A stretch of 64,000 nt of DNA from NCBI GenBank assembly GCA_017506865.1, contig JAFCMP010000547.1, positions 1,612,001-1,676,000 on the forward strand. The letters run 5' to 3'. The notes beneath the pieces are model-generated. The model saw only the letters and a list, made by a program, of their open reading frames with translations, did not search any database and was not told the origin of the DNA. Positions 1 through 64,000 of the stretch are shown here, piece by piece; the first letter of the stretch is position 1; each line of letters opens with the position of its first letter. The translations under genes and the position numbers were made by a program. Source of the stretch: Tribonema minus. Its lineage: Eukaryota; Sar; Xanthophyceae; Tribonematales; Tribonemataceae.

Positions 1-87
1 CAGCACGTCAGCGGCGCGCTCTTCAACGCCCAGCACACGTCGCTCTACTTCGACCCGCCGCTGCGCGAGCGCGATGGCTTCACCGCA
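1..87 (+). CDS. Exon copy, repeat type 1 (partial at the window edge)
   Basis: The open frame from base 1 encodes a segment with the motif SLYFDPPLRERDGFT. It is clearly homologous to the segments at 191-273 and 383-467. A GT follows at 88, but the donor context is weak. It is either a real tandem exon or a relic of exon duplication. The window cuts its 5' end. Confidence 0.45.
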
Positions 88-3000
88 GTATTGGTCAATC
101 ATCCAATGAACATGCAACCGCTAAGAAGTTTGCGGTTCAAATGATGGCGATGAACTCACGCGCCGCGAACGCGCGCCCCCCGCCGCGCCGCAGCACATCT
201 GCGGCGTGGACTTCAACCCCAAGCGCACGCCGCTCTACCTCGACCCGCCGCTGCGCGAGGGCGACGGCTTCACGGTCACTTCGATCTATTTATTTGAACA
301 TGAAATCACACATGAAATCACACCACTCGAATTGAGGCGATTAACTCACGCGCCGCGAACGCGCCCCCCCCCAACTGCGCCGCAGCACATCAACGGCGCG
401 CACTTCAACCCCAAGCGCACGTCGCTCTACTTCGACCCGCCGCTGCGCGAGGGCGAGGACTTCACCATGGCCGTCCCGTCGCCGTCGCGCATCGTGCTGA
501 CCAAGCGCTTCGGCGCCGGCGGCGAGCCGCGCGCGTGGCGCACGGACGGCGCCCCCGGCCCGCTGCGCCTGCTGGCCATCAACACCGGCGGCGGCATGCT
601 CACCGTTGGCGGCAGCGCTGGCCTACAGATTGCGCAGGTGCGGCGAATGATGATTTCGCGTGCTATCGCAGCGTGGTTAAATGAAAATTGTCGGTGGTGA
701 GCCGTGAAAGGAAATTGTTGGTGGCGAGCCGCGCGCGTGGCGCACGGACGGCGCCCCCGGCCCGCTGTGCCTGCTGGCCATCAACACCGGCGGCGGCATG
801 CTCACCGTGGGGGGCAGCGCCGGCCTACAGATTGCACAGGTACGGCAATTAACGGTTTCAAGCGCTTACAAGTACGATGGTGGCACTGTTTTGGCGTTTC
901 ATTAGCAGTTTGCCAGCGGTGCGCCTGCTGGCCACCAACACCGGTCACCGTCGGCGGCACCGCCGGCCTACAGATCGCGCGGGTGCAACAAACAGTGGTT
1001 TTGAGTGCTATTGCGGGTTGCGTAGAGAACATCGGCAGCAACTTACAAGCAGGTGCTAGGGCCGCGGCTGGTGGCCATCAACGCCGGCGGCAGCAAGGAA
1101 GCTCGCCGTAGTGGCACGTCGCGCGACACCCACATTGCTCACCTGCAACGCCATGAGTCGCGGCGCACTTGTGGTGGACACTGCATCGATAAGACCACCA
1201 CACCACGGATTGGGGCCTGTCAGCAGTTGCCTGGGCTGTGCGTGGTGACGCCCGACGCCGGCGACGGCAACCTCGCCGTAGGCGGCGCCCCGACATGCAG
1301 GTCGCGCAGCGCTGCGCGTGACGCTTGGCACGCGGATTGCAATAGGTAGTCAATTACACATGCAGGTAAGCAGGAAAAGCATGAGGGCCAGGGTTAGCGC
1401 TGGCGGCGGCGCTGCCATGCACGCAGATGGCCCCGGTGAGTCTTGCCGCCGCTGCCTCTGTAAGTTGGCCGCGGCCCGTGCCTGCTTAGGGTTAGGGTTA
1501 GTGTTAGGGTTACCCTGAGCTGCGCATGGCCTGGAAACGCTCAGCTGCGTGCTTGATGCACCTGGCGAGCCTCACATTGCATAGCAGTGATCACGCTGGC
1601 AGAGGGTTAGGGTTAGGGTTAGGTAGGGTTAGGGTTAGGGTGAGGGCGTAGGGTTAGGTCCTCGCTGGTGCTGGCGGTCATTGCCAATGGTAGCAAGCGG
1701 CGGATCGCCGCGCCTCCAAACGGAGATTGCCTAAGTCTGCGCGAGAAAAGAACGTCATCAATCATAGCTGAGGTTCACGCGTCTTGGGGTGTATTGCCGG
1801 CGTTGCAGCAGCCTCATGAACAGTGCGGACCTTAACCCTAACCCTGACCCCTAACCCTAACCCTAAGCAGCAGCGGCAAGCTGGCGGTCGCAGCTCGCCT
1901 GGCACGCCGGCTGCTATGCTCGAGTGAGTGATCACGCAAGCACACGCGCACTGCACGCGCCTCGTGCGACGGCGGGCCATGCCAGGGTGCTGAGACACTG
2001 CAGCGCTGCACATGTATGTGGTATCACCTCGTGATAAGAGGGGGGTTCAAAAGGTCCTCCTTCTTCCATAGTGCTCCCGAGCGTTGCCAGGCAGACTGAG
2101 CCAATGCCCTTGGACTTCCTCTTGCACTCTGCTCTTGCACTTCAAACTTGAACTTTACAGGTGCAGTCGGACCTCGCCGGGCACAAGGTGACGGTCGCGT
2201 TCTCGGATCCCGAGCAGCAGCAGCGCGTGTACCAGTCGTCCCCAACGTTAGAGATTCGTGGCGAGGGCTTTGCGCCCGACGGCGCAACCAAGGCAAGACA
2301 GTGTAGTAGCGTACTCTTGCACTGCACTTCGGCACAGCCCATGTAGCACTGTGTAGTAGGATACTTGAATGCTCCACAAGTACTTCAAAGTGGCATTCTT
2401 CGCGCATGTGTTTCTGGTCGCTGGAGCTGGATTTCTAAACAAGTTTACATGTGATGCTGGAGATTCGCGGCGAGGGCTTGGCGCCCGACGGCGCCACCAA
2501 GGTGAAACAATGTACTAGCGTACTCCTGCACTGTACTGCAGTGCAGCCTATGTACTTTGTGTCAATTCTCGCTCAGGGCGCGAAATAGCCTAGGTGGTGG
2601 GTGTCCAGCTTGCAGCCAGAATCTACGGTGTCTTTGTGAACGCCTTGAAAGCGCCTCAATGCGCATTGCTGATCACCTATGTACCTCTGTGTACTATGTT
2701 ATTCGAGCACTCAAAAGAAGTAGTGTGCTTCATGTGTGGACCTATCATTACTCAAGCCGTGTTTGCAGTGACGCTGGAAATATGCGGCGAGGGCTTTGCG
2801 CCCAAATGCGATGTGCACCAAGGCGAGACTTTGTACTCGTTATTGATTCTCGCTCAGGGGCGCGCAAAAGAACCCTGATGGGGGATGTCCAGCTCGCTAC
2901 CAAAATCTACATACATCTTGTGAACACCTTGACAGTGCCTCAGTGCGCACTGACGCTCGCTTCCGAACGACATCGCCAAATGGCAATGTTGCGGGTGACA

Positions 3001-6000
3001 CCAGCCTGATGTTGAAGTGCGCAGAAAGTTCACAACTTTTGAGCGGTGCTCCGCACAGCTGCATCTCATTTACGCTCCGTCCCGCTGACATACCAGTGCA
3101 GGTCATTTGGCGTTGAACGTGGCGCGCGTGCGCAAGCATTGAGTTGAAGTTCTGAATTGAACTTCTGACGCCGCGCCTCCACGCGCGCGTCCGTGGCCCC
3201 TGTCTGCGCAGGTGCAATTCGCAAACCGCATCGCGCAGGGCGCCAACTTCACCCAACTTCACCTTTGCTGTTGGAGCGCCGCTCTAAGTTCGGACCTTCC
3301 TGCAAACTTGAACATGAGGATGGCGCCAGCACTGCAGCCGCGCGCACTGACTTGAACTTCCACTGCGCATCTGTGCTGTGCCTGCTCATGCCTGTGCAGG
3401 TGCAATTCGCCAACCGCATCGCTCAGGGCGCCAACTTCACCATTGCCGAGACAGCACCTGACCTGCTCACGCTGAAGCTTGAAGAAGGCAACAAGTGAGT
3501 GGCATGTGCATACTTCAAGTGTCATCTAGCGACACTTACCCTGTAGCCATATGATCATCAAACCGTGTGGGGCATCCCGAGCATCAGGGGGTCTTGAACT
3601 CTGAAGGGGATGCACGTCTGTCGCTGCTGTCAGTTGTCTACATAGCGCAAAATGGCGCTTCAGTATACCTGCAAACGGCAAGGGCATGTGATTTATCGGT
3701 ACATCAGCCTGCACTAGGTGCTGCGGGTAGTGCGGGGACATATTAGGTGTATGTATGTATGTACGTACCTGTGCCCGCTCTCAATGCTTACCACCAAAAA
3801 TGGCGATGCCTGTGCGTAAAGTCAGGTTTAGCACGGGCCATCACATAATTCAGGCTATTGCCTAAAGCACGCCTCAGAATGACATGTGTGCTCCCTCCTG
3901 CCTTTGCGTATTCAGCAATGCGCATAGCCTGAGTACATGTACACAGTGGTTGTAGCGGGCATCGACGCGACGCCCTGCCGATGCCTGCGCTCCTCGCCGT
4001 AACTGCCGTGGACATTCATTCTTGCGCTCTGACACGGCCATGCGAGCGCTCCGTCAGTCCTTACACACGACAGCTCAGAAGTTATATGTACATGTACACA
4101 CATTGGATGCTGCAGGTGGCGCTGGGACGCGCTGCAGCTGCCCGCGCCCCTCGCCGTAGCTGCCGCTGACACTGACGCCTGCTGCGCTGCGTGCAATCCC
4201 AAGGACGGTCCTCTGCTGATGCATTGGGTCGCTCCTCTCGGTCTACTTCTTGGCTTAAGAAAACCTCAGACATCATCGCCTGTTGACGCCTGTAATCGCA
4301 CGTGCGCGTGATGTTGCAGGTGGCGCTGGGACGCGCTGCAGCTGCCCGCGCCGCTCGCCGTAACTGCCGTGGACGTCGGCGATGGCCCCGTCGCGCAGGG
4401 CCCGCCGCGCACGGGCGTGGCCGTGGCCACCGTGTTCGAGGACCCCGCAGTCGACGCATCGGACGTCGTCGTGCACCGCACGCACACGCACAGGTGCGAA
4501 CGACCTTGGGAGTATTTGTGGAGCACTCTGCGTAAGGCGTGGCCACTGTCTTTGAGGAATGCCTCGGACGTCGTTGTTCACCACACACACATGCACAGGT
4601 GCGCGTAGACGAGGCATTATGTCACGTTGTTATGTGACGAAACGTATGCACACGCACACGTACACGTAGTCTAAACTCTGCGTCGCTGTGTCATATGGTA
4701 ACAATGCTGGCGCCTTCGTACTCAAAAGTGTTCGAGGGCCTTGCCGGGGATGCGTCGGACGTCGTCGTGCACCGCACGCACACGCACAGGTGCGTGCAGG
4801 CACTGCGTCACGGTGTCATGCGGCAAGAAGTACTGTCGCCTTCGTGCTTTGAAGTATATGACCACCCCGCTGTGGACGCGTGCGTCGGATGTCGTCGTGC
4901 GCCGCACGCACAAGCACAGGTGCGCGTAGACCAGGCGCTACGTCACGTTGTCACGTGGCAACAAGCACGCCCACGCCCAGGTAACCGTAGACTGGTCTCG
5001 ACGTCGCTGTGTCAAGAGACAAAACGTACCGTCGCCTTCGTACTTCAACGGTAGTCGCAGACCCCGCCGCGGATGCGTCGGAGAAGTCGCGCGCACTGCC
5101 TGCATACGCACAGGCGGTGAACTAACCTGAATATTGTGAGTTTTTTTGTGAAGCGTGACCTACTGTGTTGGACGACCCGGCCATTGACGCAAGGGGGGTC
5201 GTCTTGCCGCGTGCACGCATGTGCAGGGCGGTGCGTTGTGCAGCTGTGCTTTGTCTCTGGGCGCTTCGCATCGCGCGCTGCATGCTCACGTGCCACGAGC
5301 TGCGTGCACGGCGTGGTGCTGTATGGTATATGGTATGTATGCACTACATGGTACGTATGCGCTACATGGTATGTATGCGCTACATGGGATGTATGCGCTA
5401 CATGGTATGCATGCGTTACATGGTATGTATGAGTGCTTCAGGGTAGGTGTGCACTCCATGGTATGTATGCATTACATGGTAGGTATGAGTGCTACAGGGT
5501 ATGTACGCATTACAAGGGTATGTGCGGTGCTGTCTTTGTGGCGGTCGCCAGCACGGAACACAATTCACGCACACGCATGTCAGCACTTCCCACAGCAGTG
5601 CGGTTCGCAGTGGCGCTGTAGTTCTGCTCGGGCCATGAATGCGTCAAACAGTCCCTCTTGGGGCGTCACAAGTGCAGGGATCGCGGTGGCGCTGTAGTAC
5701 TACTCTGACCATGTATTTGTCAAACAGTTCCTCTCAAAACGTCACAAGCGCAGGCACGGTCGCTGGACGTCGCAGCACGTACACACATTCACATCCGCTT
5801 GAGGAGCGGCCCTTGCACCTGCTGTGTAGAGGCCGAGGAGTGTAGGTACTGCGGCTCGGCAAGCGCAGACGACAGTTTCATCGTCCATGACGCTCGTGTG
5901 CGCAGGGACAAGGAGCACGTGCAGCGGCGCACAGTCAGCGCCCTGTGACTGACTGGCCACATTACGGTTATTCATCATCAGACACACTCAGCGCTGATTT

Positions 6001-9000
6001 ACTGGTTTGCCAAAGCCGTAGCACATGCGCCTGTGACGAAGTCAAACGCATGAAAGCTTGAACCTAGCAAAGCCACGAGCATGGGTGCCGCTGCAAGGCT
6101 TTTGCTGCTTGGCATATAGGCAGCACTTTATCTTGGCGTGGTTTTGGATGGCCAACGACTGGCCAAACTCCTTGAGGTTTCTCGCTGAAGTGTCTTGAAG
6201 TTTCTTGCTGAGAGTCAGCGCTCCACTTATAGATGGCCAACGCGCAATGCGCTTTCTCCTGCGTCTGCGCAGCCTCATGATCACCGGCCGCGGGTTCACC
6301 GACGACTTCCAGCCGGTGCTGGAGTATGAGGATGACCCCGGCCTGGAGGCCTATGTGCAGGTGAGTCGAGTCAGAGTCACAGACTCATGCATGTAAATCA
6401 CTCATGATTCAAACAGGACAGTAGTCTTGGCTTGGGGGCCGTTGTGCAAGTGAGTCGAGTCAGAGTCACAGACTTGTGGGGCCATTTTGTGCAGGTGAGT
6501 CGACTCAGACTTATCGCATACAGAGGAGTCGGGACCATCAGGACCCCCGTCTTTCAGCTGTGATGCCAGTGAGTGGTATCTAAGTCCCTGATTTGTGCTG
6601 ATGGGGGACTTGCGGTGACGACGGTCACCTTGGGCTGCAGGCCTTTGTGCAGGTGAGTCAAGTCCGAGTCACAGTTTTGTGCATGAAAAGCACTCACAGG
6701 GCAGAGGACAAGATGTGCCTTCGTGCAAGTCTGTCGCGGCAGAGTTGCAGACTCATGCACAAAGCGCACTTGCGGTTACGAGGACAACCCTGGACCTGAA
6801 ACCTTAGGGTTTGCAAATCCCAACCTAACCCTAACCCCTTTCTGCAGGTGAGTCAATTAGACTCATATTGGTACTCATCATACTTCCAAGTACCTTGTAA
6901 CTCAACCTTCGTGAGGTGGGGCTTTTGTGCCGGCCGGTGGCTCTGCTGAGGCCTTCTTGCTTCCAAATTATTGCTTTTGTCAACCCATAGGCATTATACA
7001 ACTGCCCTAGTGCTGCCGATGCTGCTGCCATCGCAGTCATCGCAGTTGAATACCACAGCCTGGTGCACCCCCTGGTGTCAGGCTTGGGATTGGACGTGGC
7101 TGCTGTGTCATTCACGCCTCAACCTGACCACAAGATGAGACGTGCGGGTGCTGTTGATACTTACGTCATCGCGGCCATGGATGCTTGTACCATGCTGCAT
7201 GTGTACAATGCGGTGCCTGCCAGACGCACGTTTTCTTGCATCAAATTTCTGCAGTATGGTTTTTGTTCTTGTTTTATGATGAATATGCCAACGCACATAT
7301 TCGCCTTCATTTTGTTTCGTGCAGTTGCTACTTCAACTGTGACCCACGCGCGCGCTGATCGCTGCCCCCGTCAATAACCTACGCAATAACACAGGTGCAC
7401 AACAGAACGCTTCCACTAACATCATCTGCAATTCAACGCATGTCCTAGTATCATGACGACTACCTGCACTTGCTACTTCAAGTGTGGCCTGCACGCGCTG
7501 ATCGCTGCCCCCCTCCAACGTATGCGCATTGGCGCAGGTGCACAACAGAACGTGTCAAGTAAAATATCCTGCAATTTGATGTACCTCAAAGCATGTACTA
7601 CTTCCACGATGAATACCTGCAGTTGCTGTTTCAACTGTGACCTGCGCGCGCTGATCGCTGCCTCCTGCCAATGTATGCTTACTTGCGCAGGTGCACAACA
7701 GAACGCACCTCATGCTCATGGTCATCGGCGCGTGGCTGCCCAAGAGCGCGGGGCTTCTCAAGGTGCGCACTAGGATTAGGGTTAGGGTTAGGGTTGGGGT
7801 TAGAGTTAGAGTTGGTTTGAAATGCATGTTATGAGCACGCTTCCAGAGTCGCGGTGCAGCATAGGGGCACGTTTGCACGCTTCCAGAGTCGCGGTGCAGC
7901 ATAGGGAAAGTTCCCTGAGTGCACATCATCGTGGTATGCGCCACTGAGCATCGCTCCGTGATATGCAAACATGCTGATACGTGGCTCCGCAAAATCTGAG
8001 CAGGGTGTAGGAGAGCGTGGACATGCCATTGCCTAACCCTAACCCTAACCCTAAGGTGCCCTTCGCGTAACATGACAATAAGTGCCGGGCAGCCAGTGAC
8101 CGCTGCATGCATGTTTGATACTTTGAAGTGCGCACAACCCTGGGGACAGAGCAAGGTGCTTTGAAAAAGCCAGCGAAGTGTGACATTCTTTGAGCTCAGG
8201 GCCCCTCGAGGTATGCCACTGTGAACCAGCGAATCTCTGCCTGTGTGGCAATTGGAGCGATCAGAACAGACGTGCAAAAGGCAAAGACTCCAAAACAGAA
8301 ACGCGCACTCTGCGTTCTGCGCTCTCAGCATTCAATTCTTGCTCTAGAGCGCTCAGCGCCATAGTTAGGGTCAGAGCTAGCCCTTACCACGACAGAGCTA
8401 CCCAACCCTAACCACGAGTACGATTCAGGCACAATGTGGCCATCGCCCTGGCGCTTTGAAGAGTCCAGCAATTCGCAGTGCGCATGTGCCAGTGCGTTGT
8501 GCGCACGCACACGTCATGTAGATTGTGCACGCATCATATGTAAAGTGGGCAGAACGAGTACTCTGCGATCAATTACCGCAAGGCGTGTCACGCTTCTGTC
8601 AAACCCCAACCGCGCATGTGTTGATATCGTGTGTGCGTCCTTGCCTTTTTCAGTTCGTGTCCAATCTTGCGTACACGCGGAGCTCAAACGCGCCTTTTCG
8701 CCTGGTTGAGTCTTGTCATCGCAGCGCCCCCTTGCTGTATGTACGGAGTCATCACAATGCTTCTCAAACATACTGTCGCGCATCTTCAAGCCTTGATAGG
8801 CGCACTGTCGCGCATCGTCCAGCCTTAATAAGCGTATTCCGTGTTCCTCTCCGCTCGCTCTCTCGCGCAGGTGGCGAGCATCGACTCAAACGCGCCTATT
8901 CGCCCGCTCGAGTCGTGTCAGCGCAGCGCCCGCCCGCTCTGTACCGACTCATCGCATTCTTCTCAGCACGTACCAGAGCGCAATCATCCAGCCTTAATAA

Positions 9001-12000
9001 GCACGCCCCGTGTTCCACTTTGTGCAGGTGGCGAGCATCGACACGGGCGCGGGCCGCATCACATTCACGTACCCAGTCATCACATTCCAGCAGGATTTAG
9101 TCCGCGTCAGTAAACCTTATCAAGCATGTTCCGTGTTCCTGTCCGCGTCAATTAACCTTATTAAGCATGTTCCGTGTTCCTCCCCGCTCGCTCTTTGCAG
9201 GTGGCGAGCATCGACACAGGCGCAGGGCGCATCACATTCACGCGCCCCATCACTGTGGCGCAGGTCGTGGAGGACGCGGAGGATGCCGACGGCCTCAGCA
9301 TCGCTCCGCTGCATGCTCAGGTCAGGGTTAGGACTAGGGCTAGGGCGAGGATTAGGGTAGGGTCAGGGCTAGGGTCAGGGGCAGGGTCAAGGGTAGGGTA
9401 GGGTTGCATTTGGGTAAGGGCAAGGCTTAGAGGACACGGAGGCCGCTGACGGCCTCAGCATCGCTCCGCTGCACGCGCAGGTCAGAATTAGGGCTAGGGT
9501 GAGGGTTAGGTTTAGGGCTAGAGACTGTGGAGGACGCCGACCGTGCCCAGGTCAGGGTTAGTGTCAGGGCTAGGGTTAGGGGTATGTTAGGGGTTGATTA
9601 GGGCTGAAGAATGTGGAGGAAGCTGACGGCCTCAGCATCGCTCCGCTGCATGCACAGGTCAGGGTCAAGGCCAGGGCTAGGGTCAGACTTAGGCTTGGGT
9701 TAGGGCTAGAGAATGAGCATCGCTCCGCTGCACGTGCAGGTCAGGGGTAGGGCTAGGGCGAGTGTTGGGCCAAACTTGAGGTTGAATTTGGGGTTGGAGG
9801 ACGCGGAGGGCGCTTCTGGCCTCACCACCGCTCTGCTGCCTGATCAGGTCAGCATCAGCATCACGATGCTGTCACGTCATCCAAGTGATAGCAGCATGAC
9901 TGGCGCGGGTATCAAGCGCCTAAGGAGTGACAGCGCCTAAGGAGTGACAACGCCCATGGAAAAGCACGACCGAGTGCTGGTGATGCAATATGCGCCTGCT
10001 CACAAACTAATAGCCGGCAGATGAAGCTTCCGACTTCACCATGATTATTCCTGCACTTCCCTGCACTTTCCAGGTTGTATATGAGTCCGCCGGCCCGGAG
10101 ACCAGCGCCACGCTCTTCATCAGCGGCAGCGGCTTCACGTCCGACATGAAGCTCGAGTTTGAGCCCGCCTTGACTGCAGGTAAGCAAGCGCACACAATGA
10201 GCTTCGCAACGCAACGAAACTGCAATTCAAAAAGGAATCCAACTATCCGTTTTCCTTGGGGTACGAAAGTAGTTTATGATTCCCTATGCATACATATGTC
10301 GTATAGGCAACATATCAACACGAGTTTGAAGGAAGCGTTCACAGCCATCGCAGTAACCTGGGGCAAAGGCGAGGTTGTGTGTAGCTGTTACAACCCACAT
10401 CCGTAAAGGCGGGCGGTTTATTCATGTGACACGCGACCGCCAGCGCTCTTTGCATGTGAACTGTACTCTGGAACAGCAATCGTTTGCGCATAAGTCCGCC
10501 CTCGCACAGCGGTCCATGTGCAGGTGAGAGTCAATGTTGAAGCTTCAGATGGGCTCCAAACTGTCACACGCAGCACCTTTCCGCCTCTATTGTGAGACAG
10601 GGGCTCTTTCACCCTTCTCGGAAACTTCAATGCGGCACAGTCCCATTGGATGCCAATGACGCCATCTCTGAAGGTGGGCTTCACAGCTTTGGGGAAATTT
10701 CAAGGCTATTGTAACCCTAATCCTGACCCTAACTTCAACTATCTTACATGATAATTCGGTCGTGTCTGGATGGTTGCCAACATTGTGATGAATTTGAAAT
10801 TTCGCCCCGTGGCAGGCGACGACTACGAGATGGACGTGCTGGGACCCTCTGAGGTCAGGCTGCGGCGCCAACCCGGCACCAGCTGGCCGAGCGATGCCAC
10901 AGGCACCCTCAGGGTCACGAGCATCACGGCAGGGGGACGGACAGTGCCCCTTGGCGGCGGTGCCGGTGGCATAAAGGTGAGCTGTTTGTCTTCGGGTCCG
11001 AGTTTGCGGAACACTTCAAGCAGCAATAAAGAACATCGGCGCCCTAAGGGTCCCTAACATCATGGCAGGGGGCCAGACTGCGTGTCTCGACAGCAGTGCT
11101 GGCGGCATAAGCGTCAGATACTGTTGTTTGCTCCACAGATGTGATAGGCAGGTCTGCATAGTAGAAGGGGTTGGGATGGGATCTGGACTGAGGCATGGCT
11201 CAGCATCGGCTGGTTGAGCGATGCCACGGGTACCCTCAGGGTCACCAGCCTCACCGCAGGGTGACGGACGGTGCCCCTTGGCGGAGGCGCCGGTGGCATA
11301 AGGTGAGCTTTACGTTGTCAAACGGTGTCTCCCAAGCGGCGCTGGCGGCATGCAGGTCAGATGCTGTCTCTTGATTCAACTATTTGAAGCATCATAGCAC
11401 AGGCATGTCTGCATAGCAGAAGGGGTTTATTGGAAAGGGATTTAAACTGACGCGTGCCTGAGCATCAGCTGCCCAAGCAATGTCGGGTACCCTCAGGGTC
11501 ACGAGGATCACGGCAGGGGGACGGACGGTGCCGCTTGGCGACGGTGATGCTCAGATGGCACGACCCACGCGTCCGCCATCCGCCATCTGTGCGCCGCTGA
11601 TCATCATCATGATGCGATGATGGAAAAACCACGTAAACGGTGTCTCTGCTCACGACGCGTCACTCGTGACGATGATGGTGATGCTCAGGCAGCGACGGTG
11701 CTGCGCGGCCCATCCGTGCTCGATGTGCCCACTGCCACATATCTGCCTAATGGTATGCGTTGCTGATGATCATGATGCGCGAATGGCGTCGCTGACGATG
11801 ATGATGATGATGGTGATGCTCAGGTGGCGACGGTGCTGCGCGACCTGTCCGTCAGCGCGGCGCCCCACGGCGATCTACGCGTCGCACACCGCTACCCATG
11901 CATTGCTGACAATTATGATGCGTGAATGGCATCGCTGTTGTTAATGAATGATGACGATGGTGATGCTCAGGTGGCGACAGTGCTGCGCGACCCGTCCGTC

Positions 12001-15000
12001 AGCGCGGCGCCCACGGCGACGATCTACGCATCGCTAATCATGATGATGATGCGATGATGCTAAAACCACAAAATGGTGTTGCTCTTTGATGTATTGATCA
12101 TGATGGTGATGCTCAGGTGGCGATGGTGTTGCGCGACCCGTCCGTGCTGGCCACATACCTACATGTGCATTGCTGCTGATGATGATGATGCAATAGCGGC
12201 ATTGATGACGGTGATGCGCGAATGGCGTCGCTGATGATGATGATGATGATGGTGATGCTCAGGTGGCGACGGTGCTGCGCGACGCGTCCGTCAGCGCGGC
12301 GCCCACGGCCATCTACGCATCGCCAATCATGATCATGATGAAATGATGCTTACACCACGTAAATGGCATCGCTGTTGTGAATGCATGATGATGATGGTGA
12401 TGCTCAGGTGGCGACGGTGCTGCGCGACCCGTCCGTCAGCGCGGCGCCCACGGCCATCTACGCATCGCACACGCGCGTGCTGCGCGTCGCCGGCAGCGGC
12501 CTGGTGAGCCGCCTCGACCCCGCGCTCAAGCCGCGCGTGCGCCTGAACGTGCCCAAGAGCGCGTACGTCGTCGGCGACTGGGGCAGCGACCACGTGAGTT
12601 TTGGTTTGAGTCTTTTTGTTGTATGAAGATAATTTTTCAGCGCTTTATTGCATGGATTCGCTGCACATGCTTTGAGCCCATGCACATTGGAGTTGAAGTA
12701 TATGGCAAGCCGCGCGCGCGCCTGGACGTGCCCAAGAGTGCGTACATCGTCGGCGACTGGGGCAGTGACCACGTGCTGTGGCTTGAGTCTTTTTGTTGTG
12801 AAAGTGTGGAGTTGGTTTTCAGCGCGGCTTTGCATCGCGCGTCACCCACAGAGCCGCTGCACTCTTTCATGAGGCTGTGTGCTTTGGAGTGGAAGTATGT
12901 GGCATGTGGCAACCCGCGCGTGCGCCTGAACGTGCCCAAGAGCGCGTACGTCGGCGGCGACTGGGGCAGCGCGACCACGTGAGTGGCAGCTCGCGGCTTG
13001 TTTCGTCGGCGCTCGTCTGCGGCAGGCGTCGCGCACGAAAGTAGCTGTAGTCTCTGTACCCTCAACTTCAAGTAGCATGTGGCGAAGTCGCGTGTCACCC
13101 GACTGTGCCTGAGACCGCCCACATCATTGGCAACTGAGGCGGCGAGGTGCGAGAATTGCGTTTTGCTGCCGCCGTAACACTGGCGAACGGGTGCATGAAC
13201 CTGCTTTGAATTTTAACTTGAAGCATCAGCTCAGACGCTGCGCGTTGCCGCTAGTGTGCCATAATCAAAAAGGCCACGGCAAACATTCATCAACAATAAA
13301 TATTTTTAATAGCAGCGGAGTGTAAACTTTTTTGAAGCGCCCCACAACTTTTTAAAATAATCTGCAGTACTTGTTCGATAGACCCCCCTCTGATACATAC
13401 CCCTACCCTCTGCATTCCCCGGCCCCCCTCTAACTTCTGAAGCACCCCATATCTTCATCATGTGCAGGACTTACTCAACTAACGCCCCTCTGAAACATAC
13501 CCCTGCCTCCTGCCTTCTCCCCGCCCACCCTTTGTCGTGCAGGTCACGCTGCGGCTCGCTGGATCGTCGTGGGACGCTGACGGCACATCTGAAGTTCGCG
13601 TTCTGGGGTGAGTGACGCTCCACCCCAAAGTGCTGAGCACTGTTAACACGCGTCTTTTACGTCTGAAGTGCCATAGAGGTGCCACTTTCTGCAGCCGCAC
13701 ACGAGCTTTTCTTGCCTGCATACGCGTACCTGCCGCTTTCCACAGTTTAAGAGGCTGAGTACGTGACACACATATTCGCCACCGACAGTAGGTCTGCAGA
13801 CGAGGAGCATGTAAACCAATTCACCTTGAGGGCCCTGAATTGAAATTTGTGGTTCGCTCACCCACACTTTATACTTCTGTAGTATCCTTCGTGTCTGCGC
13901 TCGAGGGCGTGCAGACACTACATGCGTGCTCTTCAAAGACCACGCCGACACCACAGGTGTTCTACTGACGCGCCTGGTGCGGGGATGAGGAAGAAGCTGA
14001 CCCTGACCATGTTGTTTACCCAGCTCGTGACACGTGCGCCGCCTTCCATCTTCTATAGTTGTCATTGACTTCAAACCTCGTTCCACAATGAATTTTGGCC
14101 AGGAATAGTCAGGCGCATGAAGAATTGTTACTTTTTGATACTTCAAGTTTGAACTTCAAGCAAGACGTCCAGGACCGTACACCCTCGCGTGCACCGTTCC
14201 GCCGACGGACACAATACGGGTCCAAGCATGACAAGCTGCAACTAGACTAACATTTTGGTGCTTCGCATATCATGAAGTCGCGATGACATGGGATTCTCCT
14301 GAAACGCTTCTGGACTGCGTTGTGGGCCACATATCGTGCACTAGCGCAACGCTTCTGGATCACTGACTTCGAGACGGCTGCGCGCATGTCAAGGGATCGA
14401 GCACCGACTGAATAGCATCGGCACGAGTGACACGGGACTGAGTGCATTGCCTGTGTTGCTGCTGCTGTGTCGTCGCGGGCTCGATACAGGGGCAGGGGAG
14501 GTGGTACTGCCATTGTGGTATTTTGCAAACCATGAAGTCACAATGACATCGGCGTCTCCTGAACGCGTCTATTACAAATACAGCACCAGCGCACCGCTTG
14601 TGAAGTGTCAACATCATGGAGTTCAGCCCACATGACAGACGACTCATCACATGTGCCGCGACTGAGCACTGACTTCATGACCTATATAATATCATTTGCA
14701 GGCTTGATACAGGGGCAGGGGAGGTAGTGCTGCCAGACGGCGGCGTGCTCGTGGCGTGCGTGCAGCCGGACAACCCCAACGTGCGCTGCGACGACTCGTG
14801 CACCTTCGCCAACGACAACATCTGCCACGAAGAAGGGCTTGCGGGTAAGCTGTTCTACGACGCCTGGCATGCAGCGAAGCACGCTGGGGTATGCTCACGT
14901 ACATACCTGGCAGTAATGCATAAATCACGTACTTCAAGTACAAAAATACATGCGCGCAGCCGGATAACCCCAATGTGCGCTGCAATGACTCGTGCACCTT

Positions 15001-18000
15001 TGCCAACGACAACATCTGTCACGAGGAAGGGCTGGCCGGTGAGTCACACAACTGTGCACTCAGCGCAAGCATGAAAGCGCACTGGTGTACTGTGTACATA
15101 CATGCATGGAAGTTCGTGACTGTGTATACATACACATGCGTGCAGCCCAACAATCCCCTTGTGCAGTGCAAAAACTCTTGCAACTTTCTGTGCCACTGAC
15201 AATATTGGCCACAAAAAGAAAAAAAATGAACGTGAGGTGCGACTGGGCATTCTCATACAAAAACCATACATTTCAGTTTGTTTTCATGTGCATGTGTATC
15301 CTGAGGCTACTTGGGTGCCAACCGGATACTGGCCATCTCCGACAACAGCCGTAGAAGTGGATTCCATGAGACTGCTGCACTTTGGTATTCCCTAAATGTT
15401 CAACGAAATGCAATTTAATTCATGCAACTACACGCAGAAAGTAATCTGAGAGTACATGCATACATGTGTATGCACGCAAGGCACGCCCTCAGCTCGCACG
15501 CAACAAAACTAGCACATTTACATGAAAACTGGTTACTTAGATGACGCTATCTGCAGCTGGAAGTTGATTGGTTTTGGTGCTCAGCCGAAAGTGCGGCGGC
15601 AGAGGCGGCAGCCAGGCTGCTTATGAGTGAGTAAGTGAGTAATTGAGAGCGTCTGCTAGGCACGAGGGACCGAGGGCGAAGCTAGCAAAATGGTTATGAT
15701 TTTCAACATACTACATACAAAAAGACAAACATTGGTTTTAGAAGGCGTGGTATTATTTTTTTTGCGTTTGATCTTGGTGGTAATCCAGCTTTCAAATTGG
15801 GATGTACTATCTATCTGGGTACAACAAAAATCATTGTAGTATTCTACATCCTCAAGAGCCAGCAAAAGTGTACTCTGTGATGTTGCTGCACTAGAATATC
15901 TTCAAGCATGGCCAGTGAGATTCTGTTTGCTTGGATGCACCCACACATACTCTGAAAGTACATGAATACATTGTGTATGTACGTACGTAAACCACGCCCT
16001 CAGCGCGCTTACAACGAAACCGGCACACTTACCTGTTTGAAAGTGGTAGTATAAAAAAACCGAAAAATAAAAAGGTGAAAGCTCGACGTAAAAATCTCTG
16101 CGGTACCAGTTTGCCTTGAATAATTACTTTGGGGTATTACTTCTTGGGGGTAATATTCATAAGCAGTAATCCAAGTCAAAAGTGGAAATCACAAATTTGT
16201 TTTAATTGAAGTTATGACACAAGAGTGCCTGCAAAGCCTATGTTGCTATAGAAATTGCCACGTACGTATATTGCAAGCAAACACAGTTACAGTGACGTTT
16301 CTTGGCAAAGAGCACCTAACTTCAAGCGTTCGTCAGCCAGCGAGCGCCTCAACTTTCTCCCTGCCTATGCCTATGCCTTTGCTTTATTTTCTTTGCTTTT
16401 TCTTTATTGCGTTGCGTACCTTCTGTATCAGATACTGCTGCTGGGGGGATGGGATTATGGGGCAGCATGAGTTCATACGGCGAGCCATCAGCGTAAGTGC
16501 AACTGATATGCACACAACACTGCACCTGACCGCGCAGTACTGCTTGTTGCTTGCAATTTTTGTTTCAAATCGAGGTCTTCTAGTCCAGGCACTTTATAGG
16601 CATACATAGAGTTGCTTGCACCTGGCATGGACCGTGCACCCCAGGCTGGTCTGCACTGCCCTGACCAACCGGTACTGCCTGTTGCAAAATTTTCTTTCAT
16701 CATGGCAAGTGCAACAAAAAAGAAAAAGAGGTGCTTGCATTTTGCACGGACCCCGCCTGTGTATGGCGGTTCACACTGCCTGGACCACCCAGCACTGCTT
16801 GATGTCATGGCATCTTTTTGTTTTTTTGAGTATTTTAGAAATACTATACTCAATGAGTGCGTACACCTGCATCCACAGCGATGAACATACGGGTTGAAGT
16901 TGCTGTACATGAGAATGGGGGAGGCCAAAAGCAGGGGCGTCACCAAAGCGTTCAGCCATTTGTTTGTTCGCCCGCGCAAGTGGTGCTTCCTGTTGACTAG
17001 CGTCTGGGGCGTGGCAAATCCCGGATGATTAGTGCCGAGCTTGATGCTGTGTCCAAGTCCATGTAAACCTGATCGTAATGTGTCTTGATGCTTATTGACG
17101 ATCACCCTTGAGAATATTGCCAGATGGTGAACGGTTCACTATGCGCTGAGGCTGCTGACATAAATGCTCCTACCACCTACGTTGAAAGTAATCAATCCAT
17201 ACAGTTATGACTATGTACGTCTTTGTCCAATGCGTGAAGGTGTGGCCGAAACTTGTAGCTTGACAGACACGCTCCTGCTCTTGTTGGGAAAGACATACCT
17301 TGACAGCCATGTTTTTACTTCCGTGATAACTTCTTCCTGGTTTGGAGCAATGGACATGTATTCCGTTGATGTACGTCTGTGTCAAATATGTGAAGTTGAC
17401 TTGCCTGTGTGTGCTGTGCAGGGCATCCTCTACTTCCATGGGGGGAGGGGGCGTCATAGGTACGCCCGCTGCTGTGCACTCCCTTAATAGCGCAGTTCTC
17501 GTCGCTTCCTTAATGGCGCAGTTCTGGTCGCGTTTTGGGGCGCGTGGGGCCTCGGGCCTCGCACAAAATCGAGGCCAACATTGAACCGAACCAGCTTTGA
17601 ATTTGTACTCTGTGGTCCCTGTAGCGTCTGTGCTGAAACTGCAAGTGAGCATTCAGTCGCACGCGCACACCCAGGAACGCCTGTCGCTGCGCACTCGTTT
17701 GATGGTAAACATGTGGTCAAGTGCAGGGGGAGGCGTGGGTATGTATGCTAGGGGAGGGGGCATGTACATCGGTGTACTGTGTGTGTACTGCACGAGAGGT
17801 GCATGGTCGCAGTGCGTACCCCAGGCCTCGCGTAACATGCAGACCAGCGCGCTAAGTCGATTGCTCTGGCTTGCTCCAATGCGGTAGTGATGTCAGACAG
17901 ACACAGTCACATGTCCGACCCTGTCTGTTGGTCGTCCGGGAGACCAAGCAGCGCAATTGCATGTGAGATTACTGAATTAGGGGAAGACACGTGGTATGTA

Positions 18001-21000
18001 CATGTGTGGGTTTACTTTGCTCCTTGGGCCAATTGCGGGCTTTGTTCAGGGCGTGTGCAGGCAGGCAAAACACGCAGATGTATAAATGCATGTATGTATG
18101 GATGCCTGTCGGTGTGGCACAGCACTCACTGCCGGGGCTTGTGCGGTGAGGGGCAGCACTTTAATTTACGCAGCAGATGGCCTTGGTGAAATGACCCCCC
18201 CCCCCCCTTGACTGAGCGCAACCTCAGCACAGGAGTATGCGAGGGACATTGTCGTACAGGAAGGTCGGGGGGGGGGCGGGTGGGGCGCGGGTTTTTGTAT
18301 GAGGGAGCACGTACACCAGTGTACTCTATGTGTACTGCATGATAGTAGCTCATTTTCAGAGTGTACTGACTGCATGCACTGGACAGCGCCCACATGTGAC
18401 ACAAGCAAATCCTCCCCCCTCCCCCTCTTCCCCCCTCTCGGCCCCCTGCGCGTTTCGCCGCGCGCACGCGCCTGGTACAGGCAGCGGTGTGCGAGGTGGG
18501 AAGTACATCAGTGTACTGAGTGTGTACTGCACGAGAGGTGCTTGGATATTGTGTACCGACTGCATGCACTGAATACCTCCCATTCATTACACTCACTCAC
18601 AACCCCCCCCCCCCTCCCCCCGGCGCCCGCTCTGCCACCTGCGTGTTTTGCCGCAGGCGCCTGGTACAAGGCAGCGGTGTGCAATGCTGGGGAGGGGGCA
18701 AGTACATCGGTGGCGCGTATGTGTACTGCATGAGAACTTCAACTTTTGAGAGTGTGCCGACTGCACGCATGTGGCAGACACCAATGCCCCCCCCCCCCCC
18801 CCCCCCCCCCCTCTTGCCCCCGTGCGCGTTCTGCCGAGCGCAGGCGCCTGGTACAAGGCAGCGGTGTGCGAGGTCGGGACGGACTGCACTGACTGCAATA
18901 TCCCTGTGGTCGTCGACGGGACATGTGCCAACACGTGCAAGCACGCGCGCGACGACCAGTGCGACGACGAGCGGGAGGTGCGCTTTGCATTGAACTGTCG
19001 CAGTGGTGGTGGTGACGTGCCAGATGAAGTAGATTCTGCCGACGCGTGTAATCGCGCACGTGATGACCAGTGCAACGATGAGCGGGAGGTGCGCTCTGCG
19101 TTGAAGTACCGCAGTGGTGGTGTTGACGTGCCGCTTGACGAGCAAAGCGGGCTCTCGCTGCACCTTGTCAGATAAGCATAATGCAATTACGAGCGACCAG
19201 TACGAGGGTGAGTGGGAGGTGCACTTTGTGTTGAAGTACCGCAGCGGTGATGGTGACGTGCCAGTTGAAGTAGATCTCGCCGACACGTGCAAGCACGCGC
19301 GCGACAACCAGTACGACGTCGAGCGGGAGGTGCGGGTTGCGTTGAAGTATTGTAGTGGTTGTGGTGACGTGCCGCTTGAAGTGCAAAGCGGGCTCTCGCT
19401 GCACCCGCGTCAGAGAAGCGCGATGGTATCATCCTATTTGCAAAGGCGACGGAGGCGTACAGCTTCCGCATGTGCAGCGCATTTGTGTTCAGGATGAGTG
19501 TCACTGTTGCATGCATCAAATACCACCAACTTGCTACAGTCGAAGCACTGATTACAGCTTGACTCACGGTGCCTGTCTCCGCCAAACGCCCTTCCGTGTA
19601 TGCACACGATAATGTGCTTTAGCACCAGAGCATCGCCCGCTGTCATCACGATTACGCACTGGCATGCACGCATCACCTCTGCATAGCACGTAGCAGCACG
19701 GGCGCATCGGTACTGCAACTTGAATTCACGCGCACATCGCTTTGCCACTCACGCATGCAACACTCACCAGCGTGCTACGCTACCTACCCCTGCCCCAAAT
19801 CCTGACGCTGCTGCCGCTGAGTGTTGTGCAGGGCGATTTCGCAAGCGTCTCGCTGCCACAATTGCATATTATACTTACTCAAAAAATGTTTGCTACACTA
19901 GCCCTGAAACGTCACCACTGCAGGCGCATCGCACACCAACATTTACATTGAACTGAATTATACGCGAACAACGCTTCGCCGCAAACGCATCCCATGCTCT
20001 TAGAGAAAGTGTGCCACACTAGTCCTAACCCGGACCCTACTACTGAGCTGTGTGCAGGGCGGCCAGGGCCTGTTTCTACGCGCATTTCGGCTTGCCATGA
20101 GTGCATTTCATGCTGAATCGAAAGAAACAACTTTACTATACTACACTAGCCCTAACCCTAACCCTACTGCTGAGCCGTGTGCAGGGCGGCCAGGGCCTGT
20201 GTCGACTCGGCACTGACTGCCAGGACTGCGGGCCCGTGGGCGCCAGCAACTTCACCGCTGACAGCCGCAAGGGGGGGTGAGTTTATTATTACGCTTCAAA
20301 GTACGCAAAGCGTTGTGCTGCGCAGCAAGCTTGCATCTCTTTGTGCTCTTCAAACAGAGTATCGTGTGGGCCTGTGGGCGCCAGCACCTTCGCCGCTGAC
20401 GGCCGTAAGGGGTGGTGAGTTTGTCGCGATCTCGAGGCCTGGAGTGTCTGTACTGTGAAACAAAGATGCCTCACCGTGTGCTCTTCCGTCAGGGTACTTC
20501 CTGAGCAACTTGACAGCAAACAGCCGCAAGGAGGGGGTGAGTTCATCATAGAGTTCATTATACTTCAAGGACTTGAACCGTTGTACCGCGCAGCAAAGTT
20601 GCATCTATGTGTGCTCTTAAATCAAACCATTGTGTGGGCCTGTGGGCGCCAGCACCTTTGCTGCTGACAGCCGCAAGGGGGGGTGAGTTTGTCGCGATCT
20701 CGAGGCCTTGAATGTCTCCACTGTGAAACAAAGATGCCTCTCTGTGTGCTCTTCAATCAGGGTACTTCCTGAGCAACTTAACAGCAGACAGCCGCGAGGG
20801 GGTGAGTTATCATACTTCAAGGAGTTGAACATTATTGTTCTGCGCAGCGAAGTTGCGTTTCTGTGTTCGTCAATCAAAGTACTCCCCAAGCAACTTCACC
20901 GCTGACATCCGCAAGGGGGGGTGAGTTGATCATGCTTTCTAGGCCTTGAATGTTTGTATTGCGCAATCAGAGAACTTCCCGAGCAACTTCGCAGGCAAGG

Positions 21001-24000
21001 GGGGGTCGGCAAATGATGATGCAAGGATTTGAATATTTGTACTGCTTAGCAAAGCTGCATTTCTGTGTGTTCTTCAACAAAAAAATTACTTCCTGAGCAC
21101 CTTCACGCCACACAGCCGCAAGGCGGGTGTCCTCATCATACTTCAGGTACTAGGGAAACTTGAATATTTATGTTTGACAAGTCTCTCATGAGAAACTTCA
21201 TCATTGCCAGCCGCAGGGGGGGTGGAGCTTGTCATACTTCAAGTACTGAATCATCATACTGATGCTGAAGCGACCCCACCTCACTTGCACTTCTCTTGAC
21301 CCCTGACCGGTTAGGGTTAGGGTTAGGGTTAGGGTTAGGGTTAGAGTTAGGGTTACCGTGACCGGGGCTGCTGGTGTTTGACATTCGTGACCGTCGCCTG
21401 CAGGGTATTTGACGGGCTCTCGAGCTACAATCATCAATAGTACGGAAGCAACTACGCTCTCTTCCACTTGTCATCATTACTATCTGGGGCTGCTGATTCT
21501 TAATGCACGTTATAACTGCCTGCAGCTTATGAGATCGGCTCTCGAGCTACAATCATCAATAGTACTGAAGTAACGTCGCTCACTTGCGCTTCTCATCATT
21601 GCTGACCGGGGCTGCCGATGCTTGACTCGCGTGACCTCCGCTCGCAGCGTTTCTGATGGGCTCTCACGCTACAATCATCAATACTTATGGCGTAGTACTG
21701 AAGCAACCTCGCTCACTTGCACTTGTCATCGTTGCTGACCGGGGCTGCCGGTGCTTGACTCGCGTGACCTCCGCTCGCAGCGTATTCGATGGGCTCTCAA
21801 GCGGACAGTGGGGACGCGACTCCGCAAGCATGTCGCAGCTACAGGTACATGAAATATACATCACCTAGAGCTCTACGACATTTTGATTCGTTTTTCATAC
21901 GTACGGCGCCTGCCCTGTTTTCAACTTAAAGTTTGCATGAACCCTCGTGGACGCTCTTCGCAATTATGGCCTTCAAGATGATGATGACTTAGCGAGACTC
22001 TGTCGCAACTACAGGTACACTTGAAAACATACATACGGCGCCTGCCCTGTCTTCAACTTGAAGCTTGCGCGAAGCCCCGCAGGCGCTTCTGAACCATGGT
22101 GCACCTCGCAGCTGAAAGGCCAGAAAGGGTCCAGTGTCCTCCAGCACGGACCGCAGGCGTTAGTTGAACTTTTCGTCTATCCAGCTGCGCGTCCGATGCC
22201 GGTGTGCCATGAGCGCGTTTTTGGTGGCGAAATAGCGGACGCCTCACGCTGACAGTCGCAAGCCCGCAAAGGCTCGGCTGCAGCTGCTGGCCGCGTGTCG
22301 CTGCAACTTGCAAGCGCCCTCAGTCGCCGCCTCACGTGCCACCGTGCGAAGCAGGTGCGAGCGCGCCTGATTCGTTGCTCGTGCAGCACGTCATTGGCGC
22401 TGACCGTTCGGCGACGCAGATGGAGCCAAGATGCCGAGCTTTCATACTGTGAGCACGGATGCCTCGAATGCTGAACAGCTTGCACACTCAAATCTTTGGC
22501 TCCTGTGGATATGGTGGCACTGTTTGGCTCGTGGCCAAGTGCCGCAGCAGCAGCGGCCACGGTCATTGTTGAAAGGCACTGGCGGCTAACCACACCTAGT
22601 CACCTAGAGCTCTAGAAGCTTTTGATTTCTTTTCATGCCAGCACACGGCTGCCAGCCCGCGCGCAGGGAACACGGTGTCGCCCGTCTAGGACCATGAGGC
22701 AATGCATTTGGAGGCAAAATGGTGTTGGCATTGTATGTGAAAGTTCAAAATGCATTTTCACCCATTTCTCATGCGTCTGTGGTGGAAATGCACTAGAAAT
22801 GCATCAGAGAACATGACTGATTACAGCAAAATGAATCAGAAATGCACAGTAAGTGCAGTTCTTTCTTTGGATACGGATCCACCAGGGGTTATATCTGGGG
22901 TTAGGGTTAGGGTTAGGATTAGGGTTAGGGTTAGGTGTGTGTACACCGCCGGCGCTTCTGGAGCCTGCTGTTGATGAAGCACCTGCACTCACTGCGAGTC
23001 GTGCTCGTGTATATATGTATGCACATGGAGGGCGAGCGCTGCCTCATCACAGATCTGCTGTTGACGCTCCGATGTCGGCGCACACATACGTGCATGTATG
23101 TGCGCAGGGTTGCACGAAAACGTTGGCCACACAAATGCAGCGCATTTGAGGCGTATTTGGCAATCAGGAATACGTCTTGAGCAAACCTCAACATGATACC
23201 ATGCTGCGCGAAGGGCGCATTTTTGGGGCAAGTGCCAAGTCTGTCGATCCTGAGCACACAGTCCACCACGAAAGGGGCACTTGAACTCAGAAATAAACTT
23301 CAACCCCAACCCTAACTCTATGCCGTACCACACCGTAACCCCCCCTGCGATCCCTGACCACAGTCCTGAGCACTGCCTGCCTTGCACCACGGGTTTTACA
23401 TCGCGTAACCCATCATGGGTCGTTGGCAGGATGCCTTTCCCCTCGTCTTTGCGGACCTTTGCCACGGCTGCCAGCTTGCCCCCTATAGTAGAGGCCTTAA
23501 CCCCTGTGGCCTCGTGTAGAAAGGCGGCATACACGGCCAACTCTTCGGCCTTTTCCCGGGTGCCTGCAAACGCTTGTGTCTACCCGGTGACTCAAACCGT
23601 GGTCTGACCAAAAGTACTCTTTTTGCAACCGTATATGTGCGTATGCAGGGGGTGAGCGCTGCCTCATCGCAGAGCTGGCAAGAAGACAGCACGTTCTTCA
23701 GGGGGAACGATGTCCTCAAGGGCCAGGAGGGGAATGCCGCGCCGCCATTCTTCAGGTACGGCTGCGTTTGCGCTCGTTCAAGCTGGTCCTATTTGGTGAG
23801 GGGTACCGTAAGTGGATGGTTGTGAGCTATGTTTGGCACTCCGTCAAGCTGGTCCCATTTGGTGGGGGGTACTGCAAGTTGTTGTTTTGGAGGGCAAGTG
23901 ATGGGGGACAGTCGGTTGCAAGGATATGGAAGTTAAAAGATGATTAATGCTTGCACCGCCGTGCCTCAGGTGCGGCGCTGCCTGCACTCTGGCCATTATC

Positions 24001-26463
24001 TATTTAAAGTGTTTAAGAGTCTCACTGTTGATTCTCACTCGGCAATCAACTTCCACCAGACACAGTCGGGGTGACTGATGGAACATGTCGAACGGTATGG
24101 CTCTAAAAAGGGAGCAAGGCAAAAGGATCTGGAGGCCAATGCTGCAGCAGCACTCATGTACAAGCTGTGCCCTGGCCATGTTTGCTGGGTTAGTTTCAGC
24201 ATCGCCAATGATTGTTTAAGTAAAAACAGCTGCAAATCAGGAAGAATGGATCACAGCCTGAGGCAGGTGATGATGCGCTGCCATTGCTGTTCTGTACTTA
24301 CTTCCGAAGCATAATGGAACACAAGGCAAGAAGTGGTGAACCCGAATATTTGAGGCGCAAAATGCAAGCAAGAATGTGTGGATGCGCAAGGCCCCGCCCA
24401 TGGTGGCACAAGACAGACATCTTCTAAAATCTGGACAAAAATATGATCTTGTTAAATTCACAATCAAACACCTACCATGGGGGTCCCTAGACTTGACACT
24501 ATGCATACCCCCACTCTGCATTTTGAGCCTTGACAATATGCACAACCCCCACTGTACATATTGAGGTGCCAGCCGCCAATCCACTGTTGGCACGGCAATG
24601 CATGCACAGCAATATCATATCTCAGCTCGTTTGGGACCATCATCATGCGCGACGCCAACTCAGCAAGGCCCTGAATGCCGCGCTGGCTGGCGCAATTGAG
24701 CCACCCCCCTTTTGCACCCCAGCAGCAGATGCCTCCGTCAAGACTCTCGCCCCGCCACACGACGCAAGTGCTTATGAATGCGATGCTAGGCAGGGAGGCA
24801 GTCCACCAAGACTGTCTTTGCAAACGCTATCGGAGGTGCAGACCGCACAAGTGGTACATGTAGTCTGACCCCCCGCATATTGCGCGCGGCTTCTCTTCTA
24901 TGGTGGAATTGGTAGACACGGAAGACTCAAAATCTTTTGCAATTGCGTGCTGGTTCAAGTCCGGCTAGAAAAGAAAAAATAAATGGGACATAAACATACA
25001 GTTTATATCAAAGATTTCCAAGAAAAAAGCCTGCGGGCATGCCTTCACCACGCGTGCCGCCAGCACTCAGAGCACTGAACGCCACTCACACACTTGATTG
25101 GGCCCGTGTCCTCTTGCGAGGCGGAGGCCTTACTGACGATGGTCAGTTTTGCAGCGTGTGCTAGCCAGCGAGCTGAATGCAGTTCTCTCTGCGTGCAGGC
25201 ATGCCTTCACCAAGCGGCACAAGCAGCTCACCAGGGAGGCCGAGGGGGCGGAGGTGCTGTTTGAGGACGCGCTCTGGGGGGTCGTGCTGCTGGTGGTGAG
25301 TCACCCCTGTGAACTTCACTTCACGCATCCAGAGTGAATGTGCACTGCGCGCCTGCTGCTCCCACGTGGTCTGCAGAGCCGCATCCAAAAGCGTGAACAC
25401 TCAGGGTTAACTTAGGGGGTTAGGTCCAGTGTTAGGTCAACTCCTGAGCGCTGCAGCTGAGTTCTAGTTTGCCTTTCGGCCGCGGCTTGCTACGAGCTGT
25501 AGAAATTTGCCTTAGCCCTGAGCTTGATGTGACTTCTCGAGCAAGTGATGGATACTCTTTCATGGTTCCCACTCAGCTGCTTCTTGTGCGATCGCAGAGA
25601 CCTTGAGAGTTGCATCAGAAATTACTGGAGCGCAGGGGTGCTGCCGTGTGCGTGTTGGAGAAAGATTAGACGATGTAAAAATATTGGTCCATTAGTGTTT
25701 GTGCGTCACTGCATGACCTTTGCAAATATGAAGCCAATTTGCTGCTGGTCGATTGCCAACTTGACCACACTTGTCGCTCATGAAGGCAGCATATTTCGAA
25801 GTATTGTCCGCACAGGAATAGCTGAACCACTGTGGCTTTGCACCTCGCATATGCTCAGTGTACTGCAAAGTACGAGCACACTCTTCGGCGCAAGCATGTT
25901 GACCTGCATCATGTACTCTCAGACGCAATTGTGAAGAACTCAGAATAGGAGGTTTGTACTGAAGCCATTGAGATGGCGGTTCTTCATCAGCACCTGCGTC
26001 GTATCATGCCCCGACCTGTGGCACCAGCTGCCTCGTCTTCACAGTTCCCCGCGCTGCACAATTACCTAGGCGTGATGCTGTGTGGGCTGCAGTCAGTCGT
26101 CTTACGTGGACATGCAGGTGTTTGTGAATGCCATGCAGGCTTCCCCTTCTGACAGGCATCGACCGCAACGCATGCAATGCGCTGCTAAAGCAGCGCAAGT
26201 TGGCACTGCATATGCCATGGCACACTGTAGACTTGTATGATCTGCACTGACACCTCTCTTTGCGCTGCTGCTGCTGCTGTCTGTGCATGCAGGGCGGCAC
26301 TGCAAGCGCCCTGATCCTCTACCTGGCTTACCGCAACTACAGACGCGGAGGGCGCAACAGCAGTCCCGAAACGGCTTTTGGCCTGCTTCCCCAAGATCCG
26401 TACGCAGCTTCCGGCAGCAGCAATGGCGCTCAGCGGCAGCAGCAAGAGCGCCGGCGAGAATAG
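1..26463 (+). CDS. Giant intron-rich gene for a TIG/IPT-like type I membrane protein (5'-partial, all exons)
   Basis: The exons listed separately below lie on one strand, share GT-AG borders and similar codon use, and run without an interrupting gene to a stop at 26461-26463. Several exons carry short glycine-centred motifs typical of TIG/IPT beta-sandwich domains, for example EIRGEGFAPDG, MITGRGF and FISGSGF. Others carry cysteine pairs and N-glycosylation sequons. The last two exons join in phase 0 to form one hydrophobic helix followed by arginines, so the protein is probably a type I membrane protein with a large outside part and a cytoplasmic tail of about 40 residues. The 5' end lies outside the window. 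That all exons belong to one transcript is an inference, and two adjacent genes of the same style are possible. Confidence 0.6.
191..273 (+). CDS. Exon copy, repeat type 1
   Basis: The segment begins after or within a CAG acceptor-like site and encodes a stretch containing NPKRTPLYLDPPLREGDGFT. It ends before GTCACT, a weak donor. The same segment recurs at 1-87 and 383-467 with a few substitutions, and short AT-richer spacers separate the copies. It may be an alternative first half of the exon at 383-637 or a decaying duplicate. Confidence 0.45.
383..637 (+). CDS. Exon of the giant surface-protein gene, repeat type 1 (most complete copy)
   Basis: This 255-nt open segment (85 codons, phase 0 at both ends) starts after a GCCG-CAG acceptor and stops at CAG before GTGCGG. 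The first part repeats the FDPPLREG block of the two upstream copies. The second part contains PSRIVLTKRF, GEPRAWRTDG and a glycine-rich GGGMLTVGGSAGLQIAQ block that looks like a beta-rich extracellular segment. I do not recognise a named family for the block. It is the longest and least damaged member of its local array. Confidence 0.55.
721..1110 (+). repeat. Degenerate tandem copies of the 383-637 exon
   Basis: The stretch 721-839 repeats the GEPRAWRTDG...GLQIAQ part of the previous exon almost exactly and also ends CAG before GTACGG. A more decayed copy is at about 920-988 (LLATNTG...VGGTAGLQIAR, with frame damage). A fragment with LVAINAGG is at about 1060-1095. Each copy is followed by a donor-like GT and a short intron-like spacer. 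Confidence 0.6.
1111..2160. other. Intronic stretch with interstitial telomere-type repeats
   Basis: No exon is supported here. The stretch contains three blocks of TTAGGG-type repeat: 1486-1512, 1603-1658 (both TTAGGG on the + strand) and 1831-1866 (CCCTAA on the + strand). Short open frames rich in alternating Gly-Leu or Val-Arg are translations of these repeats and are not genes. Confidence 0.6.
1486..1866. repeat. Three interstitial telomere-type blocks in both orientations
   Basis: TTAGGG units lie at 1486-1512 and 1603-1658 and CCCTAA units at 1831-1866, with occasional variants (TTAGTG, TGAGGG). The block orientation changes within 400 bp, so this is not a true chromosome end. Confidence 0.85.
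2161..2292 (+). CDS. TIG/IPT-like exon of the giant gene
   Basis: This 44-codon, phase-0 segment starts after TTTACAG and encodes a Val-rich strand followed by PTLEIRGEGFAPDGATK. The motif 'strand, x, G, x, G, F' is the typical start of a TIG/IPT immunoglobulin-like fold. The exon ends AAG and is followed by GCAAGA instead of GT. The duplicate at 2501 has a normal GTGAAA donor, so this copy either uses a GC donor or has lost it. Confidence 0.65.
2455..2840 (+). repeat. Degenerate copies of the 2161-2292 TIG-like exon
   Basis: The segment ending at 2501 repeats LEIRGEGLAPDGATK and has a GTGAAA donor. A further copy at about 2765-2830 reads LEICGEGFAPK before losing similarity. The intron sequence after each copy (CTCGCTCAGGGCGCG and the following GTCCAGCT) is also repeated at 2570 and 2850, so the duplication unit covers exon end plus intron. 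Confidence 0.6.
3212..3256 (+). repeat. Partial upstream copy of the exon at 3400
   Basis: After CTGCGCAG the sequence encodes VQFANRIAQGANFT, identical to the first 14 residues of the exon at 3400. Similarity then stops. The acceptor is preserved but the rest of the exon is missing. Confidence 0.6.
3400..3494 (+). CDS. Exon of the giant gene
   Basis: This segment of 95 nt lies between CTGTGCAG and GTGAGTGG, a near-consensus donor. It encodes VQFANRIAQGANFT followed by a mixed hydrophobic and acidic stretch ending LKLEEGNK. Glycine, asparagine and an NFT sequon suggest an extracellular beta-domain. The exon ends in phase 2. Family not recognised on its own. Confidence 0.6.
3495..3949. other. 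Intron, no feature seen
   Basis: The stretch follows a GTGAGT donor and has many stops in all frames. It contains a short run of TATG units near 3748 and nothing else that I can support. Confidence 0.5.
3950..5110 (+). repeat. Local array of partial copies of the 4320-4493 exon
   Basis: Acceptor-side pieces occur at about 3960-4012 and 4117-4172. Donor-side pieces (GTCGTCGTGCACCGCACGCA and variants, then CACAGGTGCG) occur near 4565, 4755 and 4890, with a damaged one near 5070. Intron pieces such as 'GCGTAGACNNGGCNNTACGTCACG' travel with them. The 4320-4493 exon is included for context. Confidence 0.6.
4320..4493 (+). CDS. Exon of the giant gene (Val/Asp-rich segment)
   Basis: The exon begins after ATGTTGCAG and ends CACACGCACAG before GTGCGA. 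The only long open reading encodes an LQLPAPLAVTAVDVGDG stretch, then VAVATVFEDPAVDAS and a His/Thr-rich end (VVHRTHTHR). Valine-aspartate alternation fits a beta-domain. Parts of the same exon recur at least five times on both sides, but this is the only copy with acceptor, body and donor together. Confidence 0.55.
5325..5520. repeat. Minisatellite with an 18-bp TACATGGTATGTATGCGC-type unit
   Basis: About ten imperfect copies of an 18-bp unit run through this stretch. Because 18 is a multiple of three, all three + frames stay open for a while and give MYALHG-type repeats, which explains the overlapping open frames here. Confidence 0.75.
5521..6272. other. Intronic stretch with a small duplicated CTGTAGTNCTRCTC block
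   Basis: Two similar segments at about 5600-5635 and 5680-5715 (GTGGCGCTGTAGTNCT, then GACCATG or GCCATG) show another local duplication. No exon with both splice sites and an open frame was identified. Confidence 0.4.
6273..6360 (+). CDS. TIG/IPT-like exon of the giant gene
   Basis: The exon lies between TCTGCGCAG and a consensus GTGAGT donor. It encodes LMITGRGFTDDFQP, then an acidic stretch and LEAYVQ. The MITGRGF motif is a typical TIG/IPT first turn. The frame requires a phase-1 acceptor. The donor side of this exon has been copied repeatedly downstream. Confidence 0.65.
6361..6905 (+). repeat. Repeated donor-site units (CAGGTGAGTCGAGTCAGAG-type)
   Basis: The junction GTGCAG/GTGAGTCRAGTC recurs at about 6355, 6446, 6492, 6651 and 6846, each followed by related intron sequence (GAGTCACAGACT). 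The exon-derived part of the later copies shrinks to a few codons, so these look like copied 5' splice sites with little coding sequence left. Confidence 0.6.
6906..7385. other. Intronic stretch, no feature seen
   Basis: Apart from short open frames without coding character, I see nothing to annotate in this stretch. Confidence 0.4.
7386..7690 (+). repeat. Two tandem copies of the acceptor side of the 7691 exon
   Basis: A unit of about 145 bp containing CTTCAANTGTGNCC, GCGCGCTGATCGCTGCC and CGCAGGTGCACAACAGAACG occurs about three times. The last copy runs into the complete exon at 7691. The first two lose similarity soon after GAACG. Confidence 0.65.
7691..7762 (+). CDS. Exon of the giant gene (24 codons)
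   Basis: The exon lies between TTGCGCAG and GTGCGC, is 72 nt long and has phase 0 at both ends. It encodes VHNRTHLMLMVIGAWLPKSA and four more residues. It has an N-glycosylation sequon (NRT) and a hydrophobic strand, consistent with the edge of a beta-domain. It is too short for a family call. Confidence 0.55.
7763..8870. other. Intronic stretch with telomere-type repeats and a small duplication
   Basis: TTAGGG-type repeats occur at 7772-7815 and CCCTAA repeats at 8034-8055, with a weaker block near 8402. The sequence CACGCTTCCAGAGTCGCGGT is present twice (7839 and 7878). The long minus-strand open frame at 7555-8331 is broken by no stop but has no recognisable protein signal and crosses the repeats, so I do not call it a gene. 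Confidence 0.5.
8871..9110 (+). repeat. Two partial copies of the 9201-9320 exon
   Basis: CAG/GTGGCGAGCATCGAC starts copies at 8871 and 9029. The second continues with TGAGRITFTYPVITFQ before decaying. Intron pieces with 'CCTTATTAAGC' and 'CCGTGTTCC' repeat with them, at roughly 160-170-bp spacing. Confidence 0.65.
9201..9320 (+). CDS. Exon of the giant gene (40 codons)
   Basis: This 120-nt, phase-0 segment lies between CTCTTTGCAG and GTCAGG. It encodes VASIDTGAGRITFTRPI, a valine-rich linker and an acidic stretch ending SIAPLHAQ. The pattern 'I-D-x-G-x-G-x-I-x-F' suggests beta-strands of an extracellular domain. The 5' half and the 3' half are each present in extra copies, upstream and downstream respectively. 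Confidence 0.6.
9321..9850 (+). repeat. Decaying 3'-half copies of the 9201 exon within degenerate TTAGGG-like sequence
   Basis: Copies of the block encoding DGLSIAPLHAQ lie at about 9440-9480, 9615-9658 and 9713-9739, and a diverged one (GLTTALLPDQ) lies at 9800-9847. Each is followed by GTCAGG. Between them lies degenerate sequence based on AGGGTTAGG and AGGGCTAGGG. Confidence 0.65.
10074..10179 (+). CDS. TIG/IPT-like exon of the giant gene
   Basis: The exon lies between CACTTTCCAG and a consensus GTAAGC donor. It encodes VVYESAGPETSATLFISGSG, then FTSDMKLEFEPALTA. FISGSGFT is a clear TIG/IPT signature, and it is followed by an amphipathic strand as expected. This is one of the best supported exons and has no obvious local copies. 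It ends in phase 1. Confidence 0.7.
10180..10815. other. Intron with a short CCCTAA block
   Basis: Between the two splice sites there is only a short CCCTAA-like block near 10712 and no open frame with coding character. Confidence 0.5.
10816..10976 (+). CDS. Exon of the giant gene (second half of a TIG-like domain)
   Basis: The exon follows GTGGCAG and ends at AAG before GTGAGC. It encodes DDYEMDVLGPSEVRLRRQPG, then a segment with DATGTLRVTSITAGG and a glycine-rich end. 'GTLRVTSITAGGRTV' resembles the last strands of a TIG or similar beta-sandwich. It starts in phase 1, matching the phase-1 end of the exon at 10179. Confidence 0.65.
11030..11545 (+). repeat. Three partial copies of the 10816-10976 exon
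   Basis: Pieces encoding the 'TLRV-T-SITAGGRTVPLGG' part recur at about 11040-11110, 11205-11300 and 11475-11545, with frame damage. The first two keep a GGCATAA-GT-like end. Intron pieces (TGCATAGNAGAAGGGGTT) recur at 11156 and 11410. Confidence 0.6.
11699..12407 (+). repeat. 146-bp tandem array: five copies of the start of the 12408 exon plus GATGATG intron
   Basis: Copies begin at 11699, 11824, 11971, 12117 and 12263, and the complete exon begins at 12408. The last four steps are 145-147 bp. Each unit is a (GAT)n-rich intron end, GGTGATGCTCAG, then the first 50-60 nt of the exon (TVLRDPSVSAAPTAIYAS). Small indels disrupt some frames. Confidence 0.8.
12408..12593 (+). CDS. TIG/IPT-like exon of the giant gene (complete copy)
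   Basis: This 186-nt, phase-0 segment lies between GGTGATGCTCAG and GTGAGT. It encodes VATVLRDPSVSAAPTAIYAS, then HTRVLRVAGSGLVSRLDP, and ends VPKSAYVVGDWGSDH. 'VLRVAGSGL' is a TIG-like motif. The front part is tandemly repeated upstream and the back part downstream, so this copy is the junction of two arrays. Confidence 0.7.
12700..12982 (+). repeat. Two copies of the 3' half of the 12408 exon
   Basis: Segments at about 12706-12773 (RLDVPKSAYIVGDWGSDH) and 12910-12980 (RLNVPKSAYVGGDWGSAT) repeat the exon end. Both are followed by GTG donors (GTGCTG and GTGAGT). Intron sequence with CTTTTTGTTGT and TTTCAGCGC repeats too, at roughly 190-200-bp spacing. Confidence 0.7.
12983..13542. other. Intron, AT-richer, no gene
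   Basis: The stretch runs to a CAG acceptor at 13542. It contains two copies of a CCCCTCTGAAACATACCCCT-like block (near 13385 and 13487) and no coding signal. Confidence 0.5.
13543..13607 (+). CDS. Small exon of the giant gene
   Basis: The exon lies between TTGTCGTGCAG and GTGAGT. It encodes VTLRLAGSSWDADGTSEVRV, then L and a partial Gly codon, and ends in phase 2. The 'LRLAGSSW' turn could be a TIG-type motif. No local copies were seen. Confidence 0.55.
13608..14440. other. Intronic stretch, no feature seen
   Basis: An open minus-strand frame at 13643-14146 (167 codons) has no recognisable domain and lies in a normal intron position. I see nothing else to annotate. Confidence 0.4.
14450..15200 (+). 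repeat. Partial copies of the 14702-14844 exon
   Basis: An acceptor-side piece (DTGAGEVVLP) lies at about 14465-14515. The 3' half recurs at about 14957-15040 (DNPNVRCNDSCTFANDNICH, GTGAGT donor) and, more decayed, at about 15145-15195 (NNPLVQCKNSCNF). The complete exon lies between them. Confidence 0.65.
14702..14844 (+). CDS. Cys-containing exon of the giant gene
   Basis: The exon lies between ATCATTTGCAG and GTAAGC. It encodes LDTGAGEVVLPDGGVLVACV, then a segment with CDDSCTFANDNICHEEG. Four cysteines in about 25 residues suggest a small disulphide-bonded module at the end of a beta-domain. The phase-1 start and end are inferred from the open frame. Family not recognised. Confidence 0.6.
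15201..17750. other. AT-richer 2.5-kb stretch without identifiable exons
   Basis: This stretch is visibly richer in A and T than its surroundings and has no exon with coherent splice sites. It contains two similar segments with ATGTACGTACGTAAACCACGCCCTCAGCGCG-like content (15470-15495 and 15970-16010), so part of it is duplicated. The open frames here show no protein signal. Confidence 0.4.
17755..18843 (+). repeat. About 200-bp tandem units carrying the start of the 18844 exon
   Basis: A block with GTACATCNGTGTACT, GTGTACTGCAYGAGAG and a CCGACTGCATGCACTG-type end recurs near 17762, 18306, 18504 and 18704. The last three are each followed by a C-rich tract and then by GCGCCTGGTACA plus GCAGCGGTGTGC, which is the start of the exon at 18844. 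The run of C at about 18787-18812 lies in the last unit. Confidence 0.65.
18844..18977 (+). CDS. Cys-rich exon of the giant gene
   Basis: The exon follows GCCGAGCGCAG and ends GAG before GTGCGC. It encodes AWYKAAVCEVGTDCTDCNIP, then VVVDGTCANTCKHARDDQCD. Five or six cysteines in 40 residues, with acidic and aspartate-rich ends, suggest an EGF-like or small disulphide-rich extracellular module. The exact family is not clear. Confidence 0.6.
18978..19410 (+). repeat. Copies of the 3' end of the 18844 exon
   Basis: Segments encoding ARDDQCNDEREV (about 19055-19093) and CKHARDNQYDVEREV (about 19288-19333) repeat the exon end. A fragment with the same downstream sequence starts near 19197. The following intron text (GCGTTGAAGTANYGYAGTGG, then GACGTGCC) is repeated with each copy. 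Confidence 0.65.
19411..20184. other. Intronic stretch with partial acceptor-side copies
   Basis: The junction GTGTGCAGGGCGGCCAGGGCCTGT, which starts the next exon, already occurs at about 20051. A related GTTGTGCAGGGCGATTTCGC occurs near 19825. Short CCCTAA blocks sit at about 20019 and 20150. Confidence 0.5.
20185..20276 (+). CDS. Cys-containing exon of the giant gene
   Basis: The exon lies between CGTGTGCAG and a GTGAGT donor that overlaps a G run. It encodes GGQGLCRLGTDCQDCGPVGA, then SNFTADSRKG. The GTDCxDC motif matches that of the exon at 18844 (GTDCTDC), so the two modules are probably related. The NFT sequon is consistent with an outside location. Confidence 0.6.
20360..21232 (+). 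repeat. Array of about nine decaying copies of the ASNFTADSRKGG exon end
   Basis: The block (S/A)(N/T)(F/L)(T/A)ADSRKGG followed by GTGAGTT recurs near 20400, 20522, 20675, 20795, 20905, 20985, 21108 and 21205, at intervals of roughly 90-150 bp. Two intron types alternate, one with TGTCGCGATCTCGAGGCCT and one with CATACTTCAAGGA. Several copies begin with a different front (YFLSNL). Confidence 0.75.
21311..21355 (+). repeat. Interstitial TTAGGG array
   Basis: About seven nearly perfect TTAGGG units lie here on the + strand, inside an intron between exon copies. Confidence 0.85.
21360..21780 (+). repeat. About 125-bp tandem copies ahead of the 21781 exon
   Basis: Three units, each containing GACCGGGGCTGC, TTGACNCGCGTGACC, a YTGCAG or TCGCAG acceptor and GATGGGCTCTC (or a variant), end near 21425, 21550 and 21670. 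The fourth leads into the complete exon at 21781. Confidence 0.7.
21781..21844 (+). CDS. Small exon of the giant gene
   Basis: The exon lies between TCCGCTCGCAG and GTACAT. It encodes VFDGLSSGQWGRDSASMSQL, then Q, starting in phase 1. A damaged copy of its 3' end and donor (GACTCTGTCGCAACTACAGGTACA) is present at about 21994-22018. Function cannot be judged from 21 residues. Confidence 0.5.
21845..22640. other. Intronic stretch with a 135-bp duplication
   Basis: ACGGCGCCTGCCCTGT and the following CTTCAACTTRAAG occur at 21902 and 22035, together with the copied end of the previous exon. The rest shows open frames without coding character. Confidence 0.45.
22641..23648. other. Intronic stretch with TTAGGG array and a partial exon copy
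   Basis: A TTAGGG-type array lies at 22899-22936. At about 23026-23062 the sequence GGGCGAGCGCTGCCTCATC, then CAGA-CTG, repeats the start of the exon at 23649, without the remaining part. Confidence 0.5.
22899..22936 (+). repeat. Interstitial TTAGGG array
   Basis: About six units of TTAGGG with one variant (TTAGGATTAGGG) lie inside an intron of the giant gene. Confidence 0.85.
23649..23755 (+). CDS. Exon of the giant gene
   Basis: The exon lies between GTGCGTATGCAG and GTACGG. The coherent frame encodes GVSAASSQSWQEDSTFFRGN, then DVLKGQEGNAAPPFFR. It is Ser/Gln/Gly-rich, like a linker region. Other frames are also open, so the reading is supported mainly by the absence of stops and the fit of both splice sites. 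Confidence 0.45.
23756..24893. other. Intronic stretch, no exon seen
   Basis: A duplicated TCAAGCTGGTCC(T/C)ATTTGGTG(A/G)GGGGTAC block lies at 23779 and 23847. The rest is without coding signal. Confidence 0.4.
24894..24973 (+). tRNA. Organelle/bacterial-type tRNA-Leu (anticodon CAA), possibly a relic of organellar DNA
   Basis: The sequence folds as a class II tRNA. The acceptor strand TCTTCTA pairs with TAGAAAA with one mismatch. The D arm is GGTGGAATTGGTAGACACG, typical of plastid and bacterial trnL. The anticodon stem GAAGA/TCTTT encloses the loop CTCAAAA with anticodon CAA. A long variable arm follows, and the T stem GCTGG/CCGGC encloses TTCAAGT. No CCA is encoded and no intron is present. 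The D-arm sequence is of organelle type, so a plastid- or mitochondrion-derived insertion in an intron of the giant gene is the likeliest origin. The acceptor mismatch and a G-T pair suggest it may no longer function. Confidence 0.75.
25155..25295 (+). CDS. Penultimate exon: juxtamembrane segment and first half of the transmembrane helix
   Basis: This 141-nt, phase-0 segment lies between CAGTTTTGCAG and a consensus GTGAGT. It encodes RVLASELNAVLSACRHAFTK, a charged Arg/Lys/Glu stretch, and ends in ALWGVVLLV. The hydrophobic end continues in phase into the next exon (GGTASALILYLAY), giving one helix of about 21 residues. An intron splitting a membrane helix is unremarkable, and the phase match supports both exons. 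Confidence 0.7.
25296..26292. other. Last intron
   Basis: The stretch runs between the GTGAGT donor and the TGCATGCAG acceptor. It has a short TTAGGG-like block near 25416 and no other feature. The 129-codon open frame at 25545-25934 has no recognisable domain. Confidence 0.5.
26293..26463 (+). CDS. Terminal exon: rest of the transmembrane helix and cytoplasmic tail
   Basis: The exon starts after TGCATGCAG in phase 0. It encodes GGTASALILYLAYRNYRRGG, then a Ser/Gln/Arg-rich tail ending QQQERRRE and a TAG stop at 26461-26463. The arginines directly after the hydrophobic stretch follow the positive-inside rule and place the tail in the cytoplasm. No known endocytosis or kinase motif is evident. 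This is the 3' end of the giant gene. Confidence 0.7.
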   Translation, partial: GGTASALILYLAYRNYRRGGRNSSPETAFGLLPQDPYAASGSSNGAQRQQQERRRE

Positions 26464-28371
26464 CATCCGACGTGTGCAGAGCGATGCTGCTGCTGCTGAA
26501 CGCTGTTGCTCTGCGCCCGCACCCTCAACGCGCGTTGTGTGGATGGCATCGACAGCGCGTGCATGATGTCGCGCTGTGACGTCACACTTGCAAAGCGTCA
26601 CGCCTGGCGGTCAGGCGCGCATGCAAGTTTTGGTTCTGGGACGTGGTATGTGCATGCTGCCTCCCCTTCCCCCCCCTCCCCCTCTCAATCACCCCGAGCC
26701 TGAACACCTCAACAGCGCGCAGACTTCAAGTGCTGATTGAAGTGCAGGAACAGCAGCAACGCACACGCAGCTGCGGGTGCAATGCCTGCATTCGTGTGCT
26801 TCCGGCTTCAGCAAGCCTTTCATCAGCGAGTCTTGGTGCTGCGTCGTGTGCCCACGCAGAAAACTCAGCTCCCCCTTGGGGGCTGCTGGTGGTTATACAG
26901 ATGTGCGGTGGGTTCTGCGCGCCCCAGTTTGCACAGCTTCGGCGCGAGTCGCAATGCCTCGCATGGCAGTCCCGCGGACACTCTAAATGTTGAGTCTAGG
27001 AGGTTCTACATGACGGTGGAAGCGGTTTGTGCGTGTGCAGGCGGGAGGGGGTTCAGCATTTCAAGTTGTTGGCAATGTCTGGCCTGTGTGGCTGGCGTAA
27101 GCCCCCATGTGCACGTGAGATACTGTCGGAGTTGGCTTGACCACCAGCGCTGAGTCTGCGTCCAGTGTCTGCTTCAATGCAACGCAGCAGTGGCCCTCTG
27201 CGTGTGATCGGCATCGTCTTGCATTGCCCTGCATGCGTATGACATCTCTATGCGCGTTGCGATGCTTTGCTCGTCATGACCTGCTTGCACCTTGCCTCAA
27301 CACGTGAACATCGGACACTTCCTTGGCTGCTGCTGCAATACATTCCCGGTTGGGTCATTCGTATGAAATGTGAAATGTGACGTCACACTTGCCGCACCGC
27401 ACAACGTTGATGCCTTGTGCCGGATGCTGACTCCATTAGAGTACGACCAGCAACGGACCGTGACAACTGGCAGCCTCAGGTGTTTCGGCCTGACGATTGC
27501 ACACGGCATTTCTGACGTTGGCCGCTTTCCACAAGCACAGCATTGCAATACTGGTTTCAGTGACTAATGAGACTGTGCTCTCAGAGATGAAGTGAATTGA
27601 ATGCCTCGGTAACCAGACCCCCTCCCCCCACCATCCCAGTCACAACGTGAAGAGCTCTGAACGCCAACCGACTCCTAGGCATGCACAAAGGGATGTGACG
27701 CTTGCCCAAGAATGGAATTTGACAGAGCGTTGCTGTGATGCGCACGTGGAGAGCATGTCAATACTGCTGGGGAGGGGGGGCGGGGGGGGGGTGAGGGGGG
27801 AAGAGGGGGGGCGGAGGGGGAGGGTGAGGGGGGCATAATTCACCTGCGATGGTCACTGCTGTAACCAAAGAGTATGCGGCATTCTAGGCAGGCTTGTGGA
27901 CAGCCGTAGTTCAGAATGCACAAATGCAGGCATATGCTTATGTTGAGGCACAAAAGAGCTTAGAATGTGAACATCTCACTTACTTCAAGGTGTCTATCTC
28001 TTTTCGCCAAATACACTTGTAGAAGAACCATCATCAGCTAAATGCCATGCTCGGAAATTTTCATAGGCGACTGAACAAAAGTATCAGTCACATGGCTGCT
28101 CCAGCTCGCGTTGATGTGCAGGCACAAAAAGCACAACAAGCATACAACGTGGAGCTCCATCCGCTGCGGCAAAAAACCTCTCTTTCTTTGACTGGCGGTG
28201 AAAACTACCCGTGTTTTGGGACAGTATGTAAAGGACGGCTGTTCACAGCACAAACATCCTGCCCATTGTGACTGTCCGTTGCGGCCTACACAAGCAAGGC
28301 AGACAGTCACTCATGCGTACTAGGCACAAGCAACTATGTACCGACGGACACAAAACCATAGACTATAGACA
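26464..28371. other. Intergenic region, no gene supported
   Basis: The region holds C-rich (about 26657-26690) and G-rich (about 27768-27833) tracts and scattered short open frames. None has coding character or coherent splice sites. Confidence 0.5.
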
Positions 28372-28383
28372 ACTGGGGAGTAC

Positions 28384-28448
28384 GTATGGACTTGTATTTA
28401 TAAAGGCCCAAGGGAGGCCGGGTTGCCTATGCAATCGAAAAGCTTGCG
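28384..28448 (-). mobile_element. 65-bp 3'-tail insertion of the non-LTR retrotransposon family, with 12-bp target duplication
   Basis: The 65 bp match the last 65 bp of the large element at 34243 on the same strand. It is flanked by perfect direct repeats ACTGGGGAGTAC at 28372-28383 and 28449-28460. This is therefore an extremely 5'-truncated retrotransposition event. The duplication ends in GTAC next to the element 3' end. Confidence 0.9.
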
Positions 28449-28460
28449 ACTGGGGAGTAC

Positions 28461-28960
28461 AGTACAGAGGCAGCGGGGACTTGAAGTGGACTGATTGCTG
28501 CAACATAACTGCTCAACGCGTTCAACGAGCAAGCCCAAGCGTAATTGCAGAACATCAGGATGAGGGGTAACCCTAACCTACATACAAGCGCATTCAACTC
28601 CTTCGCACCATCACAGCATGTGCCATGGGGGTATGCATATGCCTAGCTGGCATGGGGTGTGATCGTCTCAATGATGCCGACCCGACAGCAGGATGGCAGC
28701 CAGGTATGCGCCCGCTTGCAAAGACTGCAGCTGCGCACTTTGCTGTCGACAGGGGAAGGCAGGGAAACAGCGGTACAGCGTGCATGCAAGGAGCGCTTTG
28801 AGAGATCGAGCTGACTGCGGATCGCAAGCCGCCAATACTTGGGAATGTCATCTTGAAGTGCATGGCGTCGTTCAGCCAGCAAATGACCTTTGCCCTGTAC
28901 ATTAATATCCATGCATCGCGCGTCAGCCGCATCTGACCGAGAGGATTCTGCTTGTCCTGT
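28461..28960. other. Unassigned stretch before the tandem repeat
   Basis: Minus-strand open frames (28594-28983 and 28643-29017) show no family that I recognise. A short CCCTAA block is near 28569. Confidence 0.35.
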
Positions 28961-31900
28961 GTTACAATATGGCGCTGTTGCACAATAAGGGTTGGATGCC
29001 CTAGTTGAGGTTTGCACTCCAGGTTGTAGTTGAAGTGCAGTTTTGTTCGCGAGCTGTTCGAGATCAGCTCCAGATCATTGATGTAGGTGACTCAGCAAGC
29101 CTGAGCTGGCACGCGCAGGTTTGCTGTTGATAGTAATATCACTTCCTTCGCCGGCTTCCTTTCCGGCAACACCACCGTGTGTGTGTGTCACCTTGTGGCT
29201 GCCTCCGTCTGCCTCTGCGCTATGCATTGGTGCGGTGTGGCGTGCTAGCCTGCACGCGTGATTTCCTTCGGTCATGAGCCTGCGCTCACGGAGGTAGCTA
29301 GCATATGGAAGGAAGTCCCCAGCTTTGACGCCACTGGGTCATCAATAAGCGGAAGGCGAGGCCGGCATGCGCCTGCGCCGACATGCACGGAGTGCATGAG
29401 CAGCTGGATCATGCGACTTGGAGCTCTGTTGTTCAGCCTGGGCGACTCGAGCGTGTCCCGGCGGGTACCGTTCATGCTCAACAGCAGCAAAGGTCCGCAT
29501 GGCGAATCCAGGGAGATGACAAAATCGTCTGGAGATGCGAGCCAACAGGCGCTTCTTCACGGGAGGTTGCGGTGAGGCAGCATCAACGCATGTCATCCTT
29601 GACATGAGCAGGAGCTGGACAGCAGCTTGAAAACTGGAGTGGCGGGAGCTACCGCAGGAGGTCCAGGTGGAGCGGATTCCCCTGGCTGGAGGGCCTGTTT
29701 GAGGCCATGGCGATTTTCAAGGGCAAGTGTGCGCAGAGGATAGCGTACCAGGCTCGTGCGATTTCAGTGTGCCATTGCAGGGTGCAAAAGGCAGCCAGCA
29801 GTAGCAATGCCGATGAGTTATTTGAAGGTTTGCAAAAGAAGAGGGGGTCCTCAGCTGTGCAGTATCGCTTTTGCTTCGCACAGAAGAGGGGGCCTCAGAA
29901 GTGCAGCAGCAGCAGTGGGCGAGCTTCGCACAAGAAGGGCGGCATACCCAGCAGTGCGTACAGTTTCGATGCCGTAGCTGAGCACAAGAAGCAAGGTTGC
30001 AGAAGTGCAGGTCAGCTGGCATGTGGTAATTGATTTCGAGGGCAGCGGGCATTGTTTCCCTCAGATTACTGTTGTTTCCCCACAGCGGTCACACTGGGGA
30101 AAGGGTGTTGAAACGGGGGTGCAGCATTTCTGGCTGCATGTAGTGAGAGCATTCAAACATCAGCATCAGGCTTAGATGGAAGTAAGCATCCAGCGCGTTT
30201 TGTCAGTCAAGCTCATGGGTTGGGGGAGGATGTTACAATATGGCGCTGTTGCACAATAAGGGTTGGATGCCCTAGTTGAGGTTTGCACTCCAGGTTGTAG
30301 TTGAAGTGCAGTTTTGTTCGCGAGCTGTTCGAGATCAGCTCCAGATCATTGATGTAGGTGACTCAGCAAGCCTGAGCTGGCACGCGCAGGTTTGCTGTTG
30401 ATAGTAATATCACTTCCTTCGCCGGCTTCCTTTCCGGCAACACCACCGTGTGTGTGTGTCACCTTGTGGCTGCCTCCGTCTGCCTCTGCGCTATGCATTG
30501 GTGCGGTGTGGCGTGCTAGCCTGCACGCGTGATTTCCTTCGGTTATGAGCCTGCGCTCACGGAGGTAGCTAGCATATGGAAGGAAGTCCCCAGCTTTGAC
30601 GCCACTGGGTCATCAATAAGCGGAAGGCGAGGCCGGCATGCGCCTGCGCCGACATGCACGGAGTGCATGAGCAGCTGGATCATGCGACTTGGAGCTCTGT
30701 TGTTCAGCCTGGGCGACTCGAGCGTGTCCCGGCGGGTACCGTTCATGCTCAACAGCAGCAAAGGTCCGCATGGCGAATCCAGGGAGATGACAAAATCGTC
30801 TGGAGATGCGAGCCAACAGGCGCTTCTTCACGGGAGGTTGCGGTGAGGCAGCATCAACGCATGTCATCCTTGACATGAGCAGGAGCTGGACAGCAGCTTG
30901 AAAACTGGAGTGGCGGGAGCTACCGCAGGAGGTCCAGGTGGAGCGGATTCCCCTGGCTGGAGGGCCTGTTTGAGGCCATGGCGATTTTCAAGGGCAAGTG
31001 TGCGCAGAGGATAGCGTACCAGGCTCATGCGATTTCAGTGTGCCATTGCAGGGTGCAAGATCAGCTCCAGATCATTGATGTAGGTGACTCAGCAAGCCTG
31101 AGCTGGCACGCGCAGGTTTGCTGTTGATAGTAATATCACTTCCTTCGCCGGCTTCCTTTCCGGCAACACCACCGTGTGTGTGTGTCACCTTGTGGCTGCC
31201 TCCGTCTGCCTCTGCGCTATGCATTGGTGCGGTGTGGCGTGCTAGCCTGCACGCGTGATTTCCTTCGGTTATGAGCCTGCGCTCACGGAGGTAGCTAGCA
31301 TATGGAAGGAAGTCCCCAGCTTTGACGCCACTGGGTCATCAATAAGCGGAAGGCGAGGCCGGCATGCGCCTGCGCCGACATGCACGGAGTGCATGAGCAG
31401 CTGGATCATGCGACTTGGAGCTCTGTTGTTCAGCCTGGGCGACTCGAGCGTGTCCTGGCGGGTACCGTTCATGCTCAACAGCAGCAAAGGTCCGCATGGC
31501 GAATCCAGGGAGATGACAAAATCGTCTGGAGATGCGAGCCAACAGGCGCTTCTTCACGGGAGGTTGCGGTGAGGCAGCATCAACGCATGTCATCCTTGAC
31601 ATGAGCAGGAGCTGGACAGCAGCTTGAAAACTGGAGTGGCGGGAGCTACCGCAGGAGGTCCAGGTGGAGCGGATTCCCCTGGCTGGAGGGCCTGTTTGAG
31701 GCCATGGCGATTTTCAAGGGCAAGTGTGCGCAGAGGATAGCGTACCAGGCTCATGCGATTTCAGTGTGCCATTGCAGGGTGCAAAAGGCAGCCGGCAGTA
31801 GCAATGCCGATGAGTTATTTGAAGGTTTGCAAAAGAAGAGGGGGTCCTCAGCTGTGCAGTATCGCTTTTGCTTCGCACAGAAGAGGGGGCCTCAGAAGTG

Positions 31901-32538
31901 CAGCAGCAGCAGTGGGCGAGCTTCGCACAAGAAGGGCGGCATACCCAGCAGTGCGTACAGTTTCGATGCCGTAGCTGAGCACAAGAAGCAAGGTTGCAGA
32001 AGTGCAGGTCAGCTGGCATGTGGTAATCGATTTCGAGGGCAGCGGGCATTGTTTCCCTCAGAATACTGTTGTTTCCCCACAGCGGTCACACTGGGGAAAG
32101 GGTGTTGAAAACGGGGGTGCAGCATTTCTGGCTGCATGTAGTGAGAGCATTCAAACATCAGCATCAGGCTGAGATGGAAGTAAGCATCCAGCGCGTTTTG
32201 TCAGTCAAGCTCATGGGTTGGGGGAGGGTGTTACAATATGGCGCTGTTGCACAATAAGGGTTGGATGCCCTAGTTGAGGTTTGCACTCCAGGTTGTAGTT
32301 GAAGTGCAGTTTTGTTCGCGAGCTGTTCGAGATCAGCTCCAGATCATTGATGTAGGTGACTCAGCAAGCCTGAGCTGGCACGCGCAGGTTTGCTGTTGAT
32401 AGTAATATCACTTCCTTCGCCGGCTTCCTTTCCGGCAACACCACCGTGTGTGTGTGTCACCTTGTGGCTGCCTCCGTCTGCCTCTGCGCTATGCATTGGT
32501 GCGGTGTGGCGTGCTGGCCTGCACGCGTGATTTTCCTT
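28961..32538. repeat. Tandem array of a 1.27-kb unit (about 2.8 units)
   Basis: Unit starts (GTTACAATATGGCGCTGTTG) lie at 28961, 30232 and 32230. The first unit is 1271 bp. The second runs only about 827 bp and then jumps back at about 31058 to unit offset 100, giving a third copy of about 1171 bp to 32229. A last partial copy runs to about 32538. Copies differ by few substitutions, so the array is recent. Each copy includes a (GT)n run and a pair of overlapping antisense open frames (105 codons + and 87 codons -) of unknown significance. The mosaic order suggests unequal recombination. Confidence 0.9.
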
Positions 32539-34232
32539 CCCTGGATCGAATCGAGGGCATTGAGGCCTGGCACCGTCATCCATTCTGGCGACTGACAAAA
32601 GAATCTGCACATCGCTTTCGCTTAGCACTGCACAGTGTGATGTTGAGACTCAGCGGGATTGCCGTGCTCACCCAGAATCTGGGGTGCTGCGCCCCTACGG
32701 AGCACTGCCACTAAAAGTAGTAGCTGCTTCACTCCCAAGCCCCCTGCTACATGCATCGAATCAATGTTGCCATGCCAGAAAGCATTGTCTCTTTATTGCA
32801 ACGATTGTCATGAGCGACCCCGACGCTTTCCCTTACCCTAACCTCCATACTTGAAGTACATAACTACGTACGTTCTCCGTGCGGTCGATGCTGAGACGTT
32901 GCAATCGTGCAGAGCGCTGTGGTAGTGCTGCCGCTGCTGCAACCGCACAAGCTGACACGACACATTACTGCTCTGTCGATAGCATGTACCTGCGTGATAG
33001 CCTACGTGTTGCACATATGGCTGCATGCGTGGCCCACATGGCTCTAGGAAAGCCAGTGCTGGCTTAGGGTTAGGGTTCGTGCAGTGCTCACGCGGGCGCA
33101 AGCCTGGACCCTGCGCGAAGCGCCACTGTTGACTGCGCAGCTGCTGCGCGCTGCTCACGCACCTTTGAGCGCCTGTATGACACCATACAACGCGCATGCT
33201 TGCTGACACCTGGTGATTCATAGCCACGCCTGGGTTATGCAACGCTCACCTGACGATGAGCTCCTCCGCCAAAGCAATTCCCATCCACATCGCCCGAAAG
33301 CAGCTCCTCATTGTCGCTCACGCAGCTCTTGAAGTTGTGGCCCCTGCCTGCTGTGCTTCCTTTCCCTGCCGTTGTGATGCTCATCCGTCCGCCGCTGACG
33401 CCGCCGCAGCTGCGCTGCGCAGCGCCTATCTAGGGCAACACTGTCCAGCTCCAGAACGTGTCCTGACTCCCAAAAAATGGCAGGGGGGGGGGGGGTGGCA
33501 GGCAATACGGAGGGGTGCACAAACACAGTGAAGGCACAAATGATGAGCGTGACACACGAAGTAGGGTTAGGATTGGAGGTACTAGTAGGGTTCGGGTCAG
33601 GACCAGGTGCGCTGAGCATGGTGCAAGGGTTAGGGCTATGGTGTGAGGGGTACTGGTTGGCTGGGGGTAGAGGATCAGGCGCTGAGCACTGGCAATGACA
33701 CCGCTGCCCTGACCAAGTGTGCGCATCAGAACTGCGTAGATGCTTGCACAGGCTGAACACCCACAGGCCCGCTTATGGAGTGAATTGCCGGTTCTGGCGG
33801 GTACTTGCTTCGCATACGCTCGCACATCCTTGCAGCATGCGTATAGGCGGTGATACACGTCAATTAATTGCAGTCGATGAGGAGAGCGAGGCTCATGATA
33901 TCTGCGTTAATGGAGGCGCCGGTTCCCAGGTGTACATGTGTGCAACGCTTTTGCATGCGATTCTGTTGTACCCGTCGCTTACTGCTGGATTCAGGCAACC
34001 CACTCAGACTCCGCGATACTCATGCTACATTGAGACCTGCACTACATCAAACGGACTACTTTGAAAAACTATAGGTTATAATAGGTATAGTAGAGGATAA
34101 TTTAGAAAGCATTGCCCATATCAAACACTGCATGTCATCATTTTGCAGGTCTGTGGAGCTGATGTGAACACTTAGAACACTGATTGCACAGGGACTTTTC
34201 AAACTTTTTGCTTGGGGACTGAAAATAACAAA
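32539..34232. other. Intergenic region, no gene supported
   Basis: It contains a short TTAGGG block at about 33063-33078, a G run at about 33483-33495 and degenerate AGGGTTAGG-like sequence at 33560-33640. Open frames on both strands are short and lack domain signals. Confidence 0.45.
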
Positions 34233-34320
34233 ATCATTGTACGTATGGACTTGTATTTATAAAGGCCCAAGGGAGGCCGGGTTGCCTATGCAATCGAAAA
34301 GCTTGCGTCAACGCAGCAGC

Positions 34321-37300
34321 CTAGTCTGCGCTGTGCCCTAGGAGCTTGGATACCGGCGCCGCAACACAGCCCAGCATTCGCGCTCCACGTGTGTACGCCA
34401 TAACGCGCTCCGCCAACTCCCGCGCCAGCGATATGCTCAGCTCAATGAGGATCTGACGCTTAGCTAACCCGGCCTTGCGTAACACATCTGCCTTCCCCCC
34501 CCCTGAGCACAGTGCTGAGTGCATTGCCAACTCCTTAACAAAAAGGCTTGTCTGCTTGCCCAGCCGTCCGTACGACTCCTGCACGAATGGCACAAAAGCC
34601 CAAGATGACGTCAAGGTGCCGGTGTGGTGCTTGACCTTCGCGTCCTCCCCCACCCCAGCAGCATAGCCGTCCGTGTTCGAGGCATTTGTTCTGCCTGTCA
34701 GGTTCGAGCTCGCTGTGGGCGCGCGCACACTTGTGTCTAGCACTATTCCCTTGTTACGGTATGCACTGCTAAAGTGCAGACACCCTGGGTCAATGACTGT
34801 GTCCGCCCGATACCCCGGTACCTTGAAGACGCTAGCGTCCTCATTGCGGACAATAGAGACATGGTGCTGTCTCAAGATGCGCTGCAGGCACCGCTTTTGG
34901 GCAGTGTGTGTCGCGTTGTGCCCCCGTATGTGCTGGCTGGGGCAGCTGATCGCATGCGTGGAGGTGGGGCTCACATCACTGCACCGCCATGGGCACACCT
35001 CGCCCTGTATGCCCCACCCGTCTATGAAGATCGCAATCAAAATCATCGTGGCTGCTGCCATACTGGACATGGGCGCCGCACCCGGGCGGTCATTGGCAGT
35101 GGGTGGCACGCTCATCCACGCCATTGCCCCGGACGCACGCTGGCTGCGCAGCTGCGCCAGGACCCGTGCGCTAGCCTGTTGGCGGCGGCGGCTGGTGTCG
35201 CGCGAGTCACCAATAGGTGCAGCCTGCGTCGGCTTGCCCACGGCACCAGCCGAGGCAGCCTCTAGGTCCTCCACCAGGCAATCCTCGTATTGACGTCGAA
35301 GAACATTTGAAAGGCCGGCTTGTAGTCCGTGCGTGAAGTGACCGCGCCGGCGGCGGGGCACTACCTTCCTGCAGATCTCATCAGCATAGGCCTCCCAGTC
35401 GTCGTCGTCGTCCTCCTGCCCGCCGCTGCAGCTGCTTTCTTCCGCGCTAGTTTGTGTTTTAGCGGGCGTGGAAGGGGCAGCCGCGGCAGCGGCTTGAGGG
35501 CCAGGTACGGTCGCCGCCGCAGCGGCCGCCTCGGCGCCAGGCACAATGCCGTGGGTGTGTGGGGCTGGCTCAGTGGTCACTGTCTCCGTGACGGCAGTTG
35601 CGGCGTAGATCGCTTGCACCGCAGTGGGGAGCGTCGACGCTGCGGCCGTCGTATCTGCTGCCCACCGTAGCAACGATGCTGGGAGCTGCTCGGCCACAGC
35701 TGTGCGTGATTTTTCGCCGCCATCAGCTGTCAGCGCTCGCGTAGAGCGTCGCACGGCCTCGATGATTGGCGGCAGTCCCTGGTCCTCGCGTATTGCGCAT
35801 GAGTGCTGCGCGAACCAGGTGACTGCGCCGTGTTCGTCAGTGCCGAGCCTCAGGGCCCCTGCTGCCACAGTGGCATGAATTATTGCCGGCCTCAGTGTTG
35901 TGCATGCCTGGGCCGTGTATGCGGCTGGTGCCAGTAGCCCCAAAAGCGGCATGCCCAGACCGCCTCGTCGCTCCGGCAACCGTGACGCCCGCAGTGGCAC
36001 TGCGATGTCCGTGAGTTCTGGCGGGCCCAAGCGCGGCAATACCAGCACGCTGCCACTGCTGGCTTCCTCATTGTCACCAGCAGTGCAGGCGGCCAGCAGG
36101 TGTGACTTCATGGCTGCCGCGGTAGAGCAGCCGTGCAGATGCAGCATGCGTTCGAGCGTCCATGCACAGAACCCGTCAAACGCGTGCAACCATGTCTCAC
36201 TCAAAGCCGTGTCAACGACCCGAGCTAAGAAGCCCATGCGCTTCGTCAGTGACCTGCGTAGAATGAACTGTGCTGCCTGTAGGTGATGCCGCGCCATTCC
36301 AGCTAGCTGCCACGACAATCGCCATGTCCCTGCGTCGACAAGATGCTTGCTCATGGCAGCGTGCACATAGGCTGGGTGCCCTACCGGTACCCCGACCGAT
36401 GTAAAGCCCTGACTGGATTCTGGCATGGTGGTGTCCACAAACGGTATGTCAAGGGCGCGCAGGCGTGCTCTGGCCGCTTCATCAAACACTGTGCCGCGCA
36501 TGGCGATGGCCAGCGACTTGTCTGGTCGAACGCGTAGGCCCCCTGCCGCCAGCCGGCGGATCACCTCTGCCACCCCAGCGGCCGCTGCATCGTCGAAGTA
36601 GGCAGCTTGCAGCACGTTGAGGTCATCCAGGAAAGCGCAGTGCGGGGCTGGCGGTTCCGCTGTGCTGTGGCCGTAGGCCGGCATACTGCCGGGCGTCGCA
36701 TTCACTCCATCAGGGTAGAAGAGTAGGAAGGCCGCTGCCACTGCAAAGTACAGCGGCCCTAGAGGGTCCCCTTGCTGGCACCCTAGGTGGGAGCAGATAA
36801 TGCGAGCTTCACCGTTCACCTCCACCCGCATCTCTGGGGCAGTGTCACCACAGTATACGGACTCAAAGTGCGGGAGCAGCTCCGGACAGAAGAGCATAAG
36901 CCCCCGCACAATGGCGGCGCGATCCACACTGTTAAATGCGTTCTCACAGTCCAGTTGGATAGTGGTGCCATACAGCTCGTGCCACACGCGCGCGCGCGCT
37001 GCCACATGCTCGACGCCAGACCGGTATCCTACGCCAAACTGCGACATGGAGGCCAGCAGCCCCGATATCTTGCCCTTGACACTCCGTGCCGCTGTGGACC
37101 CGAGGAGTCTGCGCCAGACACTGGAGCAGGCGATCGGACGCCGCTTCTGTCCTATGCCTGAGAGGGCCGCGGCGCGGAGAAGCCGTTGCGATTGCTCCGG
37201 CAGCAGTTCGGGCTCAACAAGCAGCGTCGTGAACACCTTGGCCAGGTGATGAGCGAATGCCGGTTCCATCACATCTGATTCTGAATCACCAGCTAGTCCT

Positions 37301-40300
37301 GGCGAGGCACTGCTCACGGGGCGGGTGGCTGCTTTCACTGGTGCACCAGGCCCAGCGGCCATCAAGAGGTGTTCATAGCGTAGGCCGTCCAGCCCTCCTG
37401 CCTTCCCCGCCCCTGCTGCGGACAAGGTCGACAGTATGTCTGCCGCCTCCACCTCGAGGCGCCGTCCGGCTGCGCTGGCAGCATCCTCAGGCCTATCGCT
37501 GTGATCATGTGCCTGACCCGATTCGAAGACAGGACTGCCGCTGCCAGCTGGCCCGGTGGTCGTTGCCACCCCTGCGCTGTGTAAGCAGTGCCGCCGGGCG
37601 TCGCGTACCAGGCCGCGCACTTGCTCCATTGGCGTATCGACTACCCCCGGCCGGGTGCCAGTTTCAGGGTGCTTTGCTGCCAGCACCTGTGCCGTGACCT
37701 CGTCTGCTGGGGCGCATGCTTCACGCGCCTCTAGTCGTGCGGCAGCCAAGCCTACCCCCCGTCGCTTGCCTGAGAGGGCAGCGCATGCTGTTTGCTGCCT
37801 GGAGTCAGCCTCCGTCCAGTCGGCATCGAAGTTCGTTTGTGCCGACGCCATAGCTGCGTTGTTTGGTTTGGGGGCCCGCAGCGCCGCTGCTGCTGACAGC
37901 GTCTTTCTCAGTAGCTCCGCGAAGTCGCCAGACAGCAACGCTGCCAGCCGGGCCGCAGGCGGCATACCGGTTCCCTCCGGTTGCCTACCAAAGGCCATCG
38001 CTGCTAGCAGGTGCAGCAGCCTGTAGCCGCGCTGCACTAGAGTCTGAGAAACCTGATGAGCAAACGCCCCGGCACCATGGTGGAGGCGCACCCGTGCCGC
38101 CTCACGTGCACTGTCTGTGGCGTCCGCCAGTAGTCGTGTGGCGTGCTCCACTAGCCGTGCCCACTGGGTGCACTGCAGCTGAGTGCGGAAGGGGTTGGCA
38201 GTCGTGGTGAACCGCAGCAGCAGTAGATCCGCCTCATTGGTCTGGTCAAGTGCGTGGACGACCGAGGGCGTCGAGAGGTCCCAAGCCAGGGATGCTCGTG
38301 CCTGGGGCTTTGAGGGCCTGCCACTGGTGGTGGTGGTCGGGGGGGGCGGTGACGCGGCATCGTCCGGCGGGTCCACGTCCATGTCCGCCCATCCCACGGC
38401 CGTCCCGCGGGGGGGGCTGCTGTCCTGCAGCCTCAGGCTGTCAGACTGAGTGCGGCTGCCGGCGCTGCTAGGCGGTGCCGCAGCAGCTGCCGTTCGGCGC
38501 CGGCGTTGCGCGCCGGTTGCCGTGGCCGCCGGGCGTTTCTTGCTAGACTTTGAGTTGGCAGCGCCACTAGCCGGCACCGCCGGTAGTTTTGGAGGTGTCG
38601 CTGCGGCAGCCCCCGCCGCCGCGGCCGCGCCGTCGCTACCCGCACCCCCGCCCTCGGACTGGCCCGGGGGTACTGCCGGGCGTGCGCGCGTGGGGGCGCT
38701 TCCATTCCGTCGACACGTGTGGCATGGCGAGGTCAGCGCGCATTGCCTCTGCCCCGCGCTGGCTGACATATGGACCAGGCCGCAGGCACCTGTGCATGCA
38801 CTCAGCTTCCTTACCGCCCGTAGGAAGTCTTCTGCCGTGCAACCATACATGGTGCTCATCTCCTGCACATGCTTGGCATGGTGTGCCCCAGTGCTGCAGG
38901 TACTGCTGCCTGAAGGGGCACGGTCACCGGATGGGTCGTGATCAACCTGCTGCCGGATGCCCTTGGCGTATGCTGCCGCCGGATTTTGCTGACAGTGTGA
39001 TGTGCTCGCCTCAGGGTTCAGCATCGACCTCGTGCAGCTACCACCGTTGAAGTGGGCCACTACCGGTGCCATGCGGCTCGCAGCTGACAGTTTGCCTCGC
39101 TGTTTGCTGTCCTCTTTCTGACCAAGCTGCCAAAATGCCAGTGTGCATAGTGGACACCTCAGTGGCTCAGGCTGCTGTGGCAACTGCAGCGCAGTACGGG
39201 GCTGTGTCCGACTCGGAGCCGTGATGTGGGTGCTGTCAGCTTGAGTGGTCGCCGACGCTGTCATAGTGGTTGGCAAGGGCGGAGCTGCCGCAGGGGCGAC
39301 AAGCAGTTCAAAGTGTCCCACATTTGTATATAGCCCAGGCGGCGTCCACAGCACATCCAGATGGCAGTCAGGCTGAGCTGGAGTCGCCGGTGCGAATACC
39401 GCTGGCAGCCCCATCAGTTGTGCCAGCACCAGCCCTGTTGATTTTTGCGTGCTGCCAGTGGCCTGAGGCTTGGCCTGCCACACCGTCACCGAGACCGCGT
39501 AGACCGCTGCAACAATGGCCCACACAGACAAACCGAGGGGCCGTCCCCACACGCCCTCTTCCTGTAGGCGTTGCAGCAGGAGCGTGTGCCCGCTGTCCTT
39601 GCTATCCGTTTCATTTGTGCCGTACTCGATTGCGAGGCAGCGAGCGCGTGTCCCGTACGTGTCGAATTGTTCACGTGTACACGCAGGTTGGGCTGCGGCA
39701 TGCGCGGTCAGTTGACGCATCGATGACATGCTGGCCCCTTGTTTGCCCGCCCCCTGCGTGACGTATGCCACCATCCCGTCCAGCAGTGCCTCTCGCATGG
39801 CAATCACCAGCGCTGGGGCCGGCAGTCCGTGCTCAACTGCGACGCTGCCTATGCCGTGTAGAGCTGTATGAATCAGGCAGTTGCCGTTGCCCACGTTGCT
39901 CACGGGGCGAAGCTCCCCACCACGTGCTAGCGTCGCTGTGTTTTCCCCAAGCGCCTGTTTGTGGAGTGCCTGCAGGCCCGTGTGCCAAGTGGAAAAGCCA
40001 TAGTTGGTGGCTTTTGCCAGCGCGTCTTGCTGCTCCTCCACGGTGACTGTATGGCACACGGTTGAGGGTATCCGGGTCGCCACCGTCACGGTGGTGACCT
40101 TCGCCGGCCCGGATATTGGTGCTGAGGGGGCAGAGGCACCGCCCCTTGGCGGTGTGGTGGCTGGTGCCAGCTGCCCTAGGGGTGCAGGAGAATTGTCGCA
40201 CTGGGCCTGTCGCTCCTGCGTCCGCCGTCTGTGTTTACCTCTGCGTCGACTGCGCTTTCCACTGGCAACCATAGCCGTGACAGATGCTGTCTCGGTCATT

Positions 40301-42765
40301 GTTGCGTGGGTGCTGTTATCACCGGCCTGCGTTACGTCTGACTCGCCATGTTTCCCGGCTGGCTGGCGAGGCGACCTGGCAACGACCGGTTCCCTAAGGG
40401 AGAGTTGGTCAAACACCGCTGCCAGGTCGTTACCCTCTTCTCGGAGGGAGAGCAAGCTGAACGTGACCGTCAGGTCATGCATCTGATTCACCAGCGGTGC
40501 GCAGGGAGTCCGGCCCAGCAGGGTCTGTGTTGCTGGCGCATGCAGTCGGCGTGACGTGCGGCCGGGTTCAAGCTTGGTACCCGTCGGCCAAGCGCAAAGC
40601 ACCGTGACGCGTGCCCGATTGGGGGCAAGGGCCAGTGCACGTACCCTGCGCGCGAGTGCGCCAGCCGCCCCCAGCAAGCCTTGCCAGTGAGATCCCGTCG
40701 GGTCCCTGGGGCATTCGCTAGACTGAGCGCCCGCTGCGACAGCAGCTGCTGCACTGCCAGGTGTGCTGGGCACACGATCGTTGCTTGACATCGTTGCGCC
40801 GCTATCGCTAGCACGACTTTCGCCAGGCAGCACACCCATTGTGCTGCTCCGGGTCAGTCTCGGCAGCGGCGCAACTGCCACACCGTCCAACGTAGATGCA
40901 TGGGCTTGCCTGGGGTCCACCCCCAGGTGCTCGCATCCGAGGATTTTGCGTATGGGACCACATTTGCTAGCGGCGGCGAGCAGCGCGGCTGTTGGCTTCA
41001 GGCTATTCCCCCCACCAACAGCTGCACCACCCGCTGCCGCCGCGCATGTCGTTGGTCGGGTGTGTATGTCAGCAATGTGATCATGGCCTGATGCACGGTC
41101 ACAGCCTGACAGTGTGCATGCTGTCGCGGCGACCGGGCCTGCGAGGCAGTCGGCGCAGCGCCACACGTCGCACTGGTCCAGGGCCCCTAGATCACCAGAT
41201 GGTGTCGTGGCGCTTGCTGCTGTGCGTCTGATGAAGAGGTTGCCGCACCCATCGCAGACCTGCTCCAGGCCGCCGCATATTGGTCGGTGGTCTAGGAAAA
41301 GCTGAACATGCAGTTCTGCAAATTGCTTCCCTTTCCCTGTGTGGCGCGTGCGCTGGTGTGCACATGCGTGTGCCGCTGGGCAATTCTTGTCCAGGGCGCG
41401 AGGATTTGCTCGCACTATGAACTTGTCGCACATGCGGCAGTCCAGCCCCGGGATATTGACCTTCCGGTTGGCAGCGTGTATCTTGGCGGGCGCCAGATCT
41501 GTCCTAGCGGTGATGCCGGATATTGGGTGCCCGTTGCGACTGTTACCGTCAGAGGTGACGCTGCCGCCTGACAGAGAGGCGCCGCTGCCAGCTGGCTGCA
41601 AAAACCGGGACGTGATTTGTCTCTGGTGACCCGCCGGCCCAGGTTCGCCAACTTCCATCGGTACAGGCATGGTCACGGTGACCGGCTTTGCCAGCGCACC
41701 GCCAGACTGTGGCTCTGGGCGGGTGACGCTGCCAGTGCTTTGGGCGCTGGCGCGGCGCCGACCCCGCCGGGGTGCAGCCGCCCCACGTTCGCCGCCCGGT
41801 GCAGCAGCGGCCGCTGGTGCTGTTGTCACCATGTCTGCAGCACATGGGGTTGCCGCTGCGGTGACCTCCATCGGCTGAGGACCGGGATGCCACTGGGGAG
41901 AGGCGCCGCTGCTAGCTGGCTGCGAAGGCCGCGACGTGATCCGTCTCTGGTGACCCGCTGGCCCACTGGTAGGTTCGCCAACTTCCATCGGTACGGGCAC
42001 GGTCATGGTGACCGCCTTTGCCAGCGCACTCAGTTTGCCACACGGCGACTCTGGGCGGTTGATGCTGCCAATGCTTCCGAGGCGGCCCAGGGGCGGCCCA
42101 GCGTTGGCGCCGCGGCGCCGACCCCGCCGGGATGCAGCTGCCCCGCGTTGGCCATCTGATGCGGCAGCGGCTGCCGGTGGTTTTGGCACCATGTCTGCCG
42201 CACGTGGCGTTGCCGCCGCCGTTAAGTCGGAGGTAACCTTGCGACCGCATGCAGCGGCGGCTGTGACAGTCGTCCGTGGCTGTGCAACCACCTGGTTGGC
42301 CGGTGCGGGCCCCGCCGCTGGTGCGGCAGTGGCAGCCGTCACTAAAGGCGTTTTCCGCCGCGATCGTCGTTTTGGCATTGGCGTTGTCGCTACTGGTGGA
42401 TCCGGCGGCAGTGTCGCCCGACGGCGTGTACTTGCCGCTGGTGGCGGTAGTACCACCAAGCTCAGTACAATTATCGCTGTTGGCGGCAGTGCCTCCCGTA
42501 AACTCGCCGCTTGAGCCTCCGAGTCACTGGCAGGCTGATGCCGCGGGCGCTTCGTCTGTGAGCATCCCCTGTTACAGTGATTACTGGCACCTGGGCTGGT
42601 CAGATGGCGGCGGCGCTTCTTGACGTGCGCATGGCTGCCACTGCCCTGAGGCTCGTCCGAGTCGGCTGACGACAAGTGTAGTCTGCGCATGCTTCTGCAC
42701 AGCTCTGCAACCTGACTGCATACTGGCACCTCTGGCATCGGCCGCGGTCTAGAGCTCTGGGCCAT
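34321..42765 (-). CDS. Retrotransposon polyprotein: OTU-like protease, zinc fingers, reverse transcriptase, REL endonuclease
   Basis: This intact ORF of 2814 codons starts at ATG 42765-42763 and ends at the TAG at 34321. The N-terminal 900 residues are Ala/Pro/Arg-rich, with Cys/His clusters near residues 440-560. An OTU-like cysteine protease follows: GNGNC with Cys963, and NVGHFELLV with His1151. A zinc-finger-like CPLC...H...C lies near 1200, with another Cys cluster near 1330. The reverse transcriptase has QLDCENAFNSVD (Asp1939), GCQQGDPLGPLYF (about 2000) and FLDDLN (Asp2047-Asp2048, in place of YADD). A CPWRC...H...C knuckle lies near 2585, followed by a restriction-like endonuclease: RADTVID, VLDTSV (Asp2677), EDAKVKHH (Asp2708, Lys2710) and FVPFVQESYGRLG. 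It would act in target-primed reverse transcription in the nucleus. The OTU role is unknown; polyprotein or ubiquitin processing is a guess. Confidence 0.9.
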   Translation of the reverse strand: MAQSSRPRPMPEVPVCSQVAELCRSMRRLHLSSADSDEPQGSGSHAHVKKRRRHLTSPGASNHCNRGCSQTKRPRHQPASDSEAQAASLREALPPTAIIVLSLVVLPPPAASTRRRATLPPDPPVATTPMPKRRSRRKTPLVTAATAAPAAGPAPANQVVAQPRTTVTAAAACGRKVTSDLTAAATPRAADMVPKPPAAAAASDGQRGAAASRRGRRRGANAGPPLGRLGSIGSINRPESPCGKLSALAKAVTMTVPVPMEVGEPTSGPAGHQRRITSRPSQPASSGASPQWHPGPQPMEVTAAATPCAADMVTTAPAAAAAPGGERGAAAPRRGRRRASAQSTGSVTRPEPQSGGALAKPVTVTMPVPMEVGEPGPAGHQRQITSRFLQPAGSGASLSGGSVTSDGNSRNGHPISGITARTDLAPAKIHAANRKVNIPGLDCRMCDKFIVRANPRALDKNCPAAHACAHQRTRHTGKGKQFAELHVQLFLDHRPICGGLEQVCDGCGNLFIRRTAASATTPSGDLGALDQCDVWRCADCLAGPVAATACTLSGCDRASGHDHIADIHTRPTTCAAAAGGAAVGGGNSLKPTAALLAAASKCGPIRKILGCEHLGVDPRQAHASTLDGVAVAPLPRLTRSSTMGVLPGESRASDSGATMSSNDRVPSTPGSAAAAVAAGAQSSECPRDPTGSHWQGLLGAAGALARRVRALALAPNRARVTVLCAWPTGTKLEPGRTSRRLHAPATQTLLGRTPCAPLVNQMHDLTVTFSLLSLREEGNDLAAVFDQLSLREPVVARSPRQPAGKHGESDVTQAGDNSTHATMTETASVTAMVASGKRSRRRGKHRRRTQERQAQCDNSPAPLGQLAPATTPPRGGASAPSAPISGPAKVTTVTVATRIPSTVCHTVTVEEQQDALAKATNYGFSTWHTGLQALHKQALGENTATLARGGELRPVSNVGNGNCLIHTALHGIGSVAVEHGLPAPALVIAMREALLDGMVAYVTQGAGKQGASMSSMRQLTAHAAAQPACTREQFDTYGTRARCLAIEYGTNETDSKDSGHTLLLQRLQEEGVWGRPLGLSVWAIVAAVYAVSVTVWQAKPQATGSTQKSTGLVLAQLMGLPAVFAPATPAQPDCHLDVLWTPPGLYTNVGHFELLVAPAAAPPLPTTMTASATTQADSTHITAPSRTQPRTALQLPQQPEPLRCPLCTLAFWQLGQKEDSKQRGKLSAASRMAPVVAHFNGGSCTRSMLNPEASTSHCQQNPAAAYAKGIRQQVDHDPSGDRAPSGSSTCSTGAHHAKHVQEMSTMYGCTAEDFLRAVRKLSACTGACGLVHMSASAGQRQCALTSPCHTCRRNGSAPTRARPAVPPGQSEGGGAGSDGAAAAAGAAAATPPKLPAVPASGAANSKSSKKRPAATATGAQRRRRTAAAAAPPSSAGSRTQSDSLRLQDSSPPRGTAVGWADMDVDPPDDAASPPPPTTTTSGRPSKPQARASLAWDLSTPSVVHALDQTNEADLLLLRFTTTANPFRTQLQCTQWARLVEHATRLLADATDSAREAARVRLHHGAGAFAHQVSQTLVQRGYRLLHLLAAMAFGRQPEGTGMPPAARLAALLSGDFAELLRKTLSAAAALRAPKPNNAAMASAQTNFDADWTEADSRQQTACAALSGKRRGVGLAAARLEAREACAPADEVTAQVLAAKHPETGTRPGVVDTPMEQVRGLVRDARRHCLHSAGVATTTGPAGSGSPVFESGQAHDHSDRPEDAASAAGRRLEVEAADILSTLSAAGAGKAGGLDGLRYEHLLMAAGPGAPVKAATRPVSSASPGLAGDSESDVMEPAFAHHLAKVFTTLLVEPELLPEQSQRLLRAAALSGIGQKRRPIACSSVWRRLLGSTAARSVKGKISGLLASMSQFGVGYRSGVEHVAARARVWHELYGTTIQLDCENAFNSVDRAAIVRGLMLFCPELLPHFESVYCGDTAPEMRVEVNGEARIICSHLGCQQGDPLGPLYFAVAAAFLLFYPDGVNATPGSMPAYGHSTAEPPAPHCAFLDDLNVLQAAYFDDAAAAGVAEVIRRLAAGGLRVRPDKSLAIAMRGTVFDEAARARLRALDIPFVDTTMPESSQGFTSVGVPVGHPAYVHAAMSKHLVDAGTWRLSWQLAGMARHHLQAAQFILRRSLTKRMGFLARVVDTALSETWLHAFDGFCAWTLERMLHLHGCSTAAAMKSHLLAACTAGDNEEASSGSVLVLPRLGPPELTDIAVPLRASRLPERRGGLGMPLLGLLAPAAYTAQACTTLRPAIIHATVAAGALRLGTDEHGAVTWFAQHSCAIREDQGLPPIIEAVRRSTRALTADGGEKSRTAVAEQLPASLLRWAADTTAAASTLPTAVQAIYAATAVTETVTTEPAPHTHGIVPGAEAAAAAATVPGPQAAAAAAPSTPAKTQTSAEESSCSGGQEDDDDDWEAYADEICRKVVPRRRRGHFTHGLQAGLSNVLRRQYEDCLVEDLEAASAGAVGKPTQAAPIGDSRDTSRRRQQASARVLAQLRSQRASGAMAWMSVPPTANDRPGAAPMSSMAAATMILIAIFIDGWGIQGEVCPWRCSDVSPTSTHAISCPSQHIRGHNATHTAQKRCLQRILRQHHVSIVRNEDASVFKVPGYRADTVIDPGCLHFSSAYRNKGIVLDTSVRAPTASSNLTGRTNASNTDGYAAGVGEDAKVKHHTGTLTSSWAFVPFVQESYGRLGKQTSLFVKELAMHSALCSGGGKADVLRKAGLAKRQILIELSISLARELAERVMAYTRGARMLGCVAAPVSKLLGHSAD

Positions 42766-42773
42766 CAGCTGAG

Positions 42774-42955
42774 GTGGTGGCGGGCCGGGTATCGGCGGCG
42801 GGCCCGGAATCGGTGGCGGACCCGGGATCGGCGGCGGGCCCGGTATCGGCGGCGGGCCCGGGATCGGTGGCGGGCCCGGTATCGGCGGCGGGCCTGGAAT
42901 CGGCGGCGGGCCCGGGATTGGCGGCGGGCCCGGGATCGGTGGCGGCGGCGGTATC
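42774..42955 (-). repeat. 18-bp tandem repeat in the 5' leader of copy 1
   Basis: About ten copies of GGCGGCGGGCCCGGNATC (written on the + strand) lie upstream of the start codon. The main ORF frame stays open through the array and would read IPGPPP repeats, but no ATG is available there, so translation is uncertain. In another frame the array reads PGPAAD-like repeats. Confidence 0.8.
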
Positions 42956-42985
42956 GCTAGGCGTACCCAACGGCCATCATTGTAC

Positions 42986-44346
42986 TTGTGTGTATAATCG
43001 TTTGGGGTGCAAGAAAGCCTATGTTAATGATGAGATACTGGAGCGGTCATGTCGTGTCTTGACATGGCGCAGTATAACATGCTCAACACTGTCCCATAGA
43101 CAGCTGCTTTCAAGCCATTGAACACTTCGTACCTAGGCAACTGCCCACAGGCTTCAACAAAATTTAGAGCCACTTGTACGGCCACAATTGGCATGAAATA
43201 TTATGAAAAATAGTGGCGTCGATCACGACGGGCCGCTGACATTCACGGCGACCTGATGAAGGGCACATGGGTAATTGAAGAAGTGCGCGAGCACTTCCAG
43301 CCAATCAGATGACGCGGCCGAACATTGTGCGTCTGCAAGGCACACAGTGGCAAAGCATGGAGGCTTGCGCTGCAGTTGTGGCACGTGCTGCGGTGTGTGG
43401 GAGTGGTGCTAGTGCCAGCAACGCCGCTTTGGCGCTGTACCTTTGCGTCATCAGCGGCCGCGAACGCAGTTCACGTCTCATGAGCCACATCGCTTTGTTT
43501 GAATGCACTGCTCGCTCATGAATCACATCACGCCAGAAATTGATGGACAAGAAGCAGTACAGAATGGCTCTTGGTAAATGAACACCACATGACACCTGAC
43601 ATCATCCAGCCTCTCTTGCGGCCTTTGTGAACGCAAGTTGGTGACTGAATGAGTGCGTATTGCTGGACGATGGAGTATCTGAAACCGCAGCTGTTCACAC
43701 GTGGTACTGCAGAGTGCCGCTGCAGAGCACAGCCCTGCTGTTAAAAAAAAACAGCACAGCGAAACAACGACACCAATTTGTGCACTGATGGGTTGACACT
43801 TACCCAAAGATAGCGTCCGCAAGCAGGTCCACCCCCTCGCTGCCTTTTCAAGTCCACCCCCGCTCACCCCCTTTCTGCCTCTGCTCCAATCTTCATCTCC
43901 CAGCGTCTCGTTGAACAATTTGGCGCTCCGGTTGCAGGTCATGATTGTGGTGACTGTTGCGGCGGAGAACGAAGCTCCACAATCGCAAGCTGCAGTGCGC
44001 CCCCCAGTGCGATACTGGCTGCAAACTGCTGTCCGTGCGCGCCAGCAACTTGGCGTCTGCAAGTCATACCTGCGAGCAACAGCAAGCATTGACCTTGTCC
44101 CCTGGGCCCTCCCCTTCCCCCTATTTGGCTCTGTGGGACCTTTCTGCTACAGTTATGTGCTTGAACTGACATTTGAGAACAGTATCTGTGGGAAAAGGGC
44201 TTGATATCCTTGAGAATCACATGCCCTCTGCTCTGCTGTGATCATATGATATAATAATTAGTGACATCATGACGCAGTATTTGTTGAAATCATGATATTA
44301 TCTTGTTAGTCACTTTGCAATTCGCTCATTGACAGATCCAATCCAG
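42986..44346. other. Spacer between retrotransposon copies, possible Cys-rich exon near 43937-44060
   Basis: No gene is firmly supported. After a TTGCAG at 43937 two + frames are open and Cys-rich (for example QCAPQCDTGCK), resembling exons elsewhere in the window, but the frame cannot be chosen. Nothing else was seen. Confidence 0.3.
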
Positions 44347-44355
44347 GGCCTGTAC

Positions 44356-47300
44356 GTATGGACTTGTATTTATAAAGGCCCAAGGGAGGCCGGGTTGCCT
44401 ATGCAATCGAAAAGCTTGCGTCAACGCAGCAGCCTAGTCTGCGCTGTGCCCTAGGAGTTTGGATACCGGCGCCGCAACACAGCCCAGCATTCGCGCTCCA
44501 CGTGTGTATGCCATGACGCGCTCCGCCAACTCCCGCGCCAGCGATATGCTCAGCTCAATGTGGATCTGACGCTTAGCTAACCCGGCCTTGCGTAACACAT
44601 CTGCCTTCCCCCCCCCTGAGCACAGTGCTGAGTGCATTGCCAACTCCTTAACAAAAAGGCTTGTCTGCTTGCCCAGCCGTCCGTACGACTCCTGCACGAA
44701 TGGCACAAAAGCCCAAGATGACGTCAAGGTGCCGGTGTGGTGCTTGACCTTCGCGTCCTCCCCCACCCCAGCAGCATAGCCGTCCGTGTTCGAGGCATTT
44801 GTTTTGCCTGTCAGGTACGAGCTCGCTGTGGGTGCGCGCACACTTGTGTCTAGCACTATTCCCTTGTTACGGTATGCACTGCTAAAGTGCAGACACCCTG
44901 GGTCAATGACTGTGTCCGCCCGATACCCCGGTACCTTGAAGACGCTAGCGTCCTCATTGCGGACAATAGAGACATGGTGCTGTCTCAAGATGCGCTGTAG
45001 GCACCGCTTTTGGGCAGTGTGTGTTGCGTTGTGCCCCCGTATGTGCTGGCTGGGGCAGCTGATCGCATGCGTGGAGGTGGGGCTCACGTCACTGCACCGC
45101 CATGGGCACACCTCGCCCTGTATGCCCCACCCGTCTATGAAGATCGCAACCATAATCATCGTGGCTGCTGCCATACTGGACATGGGCGCCGCACCCGGGC
45201 GGTCATTGGCAGCGGGTGGCACGCTCATCCACGCCATTGCCCCGGACGCACGCTGGCTGCGCAGCTGCGCCAGGACCCGCGCGCTAGCCTGTTGGCGGCG
45301 GCGGCTGGTGTCACGCAAGTCACCAATAAGTGTAGCCTGCGTCGGCTTGCCCATGGCACCAGCCGAGGCAGCCTCTAGGTCCTCCACCAGGCAGTCCTCG
45401 TATTGACGTCGAAGAACATTTGAAAGGCCGGCTTGTAGTCCGTGCGTGAAGTGACCGCGCCGGCGGCGGGGCACTACCTTTCTGCAGATCTCGTCAGCAT
45501 AGGCCTCCCAGTCGTCGTCGTCGTCCTCCTGCCCGCCGCTGCAGCTGCTTTCTTCCGCGCTAGTTTGTGTTTTAGCGGGCGTGGAAGAGGCAGCCGCGGC
45601 AGCGGCTTGAGGGCCAGGTACGGTCGCCGCCGCAGCGGCCGCCTCGGCGCCAGGCACAATGCCGTGGCTGTGTGGGGCTGGCTCAGTGGTCACTGTCTCC
45701 GTGACGGCAGTTGCGGCGTAGATCGCTTGCACCGCAGTGGGGAGCGTCGACGCTGCGGCCGTTGTATCCGCTGCCCACCGTAGCAACGATGCTGGGAGCT
45801 GCTCGGCCACAGCTGTGCGTGATTTTTCGCCGCCATCAGCTGTCAGCGCTCGCGTAGAGCGTCGCACGGCCTCGATGATTGGCGGCAGTCCCTGGTCCTC
45901 GCGTATTGCGCATGAGTGCTGCGCGAACCAGGTGACTGCGCCGTGTTCGTCAGTGCCGAGCCTCAGGGCCCCTGCTGCCACAGTGGCATGAATTATTGCA
46001 GGCCGCAGTGTTGTGCATGCCTGGGCCGTGTATGCGGCTGGTGCCAGTAGCCCCAAAAGCGGCATGCCCAGACCGCCTCGTCGCTCCGGCAACCGTGACG
46101 CCCGCAGTGGCACTGCGATGTCCGTGAGTTCTGGCGGGCCCAAGCGCGGCAATACCAGCACGCTGCCACTGCTGGCTACCTCATTGTCACCAGCAGTGCA
46201 GGCGGCCAGCAGGTGTGACTTCATGACTGCCGCGGTAGCGCAGCCGTGCAGGTGCAGCATGCGTTCAAGCGTCCATGCACAGAACCCGTCAAATGCGTGC
46301 AGCCATGTCTCACTCAAAGCCGTGTCAACGACCCGAGCTAAGAAGCCCATGCGCTTCGTCAGTGACCTGCGCAGAATGAACTGTGCTGCCTGTAGGTGAT
46401 GCCGCGCCATCCCAGCTAGCTGCCACGACAATCGCCATGTCCCTGCGTCAACGAGATGCTTGCTCATGGCAGCATGCACATAGGCTGGGTGCCCTACCGG
46501 TACCCCGACCGACGTAAAGCCCTGACTGGATTCTGGCATGGTGGCGTCCACAAACGGTATGTCAAGGGCGCGCAGGCGTGCTCTGGCCGCTTCATCAAAC
46601 ACTGTGCCGCGCATGGCAATGGCCAGCGACTTGTCTGGTCGAACGCGTAGGCCCCCTGCCGCAAGCCGACGGATCACCTCTGCCACCCCAGCGGCCGCTG
46701 CATCGTCGAAGTAGGCAGCTTGCAGCACGTTGAGGTCATCCAGGAAAGCGCAGTGCGGGGCTGGCGGTTCCGCTGTGCTGTGGCCGTAGGCCGGCATACT
46801 GCCGGGCGTCGCACTCACTCCATCAGGGTAGAAGAGTAGGAATGCCGCTGCCACTGCAAAGTACAGCGGCCCTAGAGGGTCCCCTTGCTGGCACCCTAGG
46901 TGGGAGCAGATAATGCGAGCTTCACCGTTCACCTCCACTCGCATCTCTGGGGCAGTGTCACCACAGTATACGGACTCAAAGTGCGGGAGCAGCTCCGGAC
47001 AGAAGAGCATAAGTCCCCGCACAATGGCGGCGCGATCCACACTGTTAAATGCGTTCTCACAGTCCAGCTGGATTGTGGTGCCATACAGCTCGTGCCACAC
47101 GCGCGCGCGCGCTGCCACATGCTCGACGCCAGACCGGTATCCTACGCCAAACTGCGACATGGAGGCCAGCAGCCCCGATATTTTGCCCTTGACACCCCGT
47201 GCCGCTGTGGACCCGAGGAGTCTGCGCCAGACACTGGAGCAGGCGATCGGACGCCGCTTCTGTCCTATGCCTGAGAGGGCCGCGGCGCGGAGAAGCCGTT

Positions 47301-50300
47301 GCGATTGCTCCGGCAGCAGTTCGGGCTCAACAAGCAGCGTCGTGAACACCTTGGCCAGGTGATGGGCGAATGCCGGTTCCATCACATCCGATTCTGAATC
47401 ACCAGCTAGTCCTGGCGAGGCACTGCCCACGGGGCGGGTGGCTGCTTTCACTGGTGCACCAGGCCCAGCGGCCATCAAGAGGTGTTCATAGCGTAGGCCG
47501 TCCAGCCCTCCTGCCTTCCCCGCCCCTGCTGCGGACAAGGTCGACAGTATGTCTGTCGCCTCCACCTCGAGGCGCCGTCCGGCTGCGCTGGCAGCATCCT
47601 CAGGCCTATCGCTGCGATCATGCGCCTGACCCGATTCGAAGACGGGACTGCCGCTGCCAGCGGGCCCGGCGGTCGTTGCCACCCCTGCGCCGTGCAAGCA
47701 GTGCCGCCGGGCGTCGCGTACCAGGCCGCGCACTTGCTCCATTGGCGTATCGACTACCCCGGGCCGGGTGCCAGTTTCAGGGTGCTTTGCTGCCAGCACC
47801 TGTGCCGTGACCTCGTCTGCTGGGGCGCATGCTTCACGCGCCTCTAGTCGTGCGGCAGCCAGGCCTACCCCCCGTCGCTTGCCTGAGAGGGCAGCGCATG
47901 CTGTTTGCTGCCTGGAGTCAGCCTCCGTCCAGTCGGCATCGAAGTTCGTTTGTGCCGACGCCGTAGCTGCGTTGTTTGGTTTGGGGGCCCGCAGCGCCGC
48001 TGCTGCTGACAGCGTCTTTCTCAGTAGCTCCGCAAAGTCGCCAGACAGCAACGCTGCCAGCCGGGCCGCAGGCGGCATACCGGTTCCCTCCGGTTGCCTA
48101 CCAAAGGCCATTGCTGCTAGCAGGTGCAGCAGCCTGTAGCCGCGCTGCACTAGAGTCTGAGAAACCTGATGAGCAAACGCCCCGGCACCATGGTGGAGGC
48201 GCACCCGTGCCGCCTCACGTGCACTGTCTGTGGCGTCCGCCAGTAGTCGTGTGGCGTGCTCCACTAGCCGTGCCCACTGGGTGCACTGCAGCTGAGTGCG
48301 GAAGGGGTTGGCAGTCGTGGTGAACCGTAGCAGCAGTAGATCCGCCTCATTGGTCTGGTCAAGTGCGTGGACGACCGAGGGCGTCGAGAGGTCCCAAGCC
48401 AGGGATGCTCGTGACTGGGGCTTTGAGGGCCTGCCACTGGTGGTGGTGGTCGGGGGGGGCGGTGACGCGGCATCGTCCAGCGGGTCCAAGTCCATGTCCG
48501 CCCATCCCACGGCCGTCCCGTGGGGGGGGCTGCTGTCCTGCAGCCTTAGGCTGTTAGACTGAGTGCGGCTGCCGGCGCTGCCAGGCGGTGCCGCAGCAGC
48601 TGCCGTTCGGCGCCGGCGTTGCGCGCCGGTTGCCGTGGCCGCCGGGCGTTTCTTGCTGGACTTTGAGTTGGCAGCGCCACTAGCCGGCACCGCCGGTGGC
48701 TTTGGAGGTGTCGCTGCGGCAGCCCCCGCCGCCGCGGCCGCGCCGTCGCTACCCGCACCCCCGCCCTCGGACTGGCCCGGGGGTACTGCCGGGCGTGCGC
48801 GCGTGGGGGCGCTTCCATTCCGTCGACACGTGTGGCATGGCGAGGTCAGCGCGCATTGCCTCTGCCCCGCGCTGGCTGACATATGGACCAGACCGCAGGC
48901 ACCTGTGCATGCACTCAGCTTCCTTACCGCCCGTAGGAAGTCTTCTGCCGTGCAACCATACATGGTGCTCATCTCCTGCACACGCTTGGCATGGTGTGCC
49001 CCAGTGTTGCAGGTACTGCTGCCTGAAGGGGCACGGTCACCGGATGGGTCGTGATCAACCTGCTGCCGGATGCCCTTGGCGTATGCTGCCGCCAGATTTT
49101 GCTGACAGTGTGATGTGCTCGCCTCAGGGTTCAGCATCGACCTCGTGCAGCTACCACCGTTGAAGTGGGCCACTACCGGTGCCATGCGGCTCGCAGCTGA
49201 CAGTTTGCCTCGCTGTTTGCTGTCCTCTTTCTGACCAAGCTGCCAAAATGCCAGTGTGCATAAAGGACACCTCAGTGGCTCAGGCTGCTGTGGCAACTGC
49301 AGCGCAGTACGGGGCTGTGTCCGACTCGGAGCCGTGATGTGGGTGCTGTTAGCTTGAGTGGTCGCCGACGCTGTCATAGTGGTTGGCAAGGGCGGAGCTG
49401 CCGCAGGGGCGACAAGCAGTTCAAAGTGTCCCACATTTGTATATAGCCCAGGCGGCGTCCACAGCACATCCAGATGGCAGTCAGGCTGAGCTGGAGTTGC
49501 CGGTGCGAATACCGCTGGCAGCCCCATCAGTTGTGCCAGCACCAGCCCTGTTGATTTTTGCGTGCTGCCAGTGGCCTGAGGCTCGGCCTGCCACACCGTC
49601 ACCGAGACCGCGTAGACCGCTGCAACGATGGCCCACACAGACAAAACCGAGGGGCCGTCCCCACACGCCCTCTTCCTGTAGGCGTTGCAGCAGGAGCGTG
49701 TGCCCGCTGTCCGCGCTGTCCGTTTCATTTGTGCCGTACTCGATTGCGAGGCAGCGAGCGCGTGTCCCGTACGTGTCGAATTGTTCACGTGTACACGCAG
49801 GTTGGGCTGCTGCATGCGCGGTCAGTTGACGCATCGATGACATGCTGGCCCCTTGTTTGCCCGCCCCCTGCGTGACGTATGCCACCATCCCGTCCAGCAG
49901 TGCCTCTCGGATGGCAATCACCAGTGCTGGGGCCGGCAGTCCGTGCTCAACTGCGACGCTGCCTATGCCGTGTAGAGCTGTATGAATCAGGCAGTTGCCG
50001 TTGCCCTCGTTGCTCACGGGGCGAAGCTCCCCACCACGTGCTAGCGTCGCTGTGTTTTCCCCAAGCGCCTGTTTGTGGAGTGCCTGCAGGCCCGTGTGCC
50101 AAGTGGAAAAACCATAGTTGGTGGCTTTTGCCAGCGCGTCTTGCTGCTCCTCTACGGTGACTGTATGGCACACGGTTGAGGGTATCCGGGTCGCCACCGT
50201 CACGGTGGTGACCTTCGCCGGCCCGGATATTGGTGCTGAGGGGGCAGAGGCACCGCCCCTCGGCGGTGTGGTGGCTGGTGCCAGGGGTGCACGAGAATTG

Positions 50301-50477
50301 TCGCACTGGGCCTGTCGCTCCTGCGTCCGCCGTCTGTGTTTACCTCTGCGTCGACTGCGCTTTCCACTGGCAACCATAGCCGTGACAGGTGCTGTCTCGG
50401 TCATTGTTGCGTGGGTGCTGTTATCACCAGCCTGCGTTACGTCTGACTCACCACGTTTCCCGGCTGGCTGGCGAGGC
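44356..50477 (-). mobile_element. Non-LTR retrotransposon copy 2 (6.1 kb, 5'-truncated)
   Basis: The copy matches copy 1 over its whole length with few substitutions, and homology ends at about 50474-50477. The sequence GGCCTGTAC is present at both ends (44347-44355 and 50475-50483), which fits a target duplication with slight overlap into the element. A 9-bp in-frame deletion relative to copy 1 lies near 50283. The N-terminal 765 or so codons and the leader are missing. Confidence 0.9.
44434..50474 (-). pseudogene. Truncated and frameshifted retrotransposon ORF (copy 2)
   Basis: The reading frame is open from the truncation at about 50474 to about 49648 and, in another frame, from about 49645 to the stop at 44434. 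The break is one extra A in an A run (GACAAAACCG against GACAAACCG in copy 1). The OTU cysteine (NEGNGNC) lies before the break, and the OTU histidine, zinc motifs, RT (FLDDLN) and REL endonuclease lie after it, all apparently intact. The first residues of the upstream frame at 50491 come from flanking DNA. The copy cannot make the full protein. An internal start could in principle give the RT-endonuclease part. Confidence 0.85.
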
Positions 50478-50483
50478 CTGTAC

Positions 50484-51104
50484 CTATTCAATAAGTCAGT
50501 ACACTTGTTGCTCTGCAGTCAAAGCATGGAGAGAGATGTGCAGGTCAGCTGCACGTGCTCAGCACTCAGTCTGGCAGTTGCCTGCAGGCTTTGCTACTAG
50601 CGCCTGACACATGTGATGGGCGGCTATCAGCTTGCTGACACTGTATTCCAAAGACAACCAAGTTTCTTGTGCAGTACTTGACGATGTGCTTCAACAATGT
50701 CGCTTTTGTTACGCAGGTTCATGCCCAATTCATCACGTGGATGGGCCTTGCGTATGCCTTGCCGCTTGTTTGACGTGTATGCATAATTACATCATGACTT
50801 TTCCTGTAGGGACGTCCTGTACAGGAAGTGCCACGACATGACGGTGCGGCAGTGTGAGCAAACGATACCCAACATTCATTGAATTGCGGTTGCCGCACTG
50901 CACTCAGTCAGGCAGCTCAAGGGAGCTTGAGTGGTAACCGCACAATATCATGTCAACTTGCATATGTACACGCTTAAACTTCAAGGTACGTCATGTTCCT
51001 GCACTGCAGTGCAGCATCTGATTCACCTGCAGCACAACATGCACATAAACACAACAACTTGGTTAACTGATGTGTCTTCTGCCCTTGGCCATAAATGGTG
51101 ACAG
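50484..51104 (+). other. Possible Cys-rich exon (about 50717-50805) in unassigned sequence
   Basis: After TTTTGTTACGCAG the open frame encodes GSCPIHHVDGPCVCLAACLT, then CMHNYIMTFP, before GTAGGG. The cysteine spacing is EGF-like, but there is no second line of evidence. The rest of the stretch is non-coding as far as I can see. Confidence 0.3.
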
Positions 51105-51186
51105 GTGCTCACACCAACACGACTGGAGCTGACGGCTGTATATCCTGAGGACAATGGCTCCTGCGAAACGCTCTACAAACGGGAAG
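51105..51186 (+). CDS. Exon of a second surface-type gene
   Basis: The exon lies between GGTGACAG and GTGAAG and has one stop-free frame. It encodes VLTPTRLELTAVYPEDNGSC, then ETLYKRE, and ends in phase 1. The Thr/Val strand and NGS sequon resemble the extracellular exons of the left gene. It does not join in phase with the favoured reading of the exon at 51788, so another exon may lie between them or the two belong to different transcripts. Confidence 0.45.
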
Positions 51187-51599
51187 GTGAAGGATTAAAC
51201 TTGGCCCACATATGACAACGCAAATGACAACATTGTCATCACTGACTCACTGCGAAATCATATCAGCGGTTGTCACAGCGTGCACTGGCCTGATACCTCC
51301 GAGTCATACATACTTTGAAGTACATTATAGTATGCGCTCAGCGCTCTCGATTGGCAGCGATCCCCTGGTGGCACATATGACATAAGCTTGTCCTTCATAA
51401 CGCAGTTTGTCGCAATGTCAGGTCATGCCGTCCTCAGCAGGGTACCATCATTCTGCTAGAAGTTCAACATCAACTTATTAGAAGTTCATCATCAACGTGC
51501 GCTGTCGATTGCTATCTGTTCAAAGGCTCGCCTTTACATGGATGCACATTCTATGATCTGTCATACGCATACGCATTGAGACACTTTTTCTCATAGTAC
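51187..51599. other. Intron, no feature seen
   Basis: The stretch contains a small duplication (TAGAAGTTCAWCATCAAC at 51457 and 51479). Nothing else is supported. Confidence 0.4.
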
Positions 51600-51689
51600 A
51601 GCGCAGACTAGGCTGCTGCGTTGACGCAAGCTTTTCGATTGCATAGGCAACCCGGCCTCCCTTGGGCCTTTATAAATACAAGTCCATAC
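51600..51689 (+). mobile_element. 90-bp 3'-tail fragment of the non-LTR retrotransposon, opposite strand
   Basis: The fragment reads from the last codons of the ORF (GCGCAGACTAG) through the conserved tail to GTCCATAC, on the + strand. GTAC lies on both sides (51596-51599 and 51690-51693), giving a 4-bp target duplication. It is a strongly truncated insertion inside an intron. Confidence 0.88.
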
Positions 51690-51787
51690 GTACCATATGG
51701 GTTCTGGTAGCAAGCCTGACGTCAACCTTACCGGCTGTTTGGCTCCCTGATTGCATCCTCACATGCCCTGCCGTTTCGCTTGTGCAG

Positions 51788-51915
51788 GGCAAAGCCGAGG
51801 CAGCGAAGTCATCCTCGAGCAGCAGTGCATCAACTTGTGTGCAGTATCCAGAAGTTCGACGCCTTGGAACTGCTCAGTTCCAAGCCACTATCACTGTGCC
51901 TACTGGGAACCACAC
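51788..51915 (+). CDS. Exon of the second gene (phase 0 to 2)
   Basis: The exon lies between CTTGTGCAG and a perfect GTAAGT donor. The favoured frame encodes GKAEAAKSS, a Ser run, then VRRLGTAQFQATITVPTGNH with a split Thr codon. It joins in phase with the exon at 52381, completing an NHT sequon. A second frame is also open and Cys-rich, but meets a stop on splicing to 52381. Confidence 0.55.
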
Positions 51916-52380
51916 GTAAGTCTGGTACATACTATACTAGTAGTATACGCGTTGTTATTACTCACTGATTTTTTGCAAACCTGTGCGCTTTCACCGGCTG
52001 ATGCGGACAGCACATGGCCTCCAGTATCATCACGCTGCATCATTGAGTGTGATGCATGATGCTTCCAAACTTCAACTTGAGTCATGCATTGAACGGATGG
52101 CTGGATGATGCGATCCATCTGTGCGCTGAATGCTGCAGCCGCCAAACGCATGGAAGCTTTGCTGTCTTGACAGCGGCTCGAGCGATTGCAATGTCACATC
52201 ATTCCTGCAAAAGCCCGTGGCCATTGTGAGACTGTCATGGCGAATGCCTTCTCTGCATGCACCCTTGCGTGCACGCCCACAAAGGTACATACTAGCGCAT
52301 TTTGTCCTGTGCAGCAGCATGTGCAGCAGCATCATTGAATGCATGCACTGACAGGCACTGTCTGCCCTCATTGTCTTCAG

Positions 52381-52465
52381 GAATAAGGTGGTGGTACTCC
52401 CCACCTACGACACGCCAGAAAAGGCGGCCGTATCGCGCAACATCGTGGCTGCCAAGCTTTGCCCG
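52381..52465 (+). CDS. Exon of the second gene (phase 2 to 0)
   Basis: The exon lies between TTGTCTTCAG and GTGAGC. It encodes NKVVVLPTYDTPEKAAVSRN, then IVAAKLCP. It fits in phase after 51915 and before 53364. The pattern K-V-x-V...D-T-P-x-A recurs at about 54843 (KKKVAVEF...HDTPQA), so the domain may be repeated. Confidence 0.6.
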
Positions 52466-53363
52466 GTGAGCTGCAATTTCAGTTTTGGTGGCATCACTTG
52501 AAGTTTATACTACAAGTGTATGTATATGGTGCGCCACTTCTCCCATTTGCTTAAGACTGGAGCTTTGGAGTTGAGGAGATAGCCATGCTGTGCAGATTTT
52601 TAGTCACAAACTTTAAAAGTGCAGACACATTGCAACGCGACTTCAACTCTGAGACCAGTGAGTTAATTATAATTATTAGATGCAACAACAACTTGAGGCC
52701 TGCCATATCAGCAAAACTCGAACAATAGTTGGTGTCATTGGTAGGGCCTTCTTGATTTTGGTGTTGCAGTGTCGGACCTGAAAGCTTGTCCACACATTTG
52801 CTTGCTTTTTCCCTCACGCTGATGCGTGATGATTACTGCGGTTCAAAGTTGTGTTGGTATTGACCAGCCGCTGAGCATACCTCAAAGTGCATCAATATCG
52901 GTCATGCCGTACTGCAACACAATGAGCCAGCACAATATTCTTAGCGGACTTACGCCAGATTCGTGTTCTTGACCACCTTGCGCTTTTCAGCGACGTCCAG
53001 CTTGCCACCAGAACCTATTTGTATCTTATGTAACACCTCGAAAGCCTCGCAATGCGCATTGATGATCACTTCTAGACGACATCACAACAGTCAAATGTCT
53101 GTATGTACCACAGACACACGCCAATGATGTTCAGTATCACTGGCAGATTCTATGTCGCTCCGAGTCAGCATCAGATTCCTTGCCAGTGGCATCATGATCA
53201 TTTAAGTCGCCACTTCCCCCTACTATTACATAGTGTGATTTTAAAAGTGTGAAGTGCTGTTTGCTATCTTGAATCGTAATGATTCTTCCTATTGCTTTTG
53301 CGCCCGCTACAGCCTATACTGAGTGTACTCACAAAATGCTACTTTTACGATGTCCTGCTGCAG
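52466..53363. other. Intron, no feature seen
   Basis: AT-richer sequence between a GTGAGC donor and a CTGCTGCAG acceptor. No further feature is supported. Confidence 0.5.
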
Positions 53364-54056
53364 GGCAAGGTGGCAATCTTCAAGAAGCGACAAGCGGCAT
53401 ACGTCGCTGAACGCGAGATTGTCAACGTGACGTCCGCAGTAGACGCAATACTGCGCAAGCTGCGGCTGCTGCCCGTGCCCAACGCCCGCCCCAGTGCCGC
53501 TGCCGGCAACACCATCAAGTCTGTCCGCGCGCGCTCGGGCCCCAACAAGGGGCACAGATTTATGGTTAGTCAAGCCGTGTTCTACCGCGGCGATAACTGG
53601 GAACAGTATGCCGGCATGCACGCGCAGCTGCGTGCCGTTGTGACGCACGCAGAGCCTCGACTGCATGCGGTCACGCTGGTTTGCTCGGTGGACATCCACC
53701 GGGAGATCACCGACGGTACTGCGGACCAGCAGCTGGCGGCCTACATCGCGGACCGGGCCAACACGGACCTGGCTCATCATGACGCTATAATGCGTCAAGA
53801 ATTTCCGGTCGACGCCAATACGCCAGAAATCACGGTCAGCGCAGCCGCGGCCACCGCCGATGACATTGTGTACAGCGCCCCGGGGGCAGCTGGCGATGGC
53901 AACGCTCAAGGTGCTGTTGCCGGCGAGGCCAACGCTACCGATGGTGGTGCTGACGAGGATGACAACGGCCTTGAGGCCATTGATATGGCAGGGCCCAACC
54001 TCTCGAGCGCCGAACGCAACTTCGCGCTCATCCTGTGTGCACTGCGCGCAGCGTAG
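53364..54056 (+). CDS. Long 3' exon of the second gene, unknown family
   Basis: The open frame follows CTGCTGCAG in phase 0, matching the phase-0 end of the exon at 52465, and ends at TAG 54054-54056 (230 codons). It begins GKVAIFKKRQAAYVAEREIV and continues with a Lys/Arg-rich region, a central mixed alpha/beta-like part (FYRGDNWEQYAG, VTLVCSVDIHRE) and an acidic Ala/Gly/Asp-rich end. The GC-rich, stop-free composition supports coding. A GTTAGT after codon 68 could be an alternative donor. I do not recognise the family. The antisense frame is longer but runs into a G homopolymer and looks like a shadow. Confidence 0.55.
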   Translation, partial: GKVAIFKKRQAAYVAEREIVNVTSAVDAILRKLRLLPVPNARPSAAAGNTIKSVRARSGPNKGHRFMVSQAVFYRGDNWEQYAGMHAQLRAVVTHAEPRLHAVTLVCSVDIHREITDGTADQQLAAYIADRANTDLAHHDAIMRQEFPVDANTPEITVSAAAATADDIVYSAPGAAGDGNAQGAVAGEANATDGGADEDDNGLEAIDMAGPNLSSAERNFALILCALRAA

Positions 54057-54108
54057 ACACTGAGGGGTGCCACAGTGAGGACGAGCAGGGGGGGGACAGG
54101 GGGCGAAT

Positions 54109-54140
<32 letters not shown>
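54109..54140. repeat. G homopolymer of about 30 bases
   Basis: An almost pure run of G directly follows the 3' end of the ORF. Its true length is uncertain in any assembly. It can form G-quadruplexes. Confidence 0.9.
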
Positions 54141-54142
<2 letters not shown>

Positions 54143-54835
54143 CTACAAGGGTTTTGTCTTGTGTCATTGCGATACAGTAGGTGTTAACTGAGCGCAGCAC
54201 TAGTACATAATTTGCTGACGTAATGTGGTGCGCAGGCAGAGGGTTATTAATTGTGGGGCTCGTCAATACACACAATTACCCAAGCACAATTTTGCATCAT
54301 GATCTTTTCATTCAATCTCTTCAACTTAAGCGTGTGCATGATTGCAATGCAGTGCAGCGCTGCCCACATATTGCAGCAAGCCTGCTTGGGGTATGTATAT
54401 ACTACTAGTAATAGTATATGGCAGCGGCAGCAACCCTATACATTACTTGTCAGCAGCATGGTTGTTGCATGAGCGGCTGGATGCGAATAATATCATCAGG
54501 ACCGTTCAGTTGGGTCAGATCATGCACAATGTTACCTGACTTGTATATGCACATATACACTTCAGAGGGTAAGACTCACAATTAAATGAGGCGCTGTAGC
54601 TGCATAGGTGCTACTGGGATGAGGTTCCCCATGGCCACTAGCTCACGCGTCGTTACTGAGATCTGTCATTGGCTCAGCAGACAGGCAGGCGATGATACAC
54701 ACTCCCCCTGTCATGGTGCCAAACTTTGTGATTCAGGATGAGAATTCAACGCACCGCGGTGTGATCAGCTCAATTCTAACTATTGAGCGCATGAGTTCAT
54801 GAATGAATCCCTGCATGTGCTCCTCGCATCAGCAG
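54141..54835. other. Unassigned stretch
   Basis: No exon, repeat family or RNA gene is apparent. Confidence 0.4.
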
Positions 54836-55020
54836 CTGCCCGAAGAAGAAGGTGGCGGTCGAATTCAAGAATCCCCGTCACGACACACCGCAAGCCCTTA
54901 TGCCAGGCCTGTGCAAAGTTCTGCAACACTTGTGTACTGTCACAGCAGAGCCGCAAAACAGGCCAACCTATTGGCGCATATGCGGCTGCAGAACACTACG
55001 GACAATGCTGACCAGTTTGC
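54836..55020 (+). CDS. Possible exon related to the one at 52381
   Basis: After CATCAGCAG one frame encodes CPKKKVAVEFKNPRHDTPQA, similar in pattern to the exon at 52381. Other frames are open as well, one with CQACAKFCNTC. The 3' border is not clear. This is suggestive of a tandem domain, not proof. Confidence 0.35.
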
Positions 55021-55316
55021 CTAGGCTTTGCGCCTGAGGCAACTTGAATGGGTTGACAACCATGAGCTGACTTTACAGAGAAGATTACGATTGGTTTAAT
55101 GTTGTTGCGTGGTAGTATAGTCTAGTAGTAAGCATGAGGATCGGTGTGCCCAGAAACAATGCAGTTTCTCTGAGCAGGATGACAAGCTTGTTGAGTGAGT
55201 AACTGCCTATTGGACACAAAAGCTCAAGCTCGGGCTCGCTGCCATTGTTGAATTATACTTGAGTTCAGTTCGACGTCAAGTGATTTACCATGCAAGCCAA
55301 TGCTGTCTTGCCACAG

Positions 55317-55492
55317 CAACTAAATCATCAAAGATACACAGACTGTGGGACACTGCCACACACATGCGGTGGCTCATTTAAAAGCTGCACCCATAATACC
55401 ACCTATACCATCCCATCCGGTCCCACCAGCTCTGCCAGGCTGACACTGACTGTCCTTTCACCTGAGTATTCCTACCCGCAAATGTGCCTTCG
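55317..55492 (+). CDS. Possible exon with sequons and cysteines
   Basis: After CTTGCCACAG an open frame encodes QLNHQRYTDCGTLPHTCGGS, then CTHNTTYTIPSGPTSSARLT and LTVLSPEYSYPQMC, ending before GTTATG. Two sequons and regular cysteines resemble the extracellular modules in the left gene. The donor is weak. Confidence 0.45.
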
Positions 55493-55737
55493 GTTATGAT
55501 CAACGTGATCCCAACCCATAATGCATGCATGTCCTCCTAGTACAGGAACGCCGCTGCACGGCTTGTGTGTGGTGCCACAATGATCATGCGTTGAAGGCAG
55601 GGTGAAGAGCAGCTTATTTCCTGATATTGCTGCAATGCCTGCAGTTGTGCACCCGGCGGGTGTTGTCAGTACAACGTATGTTGTACAGGTACCGAGATAC
55701 GCTGTATCGACAACAGCTGGTTGTAAAAAGTGCTTGC

Positions 55738-55885
55738 AGCAGGCGGCGCGGTGCATGCCCAGCCGAGCATTACTTTTGCTGATCTGCAGACCGCCAGTGA
55801 GTGCAGAATCTGGTTTTACACGGAAGTCAAGAATTCTTGCGAGGCGCAGCTGAAGGCGGAGCGAAGCGGCGCTGGCAAAGGAGGC
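55738..55885 (+). CDS. Possible Cys-containing exon
   Basis: After GTGCTTGCAG a frame encodes AGGAVHAQPSITFADLQTAS, then ECRIWFYTEVKNSCEAQLKA and a Gly/Cys end, followed by GTAAGC. The donor is strong and the composition is protein-like. The family is not recognised. Confidence 0.45.
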
Positions 55886-55913
55886 TGTGTAAGCAGAGAT
55901 CACGGCATGCCAG

Positions 55914-56420
55914 GTGTGTGCCAGAGCTGCACAGGTACTGCAGTGCAGGCACCTTGATCATGCAGAACCACGTTGGTGCACAGACCCGCCGGCGGAGAAT
56001 AGGGTGTGCACCAAGGGTGCAGAGCACCTGGTGACGCAGTTGGCGGCAGCACGCATCAAGGCCCTCTGCCGCTGCCGTCGCTGCGCCGGCGCGGTGGCGG
56101 GTGTCGCCGCTGCCACTGTGCTGCGGACGCAACCGCCGGGCCGCCGCCGCCAGCACACTCAGGCTGGCAGGCCGTGGAGATGCCGCGTGAATGAGCGCTG
56201 GTACGCGCTCCGAGAGACTGCGAGCTGCAGCAACAACTGTGCAGATCACTGCGGCGGCACGTCGCAGTGGCTGTGGGGCTGTCTTGGTGGAGGGCGTGCA
56301 GGCGGTAAATGCTGCTGCACGTTGCTGCACTCAGTGCTGTCACATGCTGAGCGCTGCCACCGCTGCGCGCCACTTCCATTTGTTGGTCACACTGTCCCCG
56401 CTACCAAGAGTTGCTCATGA
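55914..56420 (+). CDS. Open frame with Cys-rich content, status uncertain
   Basis: A 168-codon open frame includes a CRHLDHAEPRWCTDPPAENR segment directly after a CTGCAG and later CRCRRC and CSNNCADHC clusters. It could hold one or two further exons of the second gene, since GTGACG and other weak donors are present. Overlapping frames on the minus strand are equally long, so confidence is low. Confidence 0.3.
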   Translation: MCARAAQVLQCRHLDHAEPRWCTDPPAENRVCTKGAEHLVTQLAAARIKALCRCRRCAGAVAGVAAATVLRTQPPGRRRQHTQAGRPWRCRVNERWYALRETASCSNNCADHCGGTSQWLWGCLGGGRAGGKCCCTLLHSVLSHAERCHRCAPLPFVGHTVPATKSCS

Positions 56421-56519
56421 GGGTTCTTACAAGGTGCCACCAGTGGTTCAGGTTGTTGTATTGAAGCGCGCCGCCCATTGATGAGTAACGCGTCAGCCCC
56501 GAAGGGCGTGCGCATGTAC

Positions 56520-56741
56520 GTATGGACTTGTATTTATAAAGGCCCAAGGGAGGCCGGGTTGCCTATGCAATCGAAAAGCTTGCGTCACCGCAACAGCCTA
56601 GTCTGCGCTGTGCCCTAGGAGTTTGGATACCGGCGCCGCAACACAGCCCAGCATTCGCGCTCCACGTGTGTATGCCATGCCGCGCTCCGCCAACTCCCGC
56701 GCCAGCGATATGCTCAGCTCAATGTGGATCTGACGCTTAGC
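56520..56741 (-). mobile_element. 222-bp 3' fragment of the non-LTR retrotransposon
   Basis: The fragment matches the 3' tail and the last 47 or so codons of the large element, including one shared variant of copy 2 (AATGTGGATC). GTAC lies at 56516-56519 and again at 56745-56748, three bases beyond the last matching base, so a 4-bp target duplication is likely but not clean. Confidence 0.85.
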
Positions 56742-58110
56742 AAAGTACTGATGTCATCTGTCCATAGCAGCACGGACAGCAGCCATCATGATGACCGTCA
56801 GTGCGGGGCTCACGTGTTGTGCACGGCGTTTCTCTGTATGTAGCGATAGCGTTTCACTGCCTCTCTTGAGGGCCCCTGTGTGTGTGATGCGGCGTCGACG
56901 AAGGCTGTCGTTCGAAGCGCACCAGCAGCGCGGACGCCGCATGTCCGGCATGCAACTTGAAGTATCTCATCGTGTGCTTTCCAGCAGGAGGACGGAATTG
57001 GTGTGGTCGCTTGGGTATGTTTTTTTAAAGTTTTCTACTGACAGTCAATAATGCACATTGTGTGCAGCTCAACATCACGTTTTTTAATGGCGTCTGATGG
57101 TGTCTTGCTGTGCTCTGCTGTGTTGATGCATGAGAAATTGTGTCTGCCCCATGATGCTCGGGTCATCTTGTCTTCAAGTAAGTTGATGGTCATGTCTTCA
57201 GGCTACGCCTTGCAGCTGCAGCATCACACATCACTTTGTGAGCCATCTCTCCAGCCCATCTGGTGCGGGAGCATGTAGCTAGCAGTGTTGCAGTCACACT
57301 GGCAGTGGTGTTAGCATGTATGCCAGCCTGGACTCCACGACCGTTTTCCAGTGGGCCAGGCAGCGCTCAGGAGGGAGACGGCAGTTAATGTGATACTTCA
57401 AGTGACACTGTTACAGAGAGTGATCTTGCCGGCACAAAGTGCAACGGCTCATGGACAATTGTTAAGGAATCAACGTGGCAGGGGCACAGAGGCAATGGAC
57501 AACCTGTGACCGTATGTGACAGCAAAGGCGGCTCTGAAACTGGTCCAGTAAAGTTGCATCTACTACTATGACGGCTGCCGTGGGGTACACGATCTCTGAA
57601 AACATTCTATTTCACGCAGAAAAGCTGCAGCCGCGCCGCGGCTGAGGTACTGCCGAGGTAGCACCGTGTGACAGAACCTTGCGTACGAAGTACACTTTCA
57701 AATTGTCACGGAACGTCTGTCATGACAGACACAGTGTCAGTAGCCCCACCACCAGCATTACCGAGCTGATGGCATTCATAGATGGTCACCGGTGATGGTC
57801 TAGACTTTGCCAGATGCGGGGCACGCGATATTAGTTCTGTCGTATTCCACACATGCGTCCGCGTACAACAACCTGGGCATAGTATGCTCCAGCAGTCTCA
57901 CACCGATCGAGCTCAGTGATCACTCAGAGGCTCGAGTGCAACCTGCGCGCTGCGGTGTCAGACGCCATGATGACATCGATGTACTACGTAGTACGCTCCA
58001 GCCTCAGCGCCTGCTCCGCTCTTCCGGAGTCCACTGCGCGCTTCTGCATTACCTAGTAGGCAGCTGCCGCGCCTTATTTTTCAACCTTCGGCGAGCACTC
58101 CATCACTGAC
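56742..58110. other. Unassigned stretch upstream of the Gypsy-like element
   Basis: It may contain the 5' LTR and leader of the element at 58111, but the partner LTR lies outside the window, so this cannot be shown. The open frame 57807-58109 has no recognisable domain. Confidence 0.35.
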
Positions 58111-59177
58111 GCGTCGGCGTGTGGTGCCACTGGACGACTTTGGCTGCGAGTGGTACGCAACTGCGGTCTACAGCATCGTAAACTGTATGGCCAACGGCGG
58201 CGGCGATCAGCCACGGCTCAACATGCTGGCCCGTCAGGCAGCCTCCTGGGAGACGCAGGCAGTGAGCAGGGCCTGCGCGACGGCGCGCTACTGTCATGGC
58301 TCTTCACCAAAATCGCCCAGTTCCTGGAGATTGAGGAGCCCACTGCGGTGGCTGCCAACCTGATGAACTGGTCACTGCGTCAGCATGAGGGGCTGGCGCT
58401 CAAGTACTTCATCGTGGAGTTTTCAGACGCTGCCCAGATCGCCACATCGCTGGACAAGTCTCTTGACCACTTCGTGGTCACCGCACTGCAGCGGATCATA
58501 CGCCACCACTATCCCTACATCTCAACCCCCCTACAAACAGGCCATCCTAGAGCCCACGGCACGCTCGGAGGATCTACTTGCCATCCTGGCGGAGGAGGCA
58601 CAGGGCGCTGACCACTACTCTACGGCGCCCCTGGAAGATCGCCCTGTCTATCCCACAAACCTGGTCTCTTACGGCAAGGGGCTCAACCGAGGCGGCGGCG
58701 GCAGCGGCGGCGGCGGCAGCGGCGGCGGCGGTGGTGCCTAGCAAGCCAAACCGCGACAGGATTGCCGCTGCTGCTGAGAAGGAGGCGCGCAGGGCGGCCG
58801 CGCACGAGGAGCAGCAGCGCTGCCAGGTGCAGTACGCGATCTACGAGATCTGCAACACTGTCCCGGGATGTACCCCTGCATGCTTCAACTGCGGCAGCAC
58901 TGAGCACGTGTCCGCGCGGTGCGACGCCGACTACAGCGCTGAGAACAGGGATGCAGCGGTCCAGCGGCAGCCGTGGGTGGTCAAGTTCCGGCCGAGCAGC
59001 GCTGAAGATTTCAAGCAGCTATGCGCGCGGGCGGTACAGGGTGCAGGACGGGGGGAACGCGGCAGGTCGGCGCAGTCGGCATTCAGCAGGCGTGGCAACG
59101 GCGGAGGCCACGGCGGTTACCGCGGCGGCTACAGTGGTGGCGGCGCTAGCGGTGGCGGCGGCGGGCGCAACACCTAG
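58111..59177 (+). pseudogene. gag-like region with CCHC zinc knuckle, frameshifted
   Basis: Three frames must be combined. Capsid-like helices (WLFTKIAQFLEIEEPTAVAA, then LKYFIVEFSDAAQIA) read in one frame to about 58530. Then ARSEDLLAILAEEAQGA and a (GGGGS)-like linker read in a second to about 58740. A third frame runs to the stop at 59175-59177 and contains CFNCGSTEHVSARC, a canonical CX2CX4HX4C nucleic-acid-binding knuckle. The end is Gly/Arg-rich, like an RGG tail. The start codon is not identifiable because the first 150 bp are also damaged. Confidence 0.7.
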
Positions 59178-59227
59178 AGGTTCAACTCCACGCCAGCCCT
59201 CGGCGTGGGGAGAGCACTCCTAGTGTA

Positions 59228-59584
59228 ATGGGGGGCGGGAGTGACGCCCCGCCCCGGACGGCAGTCAGCACGCACGGCACGCCCGCGGTTGCAGCAGCTG
59301 CTCAACAGCAGCAGCAGCAGCAGCCGCTCGTGGTTGCAGCGGCTGCGTCACAGCTGCGGCAGCAACCGCATTATCTCCCTACGACAGCGGCGCCGGCATG
59401 CGCCGCCTCAGCTGCGGCGGCAGCAGCGCCTGCGGGCGCCGCACCAGCGGTGGCGGGCACAGCTTCTGCGGTGGCGCCACTGATCGCCACATCTGCAGCA
59501 ACTGCGCTCCAAGACGCAGCCGCTGAGCGACGGCAGCGGCGCTCGCAGGCGCTGCGCCGCTTGCGGCGCATTCAACTGCTGTGA
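59228..59584 (+). CDS. Gln/Ala-rich open frame in the element, function unknown
   Basis: This open frame of 118 codons starts 50 bp after the gag stop. It is a Gln and Ala run followed by a basic end (RRQRRSQALRRLRRIQLL). It may be part of a gag-pol linker or non-coding GC-rich repeat. The antisense strand is open too, so coding status is weak. Confidence 0.3.
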   Translation: MGGGSDAPPRTAVSTHGTPAVAAAAQQQQQQQPLVVAAAASQLRQQPHYLPTTAAPACAASAAAAAAPAGAAPAVAGTASAVAPLIATSAATALQDAAAERRQRRSQALRRLRRIQLL

Positions 59585-60639
59585 AGGCGCCGTTGAGCGC
59601 TGCACACACATCAGCAGCGCGACGGAGTGTTGCGGCGCCAGCGGCGCCCGGCCCGTGGTACTATCTTCTCTGCATGCAAGTAGCAAATTGCCCCCCACCG
59701 CCTCGCCCTTCATACTGGCATTGCCACCAGTGGCTCAGCAGCACGCGCAGCACCGCCGCGCGGCGCAGCGAGAGCCCCAGACGGCTGGCTTCGCTACCCC
59801 CTACAGTACGTCCGTGGCTGCTACGGCGGCACGCGGGACAGCTGCGTTTCAGCGTGCTTCAGCGACCAGCGCCGGCTCAGGGGACATGCGCCATCAAGGG
59901 GGCGGGGGGCTGCCCCATCAACTGCGGCAGCAATTATTGTTCCAACGTCAGCGGCGCCCGCGATGACGCACGCTGCACCTACTTCAGCTTCTACTTCAGC
60001 TTCACCACGACCTGCGACAACTTCAACCTCATCACCTTCTACACCTACTTCAAGGTCAGCCGCATGCGACGACGGCAGCACTGCCTTCGCCAAAGGCGCG
60101 CTGGTGACATATCTGAAGCAGGGTGCAGCAGAGGGCGAGTCTGCCCAGATCCTTGCTGTGCACAGCCAAGCTGGCGAAGACCCATACTACACCATGCTAC
60201 TGCTGCGCTCATGTCAAGAACGGCAGACTGATGCTGCACATTTGCGCCTCTGCCAGCACGCTGCGCCATCAGCGACGGCAGTTGCTGCTGCTGCTACGGC
60301 GGCGGCGGCGGCAGCGCTGTCAGCGCCGGCAGTACCGGCAGCAGCGGCAGCGGCTGCGGCGCCGGCGCCAGCAGCGCTGGCAGCACCGGCAGCAGCGGCT
60401 GCGGCTGCGGCTGCGGCGCCGGCGCCGGCAGCGCCGGCAGCACTGGCAGCAGCAGCGGCGGCGGCGGCGGCGGCGGCGCCAAAGGCGACACACTCAACTG
60501 GCACCACCAGCAGCAGCCACGCCTCGGCGCGCGCGCAATGGGCAGACTTCGGGGCGTGCGCAGCACAGTGACACGCGCAGAAGCAGGAGACCAAGGCACG
60601 CTTTCAGCGGCAGCTACAGGCGAGCATTGACGACGACGA
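59585..60639 (+). other. Linker region with a possible SH3/Tudor-like segment and alanine-coding repeats
   Basis: At about 60072-60250 one frame encodes FAKGALVTYLKQGAAEGESA, then ILAVHSQAGEDPYYTMLL and ERQTDAAHLRL. This looks like a small beta-barrel segment common in retroelement polyproteins, but the call is tentative. From about 60255 to 60480 the sequence is GCN/GGC trinucleotide repeat, open in several frames on both strands. Confidence 0.4.
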
Positions 60640-60948
60640 GTGGCCGGCCTGGCCACAGCGACGTTACATCATAGTGGGGGTTCTTCTACGCTGGCCGATG
60701 TTGCGGAAGACGGCTTGGACAGCTTGGGGCTTGAAGAGGCAGCGGTGGACGCAGCCCGCCTTGCAATGTATTTCAACGGCCTCATCTCAGCGCTCTACAT
60801 ACCAGAGAGCCGCACACACGGGCCTGGTGCCAGCGACGCTGCCATCTTCCAGTACTACGCGGAGGTGGTGGCATTGGAGGCGCAGCTACTTCCGCGGCAC
60901 AACAGGTTGCGTCAGGCAAGCTGCGCGGCTCTGTGCATGCTGACTTGA
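60640..60948 (+). CDS. Helical open frame upstream of the protease
   Basis: The frame encodes STLADVAEDGLDSLGLEEAA, then AARLAMYFNGLISALYIPE and a segment with IFQYYAEVVALEAQLLP. The composition is clearly protein-like and amphipathic, unlike the other frames. It is probably part of the element polyprotein, separated from the protease frame by a short damaged stretch (60920-60965). Confidence 0.45.
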   Translation: MAGLATATLHHSGGSSTLADVAEDGLDSLGLEEAAVDAARLAMYFNGLISALYIPESRTHGPGASDAAIFQYYAEVVALEAQLLPRHNRLRQASCAALCMLT

Positions 60949-60965
60949 ACTCCCTCTGCAGGTGA

Positions 60966-61397
60966 AGGCTGCGCTCGGCCCGCGCTCAGCGGTCCTCTTT
61001 CGTCAAGCGTAGCCTGTGGGACTCTGGTGCGTCAGTAACTGCCATCTCACAGCGCTGCTATGAGCGTCTACTGGCTGGTGGTGCCATTGACAGTGCCGAC
61101 GTCCACAAGCTTACTGCGCCACGCAGCATTGCCGGCATAGACACCAGTGCTGCCCCGCAGAAGGTCACCATCATTGTGGCCCTACACTTTGGCGCAGTCG
61201 GCACGCATGGCCTTTCAGCTCCCGTCATGGCGCTTGTGGTACCGCACTTGCTGTACGACTTCATTCTGGGGCGTGACTTCATCAACCGTCACCCCTGGAC
61301 TGCCGTCAACACACCTTTGTACGGCTTTGGCAGCGAGGAGTCCCCACCACCTGGCAGCACTGAGTACAAGTTCGGCAGCGCTCATCCACAGGCTTAG
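60966..61397 (+). CDS. Retropepsin-like aspartic protease domain
   Basis: The open frame encodes SLWDSGASVTAIS with the catalytic Asp-Ser-Gly (GAC at 61020-61022), then a strand-rich middle (KVTIIVALHFGAVGTHG) and YDFILGRDFINRHPW, the conserved 'hydrophobic-hydrophobic-G-R-D' flap-end motif of retroviral-type proteases. The length is about right for one protease protomer. A TAG stop ends the frame at 61395-61397, after which the same frame stays open to 61754. It would cleave the polyprotein as a homodimer. Confidence 0.8.
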   Translation, partial: RLRSARAQRSSFVKRSLWDSGASVTAISQRCYERLLAGGAIDSADVHKLTAPRSIAGIDTSAAPQKVTIIVALHFGAVGTHGLSAPVMALVVPHLLYDFILGRDFINRHPWTAVNTPLYGFGSEESPPPGSTEYKFGSAHPQA

Positions 61398-61754
61398 CCC
61401 ACACAAAGTGACTCTGCAGCCTACTCATCTCCTACGCCCCCTTGCTACGCATACGACACTGACAAGCCGTGGGTGGCAGTAGTGCGCGTGGACGCGCATT
61501 CACCGGAGACACCTGCCGATTCCGCCACACCAGTGTTGATTCAGGTCATGGAGGCAGATGGCGTAACACCAGTGCAAGCCCCGGTGGAGCAGATGGTCAG
61601 CAGCACATGCAGATACTGTCGCCAGCACGGAGCTAGCTACGGGCACCTTTGCCAAGCCAGTGGTCCTGCAGAGGCGCGCCCACGCTCCATTCAGCCTGCC
61701 ACGTGGCACAGTGCTCGGCAAGGCGATTCCACTTCGCAGTGTACCTGCCAATGA
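61398..61754 (+). pseudogene. Protease-methyltransferase linker with Cys/His motif
   Basis: Continuing the protease frame past the TAG gives WVAVVRVDAHSPETP and a CRYCRQHGASYGHLC motif (possible zinc binding). From about 61655 the meaningful reading moves to another frame, with FSLPRGTVLGKAIPL, a segment often found after retroelement proteases. One stop and one frameshift are therefore needed. Confidence 0.5.
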
Positions 61755-62800
61755 CATGCACCGCAAGCACGTCGACCGCCCCTGCGCCGTGGAGGTCTAC
61801 TGCGGCGCCGGCGGTATGGCGGAGGGCCTCCGCCATTACGCTGACATCGCCGTCGCCATCGACCACAAACAGCGCGCACTGGACATCTACAGCGCTAACC
61901 ACCCCGGCACGCAGACGCTGCGGCGCGACATGGCGCTGCCAGAGACGCGGCGCGAGTGATCACTGCCATGCAGCATCTGCAGGCGCAGGTGCTCTTCGAC
62001 GGCCCACCATGCACACGCTACTCGTATGCCGGCACGCGGCTAACGGCACTTCGCATCCAGCACTTGTACTACATGTTGGAGGTTGCCATAGGCGCAGACT
62101 GCTGCCGGTTGCTTCTGCTGGAGAACGTGCCCGGCTTGCAGAGCGCGCCCGAGCTCACGGAGTTCTTGCATTGCGCTCACCACAACGGCTTTACGTTACA
62201 GGAGGCGCTGTACATTTGTGGGGACGACGCGCACCTTGCGAAAAGGTGCCATCGCGTTTTCTATGTGCTAGCGCGGCCCGGCAGCGGGGAGCATGACAGC
62301 GCGCACATGCGCGCGTCCATGGCGCACGCGCGCGAGCTATTGGCCTTGCCAAGGCCAGAGCCTCATACGAGTCAGTGCGTGAGGTCACCGGCGACGTACC
62401 CGACAGCAGTGGTCAGCAGCGGCAGTTCTTCACGTCAGTTCGCCGCAACCGTCTCTCCAAGCAGGTCTACAGCATGGACGGACCAGCGGCGACTACGCGC
62501 GGCAGCACCTACCGCCGCGACCCCAAGCCAACTGGTGTATAGTGCACCATGTGTCCAAAGGATGCCACTCAAGACCCGGCCGAGTTTGCGCGCGATGAGC
62601 ATCTGCCGTGGTCAGCACTGCGCGCAGTTCACAGCTCTCCTGCCACGTACAAGTGGGATGCGCCGAAAGCCGGCGACGTCGCCACATATGCGCAGTACCT
62701 TGCCAATGCGTGGCGCCGCGCATGGCGGAGCTGGTTGGTGACATCTTGCAGCAGAGTGGCGTCTTCCATGACGCTGCAGAGCAAGCGGCGCGGCCCCTGC
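61752..62800 (+). pseudogene. Cytosine-5 DNA methyltransferase domain embedded in the retrotransposon (frameshifted)
   Basis: The C5-methyltransferase motifs appear in order. Motif I is EVYCGAGGMAEGL (61792-61830, SAM binding) and motif II region is VAIDHKQRALDIYSANHPG. Motif IV is DGPPCTRYSYAG with the catalytic Cys at 62010-62012. Motif VI is LLENVPG (62121-62129) and motif VIII is AKRCHRVFYV (about 62238-62267). A motif IX-like region is VYSMDGPAATTRGS, then HLPWSALRAVHSSPA. Motif X-like is YLANA, then APRMAELVGDIL after a frame change. It would transfer methyl groups from S-adenosylmethionine to cytosine in DNA. Frame changes near 61950, 62335 and 62712 and a TAG at 62540-62542 mean this copy is inactive as it stands. 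No extra regulatory domain is seen. The closest family cannot be told without a search. Confidence 0.85.
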
Positions 62801-63538
62801 CACCCGAGATTCAGACGCTGATCAACACCGGCACGCACATCACTTTCGGCACGTACGGCGTCAAGCTCGCAGCTGCAGCACGGCAGCGCATGCGCGACAT
62901 GGCGGCAGGTGCTGCCACGTCGGCATCGCCTAGCGCTCCCGACAAGGTGCGTGCAGCAACAGCGCAGCCCGTGGCACCGGCGGATGACACAGCACCATCC
63001 CCCGTGCGCGCGCCGCGCGCTGTGGGAAGCCACAACAGCGGCGCGCGCAGCAGCGGCAGCAGCGGCGGCGTCGGCAGCGCCAGCAGCAGCAGCGGCGGCA
63101 GCAGCGGCGCCTGCGCCAGAGTCAGCAGCGCCTGCGCCGGAGGCAGCAGCGGCGGCGGCACCGACGCCCACTTGTTCGCACCACACGCGCGTGGCTCCTG
63201 CCGCGGCGGCACCTGTGAGGCATCAGCTCGCACTTCAACGCACGGTGCGCACGCTGCGGCCTCGGCGCGGCGGTGGCGCCGGCAACAACATCATCACCTG
63301 CGCGCAGAAGTAAGGCGGCGGTTCTCACAGCAGCAGCAGCTGCGCATGCCCATCATTGCCTACTTTAATGCGCGCTGCGGCGGCGGCGCCTGCCGCAGCG
63401 GCGGCACATGGCACTTCTTTGGGGGGGGGTGAAGGTGGTGGCAATGCGCTCAGCGGCATCTTTTCGCTGGACATGCGCACGGAGGAGTGGAGCCGCACTA
63501 GCGACACGGGCACTGACGCGGACGCTTGAGCGGCTCCC
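62801..63538 (+). other. Ala/Ser/Gly-rich linker between methyltransferase and reverse transcriptase
   Basis: After the methyltransferase the frame continues with PPEIQTLINTGTHITFGTYG, then enters a GC-rich tract coding Ala, Ser or Gly runs, with open frames on both strands. A G run at about 63420-63429 and a TGA at 63527 interrupt the frame just before the next ATG. Confidence 0.5.
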
Positions 63539-64000
63539 ATGGACGCGGCAGCGGTGCGCGAGGCGCTGCAGCAGCAGCTGGGTGAGTCGATCTCCTTTGA
63601 ACCAGAGCAGGGGGATGCAAAAGTGCATATACCTGATAGTGGTGGCGTTGCTTTGGGGACTTATGCTCACATAGACCCCAAGGTGAATGCAGCACTAGAC
63701 AAGGCTCGCGAGTGCTTGCCAGCTCATATGTTGGCATTGCGCGTGGACCTTGAGGGGTGGAATGCGGACCAAATGGCGCGGCTGTGCTCCATGTTGGCAG
63801 AATATGCCAGCAACACCTTCTCTAAGAACAAGTGGGATGTAGGGTTCTGTGATGCCCTGCCTTTCCGCCTTAAGTTAAGGGAGGGCACTATGCCATGCCA
63901 CGACCGCCCCTACAGGTACTCCCCTGCGATGACGGCACTCATCAAGGTTGAGATTGACAAGCTGCTTGCGGCTGGCATCAGACGGCCCTTCCTGTCCAAC
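63539..64000 (+). CDS. Start of Ty3/Gypsy-like reverse transcriptase (truncated by the window end)
   Basis: From ATG 63539 the frame is open for 154 codons to the last base. After an acidic, helical leader (MDAAAVREALQQQLGESIS; LALRVDLEGWNADQMARL) it reads FRLKLREGTMPCHDRPYRYS, then PAMTALIKVEIDKLLAAGIR and RPFLSN. The 'RPYRYSP...EI..LL..GI.RP' signature is the N-terminal edge (motif 1 region) of Ty3/Gypsy reverse transcriptases. The catalytic motifs lie outside the window. Confidence 0.8.
   Translation, partial: MDAAAVREALQQQLGESISFEPEQGDAKVHIPDSGGVALGTYAHIDPKVNAALDKARECLPAHMLALRVDLEGWNADQMARLCSMLAEYASNTFSKNKWDVGFCDALPFRLKLREGTMPCHDRPYRYSPAMTALIKVEIDKLLAAGIRRPFLSN

Follow-up and report, generated by a model that had tools for sequence, protein, structure and literature searches.

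A Ty3/Gypsy retrotransposon family with a C5-cytosine methyltransferase, probably of bacterial type, encoded within pol

The window, by which we mean the whole 64,000-nucleotide stretch analysed here (contig C544:1612001-1676000 of a 158-Mb genome in 554 contigs), ends inside a fragment of a chromodomain-bearing Ty3/Gypsy LTR retrotransposon, of the kind designated type A below. The fragment lies on the forward strand at 58133..64000 and extends in the sequence past the window end (L009) to about window-equivalent position 67105 (L009:5606); both of its ends and its LTRs are gone. It shows 88% identity by blastn over 5953 bases to L023, the central piece of a copy on contig C66, and L009 shows 93% identity over 2141 bases to L045, an adjacent piece of that copy. 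Similarity between the window and C66 is confined to 58133 to about 67105, ending 3.1 kb past the window end, and the LTR of the C66 copy, used as a query, has no match in the window or in L009. The features of the fragment all read in the forward direction. The C-terminal part of gag with a CCHC zinc knuckle (58551..59177) matches PF00098 at E=2.1e-4 (21.7 bits, just over the cut-off of 20.8). A retropepsin with DSG and ILGRD motifs (60984..61313) is 95% identical by tblastn to the protease (PR) of L023 (7e-67); the stretch 60966-61397 has its best match among the aspartic protease models in PF13975, at 4.3e-5 and 24.5 bits, under the cut-off of 28.2. The C5-cytosine methyltransferase (MTase) follows at 61765..62710 in at least three frame segments, of which 61765-61956 and 61956-62354 show 92% and 88% identity by tblastn to the L023 MTase (6e-97) and 62300-62710 finds its best match in the more distant L012 MTase (56%, 5e-42). 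The frame 61899-62741 matches PF00145 at E=1.1e-6 (28.7 bits, over the cut-off of 22), and the frame 61567-61959, containing the motif I part, matches it at 0.0094, under the cut-off. The Gypsy reverse transcriptase (RT) starts at 63758..64000 and runs to window-equivalent 64535 in L009 (tblastn 76-80% to the L012 RT, 2e-117); a Pfam search of this start alone (63530-63999) gave no match. Integrase (window-equivalent 65348-65921, tblastn 2e-73) and chromodomain (window-equivalent 66700-66889, tblastn 5e-15) lie in L009, both of them split into two frame pieces. The initial annotation had placed a cytosine methyltransferase between a retropepsin and the start of a Gypsy RT, and this order is borne out by Pfam and by tblastn mapping with the domains of the relatives.

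Elsewhere in the window, two open frames on the reverse strand, of 2900 aa (34324-43023) and 1795 aa (44437-49821), have weak RT matches (PF00078 at about 1e-6, just under the cut-off) and belong to another type of retroelement; neither gives an MTase match at E 0.01. A tRNA-Leu (CAA) gene lies at 24893-24974. The host is photosynthetic: its genome has 92 antenna-protein matches, mostly covering parts of the family as expected for split genes. One translated antenna exon (L113) matches PDB chains named fucoxanthin chlorophyll a/c protein (FCP) and another (L112) matches chains named LHC, ACP and CAC, the multi-domain LHCI being set aside; we take ACP and CAC to be cryptophyte names. An exon-wise search of the genome for the RuBisCO small subunit gave no match.

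The window copy is dead: it is frameshifted, truncated at both ends and devoid of LTRs, and 13 frame-breaking indels are specific to it in the roughly 4.5 kb compared, in agreement with its earlier description as a broken element. Its domains are not a chance assembly, since five other loci, on C66, C279, C312, C423 and C522, are 94% identical in DNA to window 60966-62800 over the whole of that stretch; a further one, on C479, aligns full-length at 93%. At the five 94% loci, which are assembly loci whether allelic or not, the MTase is unbroken within open frames of 1844-2758 aa and is 100% (rounded) identical to the L023 MTase, L023 being the C66 copy itself. That copy, which spans three adjacent pieces (L046, L023 and L045), is bounded by 233-bp LTRs that are 100% identical and is flanked on both sides by a 4-bp target duplication, CACT; it is a young insertion. 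Its LTR begins with TG and finishes with TA rather than the usual CA, a G-rich tract precedes the 3′ LTR, and the sequence after the 5′ LTR includes TGGTTCCCGG, a candidate primer binding site. The expectation that intact relatives exist in the same genome is thus confirmed as far as open frames go, in copies with unbroken pol, one of them with LTRs. One copy, at C522:1907838-1910233, has two RT matches 1.6 kb apart, which suggests either a duplication within the element or the insertion of one element into another.

MTase-bearing elements occur in this genome in two arrangements. In type A, the type of the window, the order is PR-MTase-RT, seen in every type-A locus for which the sequence retrieved spans the three domains, namely L010, L011 (twice), L012, L013, L023, L026, L027 and the window; L026 and L027 are more divergent members, and L028 displays PR and MTase only. 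The full type-A order, read in L012, is PR-MTase-RT-RNaseH-IN-chromodomain. In type B the order is MTase-PR-RT, found in eight loci (L014, L015, L017, L019, L021, L022, L024 and L025), with the MTase alone seen in L016 and L018; in L014 and L024 one open frame spans from the part preceding the MTase through the integrase. A type-B copy on C112 has 377-bp LTRs that are 99.2% identical and a stop within its coding frame, so that direct LTRs were found in both copies examined for them, one per type, the window copy being without an LTR. In the 5′ coding part of the type-B element L024 a 300-base sequence occurs three times without change, the copies being spaced at 519 bases (L024:7896-9233).

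Assignment to Ty3/Gypsy follows from the pol order PR-RT-RNaseH-integrase on one polyprotein. In L014, L024 and L012, RT, RNase H and Integrase_H2C2 are over the Pfam cut-off in all three and the integrase core rve is present under the cut-off in all three; PR gives a weak sub-cut-off Pfam match in L014 and none in L024 or L012, where it is recognised by motif and position. A chromodomain after the integrase, the mark of chromoviruses, is over the cut-off in L012 (PF00385, E=1e-6), and as a tblastn query this domain matches L045 and L009; the Pfam search of L014 and L024 reported no chromodomain, and that of the L023 gag matched no family. Domains of the elements matched 41 of the 46 sequences searched by tblastn. 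An RT at C23:140 kb indicates how far apart the types are: it shares 69% identity with the RT of L014 (type B) vs 38% with that of L023 (type A). More distant Gypsy RTs in the genome show 35-37% identity.

Both types are abundant. Searched against the genome it comes from, the window MTase frame gives at least 138 matches, a figure in which each piece of a split match counts singly, and the union of searches gives at least 267 MTase-matching places, broken copies included (78 from the window MTase query plus 129 from a second search and 60 from the first 61 matches listed by a third, matches less than 1.5 kb apart being merged); the type of each place was set by the matching query rather than by reading the place itself. 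Among the matches listed, an MTase lies at most 4.6 kb upstream in 66 of 83 type-A RT places. These 83 were hand-picked from 149 listed matches by removing second pieces of split matches and those below 56% identity, and an MTase on C75, detected only on reading the sequence, was added to the MTase places for this count. The other 17 have no upstream MTase among the matches listed; they are not taken as MTase-free, because the C75 MTase was likewise missing from those matches and yet is present in the sequence. A search for further copies, proposed in the initial annotation, hence speaks for an enzyme that belongs to the element and not for a lone host gene fragment.

Our analysis of the MTase itself identifies it as a member of the C5 family, with PF00145 matches at E 2.4e-18 to 4.2e-16 in L012, L014 and L024 and with the ordered motifs I, IV, VI, VIII, IX and X that define such enzymes found in the alignments. 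Motif X is clear in type A and weak in L014; in the remaining type-B sequences it falls outside the region aligned. Ten sequences were aligned, eight retrotransposon MTases and two free-standing genes, and 10/10 keep the cysteine of motif IV, ENV, and the R.R of motif VIII. For motif IV as a whole, type A has PPC (PPCT in L023, PPCQ in L012), and type B has APC (L024) and SSC (L022). Against PDB, the best match of the type-A profile is DNMT2 (47.6 bits), narrowly over DNMT1 (43.5), and that of the type-B profile is again DNMT2 (53.1 bits), clearly over the next, HhaI (39.0). Chains named DNMT3 are absent from the 49 matches of the type-A profile (E up to 10) and from the 25 of the type-B profile (E up to 0.01), and membership of the Dnmt3 class is rejected on these PDB profile matches. 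In NCBIfam the enzymes match dcm TIGR00675, under the cut-off in 7/7 proteins scanned, and in PHROGs they match phage DNA methyltransferase families. Among candidates from a set of 5.8 billion proteins, chosen for similar total length only (5753 for type A and 3376 for type B), no relative was found at E 0.001. Three free-standing C5 methyltransferase genes, L001, L002 and L003 (on C223 and C181), lie outside retrotransposons, each as a single open frame (390, 367 and 369 aa) with an FPC motif; L002 matches the phage family phrog_363 at 7e-46.

Maximum-likelihood trees recover type A and type B as one clade each, and A, B and nine further rows (seven Pseudomonadota, one Latescibacterota and one viral contig) fall on one side of a branch with 96 SH-aLRT support in the quick tree and 100/98 in the careful tree. 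The retrotransposon MTases stand apart from the DNMT1 and DNMT2 rows, DNMT2 being represented by two partial rows. The reference rows (55 of 76, dereplicated, in the quick tree and 29 in the careful tree) were fetched with the type-A profile (61/63 viral loci and 80/80 genome loci) and are thereby biased toward the kin of type A. Of the comparison with DNMT1, DNMT3, DNMT5, bacterial and retroelement-borne enzymes called for in the initial annotation, these trees cover DNMT1 and the bacterial enzymes; they have no DNMT3, DNMT5 or DNMT6 rows. The best reading of these sequence comparisons is that the MTase is of bacterial type, a grouping that does not thereby prove direct transfer. As to the number of captures, a profile comparison of A and B gives a near end-to-end alignment (22% identity, E 2.6e-24), a similarity that leans to one capture, and in the trees a grouping of A with B alone reaches no more than 84 SH-aLRT (quick tree) and 78/49 (careful tree). 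A more elaborate scenario, which we put forward tentatively and hold to be rather less probable than its negation, is that two bacterial-type rather than Dnmt3-type MTases were captured on opposite sides of PR by two Gypsy lineages, that both lineages expanded (to scores of type-A copies and well over a hundred type-B copies), and that the particle-borne enzymes would methylate CpG in the cDNA of their own elements and also shape the methylome of the host.

The junction between gag and pol offers a clue to how the enzyme might be expressed. In the window an in-frame UAG (59175..59177, forward strand) separates the two, matching the junction UAG of L023 (3979), L013 (2719) and L028, so that all four type-A copies with a recognisable junction have it, with gag and pol sharing a frame. 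L013 and L028 represent one subfamily; the UAG is thus seen in two subfamilies and the window. The junction is not recognisable in the fetched stretch of L010, L011 (two copies) and L012, and in L026 and L027 a UAG ahead of pol lies in a repeated stretch with no recognisably matching junction. L023 (3979-4014) and L013 (2719-2754) share the same predicted 9-bp hairpin 8 nt past the UAG, in which two stem pairs are changed on both sides between them, a covariation drawn from two sequences only; in the window a possible hairpin at the same distance (59186..59210, forward strand, pairing 59186-59194 with 59202-59210), picked out by eye from the sequence, is a candidate readthrough signal. Compared with shuffled sequences, the 100-nt fold is ordinary for its composition in L023 (z -1.48, 17/200 as good) and unusual in L013 (z -2.82, 2/200 as good). 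Murine leukaemia virus has gag, UAG and pol in one frame with an RNA structure beginning 8 nt downstream, and there a pseudoknot is needed. The likeness lies in the in-frame gag-pol UAG and a structure 8 nt on, which here is only a predicted hairpin, and stop-codon readthrough in this Gypsy element is possible on the modelled folds.

Selection on the MTase was estimated by Nei-Gojobori dN/dS in 16 pairs (eight MTase, four PR and four RT), with ratios that are rough where dS exceeds 1. For the MTase the ratios are 0.076, 0.069, 0.113 and 0.236 in type A and 0.142, 0.198 and 0.203 in type B, one of the eight pairs being saturated; for PR they are 0.079, 0.079, 0.200 and 0.054, and for RT 0.080 and 0.191, with two pairs saturated. 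The MTase is under purifying selection of about the same strength as PR. It is also less conserved than RT in like-for-like pairs, which counts against the explanation we favour below: in L023-L012 the MTase is 64.5% identical vs 84.2% for RT (dN/dS 0.236 vs 0.080), and in L024-L022 the figures are 64% vs 89%. PR identity in these two pairs is 52% and 71%, and the MTase behaves more like PR.

The element copies also bear a history like that left by CpG methylation. When changes are polarised against C66 and a second subfamily, the window lineage has transitions at 61 of 835 CpG sites vs 33 of 1699 other C/G sites (13/687 CHG and 20/1012 CHH), an approximately four-fold excess (Fisher p=1.5e-10), with no transversion bias to CpG on this lineage (p=0.51). 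In six type-B copies singleton transitions fall on 30 of 644 CpG columns vs 16 of 1816 non-CpG columns (9/608 CHG and 7/1208 CHH). CpG depletion is not seen in the unbroken elements, whose observed/expected ratio is 0.82-1.01 vs 0.78-0.86 in other parts of the window. The transition pattern is what CpG methylation followed by deamination leaves; it is compatible with a host or an element enzyme as the agent and says nothing on who methylates. Self-methylation or hiding, raised in the initial annotation, is a possible role that goes beyond what this pattern shows.

The explanation that we consider probable is that the window copy is a dead element, truncated at its ends, of a Ty3/Gypsy family whose pol includes a complete bacterial-type C5 MTase between PR and RT, and that this enzyme acts as follows. 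The UAG would be read through with the aid of the hairpin to give a minority Gag-Pol product, which would bring the MTase into the virus-like particle, where the protease would free it alongside RT. In LTR elements, pol-encoded enzymes are expected within particles next to RT. In the particle, or on arrival in the nucleus, the MTase would methylate the new cDNA and nearby host DNA at cytosines, CpG being the probable context; this methylation may damp expression of the new copy and lower the cost to the host, or may mark copies as already silenced, and as the outcome the element would persist at high copy number. Retrotransposons are normally silenced by cytosine methylation, and it is paradoxical that an element should carry and preserve an enzyme with this activity. 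With a high copy number, two arrangements and an apparently bacterial-type enzyme in one genome, the question becomes accessible to comparative tests: should selection maintain the same activity in both arrangements and in an enzyme of another class, the element must profit from catalysis as such.

Several other readings have to be weighed. That a host gene or a piece of one landed in a retrotransposon by chance, so that its association with PR and RT would be accidental, might be suggested by the window copy on its own, fragmentary and frameshifted as it is, and by the one-frame MTase genes L001-L003 in the same genome. We judge this extremely improbable, because the MTase lies upstream in the 66 of 83 type-A RT places noted above among the matches listed, unbroken polyproteins hold it in frame (in one copy with LTRs), and L001 and L002 are placed elsewhere in the trees; identity as a host gene fragment is refuted by the in-frame MTase copies. 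It is quite improbable, too, that the enzyme is directed to RNA as DNMT2 is, or is kept for folding or SAM binding alone without methylating DNA: DNMT2 chains are the top PDB matches of both profiles, but the trees put the MTases with bacterial enzymes and not with the two partial DNMT2 rows, and decay specific to CpG is in keeping with methylation of DNA at some place in the genome, whatever its agent.

More weight is due to the readings that keep an active enzyme and alter its task. Host enzymes alone might methylate the elements, and the element MTase might be retained for a different function, cDNA processing for example; the CpG decay in type-B elements, whose MTase differs, agrees with this, but selection on the catalytic motifs is left unexplained unless catalysis is used elsewhere, and we hold it to be unlikely. 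Somewhat less unlikely, to our mind, is an action in trans, with rivals of the element (other elements or DNA viruses) or the DNA of the host as target and not the element's own cDNA. The residence expected of a pol-encoded enzyme, in particles beside RT, favours cDNA as the substrate; on the other side, the enzymes resemble bacterial and phage MTases, the at least 267 matching places could influence the entire methylome, and an anti-DNA-virus role has been proposed for retrotransposon methylases (PMC6338049). Methylation of the element's own cDNA remains the account we prefer.

Retrotransposons that bear an MTase have been described since 2018, and the kind of element reported here is already known. 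According to an opinion paper, Gypsy and DIRS elements that encode Dam or Dcm occur in stramenopiles, in charophytes and in both red and green algae, the two enzymes not being told apart in the passages drawn on (PMC6338049). DIRS elements with a Dam-like adenine methylase (PMC5890265, PMC6338049) resemble ours as retrotransposons with their own DNA methylase; however, theirs is an N6-adenine enzyme structurally unrelated to C5 enzymes (PMC5890265). DIRS elements use a tyrosine recombinase. In Symbiodinium, SymbioDIRS-Dnmt3 and SymbioLINE-Dnmt account for hundreds of retrotransposon-borne MTases, of which the SymbioLINE enzymes are described as an orphan non-Dnmt3 lineage in elements with reduced CpG, and De Mendoza and colleagues report that the DIRS enzymes are active in yeast (PMC5890265). 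The likeness to our case is that of many retrotransposon-borne MTases in an alga, those of SymbioLINE also being non-Dnmt3; the difference, judged by description, is that the Symbiodinium elements are LINE and DIRS and not LTR/Gypsy (PMC5890265). Within the open-licence literature, in the portions consulted, detailed C5 cases come from dinoflagellates and charophytes only, and KnitGypsy-Dnmt3 of the charophyte Klebsormidium nitens is the sole Gypsy case (PMC5890265). The latter is described as a Gypsy-type element in several copies with a Dnmt3-related C5 MTase in pol, Ka/Ks below 0.2 and repeats arranged as in DIRS (PMC5890265). Our elements share with it a C5 MTase within a Gypsy pol polyprotein, several copies and purifying selection; they are set apart, by its description and not by its sequence, in that the MTase is non-Dnmt3 by PDB profiles and that direct LTRs are present in one copy of each type. 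New, as far as the open-licence literature goes, are a non-Dnmt3 MTase of apparently bacterial type in a Gypsy element, its two positions relative to PR, and a gag-pol junction with a UAG and a predicted hairpin in such an element.
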